Part shown: piece after piece, positions 1 to 52,164 of the stretch
Position numbering within the stretch: the stretch's first letter is position 1
Layout of the letters: every line of letters begins with the position of its first letter
NCBI GenBank assembly: GCA_026400735.1
Contig: JAPLOL010000107.1
Location: 1 to 52,164 of the forward strand
Direction: 5' to 3'
DNA length: 52,164 bases
Source of the DNA: Alphaproteobacteria bacterium
Lineage (GTDB): Bacteria; Pseudomonadota; Alphaproteobacteria; Caulobacterales; Aquidulcibacteraceae
The notes under the pieces: model-generated
The model's input: the letters and a program-made list of their open reading frames with translations, nothing else
The model's database searches: none
Told to the model about the DNA's origin: nothing
Made by a program: the position numbers and the translations under genes

Positions 1-659
1 CGGAAATCGAAGACAACGTCGTTGAGTCCAGCGAACAGACCCGCGGCGTTCTGCGCCTGACGGGCGTCTCGACCGCCGCCCTCACCGGCCCGGAAGCTGA
101 CGCCACTGGCGGCCCGCTGGTTCCGCAAGACTTCGTCGCCTATCTGCGCGACAGCGGCCTGAACCCGGCCTTCGCCGAGCGCGTTGCGCAAGTCGCAGCC
201 CGCGTCAGCGAGTCCCGTCGTCTTGAAGGCATCGCTCAATCGACGCCGCTGGCGGCGCCGGTCGCCGTCGATTACCGCGAGACCTCAGGCTACGGCCAAC
301 GCATCGATCCGTTCACGGGCCGCGCTGCATTCCACTCTGGCCTCGACATGGCCGCCTTCGAGCGCGCGCCGGTTGTCGCGACCTCGCCGGGCACTGTGGT
401 TTATGCTGGCACTCGCTCTGGATATGGCTACACGGTCGAAATCGACCACGGTCACGGCTTCAAGACCCGTTACGCTCACTTGCGCGACATCCAAGTTCAA
501 CGCGGCGACACTGTCGCGATTGGTCAGCGCGTAGGCTCAATGGGTTCCACAGGCCGCAGCACCGCCACACACTTGCATTATGAGGTGTGGTTCCGCGGCC
601 GGGCGGTTGATCCGGTCAATTTCTTGAGGGCAGGACGGCATGTTCACGAACAAGGGTAA
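1..659 (+). CDS. M23-family zinc metallopeptidase, C-terminal part (5' end outside window)
   Basis: Open from the first base (codons start at base 3), so only about 218 C-terminal codons are seen. The M23/LytM domain has its full set of zinc-site motifs: HSGLD (His codon 333–335, Asp 345–347) and THLHYE (His codons at 570 and 576). M23 enzymes cut peptide cross-links of peptidoglycan in the periplasm. The 3' end overlaps the downstream bactofilin gene by 20 bp, which implies translational coupling. In Hyphomonadaceae an M23 endopeptidase (LmdC) encoded beside bactofilin works with it in morphogenesis, so this is a probable LmdC-type protein. The N-terminal membrane or coiled-coil part expected for that family is outside the window. 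Confidence 0.93.
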   Translation, partial: EIEDNVVESSEQTRGVLRLTGVSTAALTGPEADATGGPLVPQDFVAYLRDSGLNPAFAERVAQVAARVSESRRLEGIAQSTPLAAPVAVDYRETSGYGQRIDPFTGRAAFHSGLDMAAFERAPVVATSPGTVVYAGTRSGYGYTVEIDHGHGFKTRYAHLRDIQVQRGDTVAIGQRVGSMGSTGRSTATHLHYEVWFRGRAVDPVNFLRAGRHVHEQG

Positions 660-1200
660 CTCTCGTACGGACTCGAACTTGCCAGCTTTGCCAGAACCTC
701 AACAACAACGTCGCCCTGTTGCCGGCCGAGCCGGCATCGCTTCGATCATTGCCAATGGTGTGAAGATCACAGGCACGATCGACGCGAACGGCGCTGAGCT
801 TCAGGTCGATGGCGAGATCGAAGGCAACGTGGTCGGCGGTTCGCTGACTGTCGGCGACACCGGCATGGTGCGCGGCGACGTCGTCTCCGAAAGCGTGACC
901 GTTCACGGCCGCGTCGAAGGTTCGGTGCGCGCGCGCAAGGTCATGCTGGCCCGCAACGCTCACGTCCTTGGCGACATCGTCCACCAATCGCTCTCGGTTG
1001 AAATGGGCGCCGTGTTCGAAGGTCAGTGCCGCTACCTGCAAGACCCGCTCTCGCAGTCTGGCCCAGGCGCTCCGTCGCAACCGCAAGTCGTTCAACCGCA
1101 AGATCGCTCGAACGCGTTCGGCGGCGGCAACTCGGTCTTCGGCGAAGCCTCGAACGATGACCGTATGGTCTCGGGCGTGATCGTCACCGGCTCGAACTAA
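640..1200 (+). CDS. Bactofilin (polymer-forming cytoskeletal protein)
   Basis: 186 residues. A disordered Gln/Pro-rich N-terminus is followed by a right-handed beta-helix-like core (about residues 35–130) with the regular short-strand pattern of bactofilins (VKITGTIDANGAELQVDGEI, then VVGGSLTVGD and VRGDVVSESVTVHG). The tail is Gln/Asn/Ser-rich. Bactofilins self-assemble without nucleotide into membrane-associated filaments that place cell-wall enzymes. The start is ATG 640, preceded by AGGACGG, and lies inside the end of the M23 gene. The pair is most likely one functional module and ends at the terminator at 1224. The family is clear; the exact paralogue (BacA or BacB type) cannot be told. 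Confidence 0.95.
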   Translation: MFTNKGNSRTDSNLPALPEPQQQRRPVAGRAGIASIIANGVKITGTIDANGAELQVDGEIEGNVVGGSLTVGDTGMVRGDVVSESVTVHGRVEGSVRARKVMLARNAHVLGDIVHQSLSVEMGAVFEGQCRYLQDPLSQSGPGAPSQPQVVQPQDRSNAFGGGNSVFGEASNDDRMVSGVIVTGSN

Positions 1201-1223
1201 GCTTTAGTCCAAACGGACAAACG

Positions 1224-1256
1224 AAGGCCCGGCGAAAGCCGGGCCTTTTGTTTTGC
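1224..1256 (+). terminator. Rho-independent terminator of the M23–bactofilin operon
   Basis: A perfect 10-bp stem (1224–1233 with 1238–1247) around a GAAA tetraloop is followed by a T-rich run. It lies 24 bp after the bactofilin stop and just before the 3' end of the convergent gene at 1259, so it insulates both units. Confidence 0.92.
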
Positions 1257-1258
1257 GC

Positions 1259-1747
1259 TTAGCGCGGCTGGCGCCGGTAAGTGATGCGCGCCCAAGGTTG
1301 CCAAGCCCCATCGCGCTCGACCTCAGTCGTCGCGACGAAACGGTCCGCCCCATCCAACGTCCAGCGCGCGCGCATCCGCATCGTCTGCCCATCGGCGCCG
1401 ACATAGGCGTGCTCATCAAACACAAAGGCGCCCCGCTCCACCCGCGCGTGCCCCGTGCTCATGGCGCCATCGCTCGCGTAATACGTAAAAGCGAGCGTCT
1501 GCGCTTGGACGTCGAAGAAATACATTGTCTGGCCGCCATAAGAGCCCGGTCGCACATTATGCGTGTCGCGCACATAGCGGCCGTTGAACACGCGCTCGAA
1601 GCAACGTGTGTCACGCATCTCGGCGTTGCCCTCGAAGGCGCCGCGCCAACATCCGATCAAGGGCGCGAACGTGCGCCCAGGATCTTCAGCGTACGCACTC
1701 GTTGCGCACACACTCAACGCCAGGGCCAATAGCAAAGCCCGCATCAT
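1259..1747 (-). CDS. Secreted calycin-like / DUF1579-like protein of unknown function
   Basis: 162 residues from ATG 1747, with a Sec signal peptide of about 20 residues ending SAYA. The mature part starts with a short alpha segment and LIGCWRGAFEG, followed by alternating beta-strands, as in lipocalin/calycin-type and DUF1579-like proteins. Two cysteines (LIGCW and TRCFERVF) could form a disulfide. The start ATG shares ATGA with the stop of the upstream DUF1761 gene, which decides the start and suggests translational coupling. It is the last gene of a four-gene operon with DUF1761, TetR and SRPBCC genes. The assignment rests on overall pattern only; no catalytic residues are evident. Confidence 0.75.
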   Translation of the reverse strand: MMRALLLALALSVCATSAYAEDPGRTFAPLIGCWRGAFEGNAEMRDTRCFERVFNGRYVRDTHNVRPGSYGGQTMYFFDVQAQTLAFTYYASDGAMSTGHARVERGAFVFDEHAYVGADGQTMRMRARWTLDGADRFVATTEVERDGAWQPWARITYRRQPR

Positions 1748-2136
1748 CGCCACGCGCCCAAGATCAGCCCGATCAACGTGAACTGCACGGTGTGATAGCC
1801 GCCATTGATCAGCCAAAGCGCAAGCGGACGACGCTCAAACAGATACGAAATCCCATACGACGCCGCGACCCAACACAAGCCGGCGCACAATCCATAGAGC
1901 GTCCCCGTCATCGCGTTCACGTCGGGCCCCAGGAACATCGCGAACGTCGCCGACGCGATGAGCGAGAGCACGAACGTGCCGCCGAACATCAGCGGTTTGT
2001 TGCCGCCCATCGCCTGCTCGCGACTCAGTCCTGCCGCCTTCAGCCAAGCATTGCCAAACAACGCGCCATACCAAACGCCGCCCAAAACAAGCCCGCTCAC
2101 TGCCGCGGCAATCACCGCCAGCCAATTGACGTCCAT
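1744..2136 (-). CDS. DUF1761 family small membrane protein
   Basis: 130 residues with four predicted transmembrane segments. It starts MDVNWLAVIAAAVSGLVLG and has the family-typical GGVWYGALFGNAW after the first helix. DUF1761 proteins are integral inner-membrane proteins of unknown function, often encoded beside TetR or SRPBCC genes as here. The gene begins 18 bp after the TetR stop and overlaps the next gene by ATGA. It is complete and of normal length for the family. Confidence 0.88.
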   Translation of the reverse strand: MDVNWLAVIAAAVSGLVLGGVWYGALFGNAWLKAAGLSREQAMGGNKPLMFGGTFVLSLIASATFAMFLGPDVNAMTGTLYGLCAGLCWVAASYGISYLFERRPLALWLINGGYHTVQFTLIGLILGAWR

Positions 2137-2154
2137 GCTCCCCTCCTCTGGGCG

Positions 2155-2751
2155 CTACGCCGGCGCCTTCGCTGCCTTTTCCAACAGTTCGAAATGCGCG
2201 CGCAGCTGCTCCACCGCGCGATCGAAATACGCGACATCAAGATGCGTGCGCGCCTGCATCACGCCGCCCTCCATCGCCGTCAGCACAAATTGCGCGAGCG
2301 CTTGCTTATCCGTGCCACGCGGCAACCTTCTGCCCGCTGCATCGAGACAGCCGACAATCGCCGCCGTCCAGTTCTGGAAATTCTCCGCCAGCAATTGGCG
2401 CACGCGCGGATCGGGCTCATGCAGTTCAAGCGCCAGCGAGCCGATCGGGCACCCATAGGTGCAATCAGTTTCAACGATCATCGTCCGATAGCGATTGAGC
2501 AGGGCGAAAATCTTCTCAATCGGATCGTCGACATGACTCCATGACGGCTCAAGCAACATTTCACGAATGCCATCGCGATATGTCTCAAGCACGCCGATCA
2601 GCACGTCCTGCTTGGACGGAAACACGTGATACAGACTGCCTGAATTCAGCTGTGTGCGCGAAAGCAGATCCGCAATCGACGTCGAATTATAGCCCTTCAA
2701 CCAAAATAGCTCCATCGCCGCCTGAATGATCTTCTCGCGTGCGCCGCTCAT
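2155..2751 (-). CDS. TetR/AcrR family transcriptional regulator
   Basis: 198 residues from ATG 2751, which overlaps the SRPBCC stop (ATGA). The N-terminal helix-turn-helix covers about residues 5–50: an AREKIIQAAMELFW helix, then TSIADLLSRTQLNSGSLYHV, the TetR recognition helix with the usual LYHHF-like end. The C-terminal all-alpha domain would bind a ligand; a pair of cysteines (TDCTYGC) is unusual there. As a member of the operon it probably regulates the operon itself, but no operator is obvious. A longer reading frame exists upstream, but the overlap and the usual domain start favour this start. Confidence 0.92.
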   Translation of the reverse strand: MSGAREKIIQAAMELFWLKGYNSTSIADLLSRTQLNSGSLYHVFPSKQDVLIGVLETYRDGIREMLLEPSWSHVDDPIEKIFALLNRYRTMIVETDCTYGCPIGSLALELHEPDPRVRQLLAENFQNWTAAIVGCLDAAGRRLPRGTDKQALAQFVLTAMEGGVMQARTHLDVAYFDRAVEQLRAHFELLEKAAKAPA

Positions 2752-3311
2752 TGCGCGGCCTCCCAATTCGTGGGGCCATTCACGACGCGGTCGCGTAGCT
2801 TGTTCAGCGTGTAGGCGTTGCCCAGTGCGAAGAAGGCGTAGAGATCGTCGAAGGTTTGCCCTTCGCGATAGCCAAACATTGAAACGCGCACCCGCGTCTC
2901 GCGCTCACTGACTGGTTCGAACTCGATCAGCGTCGCAAGCTCGCGCACTTCAGTCGGAAAGCCTTGCGGTGGCCGCGCCACTTGAATGACGATCGACTGC
3001 AAAGGCTCCACCGACACGACGCGATTGAGAATATTGTTCGGAGCGCCGATATGGCCCGAAGCGTCGTACGCCGCCTCCATCATCCCACCCGGCCGCAGAT
3101 CGACGGTCGCGACCGGCGCTAGCCAGGTGCGAAGCTGGTCAGGCTCGCTCCAAAGCGCCCAAATCTCTGCCGCCGGCGCCGGCAAAACCGCCTCAACGCA
3201 CAGCGTCCGCTCTCCGCTCGCCTCAACGCTGGAGCAATCCGTAGTTCCCTGCGCCCGCGCCGCCGGAGCGGCTAGAGAAAGCGCAAAGGAAAGCACCAGC
3301 AGACGGATCAT
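2748..3311 (-). CDS. Exported SRPBCC (AHSA1-like START-fold) protein
   Basis: 187 residues from ATG 3311; the longer reading begins with TTG and would spoil the signal peptide. A clear Sec signal (MIRLLVLSFALSLAAP, cleavage after ARA) precedes an SRPBCC hydrophobic-ligand-binding fold: VEAVLPAPAAEIWALWSEPD followed by LRTWLAP, typical of AHSA1-like proteins. Most SRPBCC proteins are cytosolic, so an exported one is somewhat unusual. Two cysteines near the mature N-terminus could pair in the periplasm. It is the first gene of the operon that continues with TetR, DUF1761 and the calycin-like protein. Ligand unknown. Confidence 0.85.
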   Translation of the reverse strand: MIRLLVLSFALSLAAPAARAQGTTDCSSVEASGERTLCVEAVLPAPAAEIWALWSEPDQLRTWLAPVATVDLRPGGMMEAAYDASGHIGAPNNILNRVVSVEPLQSIVIQVARPPQGFPTEVRELATLIEFEPVSERETRVRVSMFGYREGQTFDDLYAFFALGNAYTLNKLRDRVVNGPTNWEAAQ

Positions 3312-3333
3312 GCGGCTTGTTTGAACGATCAAT

Positions 3334-3363
3334 CAACCGCAGTCAACGGACAGGTCGCGGTTG
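3334..3363 (-). other. Intergenic hairpin between the DMP19-like gene and the SRPBCC operon
   Basis: A 7-bp perfect stem (3334–3340 with 3357–3363) with a 16-nt loop sits in the 73-bp gap 3312–3384. It has no T-run on either strand, so it is a weak candidate for the terminator of the upstream minus-strand gene. Confidence 0.35.
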
Positions 3364-3384
3364 GCCGGTGCTCAAGCCAGAGCC

Positions 3385-4392
3385 TCAGTGCTCCTTTGGA
3401 ACCACCTCGGCGTACTCGGCTTGCGTCAAAGTGAGCGAGCCGATCGGTAGCCCGCCACCTTGCTCCAGGAGGACGCTGAGATAGCGCTTGAAGAGGCTTC
3501 CCTCGCGATAAAACGCTGCGCCGCGCGGGCCCTTGTCGGTTTCGACGCGAAAGATGCACGCGCGCACGTTCGGCCCCTCCGGCCACACCGTTCGCATCGG
3601 CGCAAATCCCATCGGCCGAAAGTTAGAGATGTTGAGCGCCGCCATGTCGCAGAGCGCTTTCACGGCGCGAAATTCTGGCGAGGCGCGCAGTGTTTCGGCA
3701 CGCACGCGGTCGGCTTCCATCTTACGCCGCGCCAACAGCTTGTTGCTCTGAGCTACACGCTGCAAGTGCCCGGTCATTTCCGTGTCCGGCGCGATCTTCA
3801 CTTTCCGCAGGCTCTTTAGCCACGTCTTGTGACGTGCTGTCAGCGGCTCACTGGTTTCGATCTCGGCGAAGCGCTTGTCCAAGTCCTTCAGCGCCGCCTT
3901 TACAGAGCGGTAGTTGTGATCTGCAGCAAGCTTGCGCGCATCGGCCGGCTTCAAGCGCTTCAAGCGCAATTGCAGATTGAACAGCTCCAAATGCGGATCC
4001 GCGAGCATGCTCTTCAGGCCCGCCTGTGCGCAGCGGAGCGCGATCTCGTCATTGCCGCGATTTGCGAAGTATTGCTCATGCCCGCCCGTGTTCACCTGCG
4101 TGAGGTAGTCGCGCGCGTAATAACTCCAGAGCGCTTCCTGCGCGAACTCGCCAGGTAGAAACAGCGCCTGGTTGGTCAGCGCTTCCACCCACGCGTCGGC
4201 CGCAAGCACGAGTTGCGCGGGATCATTATGCTCAGCCGCGCTTTGCGGCAGCACCATCTCATCGCAGATCAAACCTTGGAACGTCGCCATCGGTGACGCG
4301 CCCGAACAGTGCACGCGTTGGTGCTGCACGATCCAGGGGACCGGCTGTTCAATCGCCTCAACTGGCGGTGGTTCAGTCGCTTCCAAACTCAT
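3385..4392 (-). CDS. DMP19-like (DUF4375) domain protein
   Basis: 335 residues. An N-terminal segment of about 60 residues is followed by a helical DUF4375/DMP19-like domain (VLAADAWVEALTNQALFL, then YLTQVNTGGHEQYFANRGND, the family hallmark NGGHxQYxxN with Thr for Asn). Next come a Lys/Arg-rich helical stretch (about 150–240) and a C-terminal alpha/beta region. Members include the DNA-mimic-like DMP19 of Neisseria, but function here is unknown and the length suggests fusion to other modules. No signal peptide is seen, so it should be cytosolic. It lies 15 bp after prfB and is probably the last gene of the amidase–PBP1a–prfB unit. Confidence 0.7.
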   Translation of the reverse strand: MSLEATEPPPVEAIEQPVPWIVQHQRVHCSGASPMATFQGLICDEMVLPQSAAEHNDPAQLVLAADAWVEALTNQALFLPGEFAQEALWSYYARDYLTQVNTGGHEQYFANRGNDEIALRCAQAGLKSMLADPHLELFNLQLRLKRLKPADARKLAADHNYRSVKAALKDLDKRFAEIETSEPLTARHKTWLKSLRKVKIAPDTEMTGHLQRVAQSNKLLARRKMEADRVRAETLRASPEFRAVKALCDMAALNISNFRPMGFAPMRTVWPEGPNVRACIFRVETDKGPRGAAFYREGSLFKRYLSVLLEQGGGLPIGSLTLTQAEYAEVVPKEH

Positions 4393-4407
4393 GGGCCCCC
4401 GCCCAGT

Positions 4408-5539
4408 CTAGTCGATGTCGTCCACCGGCTTGTCGCTTGCTCCACTCACGCGCGCCGCCAAGGACGCCGCCATGAACTGATCGAGGTCGCCGTCCAGAAC
4501 ACCTTGCGTATCAGACGTTTCAACACCTGTCCTGAGGTCTTTGACCATCTGATACGGCTGCAAGACGTAAGAGCGGATCTGCCTACCCCAGCCGATCTCA
4601 GTCTTACTGTCCTCTAGCTGCTGAGCGGCGGCTTCGCGCTTCTGCAGTTCGGCTTCATAGATCCGCGCGCGCAGCATGTCCCAAGCCGATGCCCGGTTCT
4701 TATGCTGAGAGCGCTCAGCCTGGCACGCGACCACAATGCCGGTCGGAATGTGCGTGAGGCGAACCGCCGAATCCGTCTTGTTGACGTGTTGCCCGCCAGC
4801 GCCCGAGGCGCGGTACGTATCGGTGCGCACATCTTTGTCGAGGATCTCGATCACAATAGAATCGTCGATCTTCGGATAGACCCAGACGCTCGCGAATGAG
4901 GTGTGCCGGCGCGCGTTTGAATCATACGGGCTAATGCGCACCAGACGGTGCACGCCCGCTTCTGTCTTCAGCCACCCGTACGCATTCTCACCCTGCACCA
5001 GCAGCGTCGCCGACTTGATACCGGCAGTGTCGCCGCCTTGCTCTTCAAGAAACTCAGTCTTGAAACCGCGCGCATCCGCCCAACGCGAATACATGCGCAG
5101 CAGCATCTCAGTCCAATCTTGGCTCTCGGTGCCGCCGGCGCCGGAGTTGAACTCGATGTACGCGTCGTTGCTGTCCGCTTCGCCCGAAAGCAGGGCCTCA
5201 AGTTCGGCTTTGGCCGCGCGCGCCTGGGCCGCTTCCAAGCTCGCTTGCGCTTCAGCGATCAGGCCTTCGTCGCCTTCCGCTTCAGCCATTTCAGCCAACT
5301 CAACGCCGTCGTTGAGATCGCGCTCGAGTGACAGGATGGCGTTCATCCCGTTCTCGAGCTTCGTGCGCTCGCGCATGAGCTTTTGTGCTTTCTCCGGCTC
5401 GTTCCAAAAATCTTGGCGTTCGGAGAGTGCAGTCAGTTCATCAAATCGGACTTGGGCGCGATCCCAGTCAAAGACGCCTCCGGAGCAAAGCCACGGCGGA
5501 TTCGATTTGTTCGGCCAGATTGGCGATTTCGGCGCGCAT
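4408..5539 (-). CDS. prfB: Peptide chain release factor 2, made by +1 programmed frameshift
   Basis: RF2 ends translation at UGA and UAA. The continuous reading frame begins only at 5376, but the true gene starts at ATG 5539. The first 23 codons ([15 protein letters not shown]…) end at CTT TGA (stop at 5470–5468), and translation resumes one base on with GAC TGG GAT (from 5469), giving about 376 residues, a normal RF2 length. The catalytic GGQ loop ([12 protein letters not shown]) is present. The codon-recognition tripeptide is SPY (VRISPYDSN) rather than the enterobacterial SPF. The autoregulatory UGA is preceded in frame by CGGAGG. The gene should be annotated as join(5539..5471, 5469..4408). 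Confidence 0.96.
5467..5482 (-). promoter_or_regulatory. prfB: RF2 +1 programmed frameshift site
   Basis: On the minus strand the order is CGG AGG CGT CTT TGA C. An internal Shine-Dalgarno-like CGGAGG (5482–5477) is followed by the slippery CTT and the in-frame UGA (5470–5468), then C. This is the same architecture as the well-studied E. coli prfB site. When RF2 is scarce, ribosomes pause at UGA and slip +1; when it is plentiful, a 23-residue peptide is released. Confidence 0.96.
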
Positions 5540-5545
5540 TGAACT

Positions 5546-5572
5546 TAAGTCCTTCAGAATCTGAAGGGCTTA
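5546..5572 (-). promoter_or_regulatory. Hairpin overlapping the prfB ribosome-binding site
   Basis: Between PBP1a and prfB the minus-strand RNA can fold into a stem: 4 bp, one C–A mismatch, then 7 bp (CCTTCAG with CTGAAGG) around a 3-nt loop. The AAGGA that should serve as the prfB ribosome-binding site lies in the 3' arm, about 9 nt before ATG 5539. No T-run follows, so it is more likely a translational control or processing element than a terminator. Confidence 0.6.
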
Positions 5573-5608
5573 GATAAGCGAAGCAGCGCGCGGATAGAAG
5601 TGGGTGGA

Positions 5609-8188
5609 CTAGTAGAGTCCGCCCAAATCCTCATCCTGTTGGTTCTGTTGCTGCGGCGGATGCTCGTTCGGCGTGTCCGTCCCGCCCAAGCCTTGCAGCA
5701 CGCGCGGGTCGATCGGATCAGTGCCGCCGAAGATGAACGGCGATGAGGTGACATCACGCGTCGGCTCAGTGCCAGGACGGAACGCTTCCAGGATCGTCTG
5801 CGTCGTCGTCGCGCTCGGCAAACCGCCCGTCAGATAGTCGATACGCACCAGGCGCGCGCCAGCTGGAATACGGAATGGCGTGGGCGATGAGTTGCGCAGT
5901 GCTTCACGCATGAAGTCCCGGAAGATCGGCGCCGAGATGCGACCACCGGTTTCGCCTTCACCCATGTCGCGCGGCGTATCGAAGCCCGCCCACACGCCGA
6001 CCACGAGGTCTGGCGAGAAGCCGATGAACCACGCATCCTTGTAGTCGTTGGTGGTGCCGGTCTTGCCGCCGAGCGGGAAGCCTAGCGAGTTCACCGTCTG
6101 CGCCGTGCCGCGTTGCACGACACCTTCAGCCATCGAGACGATCTGATACGCCGTCACCGCATCAAGCACCTGGGCACGCCCATCATCGATGTTCGGCGCG
6201 CGCTGGCCAGACCATTCGGCGTTGCATTGCGTGCAGGCGCGTTGGTCGCGGCGGAATACCGAAGCGCCAGTTCGATCCTGGATACGGTCGATGAAGATAG
6301 GCGAGATCTGACGGCCGCCATTGACGAACATGCCGTAGGCCGTCGTCATACGCAGCAACGTAGTCTCACCGGCGCCAAGCGCCAACGCGAACACAGCTTG
6401 CGTGCGATCGCCATAGACACCGAGACGGCGGCCGTAGTCGAGAATGCGTTCAGGCCCCATCTCGTAAGCCACGCGCGCCGTCATCGCGTTCCGCGACAAT
6501 TCCAAACCGCGACGCAACGTCGTCGGGCCATAGAATTCACGCGTGTAGTTCTCTGGCGACCAGTTCGAGCCATCGCCCGCTGAAATAGACAACGGCGCAT
6601 CGTCGACAAGCGTCGCCGGCGTCAGGCCGTAGTCCAACGCCGCCGCATACACGATCGGCTTAAACGAGGAGCCCGGTTGCCGCTGAGCTTGTGTCGCGCG
6701 GTTGAGGCCGCTCGATTCATTGAACGAATAGCCGCCAACCATCGCCAACACGCGGCCAGTGTGCGGATCCATCGCGACGAGCGCGCCCTGGATTTGCGGC
6801 ACTTGGCGAAGCGTGTAGCGCCCGTTCGAGCCGCGCGTCACATAAACGATCGCGCCACGGCGCAACGCTCGCGCGCCTTCGCGGCGAGCGCCCTGCGCAG
6901 CCCATTGCGCGTCATTGTCGAGCAATCGACCCGTCGCGCCGTTTTCGTCCGTTAGCGTGATTGCGCTGTTGCCAGTCGCCGTCACCATCGCGCGGAGCCA
7001 GCCCGAAAGCTGCGGCGCTGCCGCGGACTCGCGCAATTGCGCTTGCACGTCGCCAGCTGCATCGCCCGACGCGGTCGGACCGCGCCATTCGTGGCGGCGA
7101 TCATAATCTTCCAGCCCGCGCCGCAGCGATTGTGCGGCCACGAGTTGCAGGCGCGTATCGATGGTCGAACGGATAGAGAGGCCGCCATCATACAGCGCGC
7201 GCTCACCGTACTGGTCTTGCACCTGACGGCGCACCTCTTCGACGAAGTGAGAAGCCGCAATGTACTGATCGCCCGCCAGGCGGTTGTGGACTTCGAGATC
7301 GGCCGCACGCGCTTCAGTCGCTTGCGCTTCGGTGATGTAGCCTCGCTCGAGCATGCGCCCGATCGCGTAGTTACGGCGATCGATGGCGCGCTCGCGATTA
7401 CGCGGCAGCTGATAGTTGCTCGGCCCCTTCGGCAGGATCGCGAGATACGCAGCTTCCGAAACCGTCAGCTCCGACAGCGGCTTGTCAAAATAGTTGAGCG
7501 CTGCGGCAGCAACGCCATACGCACGGTTTCCGAGATAAATCTGGTTCAGATAGAGTTCGAGAACGCGGTCCTTATCCAGCACGCGTTCTATGCGTTGCGC
7601 GACCAAACCTTCACGCAGCTTGGTCCAAACCGCGCAGAGAACGCCGACAAAACCGTCTGGGCATGCGGCCGCGCGGCCGGTCAGCATATTGCCCGCCACC
7701 TGTTGGGTGATTGTTGAAGCGCCCTGGATGCGGCGCCCTTGAATGAGATCGAGCGGGATGCGCAGCACAGCGCGCGCCAAGCCCTGATAGTCGATGCCGG
7801 AGTGTTCGAAGAAGCGCGCGTCTTCAACCGCGACGAACGCGTTCTTCACGTGATCTGGAATTTGCTCGATCGGCACGAACACGCGTTGCTCGCGGGCGAA
7901 CTCTGCGACCAGCGCGCCGTCACCGGCGTGAACACGGCTCGTCACGGGCGGCTGATAGTCTTGCAGATCTTCCAGGCTCGGCAGGCCCTGCAGCGCCGCG
8001 ATCAAAAAGATGATCACCGCCAGCACACCAGCAGCGATCGCGATGCCAAAGCCGATCAGGATCTTGCGCCACGGCAGCCCGCCGCCACCGCCGCCGCCAC
8101 GCGGTTCGCGATAGTCGCGACGATCATACTCATCGTCGTCGTACTCTTCGTCGTCCCAACCGCGGTCGTAAGAACTTGTTCGCGACAT
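5609..8188 (-). CDS. mrcA: Penicillin-binding protein 1A (bifunctional transglycosylase/transpeptidase)
   Basis: 859 residues; polymerises and cross-links peptidoglycan on the outer face of the inner membrane. The cytosolic tail is Asp/Glu/Tyr- and Gly-rich (residues 1–40) and a single transmembrane anchor covers about 43–66. The GT51 domain has VEDARFFEHSGID (catalytic Glu122) and ASTITQQ. Its active-site region carries a small insertion with two cysteines (ACPDGFVGVLC). An OB-like insert separates it from the transpeptidase, which has Ser507 in SSFK, SRN and KTGTT (Lys709). The C-terminal tail is Pro/Gln/Asp-rich. The amidase gene lies upstream and prfB downstream, an order seen in other alphaproteobacteria. 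Confidence 0.97.
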   Translation of the reverse strand: MSRTSSYDRGWDDEEYDDDEYDRRDYREPRGGGGGGGLPWRKILIGFGIAIAAGVLAVIIFLIAALQGLPSLEDLQDYQPPVTSRVHAGDGALVAEFAREQRVFVPIEQIPDHVKNAFVAVEDARFFEHSGIDYQGLARAVLRIPLDLIQGRRIQGASTITQQVAGNMLTGRAAACPDGFVGVLCAVWTKLREGLVAQRIERVLDKDRVLELYLNQIYLGNRAYGVAAAALNYFDKPLSELTVSEAAYLAILPKGPSNYQLPRNRERAIDRRNYAIGRMLERGYITEAQATEARAADLEVHNRLAGDQYIAASHFVEEVRRQVQDQYGERALYDGGLSIRSTIDTRLQLVAAQSLRRGLEDYDRRHEWRGPTASGDAAGDVQAQLRESAAAPQLSGWLRAMVTATGNSAITLTDENGATGRLLDNDAQWAAQGARREGARALRRGAIVYVTRGSNGRYTLRQVPQIQGALVAMDPHTGRVLAMVGGYSFNESSGLNRATQAQRQPGSSFKPIVYAAALDYGLTPATLVDDAPLSISAGDGSNWSPENYTREFYGPTTLRRGLELSRNAMTARVAYEMGPERILDYGRRLGVYGDRTQAVFALALGAGETTLLRMTTAYGMFVNGGRQISPIFIDRIQDRTGASVFRRDQRACTQCNAEWSGQRAPNIDDGRAQVLDAVTAYQIVSMAEGVVQRGTAQTVNSLGFPLGGKTGTTNDYKDAWFIGFSPDLVVGVWAGFDTPRDMGEGETGGRISAPIFRDFMREALRNSSPTPFRIPAGARLVRIDYLTGGLPSATTTQTILEAFRPGTEPTRDVTSSPFIFGGTDPIDPRVLQGLGGTDTPNEHPPQQQNQQDEDLGGLY

Positions 8189-8308
8189 TGCGCCCCGCTT
8201 CTGCGCGCCAAAGGAATATACCGCCCGGCCTCGCCTCGTAATGCGGCGCGAGTAAGGCCAGAACAGCGTCCGAAATGTAGCGGATTTAGCTTAAGATTCG
8301 CGCGAATA

Positions 8309-9454
8309 TTAGTCCGCGGCCGCATACATTGCAGGGGGCGCGAAATAGGCGTCCACGGCCTGGGCCATCGCGTCGGCAATCCGCTCGCGAGCGCGTGGGT
8401 CGGCCAGGCGCCGTTCATCGGTGGCGTTGCTCAAAAAGCCGGTTTCAATCAACACCGCCGGCACGTCCGGGGCGAGCAGGACAAAGAACCCAGCGCTGCG
8501 GTGGGTATTCCGCACCAGCGGCGCCACTTCGCCGAGCTTCGGGATAACCGTCTGCGCGAACTGCGCTGAGCGATTGGTCGTGTCGCGCTGCGCCAGGTCC
8601 ACGAGGATATCGCGGGCGAGCGTATTGCGGGTGTCGCCGAGATCGAGATCCCAGTTCTGCGACGCCATCATGTTCTGCGCCCGGTTCGCACCACTGTCCG
8701 AAAGCGTATAAACCGACGCGCCGGTCGTATCGCGATTAGGGCTCGCGTCGGCGTGAATTGAAATGAACAGATCGGCATGCTGTTCGCGCGCGAAGCGGAC
8801 GCGATTTTCCAGCTCTACGAAATTGTCTGCATCACGCGTCAGCGCCACCCGATAACCGCGGTGCTCGAGCGCATCGCGCGCCATCAAAGCACAGTGCAGC
8901 ACAACGTCTTTTTCGCGTGTACCGGTGACGCCAACGGCGCCTGGATCACGTCCACCGTGGCCGGCATCAATCACAATGGTCCGCCTGCGCTGATCGCGAC
9001 CCGCGCGCTGAATCGGCGCCGGCGCAGGGGTAAACGGCGCATTGGCGGCGATGTCGAAACTGATTGCCGCGTCGCGTCGCCCGCCGAGTTCTTGGCGCAC
9101 GAGATTCGCCGGCGCTTCGAGATCAAGCACGATACGCGAGACACCATTGGCCTGCGCAGCATAACGATAACGGCGCACGACGCCCGCGCCCGGCCCCTGG
9201 CCGCTGGCGCCGCCCGGCAGCGCAAATTGTGCGTTGGCCACGTCGATCACGAACCGTGACGGCTCCGCGAGGAAAAATGTGCGCGCCTGCGCCGGGCGAT
9301 CGAGCGCCAAAGTCACGCGCGCGGCAGCGCCGGCGTCCTGTACGAGCACGCCACGGATCGACGACGGAACGTCCGCGAATGCGCGGCCGCCCATCGCAAC
9401 ACTGCCCACGGCAGTCGCGCCAAAAAAGGCGAAGGCTCGACGAGTAACGTCCAT
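8309..9454 (-). CDS. amiC: N-acetylmuramoyl-L-alanine amidase, AMIN + Amidase_3, Tat-exported
   Basis: 381 residues. The N-terminus MDVTRRAFAFFGA looks like a twin-arginine signal, as in E. coli AmiA and AmiC. An AMIN domain (about 35–135) for envelope targeting precedes the zinc amidase domain: VIDAGHGGRDPG (first His), GTREKD (Glu), SIHADAS (second His) and LIETGFLSN (catalytic Glu). It removes the stem peptide from glycan strands during cell separation. Enzymes of this type usually need a LytM activator; a degenerate LytM protein is encoded at 20505–21554. The gene is divergent from 9603 and followed by mrcA after 120 bp. Confidence 0.95.
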   Translation of the reverse strand: MDVTRRAFAFFGATAVGSVAMGGRAFADVPSSIRGVLVQDAGAAARVTLALDRPAQARTFFLAEPSRFVIDVANAQFALPGGASGQGPGAGVVRRYRYAAQANGVSRIVLDLEAPANLVRQELGGRRDAAISFDIAANAPFTPAPAPIQRAGRDQRRRTIVIDAGHGGRDPGAVGVTGTREKDVVLHCALMARDALEHRGYRVALTRDADNFVELENRVRFAREQHADLFISIHADASPNRDTTGASVYTLSDSGANRAQNMMASQNWDLDLGDTRNTLARDILVDLAQRDTTNRSAQFAQTVIPKLGEVAPLVRNTHRSAGFFVLLAPDVPAVLIETGFLSNATDERRLADPRARERIADAMAQAVDAYFAPPAMYAAAD

Positions 9455-9518
9455 GAAGATCGGGAAAGTACCCGATCGGGCTTGCTATCAAGTTGAAAAC
9501 TTGGGTGAATAGAACGGT

Positions 9519-9539
9519 AACTACAGTTTGACTGCAGTT
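9519..9539. promoter_or_regulatory. Imperfect inverted repeat in the amiC / 9603 divergent promoter region
   Basis: AACTACAG and CTGCAGTT (one mismatch) flank a 5-bp spacer in the 148-bp region between the two divergent start codons. It is a candidate operator by position and symmetry only. Confidence 0.35.
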
Positions 9540-9602
9540 GGCGCGAACGCCGCCTGTCGCGGCGGGATTGAGTAATTCTCAACACCGTGTTCACTCTGCG
9601 GC

Positions 9603-10895
9603 ATGCGCGCTTTCATGATCGCCACCTGCCTTGCCGTCTGCGCCTCACCTGCGCTCGCGCAGGATTATCGCCTCCAAACCAGCGCCGCGGCTGAACTTCA
9701 ACAAATGTGCACCGCCGACGCGGGCCAACTCTGGGGCGCGAGCCTCTGCGGTCCGCTCCTCGTCGTTGATGCAAACACCCGCCAAGTCTGGGCAACGGAA
9801 CGCGACAACCTCAATGTGCTGACGCTGACCGCTGGCGGCGGTTGGGTCGGCACGCTGCCGCAAGGCGTTCCGCTCGCCAACACCACCGTCGAGTGGGCTG
9901 GCGTCCGGTGGATCATGGTTATTGGCCCGTTACCCGATGACGCCACCGCGCGCCGCATCCTCGTCGCGCACGAGTCCTGGCACCGGCTCCAAACCTCAAT
10001 CGGTTTTCCGATGCAGGACATTGTGGCAGCGCATCTGCAAACTGAACGCGGCCGTTATCTCCTGCGCCTAGAAATGCGCGCACTCTCGACGGCCATGCTC
10101 TCAACCGGCCGCGCGCGTCGCAATGCCGTGAAAGACGCTGTCGCATTCCGCATGGCCAGGCTCGCGACATTTTCAGAAGCGGCGGCCGCTGAAAGCGCCC
10201 TTGATCGCAACGAGGGGCTCGCCGCCTACACCGGCGTTCGCCTCGGCGCCGGCGCCCAATCTCATCTGTACACTGCACGCGCCTTGACGGCCGCCGACGA
10301 ACAACAATCGCTCGCGCGTTCCTACGCCTACGCCACAGGCCCGGCGTACGGCGTGCTGCTCGACGAGTTCGTGCCGTCGTGGCGGACAAGCCTTGGCAAT
10401 TGGACCCCCTCCGACCTCCTCGTCGGGCCACTCCGTATCCAACCGCTATCGAGCCGCGCTTTGGACCGGCAAGCCGAACGCTATGGCGGCCAACAAATTG
10501 CGTCGGAAGAACGCGTGCGGGCGGAAAATCAACGCCACGTCATCGCCGAACTCCAGGCGCGCTTCACCGGCGCCCGCCTCGAACTGCCGCTCGGCCAGAT
10601 GCAATTCGAATTCGATCCTGGCCAAGTCACGCCTGTCGAAGGGCTGGGGACGGTTTACCAGCGCCTCGTGGTTCGCGATGCTTGGGGCGAATTGCGCGCA
10701 ACAGAGGGCGCGCTGATCTCACCCAATTTCAATCTGCTGACCGCGTCAGCCCCCGGCCCAAATGGCCTATCGGGACCAGGTTGGACGCTCAGCCTGAGCC
10801 CCGCATATCTAGTTACCGTACCGGACGAAAATGGTGTGATCCGCCCGCAGCGTATCCCGGCGCCGCCCGAGCACAGACGGCAGCCCGACAACTAA
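9603..10895 (+). CDS. Exported putative zinc metalloprotein (HExxH)
   Basis: 430 residues, beginning with a Sec signal peptide (MRAFMIATCLAVCASPALAQ). The core carries HESWH (His123, Glu124, His127), a zinc-protease HExxH motif. It is followed 77 residues later by NEGLAAYTG (Glu204), positioned as the third ligand of a gluzincin. The region in between is helical. The C-terminal third is beta-rich and ends in a Pro/Arg tail. Cys36 and Cys49 near the mature N-terminus may pair. I do not recognise a named family; aminopeptidase-like or peptidoglycan-linked roles are possible. It stands alone, divergent from amiC and upstream of the rne leader. Confidence 0.75.
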   Translation: MRAFMIATCLAVCASPALAQDYRLQTSAAAELQQMCTADAGQLWGASLCGPLLVVDANTRQVWATERDNLNVLTLTAGGGWVGTLPQGVPLANTTVEWAGVRWIMVIGPLPDDATARRILVAHESWHRLQTSIGFPMQDIVAAHLQTERGRYLLRLEMRALSTAMLSTGRARRNAVKDAVAFRMARLATFSEAAAAESALDRNEGLAAYTGVRLGAGAQSHLYTARALTAADEQQSLARSYAYATGPAYGVLLDEFVPSWRTSLGNWTPSDLLVGPLRIQPLSSRALDRQAERYGGQQIASEERVRAENQRHVIAELQARFTGARLELPLGQMQFEFDPGQVTPVEGLGTVYQRLVVRDAWGELRATEGALISPNFNLLTASAPGPNGLSGPGWTLSLSPAYLVTVPDENGVIRPQRIPAPPEHRRQPDN

Positions 10896-11287
10896 CCCGG
10901 CGCAGCAGCGCTTCCACTCCCCGACAAATCATGCATATGTAACTTCCATCGCCGCGTGCGCCGCCGGGACTTATCCCCAGGCCGCCCGGCGCGCTCCCGC
11001 CCTGCGGATCGGCGAAATCAGGCACTGTGGCGCTGCCTTAGCTGCCACGTTCGGACCTTGAGCCCCCGTACCCAGGAAGGAAGCGTGAGCCGGCGTCTAT
11101 TCAGACGCCGTCAACTGGAGCCCACGTATGATCCGCCAAGCGATCGATCTTAGCGCCAGAGGCCCATCGGGTCCGGGCCACGATCGCGCAGGATCACCCA
11201 CAATGACTTTGCGTCCCCTCGTCGCCTCTGCCCCGGCTCGTTCCGGAAGACCGGAGGCCCGTGCGCGCGACGCTTACGGAGCCCTTA
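10896..11287 (+). promoter_or_regulatory. Structured leader region of rne
   Basis: 392 bp without a convincing gene. It contains a perfect 8-bp hairpin with an ATTC loop (11091–11098 with 11103–11110), a GTGGC/GCCAC pair around 11027–11047, and GGCCC/GGGCC (11161–11165 with 11175–11179). Long structured leaders through which RNase E controls its own mRNA are known in several bacteria, so a similar role is inferred. A 78-codon frame from ATG 11128 has a passable TGGAG site but runs into rne out of frame and looks like a by-product. Confidence 0.5.
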
Positions 11288-13621
11288 ATGGCCAAGCAAA
11301 TGTTGATCGACGCCGCCCACCCGGAAGAAACCCGGGTTGCGGTGCTCGATGCGAAAACGGTTGAAGATTTCGATTTCGAGGTAGCGAGCAGAAAACAACT
11401 CAGAGGCAATATCTATCTCGCCAAGGTGACGCGCGTTGAGCCGTCGCTGCAGGCTGCCTTCGTTGAGTATGGCGGCAATCGCCATGGCTTCCTCGCCTTC
11501 TCGGAAATCCACCCCGACTATTACGCGATCCCGCATGCCGATCAGGAGTCCATCAAGGCCGAGTTGGCCAAGGCGGAAGCTGAGAGCGAGAGCGAAGAAG
11601 AGGATGATGAAGCGCGCGACGAGCGCCGCCGCCGCATCCTGACGCGTCGCTACAAGATCCAAGAAGTTATCCGTCGCCGCCAGATCATGTTGATCCAAGT
11701 GGTAAAGGAAGAACGCGGCAACAAAGGCGCTGCGCTCACCACCTATCTTTCGCTCGCCGGCCGCTATTGCGTGCTGATGCCGAACACCGGTCGCGGTGGC
11801 GGCATCTCGCGTAAGATCACGCAAGCGACGGATCGCAAGCGCCTGAAGAAGATCGCGACCGATCTCGAAGTGCCACAAGGCCAGGGTCTCATCATCCGCA
11901 CTGCGGGCGCCAAGCGCACCAAGACGGAAATCAAACGCGACTACGAATATCTCTCGCGCGCCTGGGAAACCATTCGCGACGAGACGATGAAATCTGTCGC
12001 GCCGGCTTTGATCTACGAAGAGAGCTCGCTGGTGAAGCGCGCCATCCGCGACCTCTACGACAAAGACGTCGAAGAGATTTATGTCGACGGCGAAGCTGCC
12101 TACAAGGAAGCCAAAGACTTCGTCCGCATGCTGATGCCGAGCCACGCCAAGCGCGTGCATCTGTGGAAAGATACAACGCCGATCTTCGCCAAGCACGGCG
12201 TCGAGAAGCAGCTTGAGTCGATCTACTCGCCCATCGTTCATCTCAAGAGCGGCGGCTATATCGTCATCAACCAAGCCGAAGCGCTCGTCGCCATCGACGT
12301 GAACTCCGGCCGCGCCACACGCGAACGCAACATCGAGCAGACTGCGTTCAAGACGAACCTGGAAGCAGCCGACGAAGCCGCCCGCCAGATGCGCTTGCGC
12401 GATCTTGCCGTCCTCATCGTGATCGACTTCATCGACATGGAAGAGTCGAAGAACGATCGCGTCGTCGAAAAGCGCATGAAGGACAATCTCCGCTTCGACC
12501 GCGCCCGCGTGCAAATGGGCAAGATCAGTGGCTTTGGTCTGCTTGAGCTTTCCCGCCAACGCCGCCGCACTGGCGTGCTCGAAGGCACCAGCCACGTTTG
12601 CGAGCATTGCCAAGGTTCTGGCCGTACGCGTTCGGTGGAAAGCGCCTCTCTCGCCCTGCTGCGCGCACTCGATGAAGCCGCCGCCAAAAAGAAGAACCGC
12701 ATGATCGAAGCGCGCACTGCTTCGGACACCGCGATCTATCTCTTGAACGAAAAGCGCGATGCGCTGGCGACGATCGAAGAGAACAACAATGTCCGGGTAC
12801 GCATCGGCGCGTCGCCGGCGATGAACTCGGGCGATTTCGAACTCATCGTTCTAGATGGCGGCCTCGAAGACGAGGCCGAAGAGGAAGCGCGGCCAGCACC
12901 GGCCCGCGGCCGCCGCCAAAAGGAAACGCGCCGCGACGTCGAGATTGAAGCTGAAGAAGCCGATGCGCGCGCCGCGGCCGCGATCAAGGATGAACCGGAA
13001 GACGACAGCTTCGATGCGGATGCGGACGAAGATGCCGATGCTGACATCGAAGCGCCGCCGCGCGTGGTGGCCGACGCCGACCCCGACGGTGAAGGCGATG
13101 GCAAACGCCGCCGCCGCCGTGGCCGCCGGGGCGGCAAGCGCCGCCGTGACGAAGATGGCACAGAGACCACCGAAGCGCGCGCCGAAGCCGAGGCGCCAAA
13201 GCCTGCCGCTCAGCGCGAAGAGCGCGGTGGCCGCAATGGCAACCGCCGCCGTCGTCGTGGCCGCGGTCGCGGCCGGCGTGTGTACGAAGTCGATGGCGGC
13301 GAATGGCTGGATTTCGTCAGCGCCGACCTGAAACACCTGACTCCGCGCCCGGAACGCCCCGCTCGCAACGGCGACGCGCGCCATGCCGAAGCACGGGTCG
13401 AAGAAGCTGAAACCACCACAGCGCCGGCGCCCGAAGCGGAGATTATTGTCCATCCCGCCGTGGAACCGGCGACAGAAACCTATCGCGAGGCGATCAGCGC
13501 CGCGGTCGAGCCGGAAGGCCCCGTCCTCGAACCAGTCGCAGATACGCCAGCGTATGAGCCGGACCAGGAACGTCGGGACAAATTCTTCTCGCGCCTCTCG
13601 CGCTGGTCGAAGAAGAACTGA
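11288..13621 (+). CDS. rne: Ribonuclease E
   Basis: 777 residues. It is the endonuclease that scaffolds the RNA degradosome and starts mRNA decay and rRNA maturation. The start is ATG 11288 (MAKQMLIDA, preceded by ACGGAG); the longer frame begins nine codons earlier with GTG and lacks support. An S1 domain (about 35–120) contains an acidic insert (SESEEEDDEARDERRRR). The catalytic aspartates are D337 (AIDVNSGR) and D380 (VIDFIDMEE), 43 residues apart as in E. coli D303/D346. The Zn-link is CEHC (C438, C441). The C-terminal half is disordered, with acidic blocks and an arginine-rich RNA-binding region (KRRRRRGRRGGKRRR). The last residues FFSRLSRWSKKN may be a partner-binding or membrane-binding helix. 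Confidence 0.97.
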   Translation: MAKQMLIDAAHPEETRVAVLDAKTVEDFDFEVASRKQLRGNIYLAKVTRVEPSLQAAFVEYGGNRHGFLAFSEIHPDYYAIPHADQESIKAELAKAEAESESEEEDDEARDERRRRILTRRYKIQEVIRRRQIMLIQVVKEERGNKGAALTTYLSLAGRYCVLMPNTGRGGGISRKITQATDRKRLKKIATDLEVPQGQGLIIRTAGAKRTKTEIKRDYEYLSRAWETIRDETMKSVAPALIYEESSLVKRAIRDLYDKDVEEIYVDGEAAYKEAKDFVRMLMPSHAKRVHLWKDTTPIFAKHGVEKQLESIYSPIVHLKSGGYIVINQAEALVAIDVNSGRATRERNIEQTAFKTNLEAADEAARQMRLRDLAVLIVIDFIDMEESKNDRVVEKRMKDNLRFDRARVQMGKISGFGLLELSRQRRRTGVLEGTSHVCEHCQGSGRTRSVESASLALLRALDEAAAKKKNRMIEARTASDTAIYLLNEKRDALATIEENNNVRVRIGASPAMNSGDFELIVLDGGLEDEAEEEARPAPARGRRQKETRRDVEIEAEEADARAAAAIKDEPEDDSFDADADEDADADIEAPPRVVADADPDGEGDGKRRRRRGRRGGKRRRDEDGTETTEARAEAEAPKPAAQREERGGRNGNRRRRRGRGRGRRVYEVDGGEWLDFVSADLKHLTPRPERPARNGDARHAEARVEEAETTTAPAPEAEIIVHPAVEPATETYREAISAAVEPEGPVLEPVADTPAYEPDQERRDKFFSRLSRWSKKN

Positions 13622-13648
13622 CCAACTGCTAAGGCGTAAGGCCTTGTT

Positions 13649-13686
13649 CCCGCCCCAAACCGGCGCTTCAACCGGTCTGGGGCGGG
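13649..13686 (+). other. Long GC-rich hairpin between rne and the M48 gene
   Basis: A 15-bp stem with one mismatch (13649–13663 with 13672–13686) and an 8-nt loop lies in the 88-bp gap. No T-run follows, so it may be a processing or partial-termination structure rather than a classic terminator. It ends 13 bp before the AAGGAG of the next gene. Confidence 0.6.
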
Positions 13687-13709
13687 CAACGCGGAATCAA
13701 GGAGCGGGC

Positions 13710-15110
13710 ATGGCCGCGTCTCGTCTCTCGACGCTTGCAACAAAGGTTGGCCGCGGCGCTGTCGGCGCTGTCGCTGCGATCAGCGCCTTCGCGCTGATGT
13801 CAGCGCAAACAGCGGCAGCTCAATCGCTGATCCGCGACGCTGAGATCGAAGACACGCTCCGCATCTACGAAAATCCATTGCTCGACGCCGCAGGCCTGCG
13901 CCGCGAGGACGTGCGCATCTACATCGTCAACGAAGACAGCGTGAACGCCTTCGTTTCGAATGGCCAAAACATCTTCATCAACACCGGCCTCATCATGCGG
14001 GCCAACACGCCGAATGAAGTCATCGGCGTCATGGCGCACGAGACCGGTCACATTGCTGGCGGCCACCTGTCGCGGTCGCGCGAGGCGATGAATCAAGCGC
14101 TGGGGCCGATGCTGATCTCGATCGGTCTGGGCGTTCTGGCTATCGCCGCCGGCGCGCCTGACGCGGGTGCTGCGCTCATCGCCGGCTCGCAAGGTTTCGC
14201 AATGGCCAACTTCGTGCGCTTCACGCAAGTGCAGGAAAGCTCAGCGGACCAAGCCGGCGCGACCTTCCTCGAGCAATCCGGCCAATCCGGCCGCGGCCTC
14301 ATCTCGTTCTTCGATCGTCAAATCCGCCCGTTCGAATGGCAAACGCGCCGCGCGCCGCCGTGGATGATGACCCACCCCTATTCGTCCGATCGCGTTGAAG
14401 CGCTCCGCCAACGTGTCGACCACGCGTCCAACCGCGATGCTGTCGATACGGACGACAATATTCGCCGTTTCCGCTTCATGCAGGCCAAACTGATTGGCTT
14501 CATCCGCTCTGAAGGCCAAGTGCTTGCGCGCTATCCGCTGCGCGACACCTCGCAACCCGCACGTTACGCGCGCGCGATCGCCTACTATCGGCAAGCCAAA
14601 CTCGATCAAGCCAAAACAGAACTCGACATCTTGATCGGTGAAGATCCGCAAAACCCGTACTTTCAAGAACTGATGGGCCAGATTCTGTTCGAGAACGGTC
14701 ACGCCGCTGAGTCCGTGCCCTACCATCGCCGTTCGCTGCAGTACGCACCGGGCCAACCGCTGCTGCAGGTGAACCTCGCACGCGCACTCGTCGCTGCAGA
14801 GGGCCGCGATGGCACCGAAGAAGCCATCCAGTTGCTCAATGATGCTGTGCGCAAGGAACCCGAAAACGGCTTCGCCTGGCGCGAAATGGCCTCGGCCCGT
14901 TTCGAGCGCGGCGAGGAGCCGCTCGCAGAGCTTGCGTCGGCCGAGGCAAGTTTCACCGTCGGCGACTATTCCAGCGCGCTCAATTTCGCCGAACGGGCGA
15001 GACGCGGGCTGCCGCGCAACACCGTCGCCTATCGACGCGCCGATGACATCGTGAACTTCGCCGGCAACGAAGTGCGTGAGCGCATGCAACGCGCCGGCCG
15101 TCGCAGCTGA
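13710..15110 (+). CDS. M48-family metalloprotease with TPRs (BepA/YfgC-like)
   Basis: 466 residues from ATG 13710, preceded by AAGGAG; the reading frame extends further upstream inside rne but that part is spurious. A signal peptide or anchor ends in TAAAQS. The M48 domain has HETGH (H110, E111, H114) and the third-ligand motif ESSAD (E176), with a hydrophobic hairpin (about 130–165) between them. The C-terminal half (about 250–450) is TPR-like, with repeats rich in Ala/Leu/Tyr. BepA-type proteases check outer-membrane protein assembly in the periplasm; this architecture fits, but the substrate is not shown. DsbA-like 15137 follows directly. Confidence 0.92.
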   Translation: MAASRLSTLATKVGRGAVGAVAAISAFALMSAQTAAAQSLIRDAEIEDTLRIYENPLLDAAGLRREDVRIYIVNEDSVNAFVSNGQNIFINTGLIMRANTPNEVIGVMAHETGHIAGGHLSRSREAMNQALGPMLISIGLGVLAIAAGAPDAGAALIAGSQGFAMANFVRFTQVQESSADQAGATFLEQSGQSGRGLISFFDRQIRPFEWQTRRAPPWMMTHPYSSDRVEALRQRVDHASNRDAVDTDDNIRRFRFMQAKLIGFIRSEGQVLARYPLRDTSQPARYARAIAYYRQAKLDQAKTELDILIGEDPQNPYFQELMGQILFENGHAAESVPYHRRSLQYAPGQPLLQVNLARALVAAEGRDGTEEAIQLLNDAVRKEPENGFAWREMASARFERGEEPLAELASAEASFTVGDYSSALNFAERARRGLPRNTVAYRRADDIVNFAGNEVRERMQRAGRRS

Positions 15111-15136
15111 ACTTGCCGCCCCGCGTAAAAGCGGCC

Positions 15137-15883
15137 ATGTCAGCCCCCATGAAGCTGGAGCCTGCCGTGGTCGCGCGCCTTTTCGTTCTCTTTTGCCTCG
15201 CACTGTTCGCGGCGCCAGTCGCGTCCGCGCAGACCTTCAACGGCCAGGAGCAAGCGGAAATCCGCGCCATCGTGCGCGAATACCTGGTGCGCAACCCCGA
15301 CGTTCTACGCGAAGCGCTCGACTCGCTCGCAGAACGCAACACCGCTGAACGTTGGCAGCAAATTCGAAACGACCCGCATGACTTCGCCGTGGGCCCGGCT
15401 GACGCCGCCGTCACCATTGTCGAGTTCTACGATTACCGCTGCACCTATTGTCACCACGCCATGCAATGGGTGCTCGATCTGGCCCGCACGCGCCGCGACA
15501 TCCGGATCGTGTTCAAAGAACTGCCAATCCTCGGCCCGTCCTCGATGGAAGCATCGCGCGCGGCGCTCGCCGCCCGTCCGCAAGGTCGCTACATTCAATT
15601 CCATCAAGGCCTGATGAGCCATCCGCTCGATCAAGAACTCACCACCGCTGACATCGATGCGATCGCGCGCCGCGCTGGCATCGATGTCACCCGCATGCGC
15701 CGCGCCATGGATGATCCGCAGATCATGCAAACGCTAGAACAAAACCGCGCGCACGCGATCGACTACAACATCACCGGCACACCGGGCTTCGTCATCAACG
15801 GCGAACTCATCCCGGGCTTCAATCAGCCGATGCTGGAAGCCCGCATCCGCGAAGCCGCACGCGAACGGCGCGCCTCGCGCTAG
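15137..15883 (+). CDS. DsbA-family periplasmic thiol:disulfide oxidoreductase (Com1/ScsC-like)
   Basis: 248 residues. The signal peptide ends VASA-QT. An N-terminal helical region of about 50 residues (EIRAIVREYLVRNPDVLREA), typical of the Com1/ScsC group where it drives oligomerisation, precedes a thioredoxin fold. The active site is CTYC after VEFYDYR, and the cis-proline loop is GTPGFVING. The start could be ATG 15137 or 15149; TTG 15113 is less likely. The gene begins 26 bp after the M48 gene, so the two envelope quality-control proteins are probably co-expressed. Its stop shares CTAG with the stop of the convergent gene at 15880. Confidence 0.93.
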   Translation: MSAPMKLEPAVVARLFVLFCLALFAAPVASAQTFNGQEQAEIRAIVREYLVRNPDVLREALDSLAERNTAERWQQIRNDPHDFAVGPADAAVTIVEFYDYRCTYCHHAMQWVLDLARTRRDIRIVFKELPILGPSSMEASRAALAARPQGRYIQFHQGLMSHPLDQELTTADIDAIARRAGIDVTRMRRAMDDPQIMQTLEQNRAHAIDYNITGTPGFVINGELIPGFNQPMLEARIREAARERRASR

Positions 15884-16626
15884 ATCGCGCCCGTCGCAGA
15901 TGCGGCGATCATCGAAAGCTGACGCAAGAACAGCGCTCGCTCAGCGCGGCCCTGCTCAGTCGCTTTCAGATAGCCGGGCACAAGCGCCAAATACCCAAAC
16001 GCCGGAAACATCTCTTGCGGCAATGCCCGCGCGAGCGCGCGCGCGTCTTCATGCGCAGCACAAGCTCGCTGGCGCATCTCGTCAAAATTGCCGCCGTCCT
16101 TCGGCAATGCCGATCGCCCGCGCGCACGCCAATACTCTGCCGCGCGCAGCAAGCCCGTGTATCCCCACGCACGCCCCGCCACCGTCACGAACCTATCCGG
16201 CGCCCCGCGCGGCGCCTCACACTGCTCCATGCTGACGCGCAGCAACACGCCGGCCGTCGCATCAAGATAGTCATCGACATCGCCCCAGGTCGTGAACGGC
16301 TGAGCATCGAAATCCGCCCCGCGCGCCGCAACCATCTGCTGCAACGTCGCCGCGGCGCTCTGATCTTTCGCAACCCGCTTCAGGGCCTCAAGCGCCGGTT
16401 GAATGCGCAGCGCCTTGCCTTCGACGATCTCTTCCAGCCCCTCGCGCCACCATTCCAATCGAATGGCGCCCAGCGCCGCTTCACGCACAGTCTCCGCCGT
16501 GCGCGCGATCTCATAGCTCACCGCACAGATCGCGATCAGCCGCTCGCGCACACGCGGCGGCGCAAAGCGAACCGCCAGCCAGCGATCCTCGTCGACACGA
16601 CGCACCAGAGTGTCGAGATCGTCCAC
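15880..16626 (-). CDS. Squalene/phytoene synthase homologue, NDUFAF6-like
   Basis: 248 residues from a GTG start. It has the all-helical isoprenoid-synthase fold of the squalene/phytoene synthase family (RLEWWREGLEEIVEG, DDYLDATAGVLLRV). The first aspartate-rich motif is replaced by YEIARTAETV, as in NDUFAF6, the mitochondrial complex I assembly factor. An enzymatic role in terpenoid synthesis is therefore unlikely and a complex I assembly role is inferred. NDUFA12 is encoded in the same window. Members of this group are often found downstream of secD–secF in alphaproteobacteria, as here. Confidence 0.85.
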   Translation of the reverse strand: MDDLDTLVRRVDEDRWLAVRFAPPRVRERLIAICAVSYEIARTAETVREAALGAIRLEWWREGLEEIVEGKALRIQPALEALKRVAKDQSAAATLQQMVAARGADFDAQPFTTWGDVDDYLDATAGVLLRVSMEQCEAPRGAPDRFVTVAGRAWGYTGLLRAAEYWRARGRSALPKDGGNFDEMRQRACAAHEDARALARALPQEMFPAFGYLALVPGYLKATEQGRAERALFLRQLSMIAASATGAI

Positions 16627-16660
16627 GGGATTGGGGCTTAGGGACTAGCGACTAGGTTGC

Positions 16661-16696
16661 AACAGAAAAGGGCGCGAGCGTTGCCGCCCGCGCCCT
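16661..16696 (-). terminator. Rho-independent terminator after the PuuD-like gene
   Basis: Read on the minus strand, an 8-bp stem (AGGGCGCG with CGCGCCCT, at 16689–16696 and 16669–16676) with a 12-nt loop is followed by TTTCTGTT. It lies 27 bp after the stop at 16723 and ends the long yajC–secD–secF transcription unit. Confidence 0.8.
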
Positions 16697-16722
16697 AATA
16701 CTTAGACCTTAGAACCCTGTCC

Positions 16723-17343
16723 CTAGAACAGCGTGCTCGCGCCGGTCATCGCGACCAGCATCGGGATCGAGAGGAACGTGTTGGTGCGTGAGAACAGCAT
16801 CGCGGTCTTGCCCGAAGCGGCCTTCGCCGTTGCTTCGAGAGTCGGATACTTGTTGTCAATGTTCAGCGCCTTTTGCTGGTTCGGCCAGATGATGAACCAG
16901 ACGTTGAACCACATGATCGTCGCCAACCACATGCCGATGCCGATGAGCGTATGCTTTGGCACGCCGTCGAGCAGGCCAATCGCGTAAGCCTCCAGCAGAT
17001 AGCCTTGGTTCCAAGCGAGCAGCACACCGGTCACCAGCGTGGCCATCGCGCCCCAGCGAAACCAGAACAGCGCCGCCGGCGCGATCACCTTGGTGACAGC
17101 CGGTTTCTGCTCATCCGGAATCTTCGGCATGTTCGGGATTTGCGTGAAGTTGAAATAGTAGAGGTGGCCGATCCACATGATGCCGACGAGCACATGCCCC
17201 CAGCGCAGCGCCGCTTCCCAGAATGCGCTGTCGCCGAACGCATAGCCGGCCACACCCATCGCGAAGTAAATCAGCAGCAGCGCCGCTACGACCAAGCCGG
17301 TCCATGCCACGTAACGAAGATTGCTCAGAAACCAGGCCATCAT
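16723..17343 (-). CDS. PuuD/DUF989-like membrane protein, without cytochrome c domain
   Basis: 206 residues with four to five predicted transmembrane helices. It resembles the N-terminal membrane domain of urate hydroxylase PuuD: LRWGHVLVGIMWIGHLYYFN, then the WFRWGA and MWFNVWFIIWPNQQ segments, with conserved His and Trp residues that could bind heme. Full PuuD carries a C-terminal cytochrome c domain, which is absent (no CxxCH). No purine-degradation gene is nearby, so urate oxidation is doubtful. AGGGGGAGA lies directly before two possible ATG codons (17343 and 17340). It starts 19 bp after secF and is followed by a terminator. Confidence 0.8.
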   Translation of the reverse strand: MMAWFLSNLRYVAWTGLVVAALLLIYFAMGVAGYAFGDSAFWEAALRWGHVLVGIMWIGHLYYFNFTQIPNMPKIPDEQKPAVTKVIAPAALFWFRWGAMATLVTGVLLAWNQGYLLEAYAIGLLDGVPKHTLIGIGMWLATIMWFNVWFIIWPNQQKALNIDNKYPTLEATAKAASGKTAMLFSRTNTFLSIPMLVAMTGASTLF

Positions 17344-17362
17344 TCTCCCCCTCTGCGAGCCG

Positions 17363-18397
17363 TTATTCCGGCGCAGACTTGCCCCGTGCCATCAAGCCAG
17401 AGGCAGGCTTCGTGGGCCGGCCAGGACGTTCGCCAACCAACGGCAGCGCGGGCGCTGCGATGTAGATCGATGAATACGTGGCGACCACGGTTCCGAACAA
17501 CATACAAATTGCGAAAGCCCGCATCGTTTCGCCGCCCCAAACATAAAGGGCGCCCGAAGCGATAAGCACGGTGCCGATCGTCATCAGCGTGCGCGAGAGC
17601 GTTTCGTTGATGGAAAGATCTATGACCTCGCCCGGCGGCATTTGTTTGTACTTACGGAAATTCTCTCGCATCCGGTCAAACACCACGACCGTGTCGTTCA
17701 TCGAGTAACCGATGACGGTCAGCAATGCCGCGATAACCGGCAGCGTGAACTCGATACGAAAGAACGAGAAGATGCCGAGCGTCAGGATCGCATCGTGGAA
17801 GAGCGAGAGGATCGCGCCGACGCCGAACTGAAAGTCAAAACGCAGCCAAATGTACGCCATGACCAAGATCATCGCGAGGCCAAGCGAGATGAGAGAGTTG
17901 AGGAAGAGTTCGCCCGACACCTTCGGACCAACCGCTTCGGCACGACCAAAAGTAACGCCAGGCACGACCCCTTGGATGGCCGCGCGCGCGCGCTCCATCG
18001 CGGCGTCGCCTTCGGTTTGCTGCGGCGGCAGACGCACCATCGCGTTGTGCGGATCCTGGAAGCCTTGCACCTGGATTTCGCGCGTATCCAACGGATGCAG
18101 AGCTTCACGCAGATGCTCGATATCGATCGGTTCCGGCGCACGAATTTCCAGCAACGTGCCGCCGGTGAAATCGATACCAAGATTGAAACCTTGGTTCAGC
18201 ACCTCGCCCATACGATCGAGCGGCGTTCCTGTCGCTTGCTCATAAAGCGTGATCGGGCTCTGGCGATAGCCAGCGGAGATCATCGAGCCGAACGACGCGA
18301 GCACGAGCGCAATAGACACGAACGAAGCAAAGAAAGCGAAACGCACGAAACCAAAGTGCGTCTTCTTCGGGATGAGTTTGACGAGCGGCCAAGCCAT
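17363..18397 (-). CDS. secF: Protein translocase subunit SecF
   Basis: 344 residues. An RND-like subunit that uses the proton motive force, with SecD, to complete export through SecYEG. The first transmembrane helix (residues 18–40) is followed by a periplasmic domain with FNLGIDFTGGTLLEI, the family signature. The C-terminal bundle of five helices includes GYSMNDTVVVFDRMREN, with the conserved Asp and Arg residues. It follows secD by 14 bp and is of normal length. Confidence 0.97.
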   Translation of the reverse strand: MAWPLVKLIPKKTHFGFVRFAFFASFVSIALVLASFGSMISAGYRQSPITLYEQATGTPLDRMGEVLNQGFNLGIDFTGGTLLEIRAPEPIDIEHLREALHPLDTREIQVQGFQDPHNAMVRLPPQQTEGDAAMERARAAIQGVVPGVTFGRAEAVGPKVSGELFLNSLISLGLAMILVMAYIWLRFDFQFGVGAILSLFHDAILTLGIFSFFRIEFTLPVIAALLTVIGYSMNDTVVVFDRMRENFRKYKQMPPGEVIDLSINETLSRTLMTIGTVLIASGALYVWGGETMRAFAICMLFGTVVATYSSIYIAAPALPLVGERPGRPTKPASGLMARGKSAPE

Positions 18398-18411
18398 GAG
18401 TCAGGTCTCCG

Positions 18412-19998
18412 TCAAATCGGCAGCTTTTTGGGCCGCACCAAGCGGAACCAAATCGCGATAAAGAATTGAGTGACAAGCGTTGCGGTGATCACCGAGGTGA
18501 CAACGCCGATTGAAAGTGTCCACGCAAAGCCGCGCACAGGCCCGTGACCGAACCAGAACAAGATGAGCGCCACCCCGATCTGCGTCACGTGGCTGTCGAT
18601 GATGGTCACCAACGCGCGCGCAAAGCCCGCATCGATCGCCAGCGCCGGACCTCGCCCATTCGCCTGCTCTTCGCGCATACGCTCATAGATCAGCACGTTG
18701 GCGTCGACCGCCATACCCATCGTGAGCACGAGGCCGGCGATGCCAGGCAAGCTCAACGTCGCGCCGCTAATCGACATGACGCCGATAATCATCGCGATGT
18801 TGATCGCCAGGGCCAAACACGCGAGCACGCCAAACAGACCGTACGCCAGCACCATGAAGGCGACGACGCCGATGGCGCCATAGAGCGTCGCTTGCGAGCC
18901 TGCGTTCACCGCGTCCTGTCCAAGTTCGGCGGTAACCGTCCGCTGTTCGATCACCGTTAGCGGCGCAGGCAGCGCGCCTGCGCGCAGCATGATCGCCAAA
19001 TCATTCGCAGACTGAGCCGTAAAGTTGCCGCTGATCTGACCGGAGCCGCCGCAGATCGGTTCGTTGATCGTCGGCGCCGTCAGCACTTGGTTGTCCAGAA
19101 GGATCGCGAAGCGCTTGCCGGTGTTCTCGCGCGTGATCCGGCAGAAGATGCGCGTGCCTTCACCGTCGAGCGCGAAGGAGAGCACGAACTGGCCCGTCTG
19201 CGGATCGCTCGTGGGATTGGCGCGGATCAGGCGTTCCCCGGTGAAACGCGGACGACGCTCAACCAGCTCGGGACTCCGGCCAGGTTCCGCATAAGGCACC
19301 AGCATCGTGCCCGGCGGCTGCGCCCCTTGGTTCGCGGGATCGATCTCACGCACCATGTGGAAGGTCATCAACGCTGTGGTGCCGATGCGGCTCTTCAGCT
19401 CTTCCGGATCAGAGACACCCGGCGCTTGCACGACGATACGGTTCTCGCCCTGACGAACAGGGTTGATTTCGTTGGCGCCCGTCGGGTCGACGCGGCGGCG
19501 AATAACTTCGATCGATTGCTGCGCCGCCTGACGGCTCAGCTCGCGCAATGACGCGTCGGTCATGCGCGCTTCGATCGTGCCTTCCGGTCCTTGTCTGAAG
19601 GTCGTGATCTCGTTGCCGTTGGTCGGCGAACGTCCGAGCGGACGCACTGCGGCCATCGCACGGCTCATGTCCGCTGCATCAACAATGCGAATGCGCGCCA
19701 TGTCGCCAACGACGCCGCGGCCGGTGAAGCGGATCGCCGGCTCCGCGTCGCGCAACGCCGTCGCCATCTGGTCGGCGATATTGTCCAGCTGCTGATGCTT
19801 CAGCGCGGTGGTGTCGACTTCGAGCAGAAGGTGCGAGCCACCTTGCAAGTCGAGACCCAAATTCAAAGTTTGATGCGGCAGCCATGACGGCAACCGATCA
19901 CGCACGCTTTCGGACAGCAGATTGGGCGCCGAGAACATAATTCCCAAGACGCTTACAATGATCACCAGGATCACACGCCAACGCGGCAAGTTAAGCAT
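18412..19998 (-). CDS. secD: Protein translocase subunit SecD
   Basis: 528 residues. The N-terminal helix (9–28) is followed by the P1 domain starting NLGLDLQGGSHLLLEV, the SecD signature. P1 contains several short repeats, and a second periplasmic subdomain holds VIEQRTVTAELGQDAVNAG. Six transmembrane helices in the C-terminal half include GMAVDANVLIYERMREE. Length is in the usual range. It starts 4 bp after yajC and is followed by secF, the standard order. Confidence 0.97.
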   Translation of the reverse strand: MLNLPRWRVILVIIVSVLGIMFSAPNLLSESVRDRLPSWLPHQTLNLGLDLQGGSHLLLEVDTTALKHQQLDNIADQMATALRDAEPAIRFTGRGVVGDMARIRIVDAADMSRAMAAVRPLGRSPTNGNEITTFRQGPEGTIEARMTDASLRELSRQAAQQSIEVIRRRVDPTGANEINPVRQGENRIVVQAPGVSDPEELKSRIGTTALMTFHMVREIDPANQGAQPPGTMLVPYAEPGRSPELVERRPRFTGERLIRANPTSDPQTGQFVLSFALDGEGTRIFCRITRENTGKRFAILLDNQVLTAPTINEPICGGSGQISGNFTAQSANDLAIMLRAGALPAPLTVIEQRTVTAELGQDAVNAGSQATLYGAIGVVAFMVLAYGLFGVLACLALAINIAMIIGVMSISGATLSLPGIAGLVLTMGMAVDANVLIYERMREEQANGRGPALAIDAGFARALVTIIDSHVTQIGVALILFWFGHGPVRGFAWTLSIGVVTSVITATLVTQFFIAIWFRLVRPKKLPI

Positions 19999-20002
19999 GG
20001 AT

Positions 20003-20353
20003 CTATTCCGAGGCTGGTTTTGAATCGTTGGCCGGCGCGGGGTCGGTCTTCGAACGCACTTCAGCGATCGCGTAACGCATCACACGCACCTCGACGTTCG
20101 GCCCCAGTTCCAGACGGATCTCATCGTCGGCAAGCGACTTCACTTTGCCGACCAAGCCTCCTGAAGTGACGACCATGTCGTTCTTCTTCAGTGCAGCGAT
20201 CGATTCCATCAGTTTCTTGCGCTGCTGCTGCTGCGGACGGATGAGCAAGAAATAGAACACCACCAGCATCAGCACCAAAGGCGCCATGGTGCCAATCAAG
20301 CCTTGCGTCGGATCAGGCCCGGCGGTTTGTGCGAATGCTTCAGAGATGAACAT
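20003..20353 (-). CDS. yajC: Preprotein translocase subunit YajC
   Basis: 116 residues. It has a short N-terminus, one transmembrane helix (about 25–43, VLMLVVFYFLLIRPQQQQRK with the hallmark RPQ), a conserved MVVTSGGLVGKV segment and an acidic/polar tail. YajC binds SecDF and the AcrB-type pump. It heads yajC–secD–secF. The 151-bp gap upstream probably holds its promoter. Confidence 0.96.
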   Translation of the reverse strand: MFISEAFAQTAGPDPTQGLIGTMAPLVLMLVVFYFLLIRPQQQQRKKLMESIAALKKNDMVVTSGGLVGKVKSLADDEIRLELGPNVEVRVMRYAIAEVRSKTDPAPANDSKPASE

Positions 20354-20504
20354 TGAACCTCGCTGGGAGCGGCGCCACTAGGGCCGCTCGGACGATTGAG
20401 AAAGTGTTGCGGGGGAAACCCCTTAAGGTCGGCCGGGACTATATCGGGAGGCGGCGCCTTTTCAATCAGCACTCGGCGCCACGACGCGCCGTTTCGCCGC
20501 AGCC

Positions 20505-21554
20505 TTAGCGCTGCGCAGCCATTAACGGCGCCGGATCTAGCGCCTCGTTGCCGCGCCGGACCTGAAACAGCAGTCGCGCTCTCCCATCTGGACGCGCGCC
20601 CAATTCAGCAATCGCCTCCCCGGCGCGCACGCGCTGGCCCTCACGCACCAGCGCCCGGCGATTGTAGCCGTATGCAGTCACGTAATTGTCGGCGTGGCGC
20701 ACCAACACCAACGTACCCAAGCCCTCTATGTCCGCGCCTGCGTAGATCACGTCGCCATCCGCAGCAGCCGAGACTGGAGCGCCTTCGCGCCCGGCAATCT
20801 CCATCCCGTCGAGCCGCGTGCCTCCCGGTTGTGCGCCAAAGCGTGCGAGCACCTCTCCGCGCAACGGCCACCCAAACCGGCCAGCCCCTTCCGCCGCCGG
20901 CGGCGCATTCGGCGCTGGCGGCGCCGGCTCTGCTGCAATTTCGCGCGCGAGCGCCGGCAAATAGATGCGGTCACCGGCGCGCACGCGATCGCTTGGCTGC
21001 ATGCGGTTCAAGAGCGCCAGCGAACGCAGATCGACATTATAGCGTCGTGCGATGCCTTCGAGGTCCTCGCCGCGCCGAACGACATGAATACGCGGCGGCG
21101 GCAATTCCAGCACGCGCCCATCGCCAAGCGCATAAGGCGGCTCAAGCCGGTTCTGATCAATCAACGCACGCAAGGGCACCTGATAGCGCGTTGCGACATC
21201 ATAGAGTGTCTCATCACCGCTCACCCGGTGCGTGCGCGGCAGATGCGCGGGATCGAACACTTCCGAGGGCTGCATGGCGTAAGCCGAAAGTGGCGTACCC
21301 TCGCCATCCGCCCAATCCGGTTGCTCTTGCACCGCTGGCGCCCTCTCCGGCGGCGCTGGCTCTTGCGCCTGTTCTTGTGCGCCGCGCTGCTCGATGGTCG
21401 CGCGGCCACGCCGCTCAGTACGCTGAGGCGCGCTTTGCTCAGCGCGCGGTTCAACGCTCGCGCCACCGCCGCCGAACGAGATCGGCGCCGGGTTCGAGGA
21501 GGCGCAAGCGCCCGCCAGGAGCGCAAGCAAGAGTGCAGCGCGCGTCATTCCCAT
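20505..21554 (-). CDS. LysM–LytM protein with no zinc ligands (NlpD/EnvC-type amidase activator candidate)
   Basis: 349 residues from ATG 21554. The signal peptide has a near-lipobox (LLAGAC), so it may be a lipoprotein. After a Pro/Gln/Glu-rich linker come two LysM domains (about 110–155, THRVSGDETLYDVATRY; about 160–205, HVVRRGEDLEGIARRYN) and a C-terminal LytM/M23 domain (about 225–345). The zinc-site positions are changed: LDGMEIAG replaces HxGxD, and ARLLFQV replaces HLHFE. It should therefore be inactive, like E. coli EnvC and NlpD, which activate amidases; AmiC at 8309 is a possible partner. TTG 21584, giving a TTGA overlap with pcm, is an alternative start. Confidence 0.88.
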   Translation of the reverse strand: MGMTRAALLLALLAGACASSNPAPISFGGGGASVEPRAEQSAPQRTERRGRATIEQRGAQEQAQEPAPPERAPAVQEQPDWADGEGTPLSAYAMQPSEVFDPAHLPRTHRVSGDETLYDVATRYQVPLRALIDQNRLEPPYALGDGRVLELPPPRIHVVRRGEDLEGIARRYNVDLRSLALLNRMQPSDRVRAGDRIYLPALAREIAAEPAPPAPNAPPAAEGAGRFGWPLRGEVLARFGAQPGGTRLDGMEIAGREGAPVSAAADGDVIYAGADIEGLGTLVLVRHADNYVTAYGYNRRALVREGQRVRAGEAIAELGARPDGRARLLFQVRRGNEALDPAPLMAAQR

Positions 21555-21580
21555 AGTTTCTGCGAGAATCAGCGCTGCGC

Positions 21581-22213
21581 TCAAGCCACCGGCGGCGCCT
21601 CACCCAGCCCACGTTCCAGCGGCTGCATGCGAATTGGTCCCAAATCCTCGCGCTCACCGTTACGATAGCGGATTAAACGCTGACTTTGTGCGTCGCCCAG
21701 CGGCGCAACAATCACCCCGCCCGGCTTCAATTGCTCAAGCAACGGCGGCGGAAAATCATCCAGCGACGCATTGATGATGATCCGATCGTACGGCGCTTCC
21801 TCTGGCCAACCATCGAAGCCATCCGCGGTAAACGCATACGTACGCATCAACCGCGCCGTGCCAAATCGCCCGCGCACCGACACGACAAGATCGTTCCAAC
21901 GGTCCAGCGTAATCACCTTGCTCGCCACCGAAGACATCGCCGCCGCTTGGAAACCAGATCCGGCGCCGACTTCCAACACCACATCGTTTTGTTGCGGCGC
22001 CAGTGCCGTGATCATGCGCCCAATGATCGAAGGCTTCGTCATCGTCTGCGCATGCGCAAGCGGCAAACCGACATCATCAAGCGCCAGACCTTCCAGATGC
22101 TCGGGCGCATAATGCGTGCGCGGCGTGCGTTCCAACGCCGACAACGCGCGCGCGTCCGTCACGCCCGCTTGGCGCATCTCCAACACAAACCGCATGAGGC
22201 GTGCTGGGTCCAC
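21581..22213 (-). CDS. pcm: Protein-L-isoaspartate O-methyltransferase
   Basis: 210 residues from GTG 22213, which sits 4 bp after the surE stop and gives the usual length; the longer frame from TTG 22246 would overlap surE. It uses S-adenosylmethionine to repair isoaspartyl residues in damaged proteins. The family sequence QTMTKPSIIGRMITAL, the SAM-binding VLEVGAGSGFQAA and the PYDRIIINASLDDFP segment are present. The surE–pcm–LysM/LytM order is widespread in proteobacteria. Confidence 0.95.
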   Translation of the reverse strand: MDPARLMRFVLEMRQAGVTDARALSALERTPRTHYAPEHLEGLALDDVGLPLAHAQTMTKPSIIGRMITALAPQQNDVVLEVGAGSGFQAAAMSSVASKVITLDRWNDLVVSVRGRFGTARLMRTYAFTADGFDGWPEEAPYDRIIINASLDDFPPPLLEQLKPGGVIVAPLGDAQSQRLIRYRNGEREDLGPIRMQPLERGLGEAPPVA

Positions 22214-22217
22214 GTGC

Positions 22218-23003
22218 TTAGCCCGCTTTCGGCGGCGCGCCGCCAAGCACGCCCTTCAGCTTATGAACCGTCTCGCCATGCGTGAGATCGACATGCAACG
22301 GCGTCACCGAAATGCGCCCGTCATAGATCGCGCGAATATCGGTGCCTTGCGGCGGGTTCGACAATTTTCCCCGAAAGCCCAACCAATAATATGTACCGCC
22401 GCGCGGATCGGTGCGCTTATCGGCGTAGACGCTGTGATGATCGCGGCGGCCCTGCGACGTGACTTCAACTTCTTTGACATCTTCCGGCAGCACGTCCGGA
22501 AAATTGATGTTCATCAGCACGTCCTTCGGCCAGCCATGCTTGAGCAACTGACCGACAACGCCAGGCCCAAACGTCTCCGCCGTCTCCCAAGGGATCTTCG
22601 CTTCTTCACCGCGAAAACCACGCGCTTGGCTCAATGCAATCGCCGGAATGCCAAGCTGCATGCCCTGCATGGCGCCGGCAATGGTGCCCGAGAACGTCAC
22701 GTCCTCAGCCATGTTCTGTCCGCGATTGACGCCCGACAAAACCAAATCCGGCGCCACGCCTTCCATCAAATGCTCGACGCCAAGCAGCACACAATCCGTC
22801 GGCGTGCCCGATACAGCGAAGCGCTTCTCATCCGCTTTCCGCACGCGAATGGGCGCCGTCAGCGTCAGCGCGCGCGAGGCGCCCGATTGCTCGCTCTCCG
22901 GCGCAATCACCCAAACATCGTCGCTAAACGTGCGCGCGATCTTTTCCAGGACCGCAAGCCCCGTCGCGTGAATGCCATCGTCGTTCGTGCAGAGAATACG
23001 CAT
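22218..23003 (-). CDS. surE: 5'/3'-nucleotidase SurE
   Basis: 261 residues from ATG 23003. It has the metal site [11 protein letters not shown] (Asp-Asp), the [12 protein letters not shown] loop (family form NxSGxS) and [20 protein letters not shown] with the conserved Asn. It dephosphorylates nucleoside monophosphates and possibly short polyphosphate. The longer reading upstream to 23024 lacks family support. A tandem-repeat leader with a hairpin lies immediately upstream. Confidence 0.96.
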
Positions 23004-23011
23004 AGGAAAAC

Positions 23012-23060
23012 GGGAGTAGGCCAATAAGGGAGTAAGGCAATAGCTAAGCCCTATACTCCC
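23012..23060 (-). repeat. Tandem 16-bp repeat and hairpin in the surE leader
   Basis: Two adjacent 16-bp units (23012–23027 and 23028–23043, 13 of 16 identical) lie just before surE. The second unit forms a 7-bp stem, 23028–23034 with 23054–23060 (GGGAGTA with TACTCCC). No T-run follows the stem, so it may be an attenuator or the end of the DUF2155 transcript. Confidence 0.55.
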
Positions 23061-23074
23061 CTTGCGCCCTCAAT

Positions 23075-23443
23075 CTACTGTCGGCAGTCGATCGCCCAAA
23101 TGTCGTATGTCGGATGCTCGAGCGCATTGAGCCCTGGGCTCGAGGCGAACATCCAGCCTTCGAACACTTGCCGGCGCTCGCTCTCTTCGCCTTCACGCGC
23201 AGCTGGGTGATCGTAAATCTGCAGGAAGATGCTCACTTCCGGCGTCTCTTCCGGCGCCGATTTCGTGCAGGAGCGCGCAATAACTTCAAGCGTGCCAACG
23301 CGCGCCGGGCGTCCAAGCGTCAGCGTGTAGTCGCGTGCGTGACCGGTAATCTTATCGAGCCCCCGCACGACGGCGCGCTGCGCGAACGCAGGGCTGACGC
23401 TGGCGGCGAACATCGCGGCAGCAATGGCGAGTGTACGGATCAT
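23075..23443 (-). CDS. DUF2155 family exported protein
   Basis: 122 residues. The signal peptide ends SPAFA. The mature part follows the family pattern: VVRGLDKITGHARDYTLTLG, then LEVIARSCTKSAPEETPEV and VFEGWMFASSPGLNALEHPTYDIW, ending in IDCRQ. Two cysteines are conserved and probably disulfide-linked in the periplasm. Function is unknown. Its ATG overlaps the mlaD stop (ATGA), and the NDUFA12–mlaD–DUF2155 order recurs in alphaproteobacteria. Confidence 0.92.
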   Translation of the reverse strand: MIRTLAIAAAMFAASVSPAFAQRAVVRGLDKITGHARDYTLTLGRPARVGTLEVIARSCTKSAPEETPEVSIFLQIYDHPAAREGEESERRQVFEGWMFASSPGLNALEHPTYDIWAIDCRQ

Positions 23444-23919
23444 GGGGCAGCTTCCTCAGAATTCCCAGAGTTCCCCGAGCCCTGAGCCATGCTTGCGAAT
23501 AACGTCAACAAATCGACCGAACCTTGCGTGTTCGGAATCTCGCCGCCAGCGGCCAGCGGATCCATCCCCGCCGGTTCGATCGCGACATAGGCGCCGCCGA
23601 GCAAACCGTCCGTCGCAATCCGCGCCGTGGATTCATCCAGCACTTGCACACCGTTGTGCACGGTCAGCGTCAACACCGCGTTATACGTCGTCGGATCAAG
23701 CGCGACCGCGCGCACAACGCCAACTTTCACGCCGGAAATGCGCACATCCGAGCCAACGCTGACGCCGTCGACGCGCTGAAAGCTCGCGTGAAGATCGTAG
23801 CCGCTGCCCGTCGTGTTCTGTCCGGCCTGCGCTGCCGCGAATGCGAAAAATCCAACCGCGACCACGGCGACAATCGCGCCAAGAATGGTTTCGCCCCAGC
23901 GTTCGAAATTGAACTTCAC
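23440..23919 (-). CDS. mlaD: MlaD-family lipid-binding protein (MCE domain)
   Basis: 159 residues from GTG 23919, which shares GTGA with the NDUFA12 stop and puts the transmembrane helix (about 11–33) at the right distance. The MCE domain (about 42–130) has ASFQRVDGVSVGSDVRISGV and DGLLGGAYVAIEPAG. A short Gly/Asn/Ser tail follows. MlaD forms periplasmic hexamers that carry phospholipids for the outer-membrane asymmetry ABC system. The other Mla components are not in this window. Confidence 0.93.
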   Translation of the reverse strand: MKFNFERWGETILGAIVAVVAVGFFAFAAAQAGQNTTGSGYDLHASFQRVDGVSVGSDVRISGVKVGVVRAVALDPTTYNAVLTLTVHNGVQVLDESTARIATDGLLGGAYVAIEPAGMDPLAAGGEIPNTQGSVDLLTLFASMAQGSGNSGNSEEAAP

Positions 23920-24320
23920 TTGGTCTCTCCCGAATCCGGAGACCAAGCCTCGTAGTCAGCCGTTGACGTCTGCCTAACGCCGCCGCGCGCCAGCGAGCCC
24001 TTCGGTCGATACGCGCGTACGGTGCCGGTCAGATTCGGCTGGTGCGGCTTTTCCCAAACCTGGCGCTTCAGCGGCGCAATCGTCGGCGGCTCAGCGATCG
24101 TGTGATGCATCCAGCCATGCCAATCAGGCGAAACGCGCGAGGCTTCAGCGAGGCCGTTGTAAATCACATACCGGCGCTTGCGCCCTTCGATCGAAGGACG
24201 CCGCTCCTCGTAGTATTTGTTGCCTTGCTCGTCCTGGCCCACAAAAACCCCACGGCGCCCGATATCGAACCGCGCGCCTAAGGTCGCGCCGTTCCACCAG
24301 GAAAAAATCGCTTTCAGCAT
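23916..24320 (-). CDS. NDUFA12-family complex I accessory subunit
   Basis: 134 residues from ATG 24320 (MLKAIFSWWNGATLG); the longer frame to 24452 adds an unrelated Arg/Ser-rich stretch. The core GARFDIGRRGVFVGQDEQGN, RRYVIYNG and VSPDWHGWMHH are the signature of NADH:ubiquinone oxidoreductase subunit NDUFA12 (17.2 kDa). It is found in mitochondria and many alphaproteobacteria, bound to the matrix or cytosolic arm. It is first in the operon with mlaD and DUF2155. The 196-bp gap to 24517 must hold two divergent promoters; no strong boxes stand out. Confidence 0.95.
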   Translation of the reverse strand: MLKAIFSWWNGATLGARFDIGRRGVFVGQDEQGNKYYEERRPSIEGRKRRYVIYNGLAEASRVSPDWHGWMHHTIAEPPTIAPLKRQVWEKPHQPNLTGTVRAYRPKGSLARGGVRQTSTADYEAWSPDSGETK

Positions 24321-24516
24321 GGGCTTTTGTTTGTCTCCGCCTGGCCGGGATTGCGACTCTGGGCGCGCAGGCGGCCGGGAATATGACGAGCGCCGCGCTT
24401 CCCGTCCAGTACGCCCCCGAAACAACATCCTGTGGTTATCCCAAGCCGTCACATACTAGATGTTGATTGCGAGCCCGGATCAAAGGTAGAGTAGGCCCTG
24501 GCTTAGGGAGGCCAAC

Positions 24517-27312
24517 ATGGGTCACGACCACGACGACGACATCCGTCCAGCAGCGGAAGCTCCAGAGGCATGGACAGATTCCATGGTTCAGGCGGCGCTC
24601 GAAGCAGGCATCGCCATCGAAACCCCGGCTGGCCCAAGCGTGTCCAAAGCCCTGAAGCGCGCCGCCGAACGGATCGGCGCCTGGGCGGATGAGCCCGCGC
24701 TCGGCAAGGACGTCCTAAAGCTGCTTGAGAGCGGCGCCATCGCGCTCGACGCGCCACTCATGCGCGCCGCTCTTTCGGCGGGCGCAGAACTCGCCGTCTC
24801 CACGGCCCTGCTGCATTGGCCAGCTCAACGCAGCGACGAACTCGAGGCCATCGCCCGCGTACAAACCTTGCTCGCCGCCGGCGCCAAGATCGGCATCGCC
24901 GGCGCACCGTCACCCGCAGCGCTCGACGCGCTCGACGCCGCCGCGCGTCTCGCCGATCCGATCGGCCGCGACGGCGCATCGATCCTCATCCGCCCAACCG
25001 GCGACGCCGCAACTGAGATCATCGCCTCTACCACTGCGCGCGCACGCGCAGGCGCCGCGCTCGCCGCAGGCGCACGCGCGCTCGACGCCGTCCTCGCTGA
25101 TCTCGCCATCGAAGCCATGCGCAACGGCCTCAACGCCGAACATGGCGGCGTGCAGCTCAAGGCCACCAGCGCGCGTCTCACTGGCGCGCCTGACGCCGAC
25201 ATCATCGCCGCTCTGTCCGGCGCCGTCGCGCGCGGCGCCTACACCGCATCGCTCGACGCAGGCGCGGATCCAACACACCGCCGTATCGCCATTGCTGCGC
25301 CCGAAGCTGGCGGTCACGCGATGACCGCGTTCGCCAACGGCGCCATCGATCCAACCGGCGCCGTCTGCTCTGAAGCCGAAGGCACAACCATCGGCGCCAG
25401 CATCGCGTTGCCGCGCTTCATGGGCGCACGCGCGTTCGACATCACTGCGTTCGAAACCGCGATCCGCACCCTCGTCCGCGCACTCGATGCCGCCCACGGC
25501 GGCGCTGGCTCACCGCGCCGCTCGATCCTCATTCGCCTCGAAGGCCTCGCCGCGCTGCTCATGCGCTCGGGCCTCGCCTACGACAGCGACGAAGGCCGCG
25601 CGCTCGCCGCCAAAACCGCGGCGCTCGCGCACGCCGCCGCAATCTCCGAAAGCGCAGCACTCGCCGCCGCAAAGAACGCCTACCCCGAATGGCAACGAAG
25701 CAAGCGCCAGGAAGAGGCGAGCGTTAAAGCTTCGCGCGATGCTGCCTCCAGGCTCACAGGGCCTATCGCCGAGCACGCACAATCAATCTACGCCGCGCTT
25801 CCAGGCCCCAAGAACGCCGGCCTGCGCTGCGCGGTCTCCATCGCCTTCGCCAATGACGCCGCCTCCGCGCGCGCTATCGGCGCCACCGCGCCAGGCCTCG
25901 CACCCGCGCACACCATCGCCATCTACGGCCAACGCGACGATGGCGGCTTCGGCCGCTTGCTAAGCGACGACGTCCGCAACGCACTCGCCGCCCTCGGCTA
26001 TGAAGGCGAAGAGATCGCCGCGATCGCCCAACACATCGAAGGCCGCCGCACGTTACGCGGCGCGCCCGGCGTCAGCCTTGAGCGTCTCGAAAAACTCGGC
26101 CTCACCGAACCTGCGCTCGACGCGATCGAAGACGCCGCCGCCGATGCGTTCAACATCCGCGCCGTCGTGCATCCGCTCGTGATCGGCCCTGAGCTTTGCG
26201 AAGAAGTGCTGAAGCTGCCGCCCGACGTCGCCGCCGGCAAACGCGGCGATCTCCTGATGACGCTCGGCTTCAGCGAATCCGAAATCGCGCAAGCCGAAGC
26301 CTATTGCCTCGGCGCCACCGATCTCATCGGCGCCCCGGGCCTCAAGCTCACGCACGCCCCTATCTTCGCACGCGACATCGACGCCGGCGCACAGATCGCT
26401 ATGGCCGCAGCGCTCGCGCCATTCGCCAACACCGCGGTCGACATCTCGCTCGATCTCGCCAACACCGCGCGCCGCTCCGCGCTGCTCGACGCCGCGCAAA
26501 CCGCAGGTATCGCGCTGATCAACATCAGCGCCGAAGCGCCGCCGATCACGCTGACGCTCTCGTCCATCGAGGACGAGGCCGACGCCGAACCCGCGCCAAC
26601 GCCGATCCCCGCAGCGGCCACATCACCGGTGCAAGAAGCACCCGCGCACCACGAGCGCCGTCGCTTGCCGGAACGCCGCAAAGGCTACATCCAAAAGTCC
26701 ATCGTCGGCGGTCACAAAGTCTATCTGCACACCGGCGAATACGATGACGGCGAACTCGGCGAGATCTTCATCGATCTGCATAAGGAAGGCGCCGCCTTCC
26801 GCTCGCTGATGAACAATTTCGCGATCTCAATCTCGATCGGCCTGCAATACGGCGTGCCGCTCGAAGAATATGTCGACGCCTTCCTCTTCACCCGCTTCGA
26901 ACCGGCAGGCGAAGTCAAAGGCAACGAAACCATCCGCCACGCCACCTCGATCCTCGACTACATCTTCCGCGAACTCGCTGTGTCCTATCTCGGCCGCACC
27001 GATCTCGCCCAAGTCGATCCCTTCGACGCACGCGGCGACGGCCTGAGCAAACGCGCTACCGACGCCGAAAGCGCCGCACGTCTCATCTCGCGCGGCTTCG
27101 CCCGCGGCGCGTCACCGGACAATCTCGTGATGCTGCGCCCACGCTCCGTCGTCGAGAACATCCGCGACCGGAAAGAAGCGCCAGCCGCTCCGTCAAAGCC
27201 AGTTGCCACCGGCTATCGCAACGATCCGTGCGGCGCCTGCGGCCACTTCACAGTAGAACAAACCGGCAAATGCGCCGCCTGCGGCGCAACCGGTGAAGCG
27301 AGCGGCGGCTAG
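24517..27312 (+). CDS. Degenerate class II ribonucleotide reductase-like protein (TSCPD domain)
   Basis: 931 residues, very alanine-rich, with a strong AGGGAGG site. The C-terminal part (about 715–830, [20 protein letters not shown] onward) is very close to the end of alphaproteobacterial NrdJ (TSCPD domain), and a CxxC…CxxC tail (C905, C908, C919, C922) follows. Residues about 480–690 also match NrdJ in order (LRGAPGVS, then [12 protein letters not shown]). The catalytic half is poorly conserved: CSE (Cys284) resembles the thiyl-radical loop NPCSE, but the preceding Asn and the partner cysteine after it seem lost. It is also about 250–300 residues shorter than NrdJ. Reductase activity is unlikely; a regulatory or structural paralogue is inferred. 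Confidence 0.75.
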
Positions 27313-27336
27313 CGCACGCGCCGACGGTTGCAAGTT

Positions 27337-27387
27337 GGAGCGCGCGACCTCCGGTCGCGCAAGCGTCGCCGGCGGCGCCGCGCTCCC
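27337..27387. repeat. REP-like palindromes, inverted pair
   Basis: Two elements of the form GGAGCGC–6 nt–TCC/GCC–6 nt complement–GC face each other. Copy A on the plus strand is 27337–27361 (arms GCGACC and GGTCGC). Copy B on the minus strand is 27363–27387 (arms GGCGCC and GGCGAC). The pair fills the gap between convergent stops and resembles a bacterial interspersed mosaic element. Confidence 0.7.
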
Positions 27388-27423
27388 AATTTCTCCGGTA
27401 AGTGCGAAGCGCGACGCCACGCA

Positions 27424-27837
27424 CTAGCGCGTCCGCGCGCTATCTCGGCCGCGCTCGAAGCCCGGGACGTCGCCGTACTGGACCCAGTCCTGCTTGTTTA
27501 CATCATAGACCGAACGATCCGGCGGAAACTGCTCACTCGGCTCGAAGCAGCCAACTGCAACGCCGATGCGGTTGGTATCGCGCGAGCCGTACCAATAGAG
27601 GCTTGTCGCGCAGACCGGGCAGAAGAAATTCGAGAACGTATTTCCGCTCTCGGTCGGTCGCGTGTACTCGCGCGCCTCACCGATGAACGTCACTTGTTCG
27701 CGCTTATAGTAGGCGCCCAGCCCGAACGGGCCGCCACTCCTGCGCCTGCAATCGGCGCATGCACACGCCACCACGGCTTCGCGCTCACCCTCAACCTGCA
27801 CACGCAAAGCGCCGCAGCCACATCGTGCTTCTTTCAT
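27424..27837 (-). CDS. GFA-family zinc protein
   Basis: 137 residues from ATG 27837; the longer frame to 27909 is cysteine-rich but runs into the upstream gene. The GFA (glutathione-dependent formaldehyde-activating-like) fold shows CGCGAL, ACADCRRRSGG and FFCPVCATSLYW, i.e. the CxC, CxxC and CxxC zinc ligands. Most members are not true formaldehyde enzymes and have unknown small-molecule roles. It follows the ABC permease gene by 19 bp. Confidence 0.92.
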   Translation of the reverse strand: MKEARCGCGALRVQVEGEREAVVACACADCRRRSGGPFGLGAYYKREQVTFIGEAREYTRPTESGNTFSNFFCPVCATSLYWYGSRDTNRIGVAVGCFEPSEQFPPDRSVYDVNKQDWVQYGDVPGFERGRDSARTR

Positions 27838-27856
27838 GGCGCCGCCATAGCACAAC

Positions 27857-29248
27857 TCACATCGACGCGTAGCCGTACCAAAGCACCAGCAACACCAGCC
27901 GCGCCGCAAACGAAGATCCCGTCAGCGTCGACAGCACAATCGCCACCGTTGCAGCGATCGCGCCTGACGCCGCCGCCAACGGCAACACCTCCAGCGCAAC
28001 TGCCGGCGCCGCAGCCGGCAACGCCAACAACGTCGTCCACATCGCCCCAGCGATCACAAACGCCACGCGTCGCATCATCGGCGCGAACGGCGCAACTTTC
28101 GTCAGCGCCACCAACCCGCGCGCCTCCGTGCGTCCTGCATGCGCTGACAGCGCAAACAGCAACAACAGCAACGCGGCAGGGCTGCCGACGTGCCTGAAAT
28201 CCGTAAACGCGGAGATCACCGCGACCGCGGCCGCCAAAATCAAGAACACGCGTCCCGAGCCAATCAGCCTAAACTCGGAGACCACCAAGCCAACGGCGTC
28301 AGCCATCGCCCGCTTCGCCGCCGGCGCATTCACCACCACACGCGGCGGCGGCCCCGCATTCAGCAAGGCGCCCAAACGCCCCGCGAGCACAGCCTTCTTC
28401 TTCGCCTTGTGCGGCGCATAGATTACGCCCGCGAGCACAACCAGCGCCACCGCAACGCCAATCCAAGCCAAACGCGATTCCAAATAGCCAGGCGACATTA
28501 GCCCCGCCATGACATCGAGATTGATCGTGCCGGTCGCTAGAAAGCCGCCGCCGATTGAGAAATCATCCGCCGGACCCGGCGCGCCGTATGTAAGCGGCCT
28601 CACGAAGCCAGCGAAGTCATGCATGTTGGAAGCGAAGCTGGGCGCCGACTTGGACGTCACGATGGGTGCGATCAACGATCCCATCCACGTGCAAAAATAA
28701 CCAAAGTCGCCAAAGCCGGAGCGCAACAGCGGCCGCGCGTCAAACAGAATACGCAAAGCTGCAACGCCAATCACGGCTGGTCCCGCCACCACCCACATCG
28801 CAAAGCTCAACTCGGCGACATTCAGCGCATCGCCGCGCAGCATGAATGTCGCAAGATAGAGTCCCGCCAAGTTCAACGCCGCGAGCACGCCCAACAGCAC
28901 CAACGCGTCAGCGCCGAAGCGTCCCAGTGCAATCGCTACTCGGGAGCCGATCGTCACTTCTTCCACTTGCCATGGCTGGCGTCGTGTTGTGTTCGACCGC
29001 AGAAACAGCCACGCGATCGGCAAAACCAAAGTCGAAACAATGATCCCAAGCGACACGCCCAGAAACGGTGACGTCATCACCGGCAGCGCGTCGCCAACGG
29101 CGATACGCACCCCGCCGCCATCCTCGAACGGCAACATGTACCGCGCACCCAATGGCGCCACGAGCAGCATCAGCCACAGCGCGCGGCTACGCCCATAGCG
29201 CAGCAGCGATGTCGTCAACGAAGACGCAGAGATAACGGCCGCGTTCAC
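27857..29248 (-). CDS. ABC transporter permease-like integral membrane protein
   Basis: 463 residues from a GTG start that overlaps the ATPase stop (GTGA). About ten hydrophobic segments are spread along the chain, with a large central extramembrane region (about 190–260) and a Lys/Ala-rich loop (about 285–320). No close family is recognised, but the architecture and coupling to the ATPase indicate the membrane part of an ABC-2-type exporter. The substrate is unknown. Confidence 0.78.
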   Translation of the reverse strand: MNAAVISASSLTTSLLRYGRSRALWLMLLVAPLGARYMLPFEDGGGVRIAVGDALPVMTSPFLGVSLGIIVSTLVLPIAWLFLRSNTTRRQPWQVEEVTIGSRVAIALGRFGADALVLLGVLAALNLAGLYLATFMLRGDALNVAELSFAMWVVAGPAVIGVAALRILFDARPLLRSGFGDFGYFCTWMGSLIAPIVTSKSAPSFASNMHDFAGFVRPLTYGAPGPADDFSIGGGFLATGTINLDVMAGLMSPGYLESRLAWIGVAVALVVLAGVIYAPHKAKKKAVLAGRLGALLNAGPPPRVVVNAPAAKRAMADAVGLVVSEFRLIGSGRVFLILAAAVAVISAFTDFRHVGSPAALLLLLFALSAHAGRTEARGLVALTKVAPFAPMMRRVAFVIAGAMWTTLLALPAAAPAVALEVLPLAAASGAIAATVAIVLSTLTGSSFAARLVLLVLWYGYASM

Positions 29249-29907
29249 GCCACCGCCTCCGGCGCGCGCGCTGCGGAGGGCGCGACCTGCCCGTTCTCAA
29301 CACGCAGCACCGCCCGCGCGCTCGGCGCTAACTCGTCAGCCAAGTGCGTCGTCACCACCACGATCGCACCAGCGCGCGCGCGCTCCACGATCAACGCGCC
29401 CAGTTTCCGCGCGGTCTCGCCATCCAATTCCGCCGTCGGCTCATCCAACGCCAAAAGCTCCGGCTTGCCCAACAGCGCCTGCGCGAAGATCAAACGCCGG
29501 CGCATGCCGCCCGAAAAGCTCGCGATCCGATTGTTGATATCGGCATGCAGACCGATCGCATCCGTGATCGCGCCAAACTGTTTGTCCGTTTGACCGAGGT
29601 TCAGGCCCTTCAACGCCGCGATATGCATTGCAAACTCACGCGCCGTCAGATCCTCCGGCAGATCCACCGCTTGCGGCGCGTAGCCCAGCGTCTTGCGCAA
29701 CGCGCCACGCCCGCCGCTGCCATTCCACAGGATCGAACCCTTGTTCGGCCGCTCAGCCGTCGCGATCAAACGCAACAACGTGGATTTCCCCGCGCCGCTC
29801 GGCCCGACCAGCAGCGTCAGCCCCGGCTCGAACGTCAGCGAAATGTCCTGAAGCACGCGTTTGCGGCCGTAGGCTTTGCCCACGCCCTTTAGTTCAAGCG
29901 ACGTCAT
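29245..29907 (-). CDS. ABC transporter ATP-binding protein
   Basis: 220 residues from ATG 29907, preceded by GGAGG. Walker A GPSGAGKS (35–42), Q-loop (GYAPQAVDLP), signature SFSGGM, Walker B LLALDEPTAELD and H-loop TTHLAD are all intact. It resembles the ATPases of ABC-2-type exporters. It pairs with the permease encoded by the overlapping downstream gene. The longer frame up to 29952 lacks a ribosome-binding site. Confidence 0.95.
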   Translation of the reverse strand: MTSLELKGVGKAYGRKRVLQDISLTFEPGLTLLVGPSGAGKSTLLRLIATAERPNKGSILWNGSGGRGALRKTLGYAPQAVDLPEDLTAREFAMHIAALKGLNLGQTDKQFGAITDAIGLHADINNRIASFSGGMRRRLIFAQALLGKPELLALDEPTAELDGETARKLGALIVERARAGAIVVVTTHLADELAPSARAVLRVENGQVAPSAARAPEAVA

Positions 29908-29979
29908 CCCCGTCCTCCGGCCCTCCGAGCGGGCCTTGTAGTCGAGATGCACACACCTTCCCGCTTGGATGCAACGGGA

Positions 29980-29998
29980 TTCAGCCGCCGTTCAGCCG
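29980..29998. promoter_or_regulatory. 11-bp-spaced direct repeat between the ABC operon and the curli locus
   Basis: TTCAGCCG occurs at 29980–29987 and 29991–29998, an 11-bp period. OmpR/PhoB-type response regulators bind such spaced direct repeats. A 10-bp perfect palindrome (TTCTGCAGAA, 30027–30036) follows. The 240-bp divergent region must contain the promoters of both operons. Confidence 0.4.
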
Positions 29999-30147
29999 GC
30001 CCATGCCCGCGCGTCATAACCATGTCTTCTGCAGAAAGTGCACACTGAGCTTTCCGTTCAAACACCGCTCAGGTGACGCACGCCATTGTCGCAACTGTTC
30101 AAGCGTTGGCGAGGGACCGCTGTCACTTGGACCGGGAGCTTAGAGTT

Positions 30148-30654
30148 ATGAAACGTCTTTTGACCGCAGTCGCCGCCGCAGCCCTTCTCGCCAGCATGGG
30201 CGCACCAGCTGCTTACGCGCAAAACCGCACCGTCGTGAACCAATCAGGTTACTCGAACGCCGCCGGCGCCGTGCAGAACGGCAACCGCAACGGCGCTGTC
30301 ACCAACCAACGCGGCAACCGCAACTACGCACGCGGCGTCCAGGACGGTTACAACAACTTCCTGCGCATGGATCAGTACGGCACGCGCAACCACGCCACGA
30401 CGACGCAAGTCGGCACCGACAACTTCGCCGCCACGGGCCAAGAGGGGCGTAACCTCAGCTCGAACGTGATCCAAACGGGTCGTGGCAATGTCGCCGGCGT
30501 CGCGCAGATCGGCAACGGCAGCCGCGCAGTAACGGACCAAGACGGCCGCAACAACACCTCTGGCATCATCCAGATCGGTAACGGCCAAGACGTCGAAGTC
30601 CGCCAACGCGGCGAAGGCAATATCTCGGTCGTGGTTCAAAGCGGCTACAACTAA
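30148..30654 (+). CDS. Curlin-repeat protein (curli amyloid subunit-like)
   Basis: 168 residues from ATG 30148 (GGGAG upstream); the frame before this is not supported. The signal peptide ends AAYA. The rest is almost entirely curlin repeats: about thirteen units of xQxGxxN at a spacing of 10–12 residues (NQSGYSN, VQNGNRN, NQRGNRN, TQVGTDN, IQTGRGN …). This is the pattern of CsgA/CsgB, which form extracellular beta-sheet amyloid fibres. With so many units it may be the major subunit or the nucleator; sequence alone does not decide. It lies upstream of csgH and a second curlin-repeat gene. The export pore CsgG is not in the window. Confidence 0.92.
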   Translation: MKRLLTAVAAAALLASMGAPAAYAQNRTVVNQSGYSNAAGAVQNGNRNGAVTNQRGNRNYARGVQDGYNNFLRMDQYGTRNHATTTQVGTDNFAATGQEGRNLSSNVIQTGRGNVAGVAQIGNGSRAVTDQDGRNNTSGIIQIGNGQDVEVRQRGEGNISVVVQSGYN

Positions 30655-30720
30655 GCGCAACCGCGGGAAGGCGCACTCTGCCTTCCCGCCCCGCCTCCTC
30701 TTTCGAGTGGGAGCACTCCA

Positions 30721-31197
30721 ATGTTGAAAAGATCAGTTTCTCTTATCGCGCTCGCAGCGCTTCTCACCACCGCCTGCACTGCGGCCGCGGCGACCAACAC
30801 CGCCATCACGACGCAAGCCCCGTTGGCGCCGGTTGCGATGGTCGAGCCTGCAATGGCTGCACCCGCGCCTGCCGAAGCCGCATTCACGCCGGCCACGTAC
30901 GACAGCGCGCCGCTCACCTGCGAAGTTCGCTCGCGCCGGACCTCGAATGGCGTGCTCATCCAAGCGCGCGCCTTTGCCGACCGCGACATCGATGCGTCGT
31001 ACGACCTGCGCATCGTCAAATCAGGCGGCGGCAACTCATCTGAAGTCAGCCAATCTGGCGACTTTTCGCTCGACGCCGGCTCCTCAGCCACACTCGGCGA
31101 AAACGAGATGAGCTTCGAACGCGGCTCGCATCTGCGCGCTTATCTCACGATCAGCGACGCACGCGGCGAACTTTGCCAACGCACTTTCCGGCTTTGA
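30721..31197 (+). CDS. csgH: CsgH-like curli chaperone
   Basis: 158 residues. The signal peptide ends near LLTTAC, which could be a weak lipobox. An Ala/Pro-rich linker precedes a beta-sandwich domain of about 95 residues. It is bounded by two cysteines (LTCEVRSRR and GELCQRTF) and contains YDLRIVKSGGGNSSEVSQSG, the CsgH pattern. CsgH replaces CsgC in alphaproteobacteria and blocks premature curlin aggregation in the periplasm. It is sandwiched between the two curlin-repeat genes and starts 66 bp after the first. Confidence 0.9.
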   Translation: MLKRSVSLIALAALLTTACTAAAATNTAITTQAPLAPVAMVEPAMAAPAPAEAAFTPATYDSAPLTCEVRSRRTSNGVLIQARAFADRDIDASYDLRIVKSGGGNSSEVSQSGDFSLDAGSSATLGENEMSFERGSHLRAYLTISDARGELCQRTFRL

Positions 31198-31208
31198 AAG
31201 ATACGGAC

Positions 31209-31610
31209 ATGACTAAGCTTGCCAACTTCTCCCGCATCGCGCTCGCCGCTCTCGCGATGAGCGCCGTGCTTGCCGAACCCGCCAGCGCACAACGCTGGCG
31301 GCGCGCGCCTCAGAACGTGGCGACGACGACGCAAGTCGGCCAAGCCAATGCCGCGGGGATTGCGCAGAATGGTCAGGCCAATAATGCCGGCGTCGCGCAG
31401 TTCGGCTCGAACAACACCGGTACGGTCCAACAGAACGGCAACAACAACACCGGCTGCGTGATCCAATTCGGCCGCAACAACGACGCAGCCCTCGCCCAAA
31501 CCGGCGACTCAAACAGCGTCGCAGTGGTCCAAGGCCGCGGCCAAACCCGCATCATGTCCGGCGACGTCTGCACCCGCGGCTTCATGGGCATCCGCGTCGT
31601 CGGCCGCTAA
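31209..31610 (+). CDS. Second curlin-repeat protein
   Basis: 133 residues from ATG 31209, 11 bp after csgH. The signal peptide ends PASA. Six or seven curlin units follow (TQVGQAN, AQNGQAN, AQFGSNN, QQNGNNN, IQFGRNN, AQTGDSN). A C-terminal non-repeat tail carries a cysteine (GDVCTRGF), and another cysteine lies within a repeat (TGCVIQFG); they could form a disulfide, uncommon in curlins. With fewer repeats than the upstream protein it could be the minor or nucleator subunit (CsgB-like), but this is inference. A hairpin follows directly. Confidence 0.9.
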   Translation: MTKLANFSRIALAALAMSAVLAEPASAQRWRRAPQNVATTTQVGQANAAGIAQNGQANNAGVAQFGSNNTGTVQQNGNNNTGCVIQFGRNNDAALAQTGDSNSVAVVQGRGQTRIMSGDVCTRGFMGIRVVGR

Positions 31611-31615
31611 CAAAA

Positions 31616-31660
31616 GCGCCGCGCTCCCAATCTAGGAGCGCGGCGCCTCCGGCGACGCAT
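31616..31660 (+). repeat. REP-like element forming a 12-bp hairpin after the curli locus
   Basis: A perfect 12-bp stem (31616–31627 with 31635–31646) with a 7-nt loop leads into the 26-nt core 31635–31660, which is identical to the copy at 32383–32408. It begins 5 bp after the last curlin stop and may also stop or stabilise that transcript, though no T-run follows. Confidence 0.7.
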
Positions 31661-31696
31661 AGGCGGGCCGGACGCGCTCCAATTCGTGTATTGTCG

Positions 31697-32320
31697 CTAG
31701 CGCGCCGTCACCGGTTGCATCGGCATAAAGAACAACAACAAGCCCGAAGCCTTTGCGCTTCCGCCATCACAAACCTCAGCGCGAGGCCGCGCCTCCCGGA
31801 CAAACTCGCGCGCACCTGGGCGAAGCACATGCGTCCAGGCCTGCCCGTCGGGAGCTCCGTCTTGGGATGTGCAACTATAGTCTGCCGCATAGACAATGTT
31901 GTCCGCTCGATAACTTATGACCGCGCGCTCCCACGCGTACGGAAAGGTGAAGGCGGCGCGCAGTTCGCCGCGAGCGCTGACAACGTAGATTCGCGTCGCT
32001 TGAGCGTCGATGCAATCGGTGCGGCCAGTGCGAACAACAATATCGCCTCTTCCGATGGCGATTTCCGCGGTGTTCGACGAATAGCCCCAAGGCAGCGGAG
32101 GCCGGTCCTGGCGCCACGGACTGCGCTCAACAAGCACGCGCTCATTGACCAAGAGCCGATCATTGGCCGTCAGCCGAATATCGAGCCCCGACACGCGCGC
32201 CGTATAGCTATCGACCGCAAACGTGTATCCACAATCCTCTAAGCTCTCCGGCACATCCTGGGCCGACGCGCACACCGAGCCGCCAAAGAGCGCCGCCGTC
32301 ACAATCAAAGATCGCCACAT
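31697..32320 (-). CDS. Exported protein of unknown function
   Basis: 207 residues from ATG 32320, preceded by GGGAGCGG. The signal peptide ends CASA. The mature protein is beta-rich with four or five scattered cysteines (EDCGYTF, TDCIDAQ, YSCTSQ, AEVCDGG) that could form disulfides. The C-terminus is short and hydrophobic (LLLFFMPMQP). No family recognised. It lies between two REP-like elements and stands alone on its strand. Confidence 0.72.
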   Translation of the reverse strand: MWRSLIVTAALFGGSVCASAQDVPESLEDCGYTFAVDSYTARVSGLDIRLTANDRLLVNERVLVERSPWRQDRPPLPWGYSSNTAEIAIGRGDIVVRTGRTDCIDAQATRIYVVSARGELRAAFTFPYAWERAVISYRADNIVYAADYSCTSQDGAPDGQAWTHVLRPGAREFVREARPRAEVCDGGSAKASGLLLFFMPMQPVTAR

Positions 32321-32370
32321 CAACCGCTCCCGGCGCGAAACTTAGTTAGCTACAATCCGACTACACCAGC

Positions 32371-32409
32371 GCGTCCCAAATAGGAGCGCGGCGCCTCCGG
32401 CGACGCATA
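32371..32409 (+). repeat. REP-like element, copy 3
   Basis: The core 32383–32408 is identical over 26 nt to 31635–31660, with a shortened left arm (GCGTCCC, then AAATA). It lies between the start of the exported-protein gene and the stop of the AraC gene. Confidence 0.7.
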
Positions 32410-32427
32410 CGCTGCCCTATGCCCTCG

Positions 32428-33231
32428 CTAAATATAAACAGTATTCAGCAAGCGATCTCCAGTCGCGGCCTTTGAGCGCTGATAGGCGCCCGGCGTGAGC
32501 GACGTCAGCGCCACGAACTCGTGCCCTAAGTGCGCATCATCGCAAAATTCGAGCAGCGCGCTCTCGTCAACGGGCCGCCACGAAGATGGGTTCAATCCGT
32601 TCATCGCCCGCTGCAGCCGCGCTACGCGCAAGCCCTGCTTCACACTCCAACCAATCTCGCGGGCGAACCCACGCTGCAAACTGCGCTCACTGATCCTCTG
32701 CCGCGCGGCAATTTCTCGGACACTGCCGCGGAGCTTCCCTTCTGCGATCGCATCGGCCACGTCCAACAGCGGCGACTCCACAGGCATAAGCCGCGTGCTC
32801 AACCACGCGGACGCAATCGCAACGCGTTCATCGAAGCTCTGCGCTTCGCAAAGATCGCGCTCCAAACAAACGCAATTATCCAACTCGTCCAGAGCGATGC
32901 GGCGATTTAGAACAGAGGCTGGCGAAGTACGCAGCAACGAAGCTAGTCCACGTGTCGTGAGGATGACCACAAACACTTGAAGCGGTTCGGTGTGCCGGCA
33001 AACCATCACATGGTCGCTGGCGCCCCACACCGCCGCGCGCGGTACATCCCGATCGCGTTCGCTCTCGATCCTATAGGCGCCCCGCACGAAAACTTGCAGA
33101 AGCGGGTAAAGTAGCGGCAGTTCCAATGCCCGCCCGGACAGGCTGATATCATTGCGCTGAGCGAAGCCCGCAACGTAGGGACGCTGAGCTTCCTGCGAGG
33201 CGCAAAATTGGAATGATGTCGGTGCGCTCAT
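32428..33231 (-). CDS. AraC-family transcriptional regulator
   Basis: 267 residues. The N-terminal about 160 residues are a beta-rich sensing domain with several cysteines (CRH, NCVCLERDLC). The C-terminal AraC double helix-turn-helix covers about 170–255 (REIAARQRISERSLQRGFAR is the first recognition part; FCDDAHLGHEFVALTSLTPG the second, with the usual P-x-x-Y/R end). It is divergent from the serine hydrolase gene with only 48 bp between start codons, which suggests control of that gene. Confidence 0.9.
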   Translation of the reverse strand: MSAPTSFQFCASQEAQRPYVAGFAQRNDISLSGRALELPLLYPLLQVFVRGAYRIESERDRDVPRAAVWGASDHVMVCRHTEPLQVFVVILTTRGLASLLRTSPASVLNRRIALDELDNCVCLERDLCEAQSFDERVAIASAWLSTRLMPVESPLLDVADAIAEGKLRGSVREIAARQRISERSLQRGFAREIGWSVKQGLRVARLQRAMNGLNPSSWRPVDESALLEFCDDAHLGHEFVALTSLTPGAYQRSKAATGDRLLNTVYI

Positions 33232-33279
33232 GTCGGAAATCTACAATACCCGCGGCGTTGCCATCCCTACAACCTCGTT

Positions 33280-34686
33280 ATGACGAAGCAGCATTGGTCC
33301 CGCGCAGCCATCCTCGCACTCGCGGCAGCGTCGTGCGCCTCGATGGAAAGCACCCCGCCGGCGGAACTCAGCGCCTATGCCTCGGGACTTCAGCCCGGAT
33401 GCGGGACCGCCGTGTTCGGCGCATCGCCTCGCTTCAGTGCTTCAGGTTACGCCGACTTGAGTCAGCAATCACCTATTGATCGAAATACGCGCTTCCCGAT
33501 CGGCTCAGTCACTAAGCAATTTACCGCGTTGGTCGTGCTTCATTTGGCCGAGAGCGGTCAGCTTTCGTTGGATGCGCCGGCCAGCCGATACGTTCCAGAA
33601 CTCTCAGGCGCGCTTGGCGGCGCAACTGTACGTCAATTGCTGAACCAGACAGCCGGCGTTCGTGACCACACCAGTCTACTCATCATGACTGGCGTCGAAA
33701 CGCTCAGCCCCATCTCACGCGAGCAATCGCTGGCTCTTCTCGCACGTCAGCGCGCCACGAATTTTGCCCCGGGCGCCCGCGCACAATATTCGAACGGCAA
33801 TTATCTCGTTCTCTCAGAGATTGCGTCACGCGTTTCCGGCGAAAGCTTCGAAGCGCTCACAACCCGCATCATCTTCCGTCCGCTTCGCATGACGAACACC
33901 GGTTTCATCGGAAGTGGCGAGCGCGCCAGCGGCTATCGCCCGACGCGAGACGGTTTCGTCACGGCAGAAGACATGCCCTCCGCCAATGGGCCAGGCGGCG
34001 TCGTTACAACGCTCGCGGATTTGCGACGCTTCGACACCGATTTCCGTACGGGCGCCCGCGTTTGGACGCCATGGATCAAGCAACAAATGTTGGCCCCCGC
34101 TCAGCTCACTGACGGGACCCAGGCAACAATGCCCGAATTCGATAGCGCCTACGGCATGGGCGTGGCTCTCGGATCGCGGACCGGCGCCCGCTACGCGGCC
34201 CATGACGGCGGTGTCGAAGGCTTTCGCGCCGAATACGTTCGCGCACTCGATCAGAATGTGAGCGTCGCGGTACTCTGCAATCGGGCGGACGCTGATTCGA
34301 GTTCGATCGCCTTCGCCCTCTTCGACGAAGCGCTGAATTTGCCGACGGCGCCAACCGAACAAGCACCGCAGCCACCACAATCCCCCGCGTCACAACCAAC
34401 GCCCGCACCGAGCGAACTGCTCGCGCGCATCGCAGGCGCGTATCACTCCGATGAACTCAACGCGGACTTCAACATCGTCGCCATCCCCGGGGGCCTCGAA
34501 GCGACAATCTCGTCTCCCTACAATCCGCAACCCGTCGAAGACACCTGGGGCGCAATCCGTGTCGCTGGCGAAGACCTCCGCACTGGCCCCTTGCGCATCC
34601 GCCCCGTGATCGACTCTGGTCAAGTCAGCGCACTCACGCTGTCCTTCGGACGCCGCGCCGAAGGCGTCGTGCTCACGCGACGGTGA
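33280..34686 (+). CDS. Serine hydrolase, beta-lactamase class C / D,D-peptidase family
   Basis: 468 residues. The N-terminus carries a signal ending AAASC, a possible lipobox. The catalytic fold has SVTK (Ser76, Lys79), YSN (Tyr170, Asn172) and AHDGG, where class C enzymes have KTG-like HTG. A Pro/Gln linker (about 350–385) leads to a C-terminal beta domain. Such proteins range from esterases to D-aminopeptidases, so beta-lactamase activity should not be assumed. The divergent AraC gene is the likely regulator. Confidence 0.93.
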   Translation: MTKQHWSRAAILALAAASCASMESTPPAELSAYASGLQPGCGTAVFGASPRFSASGYADLSQQSPIDRNTRFPIGSVTKQFTALVVLHLAESGQLSLDAPASRYVPELSGALGGATVRQLLNQTAGVRDHTSLLIMTGVETLSPISREQSLALLARQRATNFAPGARAQYSNGNYLVLSEIASRVSGESFEALTTRIIFRPLRMTNTGFIGSGERASGYRPTRDGFVTAEDMPSANGPGGVVTTLADLRRFDTDFRTGARVWTPWIKQQMLAPAQLTDGTQATMPEFDSAYGMGVALGSRTGARYAAHDGGVEGFRAEYVRALDQNVSVAVLCNRADADSSSIAFALFDEALNLPTAPTEQAPQPPQSPASQPTPAPSELLARIAGAYHSDELNADFNIVAIPGGLEATISSPYNPQPVEDTWGAIRVAGEDLRTGPLRIRPVIDSGQVSALTLSFGRRAEGVVLTRR

Positions 34687-34976
34687 GATACGCGGATTGG
34701 ACCGACCTCTATCCAACAACTTTTCGTGCTAACTTCTTGAATCTCCTCACGCCGCACAAAATCAATCCAACACCTTTCGCGCCATCATAAACTTCCCCCG
34801 TCGCAGTTCACGCGGAGGGGTTGGCGCCAATCCCAATCTGAACAGCGATGCGAGGTGAGCGAGAGCGATGCCGTCGGGGATGAAACCGCCGGGTCCGGGA
34901 CTTCAAATTGGGCTTTCGCGTCCCCGCTCCGCATCTGGCGGCATCGCATCACGCGATGGCGCGACAAGGGTGACGC
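34687..34976. other. 290-bp intergenic region with nested inverted repeats
   Basis: No gene is supported. The left half is relatively AT-rich. The right half has a perfect 9-bp pair (34865–34873 with 34939–34947) enclosing a 6-bp pair (34875–34880 with 34921–34926), plus CCCAAT/ATTGGG near 34832 and 34906 as an alternative pairing. It could be a structured leader or small RNA before the coiled-coil gene. I see no match to a tRNA, tmRNA, SRP or RNase P signature. Confidence 0.45.
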
Positions 34977-35399
34977 ATGCCTAACGCAACAAACCGCCGC
35001 GCCGAAGCCGAAGCGCGTGGCCTGCTGAAACGCTCAGAACAGATGCTCGGCCGCGCATGCCAGCACCTTTTCAACGGCGATCCGCTCGTCGCCATGCGCA
35101 TGCTGCGTGCAGCCGAACAACTCAACCAACTCGACAGCCGGTTGCGCACAAAGCGCGAAGCCGAGCGGACGAGCCTCGCCGCACGCACCGCCAATGACCT
35201 CAAGAAGCGCGAACGCGCCTGTGAGCGGCGCGAGGAGCTGCTTGAGAACGCCTCCAAGGACGTCGCCCAGCGCCACGAAGACGTGCGTCAAGCGCAAGCG
35301 GCGCTGAACGCCACCTACGAGTTAATGCGCGCCGGCAAAGTCGATGGCCCGCCTCCTGCGACAGAGACGGAAACAGTTTCTGGAGTTGCGCCATTATGA
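34977..35399 (+). CDS. Small coiled-coil protein of unknown function
   Basis: 140 residues, no signal peptide. A helical N-terminal half (LLKRSEQMLGRACQHLFNGD) is followed by a long charged coiled coil (about 50–115) rich in Arg/Glu/Ala. The tail is short and disordered, Pro/Thr-rich. No family recognised. Its stop overlaps the ATG of the first pentapeptide-repeat gene (ATGA), so the two are translationally coupled although one product is cytosolic and the other exported. Confidence 0.75.
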   Translation: MPNATNRRAEAEARGLLKRSEQMLGRACQHLFNGDPLVAMRMLRAAEQLNQLDSRLRTKREAERTSLAARTANDLKKRERACERREELLENASKDVAQRHEDVRQAQAALNATYELMRAGKVDGPPPATETETVSGVAPL

Positions 35400-35932
35400 A
35401 ACGCGCCGCGCTTTTCGCTTGCCTCTTTGCGTTCACCACGCCCGCTTTCGCGCAAGCCCCGTCCGCCACCGGCGGCCCGATCACGAACCAAGCCGAGCGC
35501 GATGGCATCGCCGCACGCGTGCGCGGCGGCGCCAGCTGCGCCAATTGCGACCTTTTCCAGATCAGCTTGGCCTACCAAGCCATCCCGGGCCGCGACTTCT
35601 CCGGCGCCCGCATTCGCCAAGCGGATCTCTCGCTCGCCACCGCCGACCGCGCACGTTTCCACGGCGCGAACATGTCGCTGACCAATTTCTTCGGCGCGCG
35701 TCTCTCCGGCGCTGACCTCAGCGACACCAACCTCGAAGGCACCACGTTCGTCGGCGCCTATCTCGGTGGCGCGCGCATGAGCGGCGCAATCGTCAGCGGC
35801 GCAAACTTCTCTGGCGCGGAACTCGATAGCGCAGTCGGTATTACACAGGCGCAATTGAATACTGCGTGCGGCGATGCGACGACCACGCTCCCCGCTGGGA
35901 TGACTATCCCGACCTGCGGTAACAACCAGTAA
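35396..35932 (+). CDS. Exported pentapeptide-repeat protein 1
   Basis: 178 residues. The signal peptide ends PAFA. A CANCDL motif precedes about ten pentapeptide repeats (A[D/N]LSx-like: DFSGA, ARIRQADLSLA, ANMSLTNFFGARLSGADLSD) that should fold into a right-handed quadrilateral beta-helix. The C-terminal cap is QAQLNTACGD, LPAGM and a last Cys. The same cap occurs in the neighbour at 35993. Pentapeptide proteins of this exported class have no known function. Confidence 0.9.
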   Translation: MKRAALFACLFAFTTPAFAQAPSATGGPITNQAERDGIAARVRGGASCANCDLFQISLAYQAIPGRDFSGARIRQADLSLATADRARFHGANMSLTNFFGARLSGADLSDTNLEGTTFVGAYLGGARMSGAIVSGANFSGAELDSAVGITQAQLNTACGDATTTLPAGMTIPTCGNNQ

Positions 35933-35992
35933 CAATTCTCGCTTACTGCAAGTTCACTGGCCGCTTAACTTGAACGCGCCTACCCCGGCGCC

Positions 35993-36544
35993 GTGCTGAC
36001 ACAATTGCGTCTCGCCCTCTTCGCGGCGGTTGCTCTAGGAGCAATGACGGCGAGCCAGGCCGCTTCGGCGTTCTGGCCGTTCGGCGCCGGCGCGCGCATC
36101 GAAGCGCAACCTGCATACGGCGGCGTCTGCGAAGAATGCGACCTCTCCGGCCGCATCCTCACTGGCGCGCGCATGACGCATTCGAACTTCAGCGGCAGCG
36201 ATTTTTCAAACGCGGTGCTCACCCGCGCCGACGCCTCGCACTCCGAATTCGAAGGCGCCGATTTCACGCAAGCCGATCTCACCCGCGCGCGCCTCATCGA
36301 TGCTTCGTGTCCACACGCCCGCTTCGACCGCGCCCGCCTCTCGCAAGCAGACGCCCGCGGCGCCGACTTCACCCGCGCCAATTTCGGCGCCGCCGATGTC
36401 ACCCGCATGAATCTCGAAGACGCCGATCTCTCCGGCGCCGATCTCCGCCACGCCCGCGGCCTCACCCAAACGCAACTCAATGAAGCGTGCGGCGATGGAC
36501 GCACACGATTGCCGCGTGGGCTGAGTGTCGGCCGCTGCGATTAG
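35993..36544 (+). CDS. Exported pentapeptide-repeat protein 2
   Basis: 183 residues from GTG 35993. The signal peptide ends QAASA. It then has CEECDLSGR, about fifteen pentapeptides (ARMTHSNFSGSDFSNAVLTR, ADFTQADLTRA, ADLSGADLRHA) and the cap TQTQLNEACGD, LPRGL and a last Cys. The layout (CxxCDL, repeats, QLNxACGD cap) is the same as in the protein at 35396, so the two are diverged duplicates. Its stop abuts the stop of the convergent TPR gene. Confidence 0.88.
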   Translation: MLTQLRLALFAAVALGAMTASQAASAFWPFGAGARIEAQPAYGGVCEECDLSGRILTGARMTHSNFSGSDFSNAVLTRADASHSEFEGADFTQADLTRARLIDASCPHARFDRARLSQADARGADFTRANFGAADVTRMNLEDADLSGADLRHARGLTQTQLNEACGDGRTRLPRGLSVGRCD

Positions 36545-37186
36545 TTAGCCAGTAAGGTCCCGCATCGAACTCGGCTGCGGCCGGCGCCCATCGCGCACCT
36601 CCTGAGCAAGACGCTTGATTTGGCGCGAGATGCCGTCGTTCGGCGCGATCTCCAAGGCCCGGTCCGCCGCTACGATCGCTTCAGCCGGATGGCCGCGAAG
36701 CAGTTGCACTAGCGCCAAACGCGCGCGCAAAGGCAGATCGTTCGGAAACAGCGTCAAGCCGTGCTGCACGGCCTCAAACGCAAGCTCGAACTCACCCAGC
36801 TCCATCGCATGAATGGTCATCTCGTTGATGACAGGCTGGCTGTTCGGCTCCAACGCATAGGCCCGCTGGAAAGAGAGAAACGCCTCACGGTCCTCGTGGA
36901 GCACCTGAAAGAGCTTGCCGCGCATCCACCAGACGCCGTAGCGGCCAGGATAAATCGCCAGCCCCTCGTCATAGATCGCGATCGCGCGCCTGATCTCATC
37001 CTCGTTCGGCGCAGCCTGCGGGCGGCCCTCGATGTAGATGTACCGCTCCGCGATCGCCGTTGCCTGATCGACAATCCTGTCATAACGCTCAAGCTGCGCC
37101 GGCGTCAGATCCGCTAGCGATTGCGCTGCGACCGGCGCGCTAAACAGCAACAAGCCGGCCAATGCAATGACAGCGCGCAGCAGCAT
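36545..37186 (-). CDS. Exported TPR protein
   Basis: 213 residues with a signal peptide ending PVAAQ. About four TPR-like helical pairs follow (YPGRYGVWWMRGKLFQVLHE, FLSFQRAYALEPNSQ, EAIVAADRALEIAPNDG). TPRs bind other proteins; the partner is unknown. It starts 10 bp before the aspS stop, so it may share the aspS transcript. Confidence 0.85.
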   Translation of the reverse strand: MLLRAVIALAGLLLFSAPVAAQSLADLTPAQLERYDRIVDQATAIAERYIYIEGRPQAAPNEDEIRRAIAIYDEGLAIYPGRYGVWWMRGKLFQVLHEDREAFLSFQRAYALEPNSQPVINEMTIHAMELGEFELAFEAVQHGLTLFPNDLPLRARLALVQLLRGHPAEAIVAADRALEIAPNDGISRQIKRLAQEVRDGRRPQPSSMRDLTG

Positions 37187-37195
37187 AGGCGTCTC

Positions 37196-38998
37196 CTAGC
37201 TCTTCGGCACGTCCGCGATGCGGATGTGCAGCTCTTTCAGCTGCTTCGGTGTCACTTCGCTTGGCGCCTGCATCATCAGATCCTGCGCCTGCTGGTTGAA
37301 CGGGAAGACGATGACTTCGCGGATGTTGTCGACGCCCGCGAGCAACATGACGATGCGGTCCACGCCCGGGGCAGACCCGCCGTGCGGCGGCGCGCCGAAG
37401 CGGAACGCGTTCAGCATACCGCCGAACTTCTCTTCGACTACGCTCTGCGGATAGCCTGCGAGTTCGAACGCCTTGATCATGATCTCAGGCTTGTGGTTCC
37501 GGATCGCGCCCGAGCTCAGCTCAACACCATTGCAAACGATGTCGTACTGGAACGCCGTGATCTTCTCGATCGTCGCGCGATCGTTGATGTCGAGCTTCAA
37601 GAAGGCTTCGTGATCGAAGTTCGGCATTGAGAACGGGTTGTGCGAGAAGTCGATCTTCTTCTCTTCCTCGCTCCACTCGTACATCGGGAAATCGACGATC
37701 CAGCAGAACTTGAACTGATCCTTGTCCGCGAGGTTCAGTTCATCCGCGACCTTGTTACGAGCCTGACCCGCAAACTTGTAAAACACACTCGGATCGCCAG
37801 CGACGAAGAACGCCGCATCGCCGACCTTCAGCCCAAGCTGTTCGCGAATAGCGTTGGCCTTTTCCGGTCCAATGTTTTTCGCGATCGGACCAGCGCCACC
37901 TTCCTCGCCTTCACGCCAGAAGATGTAGCCAAGGCCCGGCTGGCCTTCGCCCTGCGCCCATGAATTCATCTTGTCGCAGAACGCGCGCGAACCACCGTTC
38001 GGCGCAGGCACGGCCCACACAGCTTGGCCCGGCTTCTCAAGGAAACGCGCAAACAGGCCGAAACCACCGCCGCGGAAGTGATAGCTGACATCCTGCAACA
38101 CCAGCGGGTTGCGCAAGTCCGGCTTGTCCGAGCCGTACTTCGAAATTGCCTCGGCATAAGGAATGCGCGGGAATTCGTTCGCAGGCGTAACACGCTTGCC
38201 GTTGCCGAATTCCTCGAAAACACCCGCGAGCACCGGACCTATGGCGTTGAACACATCTTCCTGCGTGACGAAGCTCATCTCGAAATCGAGCTGGTAGAAC
38301 TCGCCCGGCGAGCGGTCAGCGCGCGCGTCTTCATCGCGGAAGCACGGCGCGATTTGGAAGTACTTGTCGAAGCCCGCCACCATCAGCAGCTGCTTGAACT
38401 GCTGCGGCGCTTGCGGGAGCGCGTAGAACTTGCCCGGATGCAAACGCGAAGGCACCAAGAAGTCGCGCGCGCCTTCCGGCGACGACGCCGTCAAGATCGG
38501 CGTCTGAAACTCAGTGAAGCCCTGATCAATCATACGACGGCGCAGCGACGCGATCACTTGGCTACGCAGCAGGATCGACTTGTGCAGCTTGTCGCGGCGC
38601 AGATCGAGGAAGCGATACTTGAGGCGCGTCTCTTCCGGATAGTCCGGCGCGCCGAACACCGGCAACGGCAACTCTTCAGCCGTGCCGAGAACTTCCGCGT
38701 CCTCAACGCGTACTTCGATCGCGCCTGTCGCCAGTTCGGCGTTCACAGTCTCCTTCGCGCGCTCCACGACCTTGCCGTCGATCCGCACCACCGTTTCGGC
38801 GCGAACGCGCTCGAACAGCGCAAACGCGGCCGAACCCGGATTAATGACGAGCTGAGTGATCCCGTAATGGTCGCGCAGGTCGACAAAGAGCAGCCCGCCC
38901 AAATCGCGCTTGCGGTGCACCCAGCCGCCCAGACGCACGTCTTTACCCGCATCAGCCGGACGGAGAGCGCCGCAGGTGTGGGAACGGTATGCGTGCAT
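37196..38998 (-). CDS. aspS: Aspartyl-tRNA synthetase
   Basis: 600 residues from ATG 38998 ([20 protein letters not shown]); the longer frame to 39118 is unsupported and would overlap the divergent SRAP gene. An OB-fold anticodon-binding domain ([20 protein letters not shown]) is followed by the class II core: motif 2 around [11 protein letters not shown], a bacterial-type insertion domain (about 290–420), and motif 3 with [20 protein letters not shown]. Whether it also charges tRNA-Asn cannot be told. Confidence 0.97.
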
Positions 38999-39110
38999 AA
39001 GGAAACTCCAGGTGCGCCGAGTCACGAAGCTCGGCCGCAATTCGCGCGGAAAGCGCATGGGGCAAGCCGCCTTGTCAAGGCGCGGAACGCCCCGCAAATG
39101 GGCCCTGCGC

Positions 39111-39749
39111 ATGTGCAACCTCTATTCCATGACCAAATCGCGCGAAGCGGCCGTCGCCTACACCCGCGCGATGCGCGATCGCACCGGCAATCAGCCGCCG
39201 CTGCCCGCCATTTTTCCCGATCAACTCGCGCCGGTCGTCGGCAATTCGAAAGAAGGCCAACGCGAGATGGTGATGATGCGCTGGGGCTTTCCTCCTGCCG
39301 GCGGCGGCAAGCGCCCTGTCACCAATGTCCGCAATCTCAAGTCCAATTATTGGAAGGGCTGGCTTGAGGAGCCAAGGTTCCGATGCGTCGTCCCCGCAAC
39401 GAGTTTCGTGGAGTACAGCGACACATCGCCAAAGGTCGCACACTGGTTTGGCCTGGGCGACGATCGCCCGCTCTTTTGCTTCGCAGGCATCTGGCGGCCA
39501 TGGAGCGGTATCCGCGGCAAAGAGGACGGTAGGCACTTGCTCTTCTCCATACTCACGACCGAGCCGAACGAACTCACCAAGCCTATTCACGCAGAGGCAA
39601 TGCCGGTGATGCTCACAGGTGAAGAGATCGATGTCTGGCTTGAAGGCTCAACCGAAGACGCATTGGCGCTAGCCAAACCGTTCCCGGCTGACAGAATGAA
39701 GATCGTACTATCGGGGCCGCGCGAAGACGCCGGGGGAGAGACGCCATGA
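39111..39749 (+). CDS. SRAP domain protein (HMCES/YedK-like abasic-site sensor)
   Basis: 212 residues from ATG 39111, so that Cys2 is exposed after Met removal (MCNLYS). That cysteine forms the covalent thiazolidine link with abasic sites in single-stranded [34 protein letters not shown] (catalytic Glu) and [10 protein letters not shown] (active-site His) complete the SRAP set. The family is linked to the SOS response, but I see no clear LexA-type box (GAAC–N7–GAAC) upstream. It overlaps the MBL gene by ATGA. Confidence 0.95.
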
Positions 39750-40696
39750 AATGGCTTGCTGGGATCGTCATTGTGCTCGCGGCCTTGGGCGCGTTCTTCT
39801 GGTGGGCGGCCCTCGATGCTGCGGCGCCCGCTGAAGCGAACGGCGTTGTCGATATCGCCGCCTATCGCGCACTCGTTGCCAATGATGCGCCGGAAACGCT
39901 GCCGACCGCGGTGAATGTTGAGTTCGTCGGTGAAAGCAAAGCGCCGAGCTTTGCTGTTGAATCCGGCGCCTTCGACGGCCAGCGCACGCTTTCCTACAAC
40001 TCATTCCAGATCGTCGCGCCAAGCGGCGATACAATCATTGACGGCGCAGTCGATCGCGAGACGCTCGATCAAATGTCGCAAGGCAAAGGCAGTTTTAACG
40101 AACAAACCTACGGCGACGTGCTTGCCGCGATGACGCGCGCGCAACGCGTGATGATTACGCACGAGCACCTTGATCACGTCATGGCGATCGCACGCCATCC
40201 TGAACCTGCAGCCCTTGCGCCGCATCTTGAGCTGACGAGCGCGCAACTCAGTGGCTTGCCAGTGCATGCGCCAAACGGACAACTCGCGCCGGAAATCGCG
40301 GGCATCGCCACTATCGATCTGACCCAGCCGCAACGCATCGCGCCGGGTGTCGTTGCGGTGGCAATGCCGGGTCACTCGCCGGGCACCGTGTTGATCTACG
40401 CCAAGACCACAACGCGCGAGTATCTCTTCATTGGCGACATCGCCTGGGTCATCGGCAGTGTGGAGCACCTGCGCGGGCGCCCTCGCTTCATCACTTGGCT
40501 GATGCCCGGCGTCGATCCCGGCCGTCCCAATGTGCTTCGCCAACTCCGTGCATTGCACGACGTGGCCGAAGCGAACCCAGACCTCGTTCTGCTACCGGCC
40601 CATGATGACGCGTACCTGCGCAGCCTAGTTTCAACCGGCGTCCTCGCCGAAGGCTTCACCCAACCTGCCGCCGCTACCGCGCCGCTGCCGGAATAA
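39746..40696 (+). CDS. Membrane-anchored MBL-fold metallohydrolase
   Basis: 316 residues. An N-terminal transmembrane helix (about 4–24) is followed by the metallo-beta-lactamase fold with THEHLDHVM (HxHxDH), MPGHSPGTVLIY and a later LLPAHDD. The fold should lie in the periplasm. Substrate unknown; lactonase or glyoxalase-like roles are possible. It is coupled to the SRAP gene by an ATGA overlap, which is odd for a DNA-repair protein. Confidence 0.88.
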   Translation: MKWLAGIVIVLAALGAFFWWAALDAAAPAEANGVVDIAAYRALVANDAPETLPTAVNVEFVGESKAPSFAVESGAFDGQRTLSYNSFQIVAPSGDTIIDGAVDRETLDQMSQGKGSFNEQTYGDVLAAMTRAQRVMITHEHLDHVMAIARHPEPAALAPHLELTSAQLSGLPVHAPNGQLAPEIAGIATIDLTQPQRIAPGVVAVAMPGHSPGTVLIYAKTTTREYLFIGDIAWVIGSVEHLRGRPRFITWLMPGVDPGRPNVLRQLRALHDVAEANPDLVLLPAHDDAYLRSLVSTGVLAEGFTQPAAATAPLPE

Positions 40697-40711
40697 TACC
40701 ACCTGGAACCC

Positions 40712-40742
40712 GTCCGCGCTTGACCCGAGGCGCGGCGCGGAC
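40712..40742 (+). other. Hairpin just upstream of rnd
   Basis: A perfect 8-bp stem (GTCCGCGC 40712–40719 with GCGCGGAC 40735–40742) and a 15-nt loop lie between the MBL stop and ATG 40754. No T-run is present. It may separate the two units or influence rnd translation. Confidence 0.5.
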
Positions 40743-40753
40743 CAACCAGCCTA

Positions 40754-41902
40754 ATGCGCGTGATTACCACGACCTCGGATCTGGAGGCGGTGTGCCAGGA
40801 AATGGCGCAACAGCCCTTCGTCGCGGTCGACACCGAGTTTATGCGCGAGACCACCTACTGGCCGAAGCTCTGCCTCATCCAGGCGGCTGCGCCGGGGGTT
40901 GAGGCGGTGATCGATCCGCTGGCCGAGGGCCTCGCGCTCGCGCCGTTCATGGAGCTGATGGCCAACGAGAAGGTGCTGAAGGTTTTCCATGCCTCGCGCC
41001 AAGATCTCGAAATCTTCCTGAAGATCGCCGGCAAGCTTCCGCACCCTGTGTTCGACACACAGATCGCGGCGATGGCTTGCGGCTATGGCGATACGGTCGC
41101 GTACGACGCGCTCGTCCAGCAGATCCTGAAGCGCCGCTTGGACAAATCCTCGCGCTTCACCGATTGGAGTCGCCGTCCGCTCTCTGAAGCGCAACTTTCC
41201 TACGCACTGGCCGACGTCACGCATCTCCGCGACATCTATCCGAAGATGTACGCCAAGCTCGAAAGCGAAGGCCGGTTGTCGTGGTTGGACGAGGAGCACG
41301 ACTATCTGCTCGACCCGCAAATCTACGATACGACCCCAGAGAATTCCTGGAACCGCCTGAAGCTGCGCAAGACAACGGCGGACTACGTGCTCGGCCTGCA
41401 AGTCGCCGCCGCATGGCGTGAACGCCAAGCGCAGCAACGCGACGTACCGCGCGGCCGCATCGTGAAAGATGAAGCGCTCTACGAAATCGCCGAGCAACGT
41501 CCGAAGAACGCCGCTGATTTCGATCGTATGCGCGCAGTGCCACGCGGCTTTGGCAATTCGCGCGCCGCGACAGAGCTCATCCAAGCGTTGGATCGCGCAT
41601 TCAGCGATCCAAACCGCCCCGTATTCAAATACGACCGCCCACCGCCACTGCCTTCAGGACTCGGCCCGACAGTTGAGTTGTTGAAAGTGCTGCTGCGCTA
41701 CGAAGCCGAGCGCCACAACGTTGCGCCTCGCCTCATCGCGTCGGCGCCTGAAGTTGAATCCATCGCCGCTGATGACAACGCGGATGTGCCCGCCCTTAAG
41801 GGTTGGCGCCGCGAAGTGTTTGGCGAACGCGCCTTGGCGCTCAAGCACGGCAAACTCGCGCTGAAGCTGAAAGACGGCAAAGTCAGCGTCGACAACGCCT
41901 AA
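40754..41902 (+). CDS. rnd: Ribonuclease D
   Basis: 382 residues; a 3'–5' exonuclease for tRNA 3' maturation. The DEDDy catalytic residues are seen in FVAVDTEFMRET (Asp, Glu), FHASRQDLEIF (Asp) and SYALADVTHL (Tyr, Asp). One or two HRDC domains follow (about 200–290). It is of normal length. The stop shares CTAA with the stop of the convergent cyclase gene. Confidence 0.95.
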   Translation: MRVITTTSDLEAVCQEMAQQPFVAVDTEFMRETTYWPKLCLIQAAAPGVEAVIDPLAEGLALAPFMELMANEKVLKVFHASRQDLEIFLKIAGKLPHPVFDTQIAAMACGYGDTVAYDALVQQILKRRLDKSSRFTDWSRRPLSEAQLSYALADVTHLRDIYPKMYAKLESEGRLSWLDEEHDYLLDPQIYDTTPENSWNRLKLRKTTADYVLGLQVAAAWRERQAQQRDVPRGRIVKDEALYEIAEQRPKNAADFDRMRAVPRGFGNSRAATELIQALDRAFSDPNRPVFKYDRPPPLPSGLGPTVELLKVLLRYEAERHNVAPRLIASAPEVESIAADDNADVPALKGWRREVFGERALALKHGKLALKLKDGKVSVDNA

Positions 41903-43929
41903 GCGCTCACTGCCTCTGCGCATGCGGCTCTGAAATCGTATGGCGTCTCAGTCGCGCAATCAGGCCACTTCTTGGTTTCAAGCCAATATTGGGCGAGGCC
42001 AACCCGTGCGCACAGCGCTGGAAAACGCGGGTTCATCCAAGCTGGCGTGCCACCGGTGCTAACAAACAACTGCAGCGCCGATTGGGCACGCGCCATGCCG
42101 AAGGCGTCGTGATTATCGGGTTTGAGTTCGCGGCCCTGGTCCAGCGCCGCGTTGATCACATCGAAGGCACGATCGGTACAGCCTTGGCTGGCGGCGAACA
42201 TAACGGTCGAAAGTGGCAGCGGGCCCTTGTCCTGCGCCACCGCGTCAAGCATCGCGTCGCACGCGACACGCCGATCCGCGGGCGAGAGCCGCAACAAGCG
42301 CACGTAGTTGCGCAGTACGTTTACATCGCGCTCATTCACGGCGCGACGCGGCGGCGCGCCTGGGGCGGCGAGCGCATCTGCAGAATCGGCATGACCAGCA
42401 ACGCAGTGCGTGCCCCACATCAGATACCAAATGAACGGTGAATCCGGCCAACGCGCCCAGGCCGCGCTAATGATCTCGCGTGCGGTTTCAAGATCGCCGC
42501 GCGCTGTCAGCAAGCTGGCGCGTAGGCCTTCAACGGCTGGTCCAAGAGGTTCAAGCAGGCTCGCGATCTCGAGTGCGCGAGCAGCATCGCGGAGGCGTCC
42601 GACACTGTAAAGCCAAGCCGCGCGCGCGACGTGGAGCGAAGGATCATTGGGCGTGCGTTTCAGCGCTTCGTTCACCAGCGCAAGCTTGTCGGCATAGGCG
42701 CCGAAAGCAGGCTTCAACAGCGACAGCGCGGCGAAGCCCTGCGCGCAATCTGGATCAAGTTCGAGCGAGCGCTTTGCAGCGTCGAGCGCAGCTTCGTGCG
42801 CGGGTGTGCCGATGAGATCGCGGTCGCGCGGTAGCAAAAGCGCCCGTACGCTGGCAAGAACAGCCCAGGCGTCCGCAAATTCCGGCGCGATGCTCACACA
42901 GCGTTCGAGCAGGACAGCCGCCTGATCCTCTTCGATATCGCTCATCATCAGCCAGATTTGACGGGCGCGGAGGTAGAGGTCGTAAGCTGCCGGATCGATC
43001 GGATTGGTGGCGCGTTCCGATTGCGACAGTGAGCGGCGCAACGAGCCCGCCACCTTGGCGGCGATTTCGTCTTCCAGCGCGAAAGCGTCATTGCGATCGC
43101 CTTCATAACGCTCGCTCCACAGCGCAACGCCGGTGCCGGCATCGATCAGCTGAACGCTGACGCGCATGCGATCGCCGTTCAGACGCACCGAGCCGTCGAG
43201 CACATGGCTCGCCTTCAGAGCAGTGGCAGCGCCCCGCTTGTTCTCGCCGCGAAACTGGAACGCAGACAGCCGACCGATCACTTTGATCTTCGACTGGCGC
43301 AACAGCGTTGAGATGATCTCATCAGCGACGCCGTCGGAGAAATAGTTCATCTCCGCCGCATAGCTCTCATTGTCGAAAGGAAGCACAGCCAACACTGGCT
43401 CAGGCTTACGCGCACGGCTGCGGGCGGCTGCGATGGCTTCAAGCGTAAAGATGTCGATGGTCTCTGCCATCTTGTCCAAGTGCACCGCGCCCGCGGGATG
43501 CAGCCGCTGCGCCAGTTTTCCGCGCACCGCGCGGCGCACATCAAGCGACACAACGACGGCGCCGGGCCGGGCGAGCTGCTGCAGTCGCGCGGCGACGTTG
43601 ACACTGTGACCGAGCAAATCGCCGGTCTTCGTCATCATCACGTCGCCGACGTGCACGCCAACGCGCACGCGCTGCCGCTCAACGCCTTCCCAAAGAATTT
43701 CGGCGGCGGAGAGCGCACCAGAGGCAGACGCAAATTCCAGCATGAAGCCATCGCCGGCGGTGTTGAACACGCGTCCGCCATGGGTCTGCACGATCGCATC
43801 AATCGTCGCGCGCACCCGCGCCACGAGCGCCAGCGCCTCGCTCTCGTCCACTTCGGACATGGCCGAATAGCCGGCGACGTCGATCGACATGATCGCCGCG
43901 AGCTTCCGGGGTCCGAGCTCCTCGGTCAC
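41899..43929 (-). CDS. Class III adenylate/guanylate cyclase with TolB-like and TPR domains
   Basis: 676 residues from GTG 43929 (GGCGGA upstream); the longer frame is unsupported. An N-terminal cyclase homology domain retains both metal-binding aspartates (D17 in SIDVAGYS, D60 in TAGDGF, the usual 43–44 apart) and the transition-state pair N111 and R115 (VNVAARL). A TolB/FlgO-like domain follows (about 200–320, LAVLPFDNES, SDGVADEIISTLL), then TPRs to about 640. No transmembrane segment is seen. It is last in the ppk1–ppx–DUF3297 run, 53 bp after DUF3297. Whether it makes cAMP or cGMP cannot be decided. Confidence 0.9.
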   Translation of the reverse strand: MTEELGPRKLAAIMSIDVAGYSAMSEVDESEALALVARVRATIDAIVQTHGGRVFNTAGDGFMLEFASASGALSAAEILWEGVERQRVRVGVHVGDVMMTKTGDLLGHSVNVAARLQQLARPGAVVVSLDVRRAVRGKLAQRLHPAGAVHLDKMAETIDIFTLEAIAAARSRARKPEPVLAVLPFDNESYAAEMNYFSDGVADEIISTLLRQSKIKVIGRLSAFQFRGENKRGAATALKASHVLDGSVRLNGDRMRVSVQLIDAGTGVALWSERYEGDRNDAFALEDEIAAKVAGSLRRSLSQSERATNPIDPAAYDLYLRARQIWLMMSDIEEDQAAVLLERCVSIAPEFADAWAVLASVRALLLPRDRDLIGTPAHEAALDAAKRSLELDPDCAQGFAALSLLKPAFGAYADKLALVNEALKRTPNDPSLHVARAAWLYSVGRLRDAARALEIASLLEPLGPAVEGLRASLLTARGDLETAREIISAAWARWPDSPFIWYLMWGTHCVAGHADSADALAAPGAPPRRAVNERDVNVLRNYVRLLRLSPADRRVACDAMLDAVAQDKGPLPLSTVMFAASQGCTDRAFDVINAALDQGRELKPDNHDAFGMARAQSALQLFVSTGGTPAWMNPRFPALCARVGLAQYWLETKKWPDCATETPYDFRAACAEAVSA

Positions 43930-43981
43930 TTTGGGTCCGCCATTGCCAACGGCTTCTAGCACAGCAACGGCGCTGAGGGGA

Positions 43982-44233
43982 TCAGCCCTCCTTGGGGAGA
44001 TCCTGGAAATAGGGCTCGACCTTGCCCGAGTATTTGATCGTGAGCTGTTTACCCTTGCGATCCAGCGTCTTGCCGACAGCCAGACGCACCCAGCCCTCAC
44101 TCACGCAATATTCTTCGCAATTGGTCTTTTCATTGCCGTTGAAGCGCATGCCGATGCCCCGCGCGAGCAGAGCCTCGTCGTAAAACGGGCTGTCGGGATC
44201 GACCGAGAGGCGGTCTGGCGGGGTATCGCTCAT
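43982..44233 (-). CDS. DUF3297 family protein
   Basis: 83 residues, cytosolic. It begins MSDTPPDRLSVDPDSPFYDE and has KTNCEEYCVSEGWVRL, as expected of the family. It is a small protein of unknown function found in many proteobacteria. Its ATG overlaps the ppx stop (ATGA). Confidence 0.92.
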   Translation of the reverse strand: MSDTPPDRLSVDPDSPFYDEALLARGIGMRFNGNEKTNCEEYCVSEGWVRLAVGKTLDRKGKQLTIKYSGKVEPYFQDLPKEG

Positions 44234-45726
44234 AGTACTTTCGTCTCCGGCGTAAGGCCCAAGGCGGCGGCGGCGAAATCCAAACGCCGCTGCACCGTCT
44301 CGGTAATGAGGTGAGCCATCTTCTTCTTGACCCGAAGCACTAGCCTGCCGTCAACCGCTTCGATCTCGACTGCGGCCAAAAGCGGCTCGGAGCGGCCGGA
44401 AAGATCAGCGCCGAGGCGGAGCGCGGCGCCGAGGGCGGCGGCCGCTGCTTGGCGCTCGTCACTGAGAAGCCGCATGTAGGCTTCGGCGTGGCGGGGCGGC
44501 GCCTTGGTGTAGCGGTGATGAATGGCCGCCGCGAGGAAAGCGCGCTCCTCGTGGCTGATGGCGGCAAGCGGCGCACGCAAGATGAGATCGAACATGACCT
44601 CAACGCGCTGATCAGGGTGCAGCGGACCGCCAACATCGGCGAGACGCGCGGCTGCGCCGCGAATGACTTCCTCGCGCTTCTTAGGAAAGACGTTCGGCTG
44701 GCCCTCGAACATGGGCGCGATCCATTCGTCGAGAGCTTTTCCAAACGCGCGCGTTCGTGACCACCGGCCCGCCAACGCTTCAGCGGCTCCGATGAGAGGG
44801 TGCGTCGCCAACGTTTCGTCGCTCATGCGTTCGATCAACACGCCTTCACGCAGACCGAACGCAGAAAGAATGACACGGTCGAATTGACCGACCTGCATCA
44901 CGTGTTCGAGCACAACCGCAGCATAGGGCAGAGTCTCCGCGCGTTTTGCAGCGGCTTCCTCCAGCTTCTCTAGCGAACGCTTGCTCTGCTTGCGCACGAC
45001 GTCCGCGACTTTGAGCACTTCGGCGCGACTCATTTCGTGATGGTGCAGCACGCCGAGCGGGTGATTGGTGAGCGCGATATCGATCCGCCCGAGGGCGCGC
45101 CACGCGCCGCCGACGGCGTAGAAATCGCCGCCGCGTTTACCGAGCAATTTGGTGCGATCAAGCACCTGCTCGACTTGCTTGCTGACTTTTCCGTAGTCGA
45201 AATCGGCTTCGTCCATCAGCGTCAACGGCCCAAGCGGAAACGTCTCGCCGCGCCCAACGCCCTTTGGACTGATCTCGATCAACTCAAGGCTGGCGCCACC
45301 AAGATCGCCGACAAGTCCTTTCGCGTCCGGTGCTCCGGCCATCACACCAAGCGCCGACAAGCGCGCTTCATCTTCGCCGCTGAGAATCCGGAGCTTGATG
45401 CCGCTCTCCGCTTCCATGCGCGCGGCGAACTCTTTGCCGTCTTTCGCTTCTCGAACTGCAGCGGTGCCCACGGCGTAGACATCCATGATTTGCAACGCGT
45501 CAATCAACGTCGCGAAACGGCGGACCGCGCGAAGCGCTTGATCGACGCCATCTTTCGAGAGCGAACCCGTACGCGCACCTTCGCGGCCGAGACCGGCCAT
45601 AACCTTTTCGTTGAGGATAGGCGTCATCGCGCGGCCATCGATGCGATAGACGACGAGACGCACGGAATTGGAGCCGACATCGATGACGGCGGCTTCCTGC
45701 CCGTCGCGTAGGAAGCGCGACGTCAT
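44230..45726 (-). CDS. ppx: Exopolyphosphatase / guanosine pentaphosphatase (Ppx/GppA)
   Basis: 498 residues. The ASKHA phosphatase core has AAVIDVGSNSVRLVVYR and LVGDLGGASLELIEI, the two phosphate-binding motifs. A C-terminal helical HD-like domain (about 310–490) follows. It hydrolyses polyphosphate and possibly pppGpp. It starts 15 bp after ppk1, which makes the polymer, so synthesis and breakdown are co-encoded. Discrimination between Ppx and GppA is not possible here. Confidence 0.95.
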   Translation of the reverse strand: MTSRFLRDGQEAAVIDVGSNSVRLVVYRIDGRAMTPILNEKVMAGLGREGARTGSLSKDGVDQALRAVRRFATLIDALQIMDVYAVGTAAVREAKDGKEFAARMEAESGIKLRILSGEDEARLSALGVMAGAPDAKGLVGDLGGASLELIEISPKGVGRGETFPLGPLTLMDEADFDYGKVSKQVEQVLDRTKLLGKRGGDFYAVGGAWRALGRIDIALTNHPLGVLHHHEMSRAEVLKVADVVRKQSKRSLEKLEEAAAKRAETLPYAAVVLEHVMQVGQFDRVILSAFGLREGVLIERMSDETLATHPLIGAAEALAGRWSRTRAFGKALDEWIAPMFEGQPNVFPKKREEVIRGAAARLADVGGPLHPDQRVEVMFDLILRAPLAAISHEERAFLAAAIHHRYTKAPPRHAEAYMRLLSDERQAAAAALGAALRLGADLSGRSEPLLAAVEIEAVDGRLVLRVKKKMAHLITETVQRRLDFAAAALGLTPETKVL

Positions 45727-45741
45727 TGCTCGACGCTCAGC

Positions 45742-47952
45742 TTACGACGTGCGGCGCGCGCCGATGTGATCGAACGCGGCTGGCGCATCGCCTTTGCCCG
45801 CGCGGCCGCGACCCGAGAGGCTCGGGTTGCGCATGAAGTAATTGTGCGCGCTAAAGGGTTCGTCTGGCAGCTTCGAAACATCAACCCGAGTGAATACCCC
45901 ATCCTGGTCCATGTACCAGGATTGCGCCTCATCATTGAGGTTCGCGACCATGATTTGATCGAGAACTTGCTGATGTACGGTCGGATTTTCAACCGGACAC
46001 ATGACCTCAACGCGCCGTTCCAGGTTCCGCGGCATCCAATCGGCGGAGGAGAGGTACACTTTCGCCTTGGCGTTCGGGAGCTTTGCTCCGTTACCGAAAC
46101 AGACGATGCGGGCGTGCTCAAGAAACCGCCCGACAATGGATTTGACGCGGATGTTTTCGCTCATCCCGGGAACACCGGGACGCAGGCAGCAGATACCGCG
46201 CACGACCAGGTCGATCTTCACGCCCTCATTCGAAGCCCGGTAAAGCGCATCGATGATCTCGGGATGCACAAGCGCGTTTAGCTTGGCCCAGATCGAGCCG
46301 CCGCGACCGGCGCGGGCATGTTCGATCTCGGCCTCGATGAGCGAAAGGATCGTGGCCTTCGAATTGATCGGGGACATCGCGATCTTCTCGAGTTCAGCTG
46401 GGCGCGCATAGCCGGTCACGAAATTGAACAAGCGGTTCGCATCGCGGCCGAACGCTGGATCGCACGTGAACAAGGAAAGGTCGGTGTAAATCTTCGCGGT
46501 GACCGGGTGGTAGTTGCCAGTACCGAAGTGCGTGTAGCTGCGCAGCCCTTCGGGCTCGCGGCGCACGACGAGGCTCACCTTCGCGTGGGTTTTGAAGTCG
46601 ACAAAGCCATATACAACCGACGCGCCGGCCGCTTCGAGTTTGCGCGCGACATGCAGGTTGGTCTCTTCGTCAAAGCGCGCTTTGAGCTCAATCAGCGCCG
46701 TGACGTTCTTGCCAGCTTCAGCGGCAGCAACGAGCGCGGCAACGATCGGTGAGTCGCGCGAGGTGCGATAGAGCGTTTGCTTGATCGCGACCACAGCCGG
46801 ATCAGACGCTGCTTGGCGCACGAACTGGACAACAGAGTCGAACGATTCAAACGGATGGTGGACGAGGATATCCTTGGCGCGGATCGCCGCGAAGGTATCG
46901 CCGCCAAAATCCTTGATCCGGTCCGGGAAACGCGGCTCGAAGCGCGGGAATTTCAGCTCGGGCCGATCTTCATTGACCAGCGCCGACAAGGAAACGAGGC
47001 CGAGCATGCCTTCGACGATGATCACATCGCGCGCATCAGCTTCGAGTTCGCGGCTGATAAAGGCGCGAAGGTCCTCAGGCATTGAGGCTTCGACCTTGAG
47101 ACGCACGACATCGCCAAGACGACGCTCTTTCAGCCGCGCCTCGAACTCGCGCACGAGATCTTCGGCCTCTTCCTGAATTTCGATATCGCTATCGCGAACA
47201 ACGCGGAACGCGCCCTGCGCCTCGACGGTGTAGCCTGGGAAAAGCTCATCGAGGAAAAGCGTGATCGTGTTTTCGAGCGTCAGAAAGCGGCGCTGCTGAC
47301 GTTCGCCCGCATCCAGCTCCATGTGAGAATGCGCGAGCGTGACGTCGATGAAGCGCGCGACTTGGGTCGGCACTGGAATGAGCGCGTTCATCGCCCGACC
47401 ATCGCCTTTGCGCTTCAGCTTCAGTGCGATCGCGAAGCCGAGGTTCGGAATGAACGGAAAAGGGTGCGCCGGATCGACCGCGAGCGGGGTCAGTAGCGGG
47501 AAGACTTCCGCCATGAAGAGCGGCTTCAAATAGCGCAGCTCTTCTTGCGTCAGCTCTTCGCGATCTAGCACTGAGATGCCGGCGCCGCGCAGGGCGACAC
47601 GCAGCGCGCGCCAACGTTCCTGCTGACGATCAATCAGTTTGGTCGCGGCAGCGTGAACCCGAGCGAGTTGTTCGCTTGGCGTCAGGCCGTCATTGCTGAC
47701 CAAGGTCACGCCGGCCCGCACTTGCTCATGCAAGCCGGCGACGCGGACCATGTAGAATTCGTCGAGGTTGGAGGCGGAGATCGACAAAAAGCGCAGCTGC
47801 TCCAGCAGCGGGTGCTGTTCGTTCTCGGCCTCTTCCAGCACGCGCGTGTTGAACGCGAGCCAAGCAAGCTCGCGGTTGATGAACCGCTTCGGATCATTCA
47901 GCGACGGCGTGTTCTGCGCCGGTGCGCGCGCCTTCTTGCGCGATTTCGCCAT
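45742..47952 (-). CDS. ppk1: Polyphosphate kinase 1
   Basis: 736 residues; forms polyphosphate from ATP at the membrane. The N, H, C1 and C2 domains are all in place. The autophosphorylated histidine lies in [11 protein letters not shown]. The second active-site region is [11 protein letters not shown] and GRFLEHARI. The N-terminus has [19 protein letters not shown]. It lies 3 bp from hda, and the pair is probably co-transcribed. Confidence 0.97.
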
Positions 47953-47955
47953 CTG

Positions 47956-48645
47956 TTAACCGTCTCCACCAACCCAGCGCGCCTGCATCTTTTCCAGCGC
48001 TCGCTTGGCGATCACTGTCGTCACAGGCCTTGCCCCGCGCACCAGCCCTTCGTCCAAAGCCGCCGCCCAGGCTTGGGCCGCAGCGAAGGTTCGAGGGAGC
48101 CGCCGCACGAGGTACTTGGCGGCATCATCGCTCAATTGGATGAATTTCTCACGACAGATACGGCGCAAAACTACGTCCATCAGCGCTTCATCAGGCTCAC
48201 CAAGCTTAGCGACCGGTAAAGATGCGAGCCTAGAGCGGAGGTCTGGAGTCTGGACCAGCCAGGCTGAGGGCGGCTCGCCCCCCACCAGCAGCACGGCGCC
48301 GCCCTCAGCGCGGGAGAGATCGAGCAGACGCCAGAGCATGGGCTCGTCCCGCGCGCCATCGGCGTCATCGATCAAAATGCAGCCGCCGGCTTCGCGGAAG
48401 CTGGTTGCGGCGTCCTCGGGCGTGGCCATCGGTGAGATATGACGGGCGCCCACTTCGAGCGCCCAGGCCAGCGCCAGGTGCGTCTTGCCGGAGCCCGGCG
48501 GGCCCGAGATCGCGAGCGCGCCGTGCGGCCAGGCTCGCCAATCGGTCAGCAGCTTCGCCGCGTCACGGTTTGCCTCAGCCACCACCAGTTTGTCGGGCGA
48601 GCGATCGCCCATACGAAACTCAAACAGGCTAGGCTGATAGCTCAC
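47956..48645 (-). CDS. hdaA: HdaA-type DnaA regulator
   Basis: 229 residues from GTG 48645, immediately after the DUF2066 stop, with GGCGAG upstream. The N-terminal YQPSLFEF resembles the beta-clamp-binding motif QL[SD]LF of Hda. A single AAA+ domain follows: Walker A GPPGSGKT (48–55), Walker B CILIDDAD, and the C-terminal lid. With DnaN on DNA it stimulates hydrolysis of ATP-DnaA and prevents re-initiation. In Caulobacter HdaA has this role. Confidence 0.93.
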   Translation of the reverse strand: MSYQPSLFEFRMGDRSPDKLVVAEANRDAAKLLTDWRAWPHGALAISGPPGSGKTHLALAWALEVGARHISPMATPEDAATSFREAGGCILIDDADGARDEPMLWRLLDLSRAEGGAVLLVGGEPPSAWLVQTPDLRSRLASLPVAKLGEPDEALMDVVLRRICREKFIQLSDDAAKYLVRRLPRTFAAAQAWAAALDEGLVRGARPVTTVIAKRALEKMQARWVGGDG

Positions 48646-49716
48646 CTATCTCGCCGCTACGCGCAGCGTCGGACCATTCGCCGTATCCGCGAGGCTCACG
48701 CCGCGGCGCTGCAGTTCGGCGTTGAGTTGATTGCGATCTCCAACGAACGAGAAGGAGACAAGAGCGCCCTGCCGGCCAACCGCCTCGATGCGGATTTCCG
48801 AGATTAGCGTTTGCGCTGTGCCTTCCAGCGCATCCTTGATCTGCTCCCATTGCGCTTGGTTGGTATAGAGAGCCGACGCGTTGATGCGGGCGCGCTGGCC
48901 GGCGCCCGTGGCGACACGGCCTTTCCAATCGTTTTGAAGCCGCATGCTAGCTTGTTCGGCAAGCGATGACAGCGCTGCACGCAGAGCAGATGGATCCTCG
49001 CTAGCGATACGCGCAGTCACTTCGCCGCGTTGCTGCGTGGCGGTGGCATTGACCTCCACGAGGGTCGCCGTGGCCGTTGAACCCTGGACGCGGAGCGTTG
49101 CGTAGAGTGCTGACGCGGCGGCCGAAGCTTGCGCGAACGGTTGCGCGGTTTGCCATGCGGGCGCGCCTTGCAAGGTCGCTGGCGCAACAGCCAACGGCAC
49201 GAGCTCGTCGCTGAAGCCGCCATTGGCCCATGCCTCGCGCCAAGCCGTCGCGGTTTCCTCTGCCGTGCCGTCCACAACGAGCGGCGCCACGAGAACGGGC
49301 GAGGTGCGCGTATCGACGACAGTCAGATTGAACTGGCGCAGCAGCGTGCGCACGCCTGAAGGATCGAACCGCACGGTGAGGCGGCCGATATAGCGCGTGC
49401 CGGAGCGGCGCTCCTCTTCTACGTCCACGCTGGAGACCAGCCGCTCGAGCGTTGCGGGTTCCACCTGCGGCACGCCGCGTGCGTTGAGTTCGTCCGGAAT
49501 GGTGAGGCGGCGGACGAGGCGCTCGAACCCTGCCCGCTGCGCCGCCGCGAACCCGGCTTGTTGCGCAGCCGCAGCGTTTGCGGCGGTTTCATCCACGCGG
49601 ACGCCGCCAACGACGTAGACATTGTCGCGCCCCTGGGCGCTTGCCGCCCCTGGCGCGAACGCGCACAAGGCGGCAAGAAAAACAGCGGCAACCGCTGCCA
49701 AAGGCGTGAACTTCAT
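48646..49716 (-). CDS. DUF2066 family exported protein
   Basis: 356 residues from ATG 49716. The signal peptide ends GAASAQ. The DUF2066 region (about 40–170) has VYVVGGVRVDETAANAAAAQ, then LVRRLTIPDE and RYIGRLTVRFDPSGVRTLL. A second domain of similar size follows. Function is unknown. It is divergent from purM, separated by 75 bp, and immediately upstream of hdaA, an arrangement common in alphaproteobacteria. Confidence 0.93.
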   Translation of the reverse strand: MKFTPLAAVAAVFLAALCAFAPGAASAQGRDNVYVVGGVRVDETAANAAAAQQAGFAAAQRAGFERLVRRLTIPDELNARGVPQVEPATLERLVSSVDVEEERRSGTRYIGRLTVRFDPSGVRTLLRQFNLTVVDTRTSPVLVAPLVVDGTAEETATAWREAWANGGFSDELVPLAVAPATLQGAPAWQTAQPFAQASAAASALYATLRVQGSTATATLVEVNATATQQRGEVTARIASEDPSALRAALSSLAEQASMRLQNDWKGRVATGAGQRARINASALYTNQAQWEQIKDALEGTAQTLISEIRIEAVGRQGALVSFSFVGDRNQLNAELQRRGVSLADTANGPTLRVAAR

Positions 49717-49791
49717 TACTAAACCTCGGTGTCGGGAGACCCTACCCGGCGCGGAATCGCCTATCAATGTGGCGGCTTCTGGACTCATCAC

Positions 49792-50823
49792 GTGACCAAT
49801 ACCCCGGGAACTAACGGCCTTACCTATCGCGACGCAGGTGTGGATATCGACGAAGGCGAGCGCCTAGTCGATCTCATCAAGCCGGCTGCGAAATCCACAG
49901 CCCGCCCTGGCGCGGACGGGTCTTTGGGCGGATTCGCCGGCGCCTTCGACCCGAAAGCGGCTGGCTTCAAGGATCCGATCTTCCTGGCGACCACCGATGG
50001 CGTCGGCACAAAGCTGAAGATCGCAATTGAAAGCGGTCGCCACGACACCGTCGGCATCGACCTCGTCGCCATGTGCGTGAACGACCTTTCGGCCCAAGGC
50101 GCCGAGCCGCTGATGTTCCTGGACTACTACGCCACCGGCAAACTCAACGCCGATGAAGCCGCGCTGGTCGTGCAAGGCATTGCCGAAGGCTGCCGCCAAG
50201 CTGGCGCTGCGCTCGCGGGTGGTGAGACGGCGGAGATGCCGGGCATGTACGGCAAGGGCGACTATGACCTCGCTGGCTTCTCCGTCGGCGCCGCCGAACG
50301 CGGGACGCTGCTGCCGAAGACCGAAGACATGCAGGCTGGCGATGTGATCGTCGGCATCGCCTCGAGCGGCCCGCATTCGAACGGCTACTCGCTGGTGCGC
50401 AAAGTCGTCGAGCGCTCAGGTCTCGCATGGGATGCACCCGCGCCGTTCGCTGCCGGCAAGTCGTTGGCCGAGGCGCTGCTCACGCCGACGCGCATCTACG
50501 CGAAGGCGCTAAAGCCGATCTTCGAAGCAAAGCTCGCAAAGGGCGCCGCGCACATCACCGGTGGCGGCTTGGTGGAAAACACACCGCGCGCGTTGCCGGA
50601 TCATCTGGAAGCGGATTTCGATTGGAACGCTTGGAAGCGGCCTGCAGTGTTCGAGTGGCTTCAGTCCACTGGCGGCGTGCCGGAAGCTGACATGCGCCGC
50701 ACATTCAACCTTGGAATCGGTATGATCCTGGTTGTTGATCCGGCGAAAGCCGATGAAGTGGTCACGAAACTGAACGGCGCCGGCGAACGCGCCTTCAAGA
50801 TCGGCGCGCTCAAGGTCGTATGA
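49792..50823 (+). CDS. purM: Phosphoribosylformylglycinamidine cyclo-ligase
   Basis: 343 residues from GTG 49792, a length that matches known PurM; an earlier GTG at 49729 adds an unsupported 21 residues. It closes the imidazole ring in purine synthesis, using ATP. The ATP-binding [32 protein letters not shown] and [16 protein letters not shown] are typical. It overlaps purN by ATGA. Confidence 0.97.
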
Positions 50824-51389
50824 GCAAGAAGCGCGTTGCCGTCTTGATCTCGGGACGCGGCAGCAATCTGCAGGCGCTGCTCGATGCGCAGCAGGACGCC
50901 TACGAAATCGTGCTTGTGGTTTCCAACGTCCCAGGCGTCGAAGGGCTAAAGCGCGCGCGCGCCGCTGGGGTTGAGGCGATCGTCGTCGATCACAAGCCCT
51001 TCGGCAAAGACCGCGAAGCGTTCGAACGCGAACTCGACATGGAGCTTGGCGCCCGCGCCATCGAAATCGTGGCGCTCGCCGGTTTCATGCGCGTGCTGAC
51101 GCCGTTTTTCGTGCGCGCCTGGGCGGGCCACCTCGTCAACATTCATCCATCGCTCTTGCCGAAGTATCCAGGCGTGAACACGCATGCCCGAGCGCTCGAA
51201 GCGGGCGATACCGAACATGGCGCGACGGTACACTTGGTAGTCGAAGAGGTCGATGCCGGCGAAATTCTTGGTCAGGCGTCGATGTCAATTCTGCCCGGCG
51301 ATACGCCCGAGACGTTGGCTCAACGACTGCTTGCGCTAGAGCATGCGCTTTACCCGGACTGTGTCGCCAAACTCGCGCGACAACTCTAA
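50820..51389 (+). CDS. purN: Phosphoribosylglycinamide formyltransferase
   Basis: 189 residues. The nucleotide-binding start [13 protein letters not shown] is followed by the formyl-transfer site [20 protein letters not shown] (Asn, His) and [13 protein letters not shown] (Asp). It uses 10-formyl-tetrahydrofolate. Translationally coupled to purM. Its stop shares CTAA with the stop of the convergent gene. Confidence 0.97.
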
Positions 51390-52164
51390 GACGCGGCCTT
51401 CGCTTCGGCGCGCGGTTGCAGCTCTTCTTCCACCAGCCGCGCCATATCTTGCAGCATCCGCAACTGCGCGGCGCTCAACGTGCGCGGCTTGCTGTCGACA
51501 ATGCAAAAAGCGCCTACGCGCGCGCCGTCGGCGGCATGCAGGGGGATCCCGGCGTAGAAGCGCACATGCGGATCGCCAACCACGACTGGATTTTCAGCGA
51601 AGCGGTCGTCCCGGAGCGTGTCGTTCACGATCAGCGGATCGTCACCCAAGATGGCGTGCGAGCAAAAACCCATGTCGCGCGAGGTTTCGCTGAACTCGAA
51701 GCCGTAGTGCGCCTTGTACCATTGCCGATCGCGGTCGATGAGACTCACCAAAGCAATCGGCGCGTCGAAAGCTGCGGCGGCAATACGCGCATGGCGATCG
51801 AAGCGTTCTTCGGCATCGGTATCGAGCAGGCCCAAGCGATACACGGCGGCGAGGCGCGCCTCTTCGTCGTTCGGCAGCGCCGCTTTGCGCCAACGCAGCA
51901 TCGAGCGCATCAGCCAAGCGCGCATACGCGAGCGCGCGTATTGCAAACTGAACGGCCGCGTCAGCCAATCGGTGACGCCCGCCGCCTCGCCCTTGTCTTC
52001 GGGCACTTTGTCTTGGTCGGTGACGATGATGATCGGCAGGTCTTTGGCCTCATCGCCCGCAAGCGCGCGAAGATCGGCGCAGAGCGCGACGGGATCGATG
52101 CCAGGCAGAGCGTCGCCAAGGAAGATCAGCGACGGGTGACCGCCCTGCACGGCTTCCACCAATT
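51386..52164 (-). CDS. Receiver (degenerate) + GAF signalling protein, 5' end outside window
   Basis: About 258 C-terminal residues. The left part is the end of a response-regulator receiver fold, seen as LIFLGDALPGIDP, then PIIIVTDQD and DWLTRPF. The phospho-acceptor Asp is Gly and the conserved Lys is Arg, so phosphorylation is doubtful. A linker with an RMRAWLMR helix leads to a GAF domain (about 105–245: RLAAVYRLGLLDTDAEERFD, DRDRQWYKAHYG, VRFYAGIPLHAADG, GAFCIVD), a type found in redox or small-ligand sensors. No output domain follows; further domains may precede it outside the window. Confidence 0.88.
   Translation of the reverse strand, partial: LVEAVQGGHPSLIFLGDALPGIDPVALCADLRALAGDEAKDLPIIIVTDQDKVPEDKGEAAGVTDWLTRPFSLQYARSRMRAWLMRSMLRWRKAALPNDEEARLAAVYRLGLLDTDAEERFDRHARIAAAAFDAPIALVSLIDRDRQWYKAHYGFEFSETSRDMGFCSHAILGDDPLIVNDTLRDDRFAENPVVVGDPHVRFYAGIPLHAADGARVGAFCIVDSKPRTLSAAQLRMLQDMARLVEEELQPRAEAKAAS

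Follow-up and report, generated by a model that had tools for sequence, protein, structure and literature searches.

An NrdJ-derived pseudoenzyme in Caulobacterales, probably retained in place for a non-reductive role of its C-terminal module

The stretch of DNA analysed here (the window) comprises 52,164 nucleotides of contig JAPLOL010000107.1, from the assembly GCA_026400735.1 of an alphaproteobacterium of the order Caulobacterales, and carries a gene whose product derives from the class II ribonucleotide reductase NrdJ (Table 1). The first-pass annotation described an intact frame with a good ribosome-binding site, and the open reading frame, its ATG and the AGGGAGG five bases ahead bear this out. 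As it had also proposed, the C-terminus is close to class II reductases: the TSCPD family PF12637 matches residues 731-821 (40.6-44.7 bits against a family cut-off of 22.8), and the CxxC pairs are present, with four cysteines rather than six. The middle region aligns in order, through a weak PF02867 match at residues 294-520 and a weak in-order match to NrdJ upstream, and residues 341-655 align with the class II reductase entries 7b9q/7b9p of the PDB. Against whole-enzyme profiles the protein scores poorly: NF005736 matches at 5.6e-117 with 391.9 bits, far below its curated cut-off of 1737, and TIGR02504 (NrdJ_Z) gives 53.7 bits against a cut-off of 399.95. The class II N-terminal domain PF08471, which scores 138.6 bits in the full-length NrdJ L080, has no match in the window protein at E up to 1. 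Ahead of the C-terminal module there are 714 residues, as against 944-969 in three full NrdJs, so that about 250 are missing, in keeping with the deletion noted earlier. Twelve relatives, 65-85% identical to the window protein over the best segment, include several from Hyphomonadaceae and one from Terricaulis.

Table 1. Features of the nrdJ slot in the window, with coordinates counted from the first nucleotide of the stretch
Feature	Coordinates	Strand	Remarks
NrdJ-derived pseudoenzyme gene	24517..27312	+	931 aa, ATG start
Shine-Dalgarno-like AGGGAGG	24505..24511	+	5 bases ahead of ATG, read by eye
Residues 1-290, N-terminal-half remnant	24517..25386	+	PF08471 undetected, C199 segment deleted
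Residues 272-300, site of lost radical loop (NPCSE in full NrdJ)	25330..25416	+	Unconserved CSE at 284-286
Residues 294-520, barrel remnant	25396..26076	+	PF02867, 51.6-53.5 bits
Residues 715-830, TSCPD core	26659..27006	+	80-82% identity with three active NrdJs
Residues 905-922, C-x2-C-x10-C-x2-C ribbon	27229..27282	+	Four of six NrdJ cysteines; redox pair lost
NDUFA12 homologue, divergent neighbour, nrdJ-slot marker	23916..24452	-	Pfam and locus comparison
MlaD-domain gene, slot marker	23440..23946	-	Pfam and locus comparison
DUF2155 gene, slot marker	23075..23443	-	Pfam and locus comparison
Pentapeptide-repeat-like homologue	35396..35932	+	Locus comparison; family name recognised from sequence
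aspS-like gene, downstream slot marker	37196..39118	-	82% to L099 copy; name recognised from sequence

The neighbours of the gene recur in a conserved order, aroQ-accB-accC-aat-DUF2155-mlaD-NDUFA12, then the slot itself, then a pentapeptide-like gene (not always present) and aspS; besides NDUFA12, MlaD and DUF2155, which were assigned by Pfam, the slot genes are named by recognition from sequence. The NDUFA12 gene lies upstream in the opposite direction at 38 of the 46 loci compared, and most of these 38 show the longer order, limited in part by the stretch fetched. The eight loci without it are L080, L081, L084-L086, L229, L233 and L244; the copy examined at L229 lies outside the usual slot, beside RidA- and acetyltransferase-like genes. 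In the window the pentapeptide-like gene stands about 8 kb downstream of the slot gene and 9.5 kb from the module, the latter distance being 1.0-1.8 kb in L088-L095 and L096-L098. The extra stretch (27313-35395) holds a 463-aa open reading frame at 27857-29248 on the reverse strand, which matches nothing in Pfam and has counterparts in L004, L005, L012 and L057.

To see what remains of the active site, an alignment is available of 32 eroded proteins (the window protein included; L010, L011, L012 and L015 are incomplete) and seven full-length NrdJs from the same order. In the numbering of the full NrdJ L080, and by class II spacing, we take C199 and C487 to be the reducing pair and N474-P-C476-S-E478 to be the radical site. 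The N-x-C-x-E site is present in all seven full NrdJs and in none of the 32 eroded proteins, the C199 segment is absent from the latter, and none of their rows has a cysteine in the C487 column (L015 being too short). The loss of the asparagine and the partner cysteine, reported in the first-pass annotation, is therefore upheld. Its further claim that the radical-loop CSE is kept at Cys284 is not: the CSE of the window protein (284-286) lies off the active-site column and the 31 other eroded proteins all lack one (L015 ends short of the region), and the close relatives L004, L005, L057 and L060, 83-85% identical to the window protein, have R at that position. Shuffling the window protein produced a CSE somewhere in 2.7% of 20,000 trials, but it is the want of conservation, and not this figure, on which the verdict rests; the motif at Cys284 most likely arose by chance in a single sequence and is at most an isolated vestige. 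The window protein descends from the long alphaproteobacterial NrdJ and, as its residues indicate, is without the chemistry of that enzyme. In one of the incomplete sequences, L012 (CP096134.1, positions 8001-10828, a complete-genome MAG), the eroded gene falls into two frames of 596 and about 380 aa; this is a sequencing error or else a break of recent origin.

Six tail cysteines are present in all seven full NrdJs, and eroded proteins that reach the tail have four, arranged as C-x2-C plus C-x2-C (the frame split in L012 leaves its product short of the tail). For the NrdJ of Stackebrandtia, passages of PMC5704485 report that all six are needed for electron transfer, with cysteines 1, 2, 4 and 5 proposed as zinc ligands and 3 and 6 as the redox pair. 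The spacing in f3 forms such as L090 directly marks the third and sixth cysteines as lost, and a three-residue deletion in the genus of the window leads to the same outcome. Read from its sequence, and with roles assigned after those passages (PMC5704485), the window protein keeps the zinc-type positions and loses the redox pair. A structural model of the module is confident over the first 120 residues (ten-residue block mean pLDDT 87-98), the TSCPD core being predicted as three strands plus helices; a basic stretch, RRKGYxQK, is conserved in the core. Compared with the PDB at E up to 0.001 the modelled fold had no match, and compared with viral structures it had four, of which three are named reductases and one is nameless. 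A profile search of the PDB with the module gave weak ribbon-type or unrelated matches only (best E 0.014), and no solved chain with a TSCPD domain was recognised by sequence. The full-length model, built from a 12-row alignment, reached a pLDDT of 48 and was set aside as too poor.

The two parts of the chain differ greatly in conservation. When the window protein is set against 12 others, a mix of eroded forms and three full NrdJs, identity ahead of the module is 20-26% for 11 of them and 42% for the twelfth, L099 from its own family; over a 119-column core, the same 12 comparisons give 80-87%. L090 and two f2 proteins likewise share 18-19% upstream and 82-85% in the module. Nei-Gojobori estimates from nine orthologue pairs, which are rough in that dS is often near 1, put omega lowest in the TSCPD core (0.010-0.065), followed by residues 1-290 (0.061-0.332), the barrel remnant (0.114-0.369) and the linker at 620-713 (0.231-0.541), with no region above 0.54. 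This dN/dS comparison, which the first-pass annotation had recommended, establishes that the 931-aa open reading frame is real and under purifying selection, and that the module (TSCPD core plus four-cysteine ribbon) is its most constrained part. Purifying selection extends to the barrel remnant (omega below 0.4), so the rest of the protein may matter too. Constraint on the module can in addition be scaled by the distance between AccC proteins, for the 28 of 46 loci that remained after 18 were dropped for having no full AccC in the stretch, the pairs being non-independent: the module/AccC distance ratio is 0.48 for the 66 pairs of full NrdJs and 0.64 for the 120 pairs of eroded forms. Module distances for full and eroded forms are 0.147 and 0.165 at AccC distances of 0.25-0.30, 0.158 and 0.195 at 0.30-0.35, and 0.163 (14 pairs) and 0.292 (24 pairs) at 0.35-0.45. 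Following catalytic loss, constraint on the module is thus somewhat relaxed, and it is still tighter than that on AccC.

Elsewhere the slot holds a full NrdJ (in many families), an eroded form, the module on its own at about 270-295 aa, or nothing. NDUFA12 is present in all nine module-less genomes, and all five of their nine loci that were read show an empty slot: NDUFA12 is succeeded by the pentapeptide-like gene and then aspS, and the module has no match. Because it occupies the same slot, and because the slot is empty where the module is gone, the eroded gene is best read as a decayed orthologue at the NrdJ locus and not as a paralogue. The full f4 NrdJs L080 and L081 lie outside the slot, although their module nests among eroded forms (97/71 support); relocation or re-acquisition may account for this.

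Beyond Caulobacterales, the module occurs alone in four f76 genomes (1.2-1.3 Mb) and one f11 genome, in frames of 277-301 aa, and all three loci examined, two from f76 and one from f11, are in the same slot. The ribbon is absent from the f76 stand-alone proteins and from L137, which weakens the case for a zinc role. L137, L138 and L144-L147 are further eroded forms, with frames of about 530-1090 aa. Among 17 genomes re-examined on account of short frames or weak scores, three passed the NrdJ cut-off; in G304, G233 and G357 a full NrdJ seems to have been cut by contig ends. The f76 module (L225, 5144-5965; L226, 4909-5724) begins with 55 conserved residues of its own that the NrdJ profile does not match; sought as a clue to a fusion partner, this N-terminal extension was found in one of 115 genomes, G143, itself a source of the query. 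Small stand-alone TSCPD-like open reading frames (133-161 aa frames), distinct from full viral NrdJs, also occur on the viral contigs L181, L185, L212, L221 and L222.

Trees of the module indicate that erosion took place more than once. With 28 eroded forms among 56 rows, a single origin of all eroded forms is rejected (AU p 0.0004; the f22 rows L144 and L146 were left out of this test for their long branches), as is a grouping of Caulobacterales with L137, L138 or L139 (p 0.0013, 0.0002 and 0.003, respectively). One origin within Caulobacterales is not rejected (p 0.26), nor is one shared by Caulobacterales and f76 (p 0.33), nor one for L137-L139 (pairs p 0.18-0.22, all three 0.058). The trees were made without L110 (same genome as L138), L141, L143, L145 and L147 (not chosen), L112, L124 and L133 (which the motif missed) and some near-identical members of genera. 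As the other single-origin groupings stay unrejected, we claim only at least two origins, which the module sequences support; more than two are likely on the same evidence.

The distribution of the two forms was surveyed in 150 Caulobacterales genomes, 149 at a completeness of at least 95% plus the window's own. The module is present in 141, of which 35 have a full NrdJ and 106 the module without the catalytic half, and nine genomes are without it; the draws for the module and for the catalytic half consist of the same genomes as far as the listings were compared. With a 222-aa query from the catalytic half, E is 2.2e-90 or better for all 35 full NrdJs; 30 of them belong to f5 (every f5 genome drawn) and five to f4 (g11, g241 and g244); the remaining matches among those listed are at the level of NrdA, and one genome has none. 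Part of the 106 was read as sequence, with short frames in G409, G423 and G016; there is a stop inside the frame in G437, and no other listed genome has one within the module match. Fourteen rows show two module matches, the second being a further piece beside the first in the nine rows listed. In none of the 150 genomes were a full and an eroded form seen together. L229 (G235, group f119) has two eroded copies, on contigs 3 and 13. In the wider alphaproteobacterial class, the module is present in 195 of 290 genomes, most listed frames being about 1200-1370 aa. Absence from nine of 150 Caulobacterales and from 95 of 290 alphaproteobacteria means that it is dispensable in some lineages.

The window's own genome (G000; 3.58 Mb, 173 contigs, 93.5% complete) encodes a class I reductase, NrdA (624 aa, contig 156) and NrdB (contig 3). 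The search for an intact nrdJ elsewhere in it, suggested by the first-pass annotation, found no class II reductase at this completeness: only NrdA and the remnant match PF02867/TIGR02504, and no separate catalytic NrdJa was seen. A retained, non-catalytic derivative of NrdJ in a genome with another reductase, as that annotation envisaged, agrees with the absence of the active-site residues and the presence of NrdA and NrdB. No class II enzyme above the TIGR02504 cut-off was found in nine of 19 genomes (G000, G031, G061, G143, G224, G078, G317, G235 and G355), among them G061, a single contig rated 100% complete; NrdB was present in all eight genomes queried for it. In searches for enzymes of classes I and II, class I was the sole kind of reductase seen beside the module in G031, G061, G143, G224, G235 and G355, and probably in G317 as well. 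A second, intact short NrdJ of another class II subclass (744-848 aa, with NPCGE and a six-cysteine tail) occurs in L016-L021 and L078. The module thus persists both beside a further class II enzyme and in its absence. Frames with ATP-cones are NrdR-sized in all 18 genomes searched, with nothing else in 17 and an additional 854-aa frame in G078; the class I NrdAB of the window genome is without this activity switch. Compensation for a missing ATP-cone was rejected as an explanation of the module, since ATP-cones are alike in genomes with and without it.

What, then, has kept the gene? That it is a pseudogene on its way out might be suspected from the large deletions, the fast-evolving upstream part, the slots that are empty in some genomes, the split frame of L012 and the stop in G437. 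Such decay is nevertheless very unlikely: no other listed genome has a stop in the module match, the gene is retained order-wide, and an omega of at most 0.54 in any region, and of 0.01-0.07 in the core, denotes purifying selection, which contradicts it. We regard it as highly improbable that the protein is a decoy (as the first-pass annotation proposed) or an inhibitor of a co-resident NrdJ. Its NrdJ ancestry and the short class II NrdJ of some relatives would suit such a role, but the long and eroded forms were not seen together in the 150 genomes, the gene is best read as an orthologue and not a paralogue, and the eroded form is retained in genomes where no class II enzyme was seen, its own included, which speaks against a decoy of the short enzyme as well. 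Scarcely more credible is a trans-acting electron donor whose ribbon tail reduces another reductase. The tail of Stackebrandtia NrdJ can pass electrons between subunits (passages of PMC5704485), but the loss of the third and sixth cysteines, with four left, already contradicts this reading, and the f76 forms have no ribbon at all.

We consider it likely, instead, that the window protein is an in-place remnant of NrdJ that has lost its chemistry and whose module is retained for a non-reductive job. The module would do this job independently of nucleotide reduction, and a full NrdJ would perform it also; a genome would then have one form because the two share it. As to the nature of the job, our tentative suggestion, by analogy with active enzymes, is a nucleotide-responsive assembly or regulatory role: self-assembly in response to dATP/dGTP, a known non-redox property of the domain, would make the protein a scaffold or sensor on dNTP supply, acting for example on the remaining class I NrdAB. 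We favour this since, according to the portions of PMC5704485 that treat it, an active NrdJ depends on this domain to form higher oligomers with dATP/dGTP and is suspected of having a third nucleotide site. In a narrower version of the same explanation, whose odds overlap with it, the protein would regulate or partner NrdAB by direct contact. This would fit the presence of NrdA and NrdB in G000, class I as the only reductase seen in G031, G061, G143 and others, and the lack of ATP-cones in the reductase-sized frames of those genomes, but it is doubtful: the module-less G433, G063 and G050 have the same cone-less class I enzyme, so that the module does not track the lack of the cone; nrdA and nrdB are unlinked, on other contigs, in the window genome; and no shared interface is known. 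A regulator, as the first-pass annotation suggested, might still act on the class I enzyme. The job may also be unrelated to dNTP supply, concerning for instance nucleic acid or the membrane and respiratory chain, with NrdJ as its carrier, a possibility that deserves serious attention while falling short of probable. The module is retained whichever reductase is present, its long-standing neighbours are NDUFA12, MlaD and DUF2155, and the conserved RRKGYxQK of the core is basic; nothing positive points that way, however, and genomes that have lost the gene retain these neighbours just the same.

Loss of catalysis with retention for another function has a precedent in the large-subunit homologues of ribonucleotide reductase in betaherpesviruses. 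The likeness would be one of how the proteins work, by analogy, as these homologues are class I and viral and retain a different part. Nearest to the window protein is the long NrdJ (NF005736 / PRK07562), with which it shares the orthologous slot, a module 80-82% identical and a weak in-order match upstream, and from which it differs in having no NxCxE, no reducing cysteines, about 250 residues fewer, four tail cysteines as against six, and 392 bits as against 1737. The cysteine-rich domain of class II enzymes and NrdJb of Pseudomonas aeruginosa resemble it in combining TSCPD and zinc ribbon, with similar position and cysteine pattern; as described in sections of PMC5704485, theirs serves catalysis, has six cysteines and has a catalytic partner, whereas in the window protein the redox pair is gone and its genome yielded no class II partner. 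It scores above the cut-off of the TSCPD family PF12637, which is defined by sequence. We found no description of a TSCPD function or of this pseudoenzyme in the literature searched, which excludes most subscription papers.

For most class II reductases the tail domain has been credited with shuttling electrons and promoting oligomerisation in the service of catalysis (PMC5704485). Its conservation where neither catalysis nor the shuttle cysteines survive implies another task, and we think it quite probable that the TSCPD/cysteine-rich domain has an ancient second function, independent of nucleotide reduction and important enough for the domain to have persisted at the nrdJ locus after the enzyme was lost in several alphaproteobacterial lineages, including as the stand-alone protein of 1.2-1.3 Mb genomes. 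The eroded proteins isolate this non-catalytic function for direct test. There are also implications for annotation. In NCBIfam, the window protein and the stand-alone modules match B12-dependent reductase models best, far below cut-off. CCNA_01966 of Caulobacter crescentus is treated as NrdJ in a passage of PMC6538847 and named a vitamin B12-dependent reductase in a table of PMC5869019; the parts consulted of PMC3019208, PMC8365446, PMC5764234 and PMC12186491 add nothing on its identity. Because C. vibrioides, our named control, has no NF005736 match above the cut-off, CCNA_01966 is probably an eroded form or a short NrdJ. If it is such a pseudoenzyme, as it may be, gene names could over-count B12-dependent DNA synthesis.
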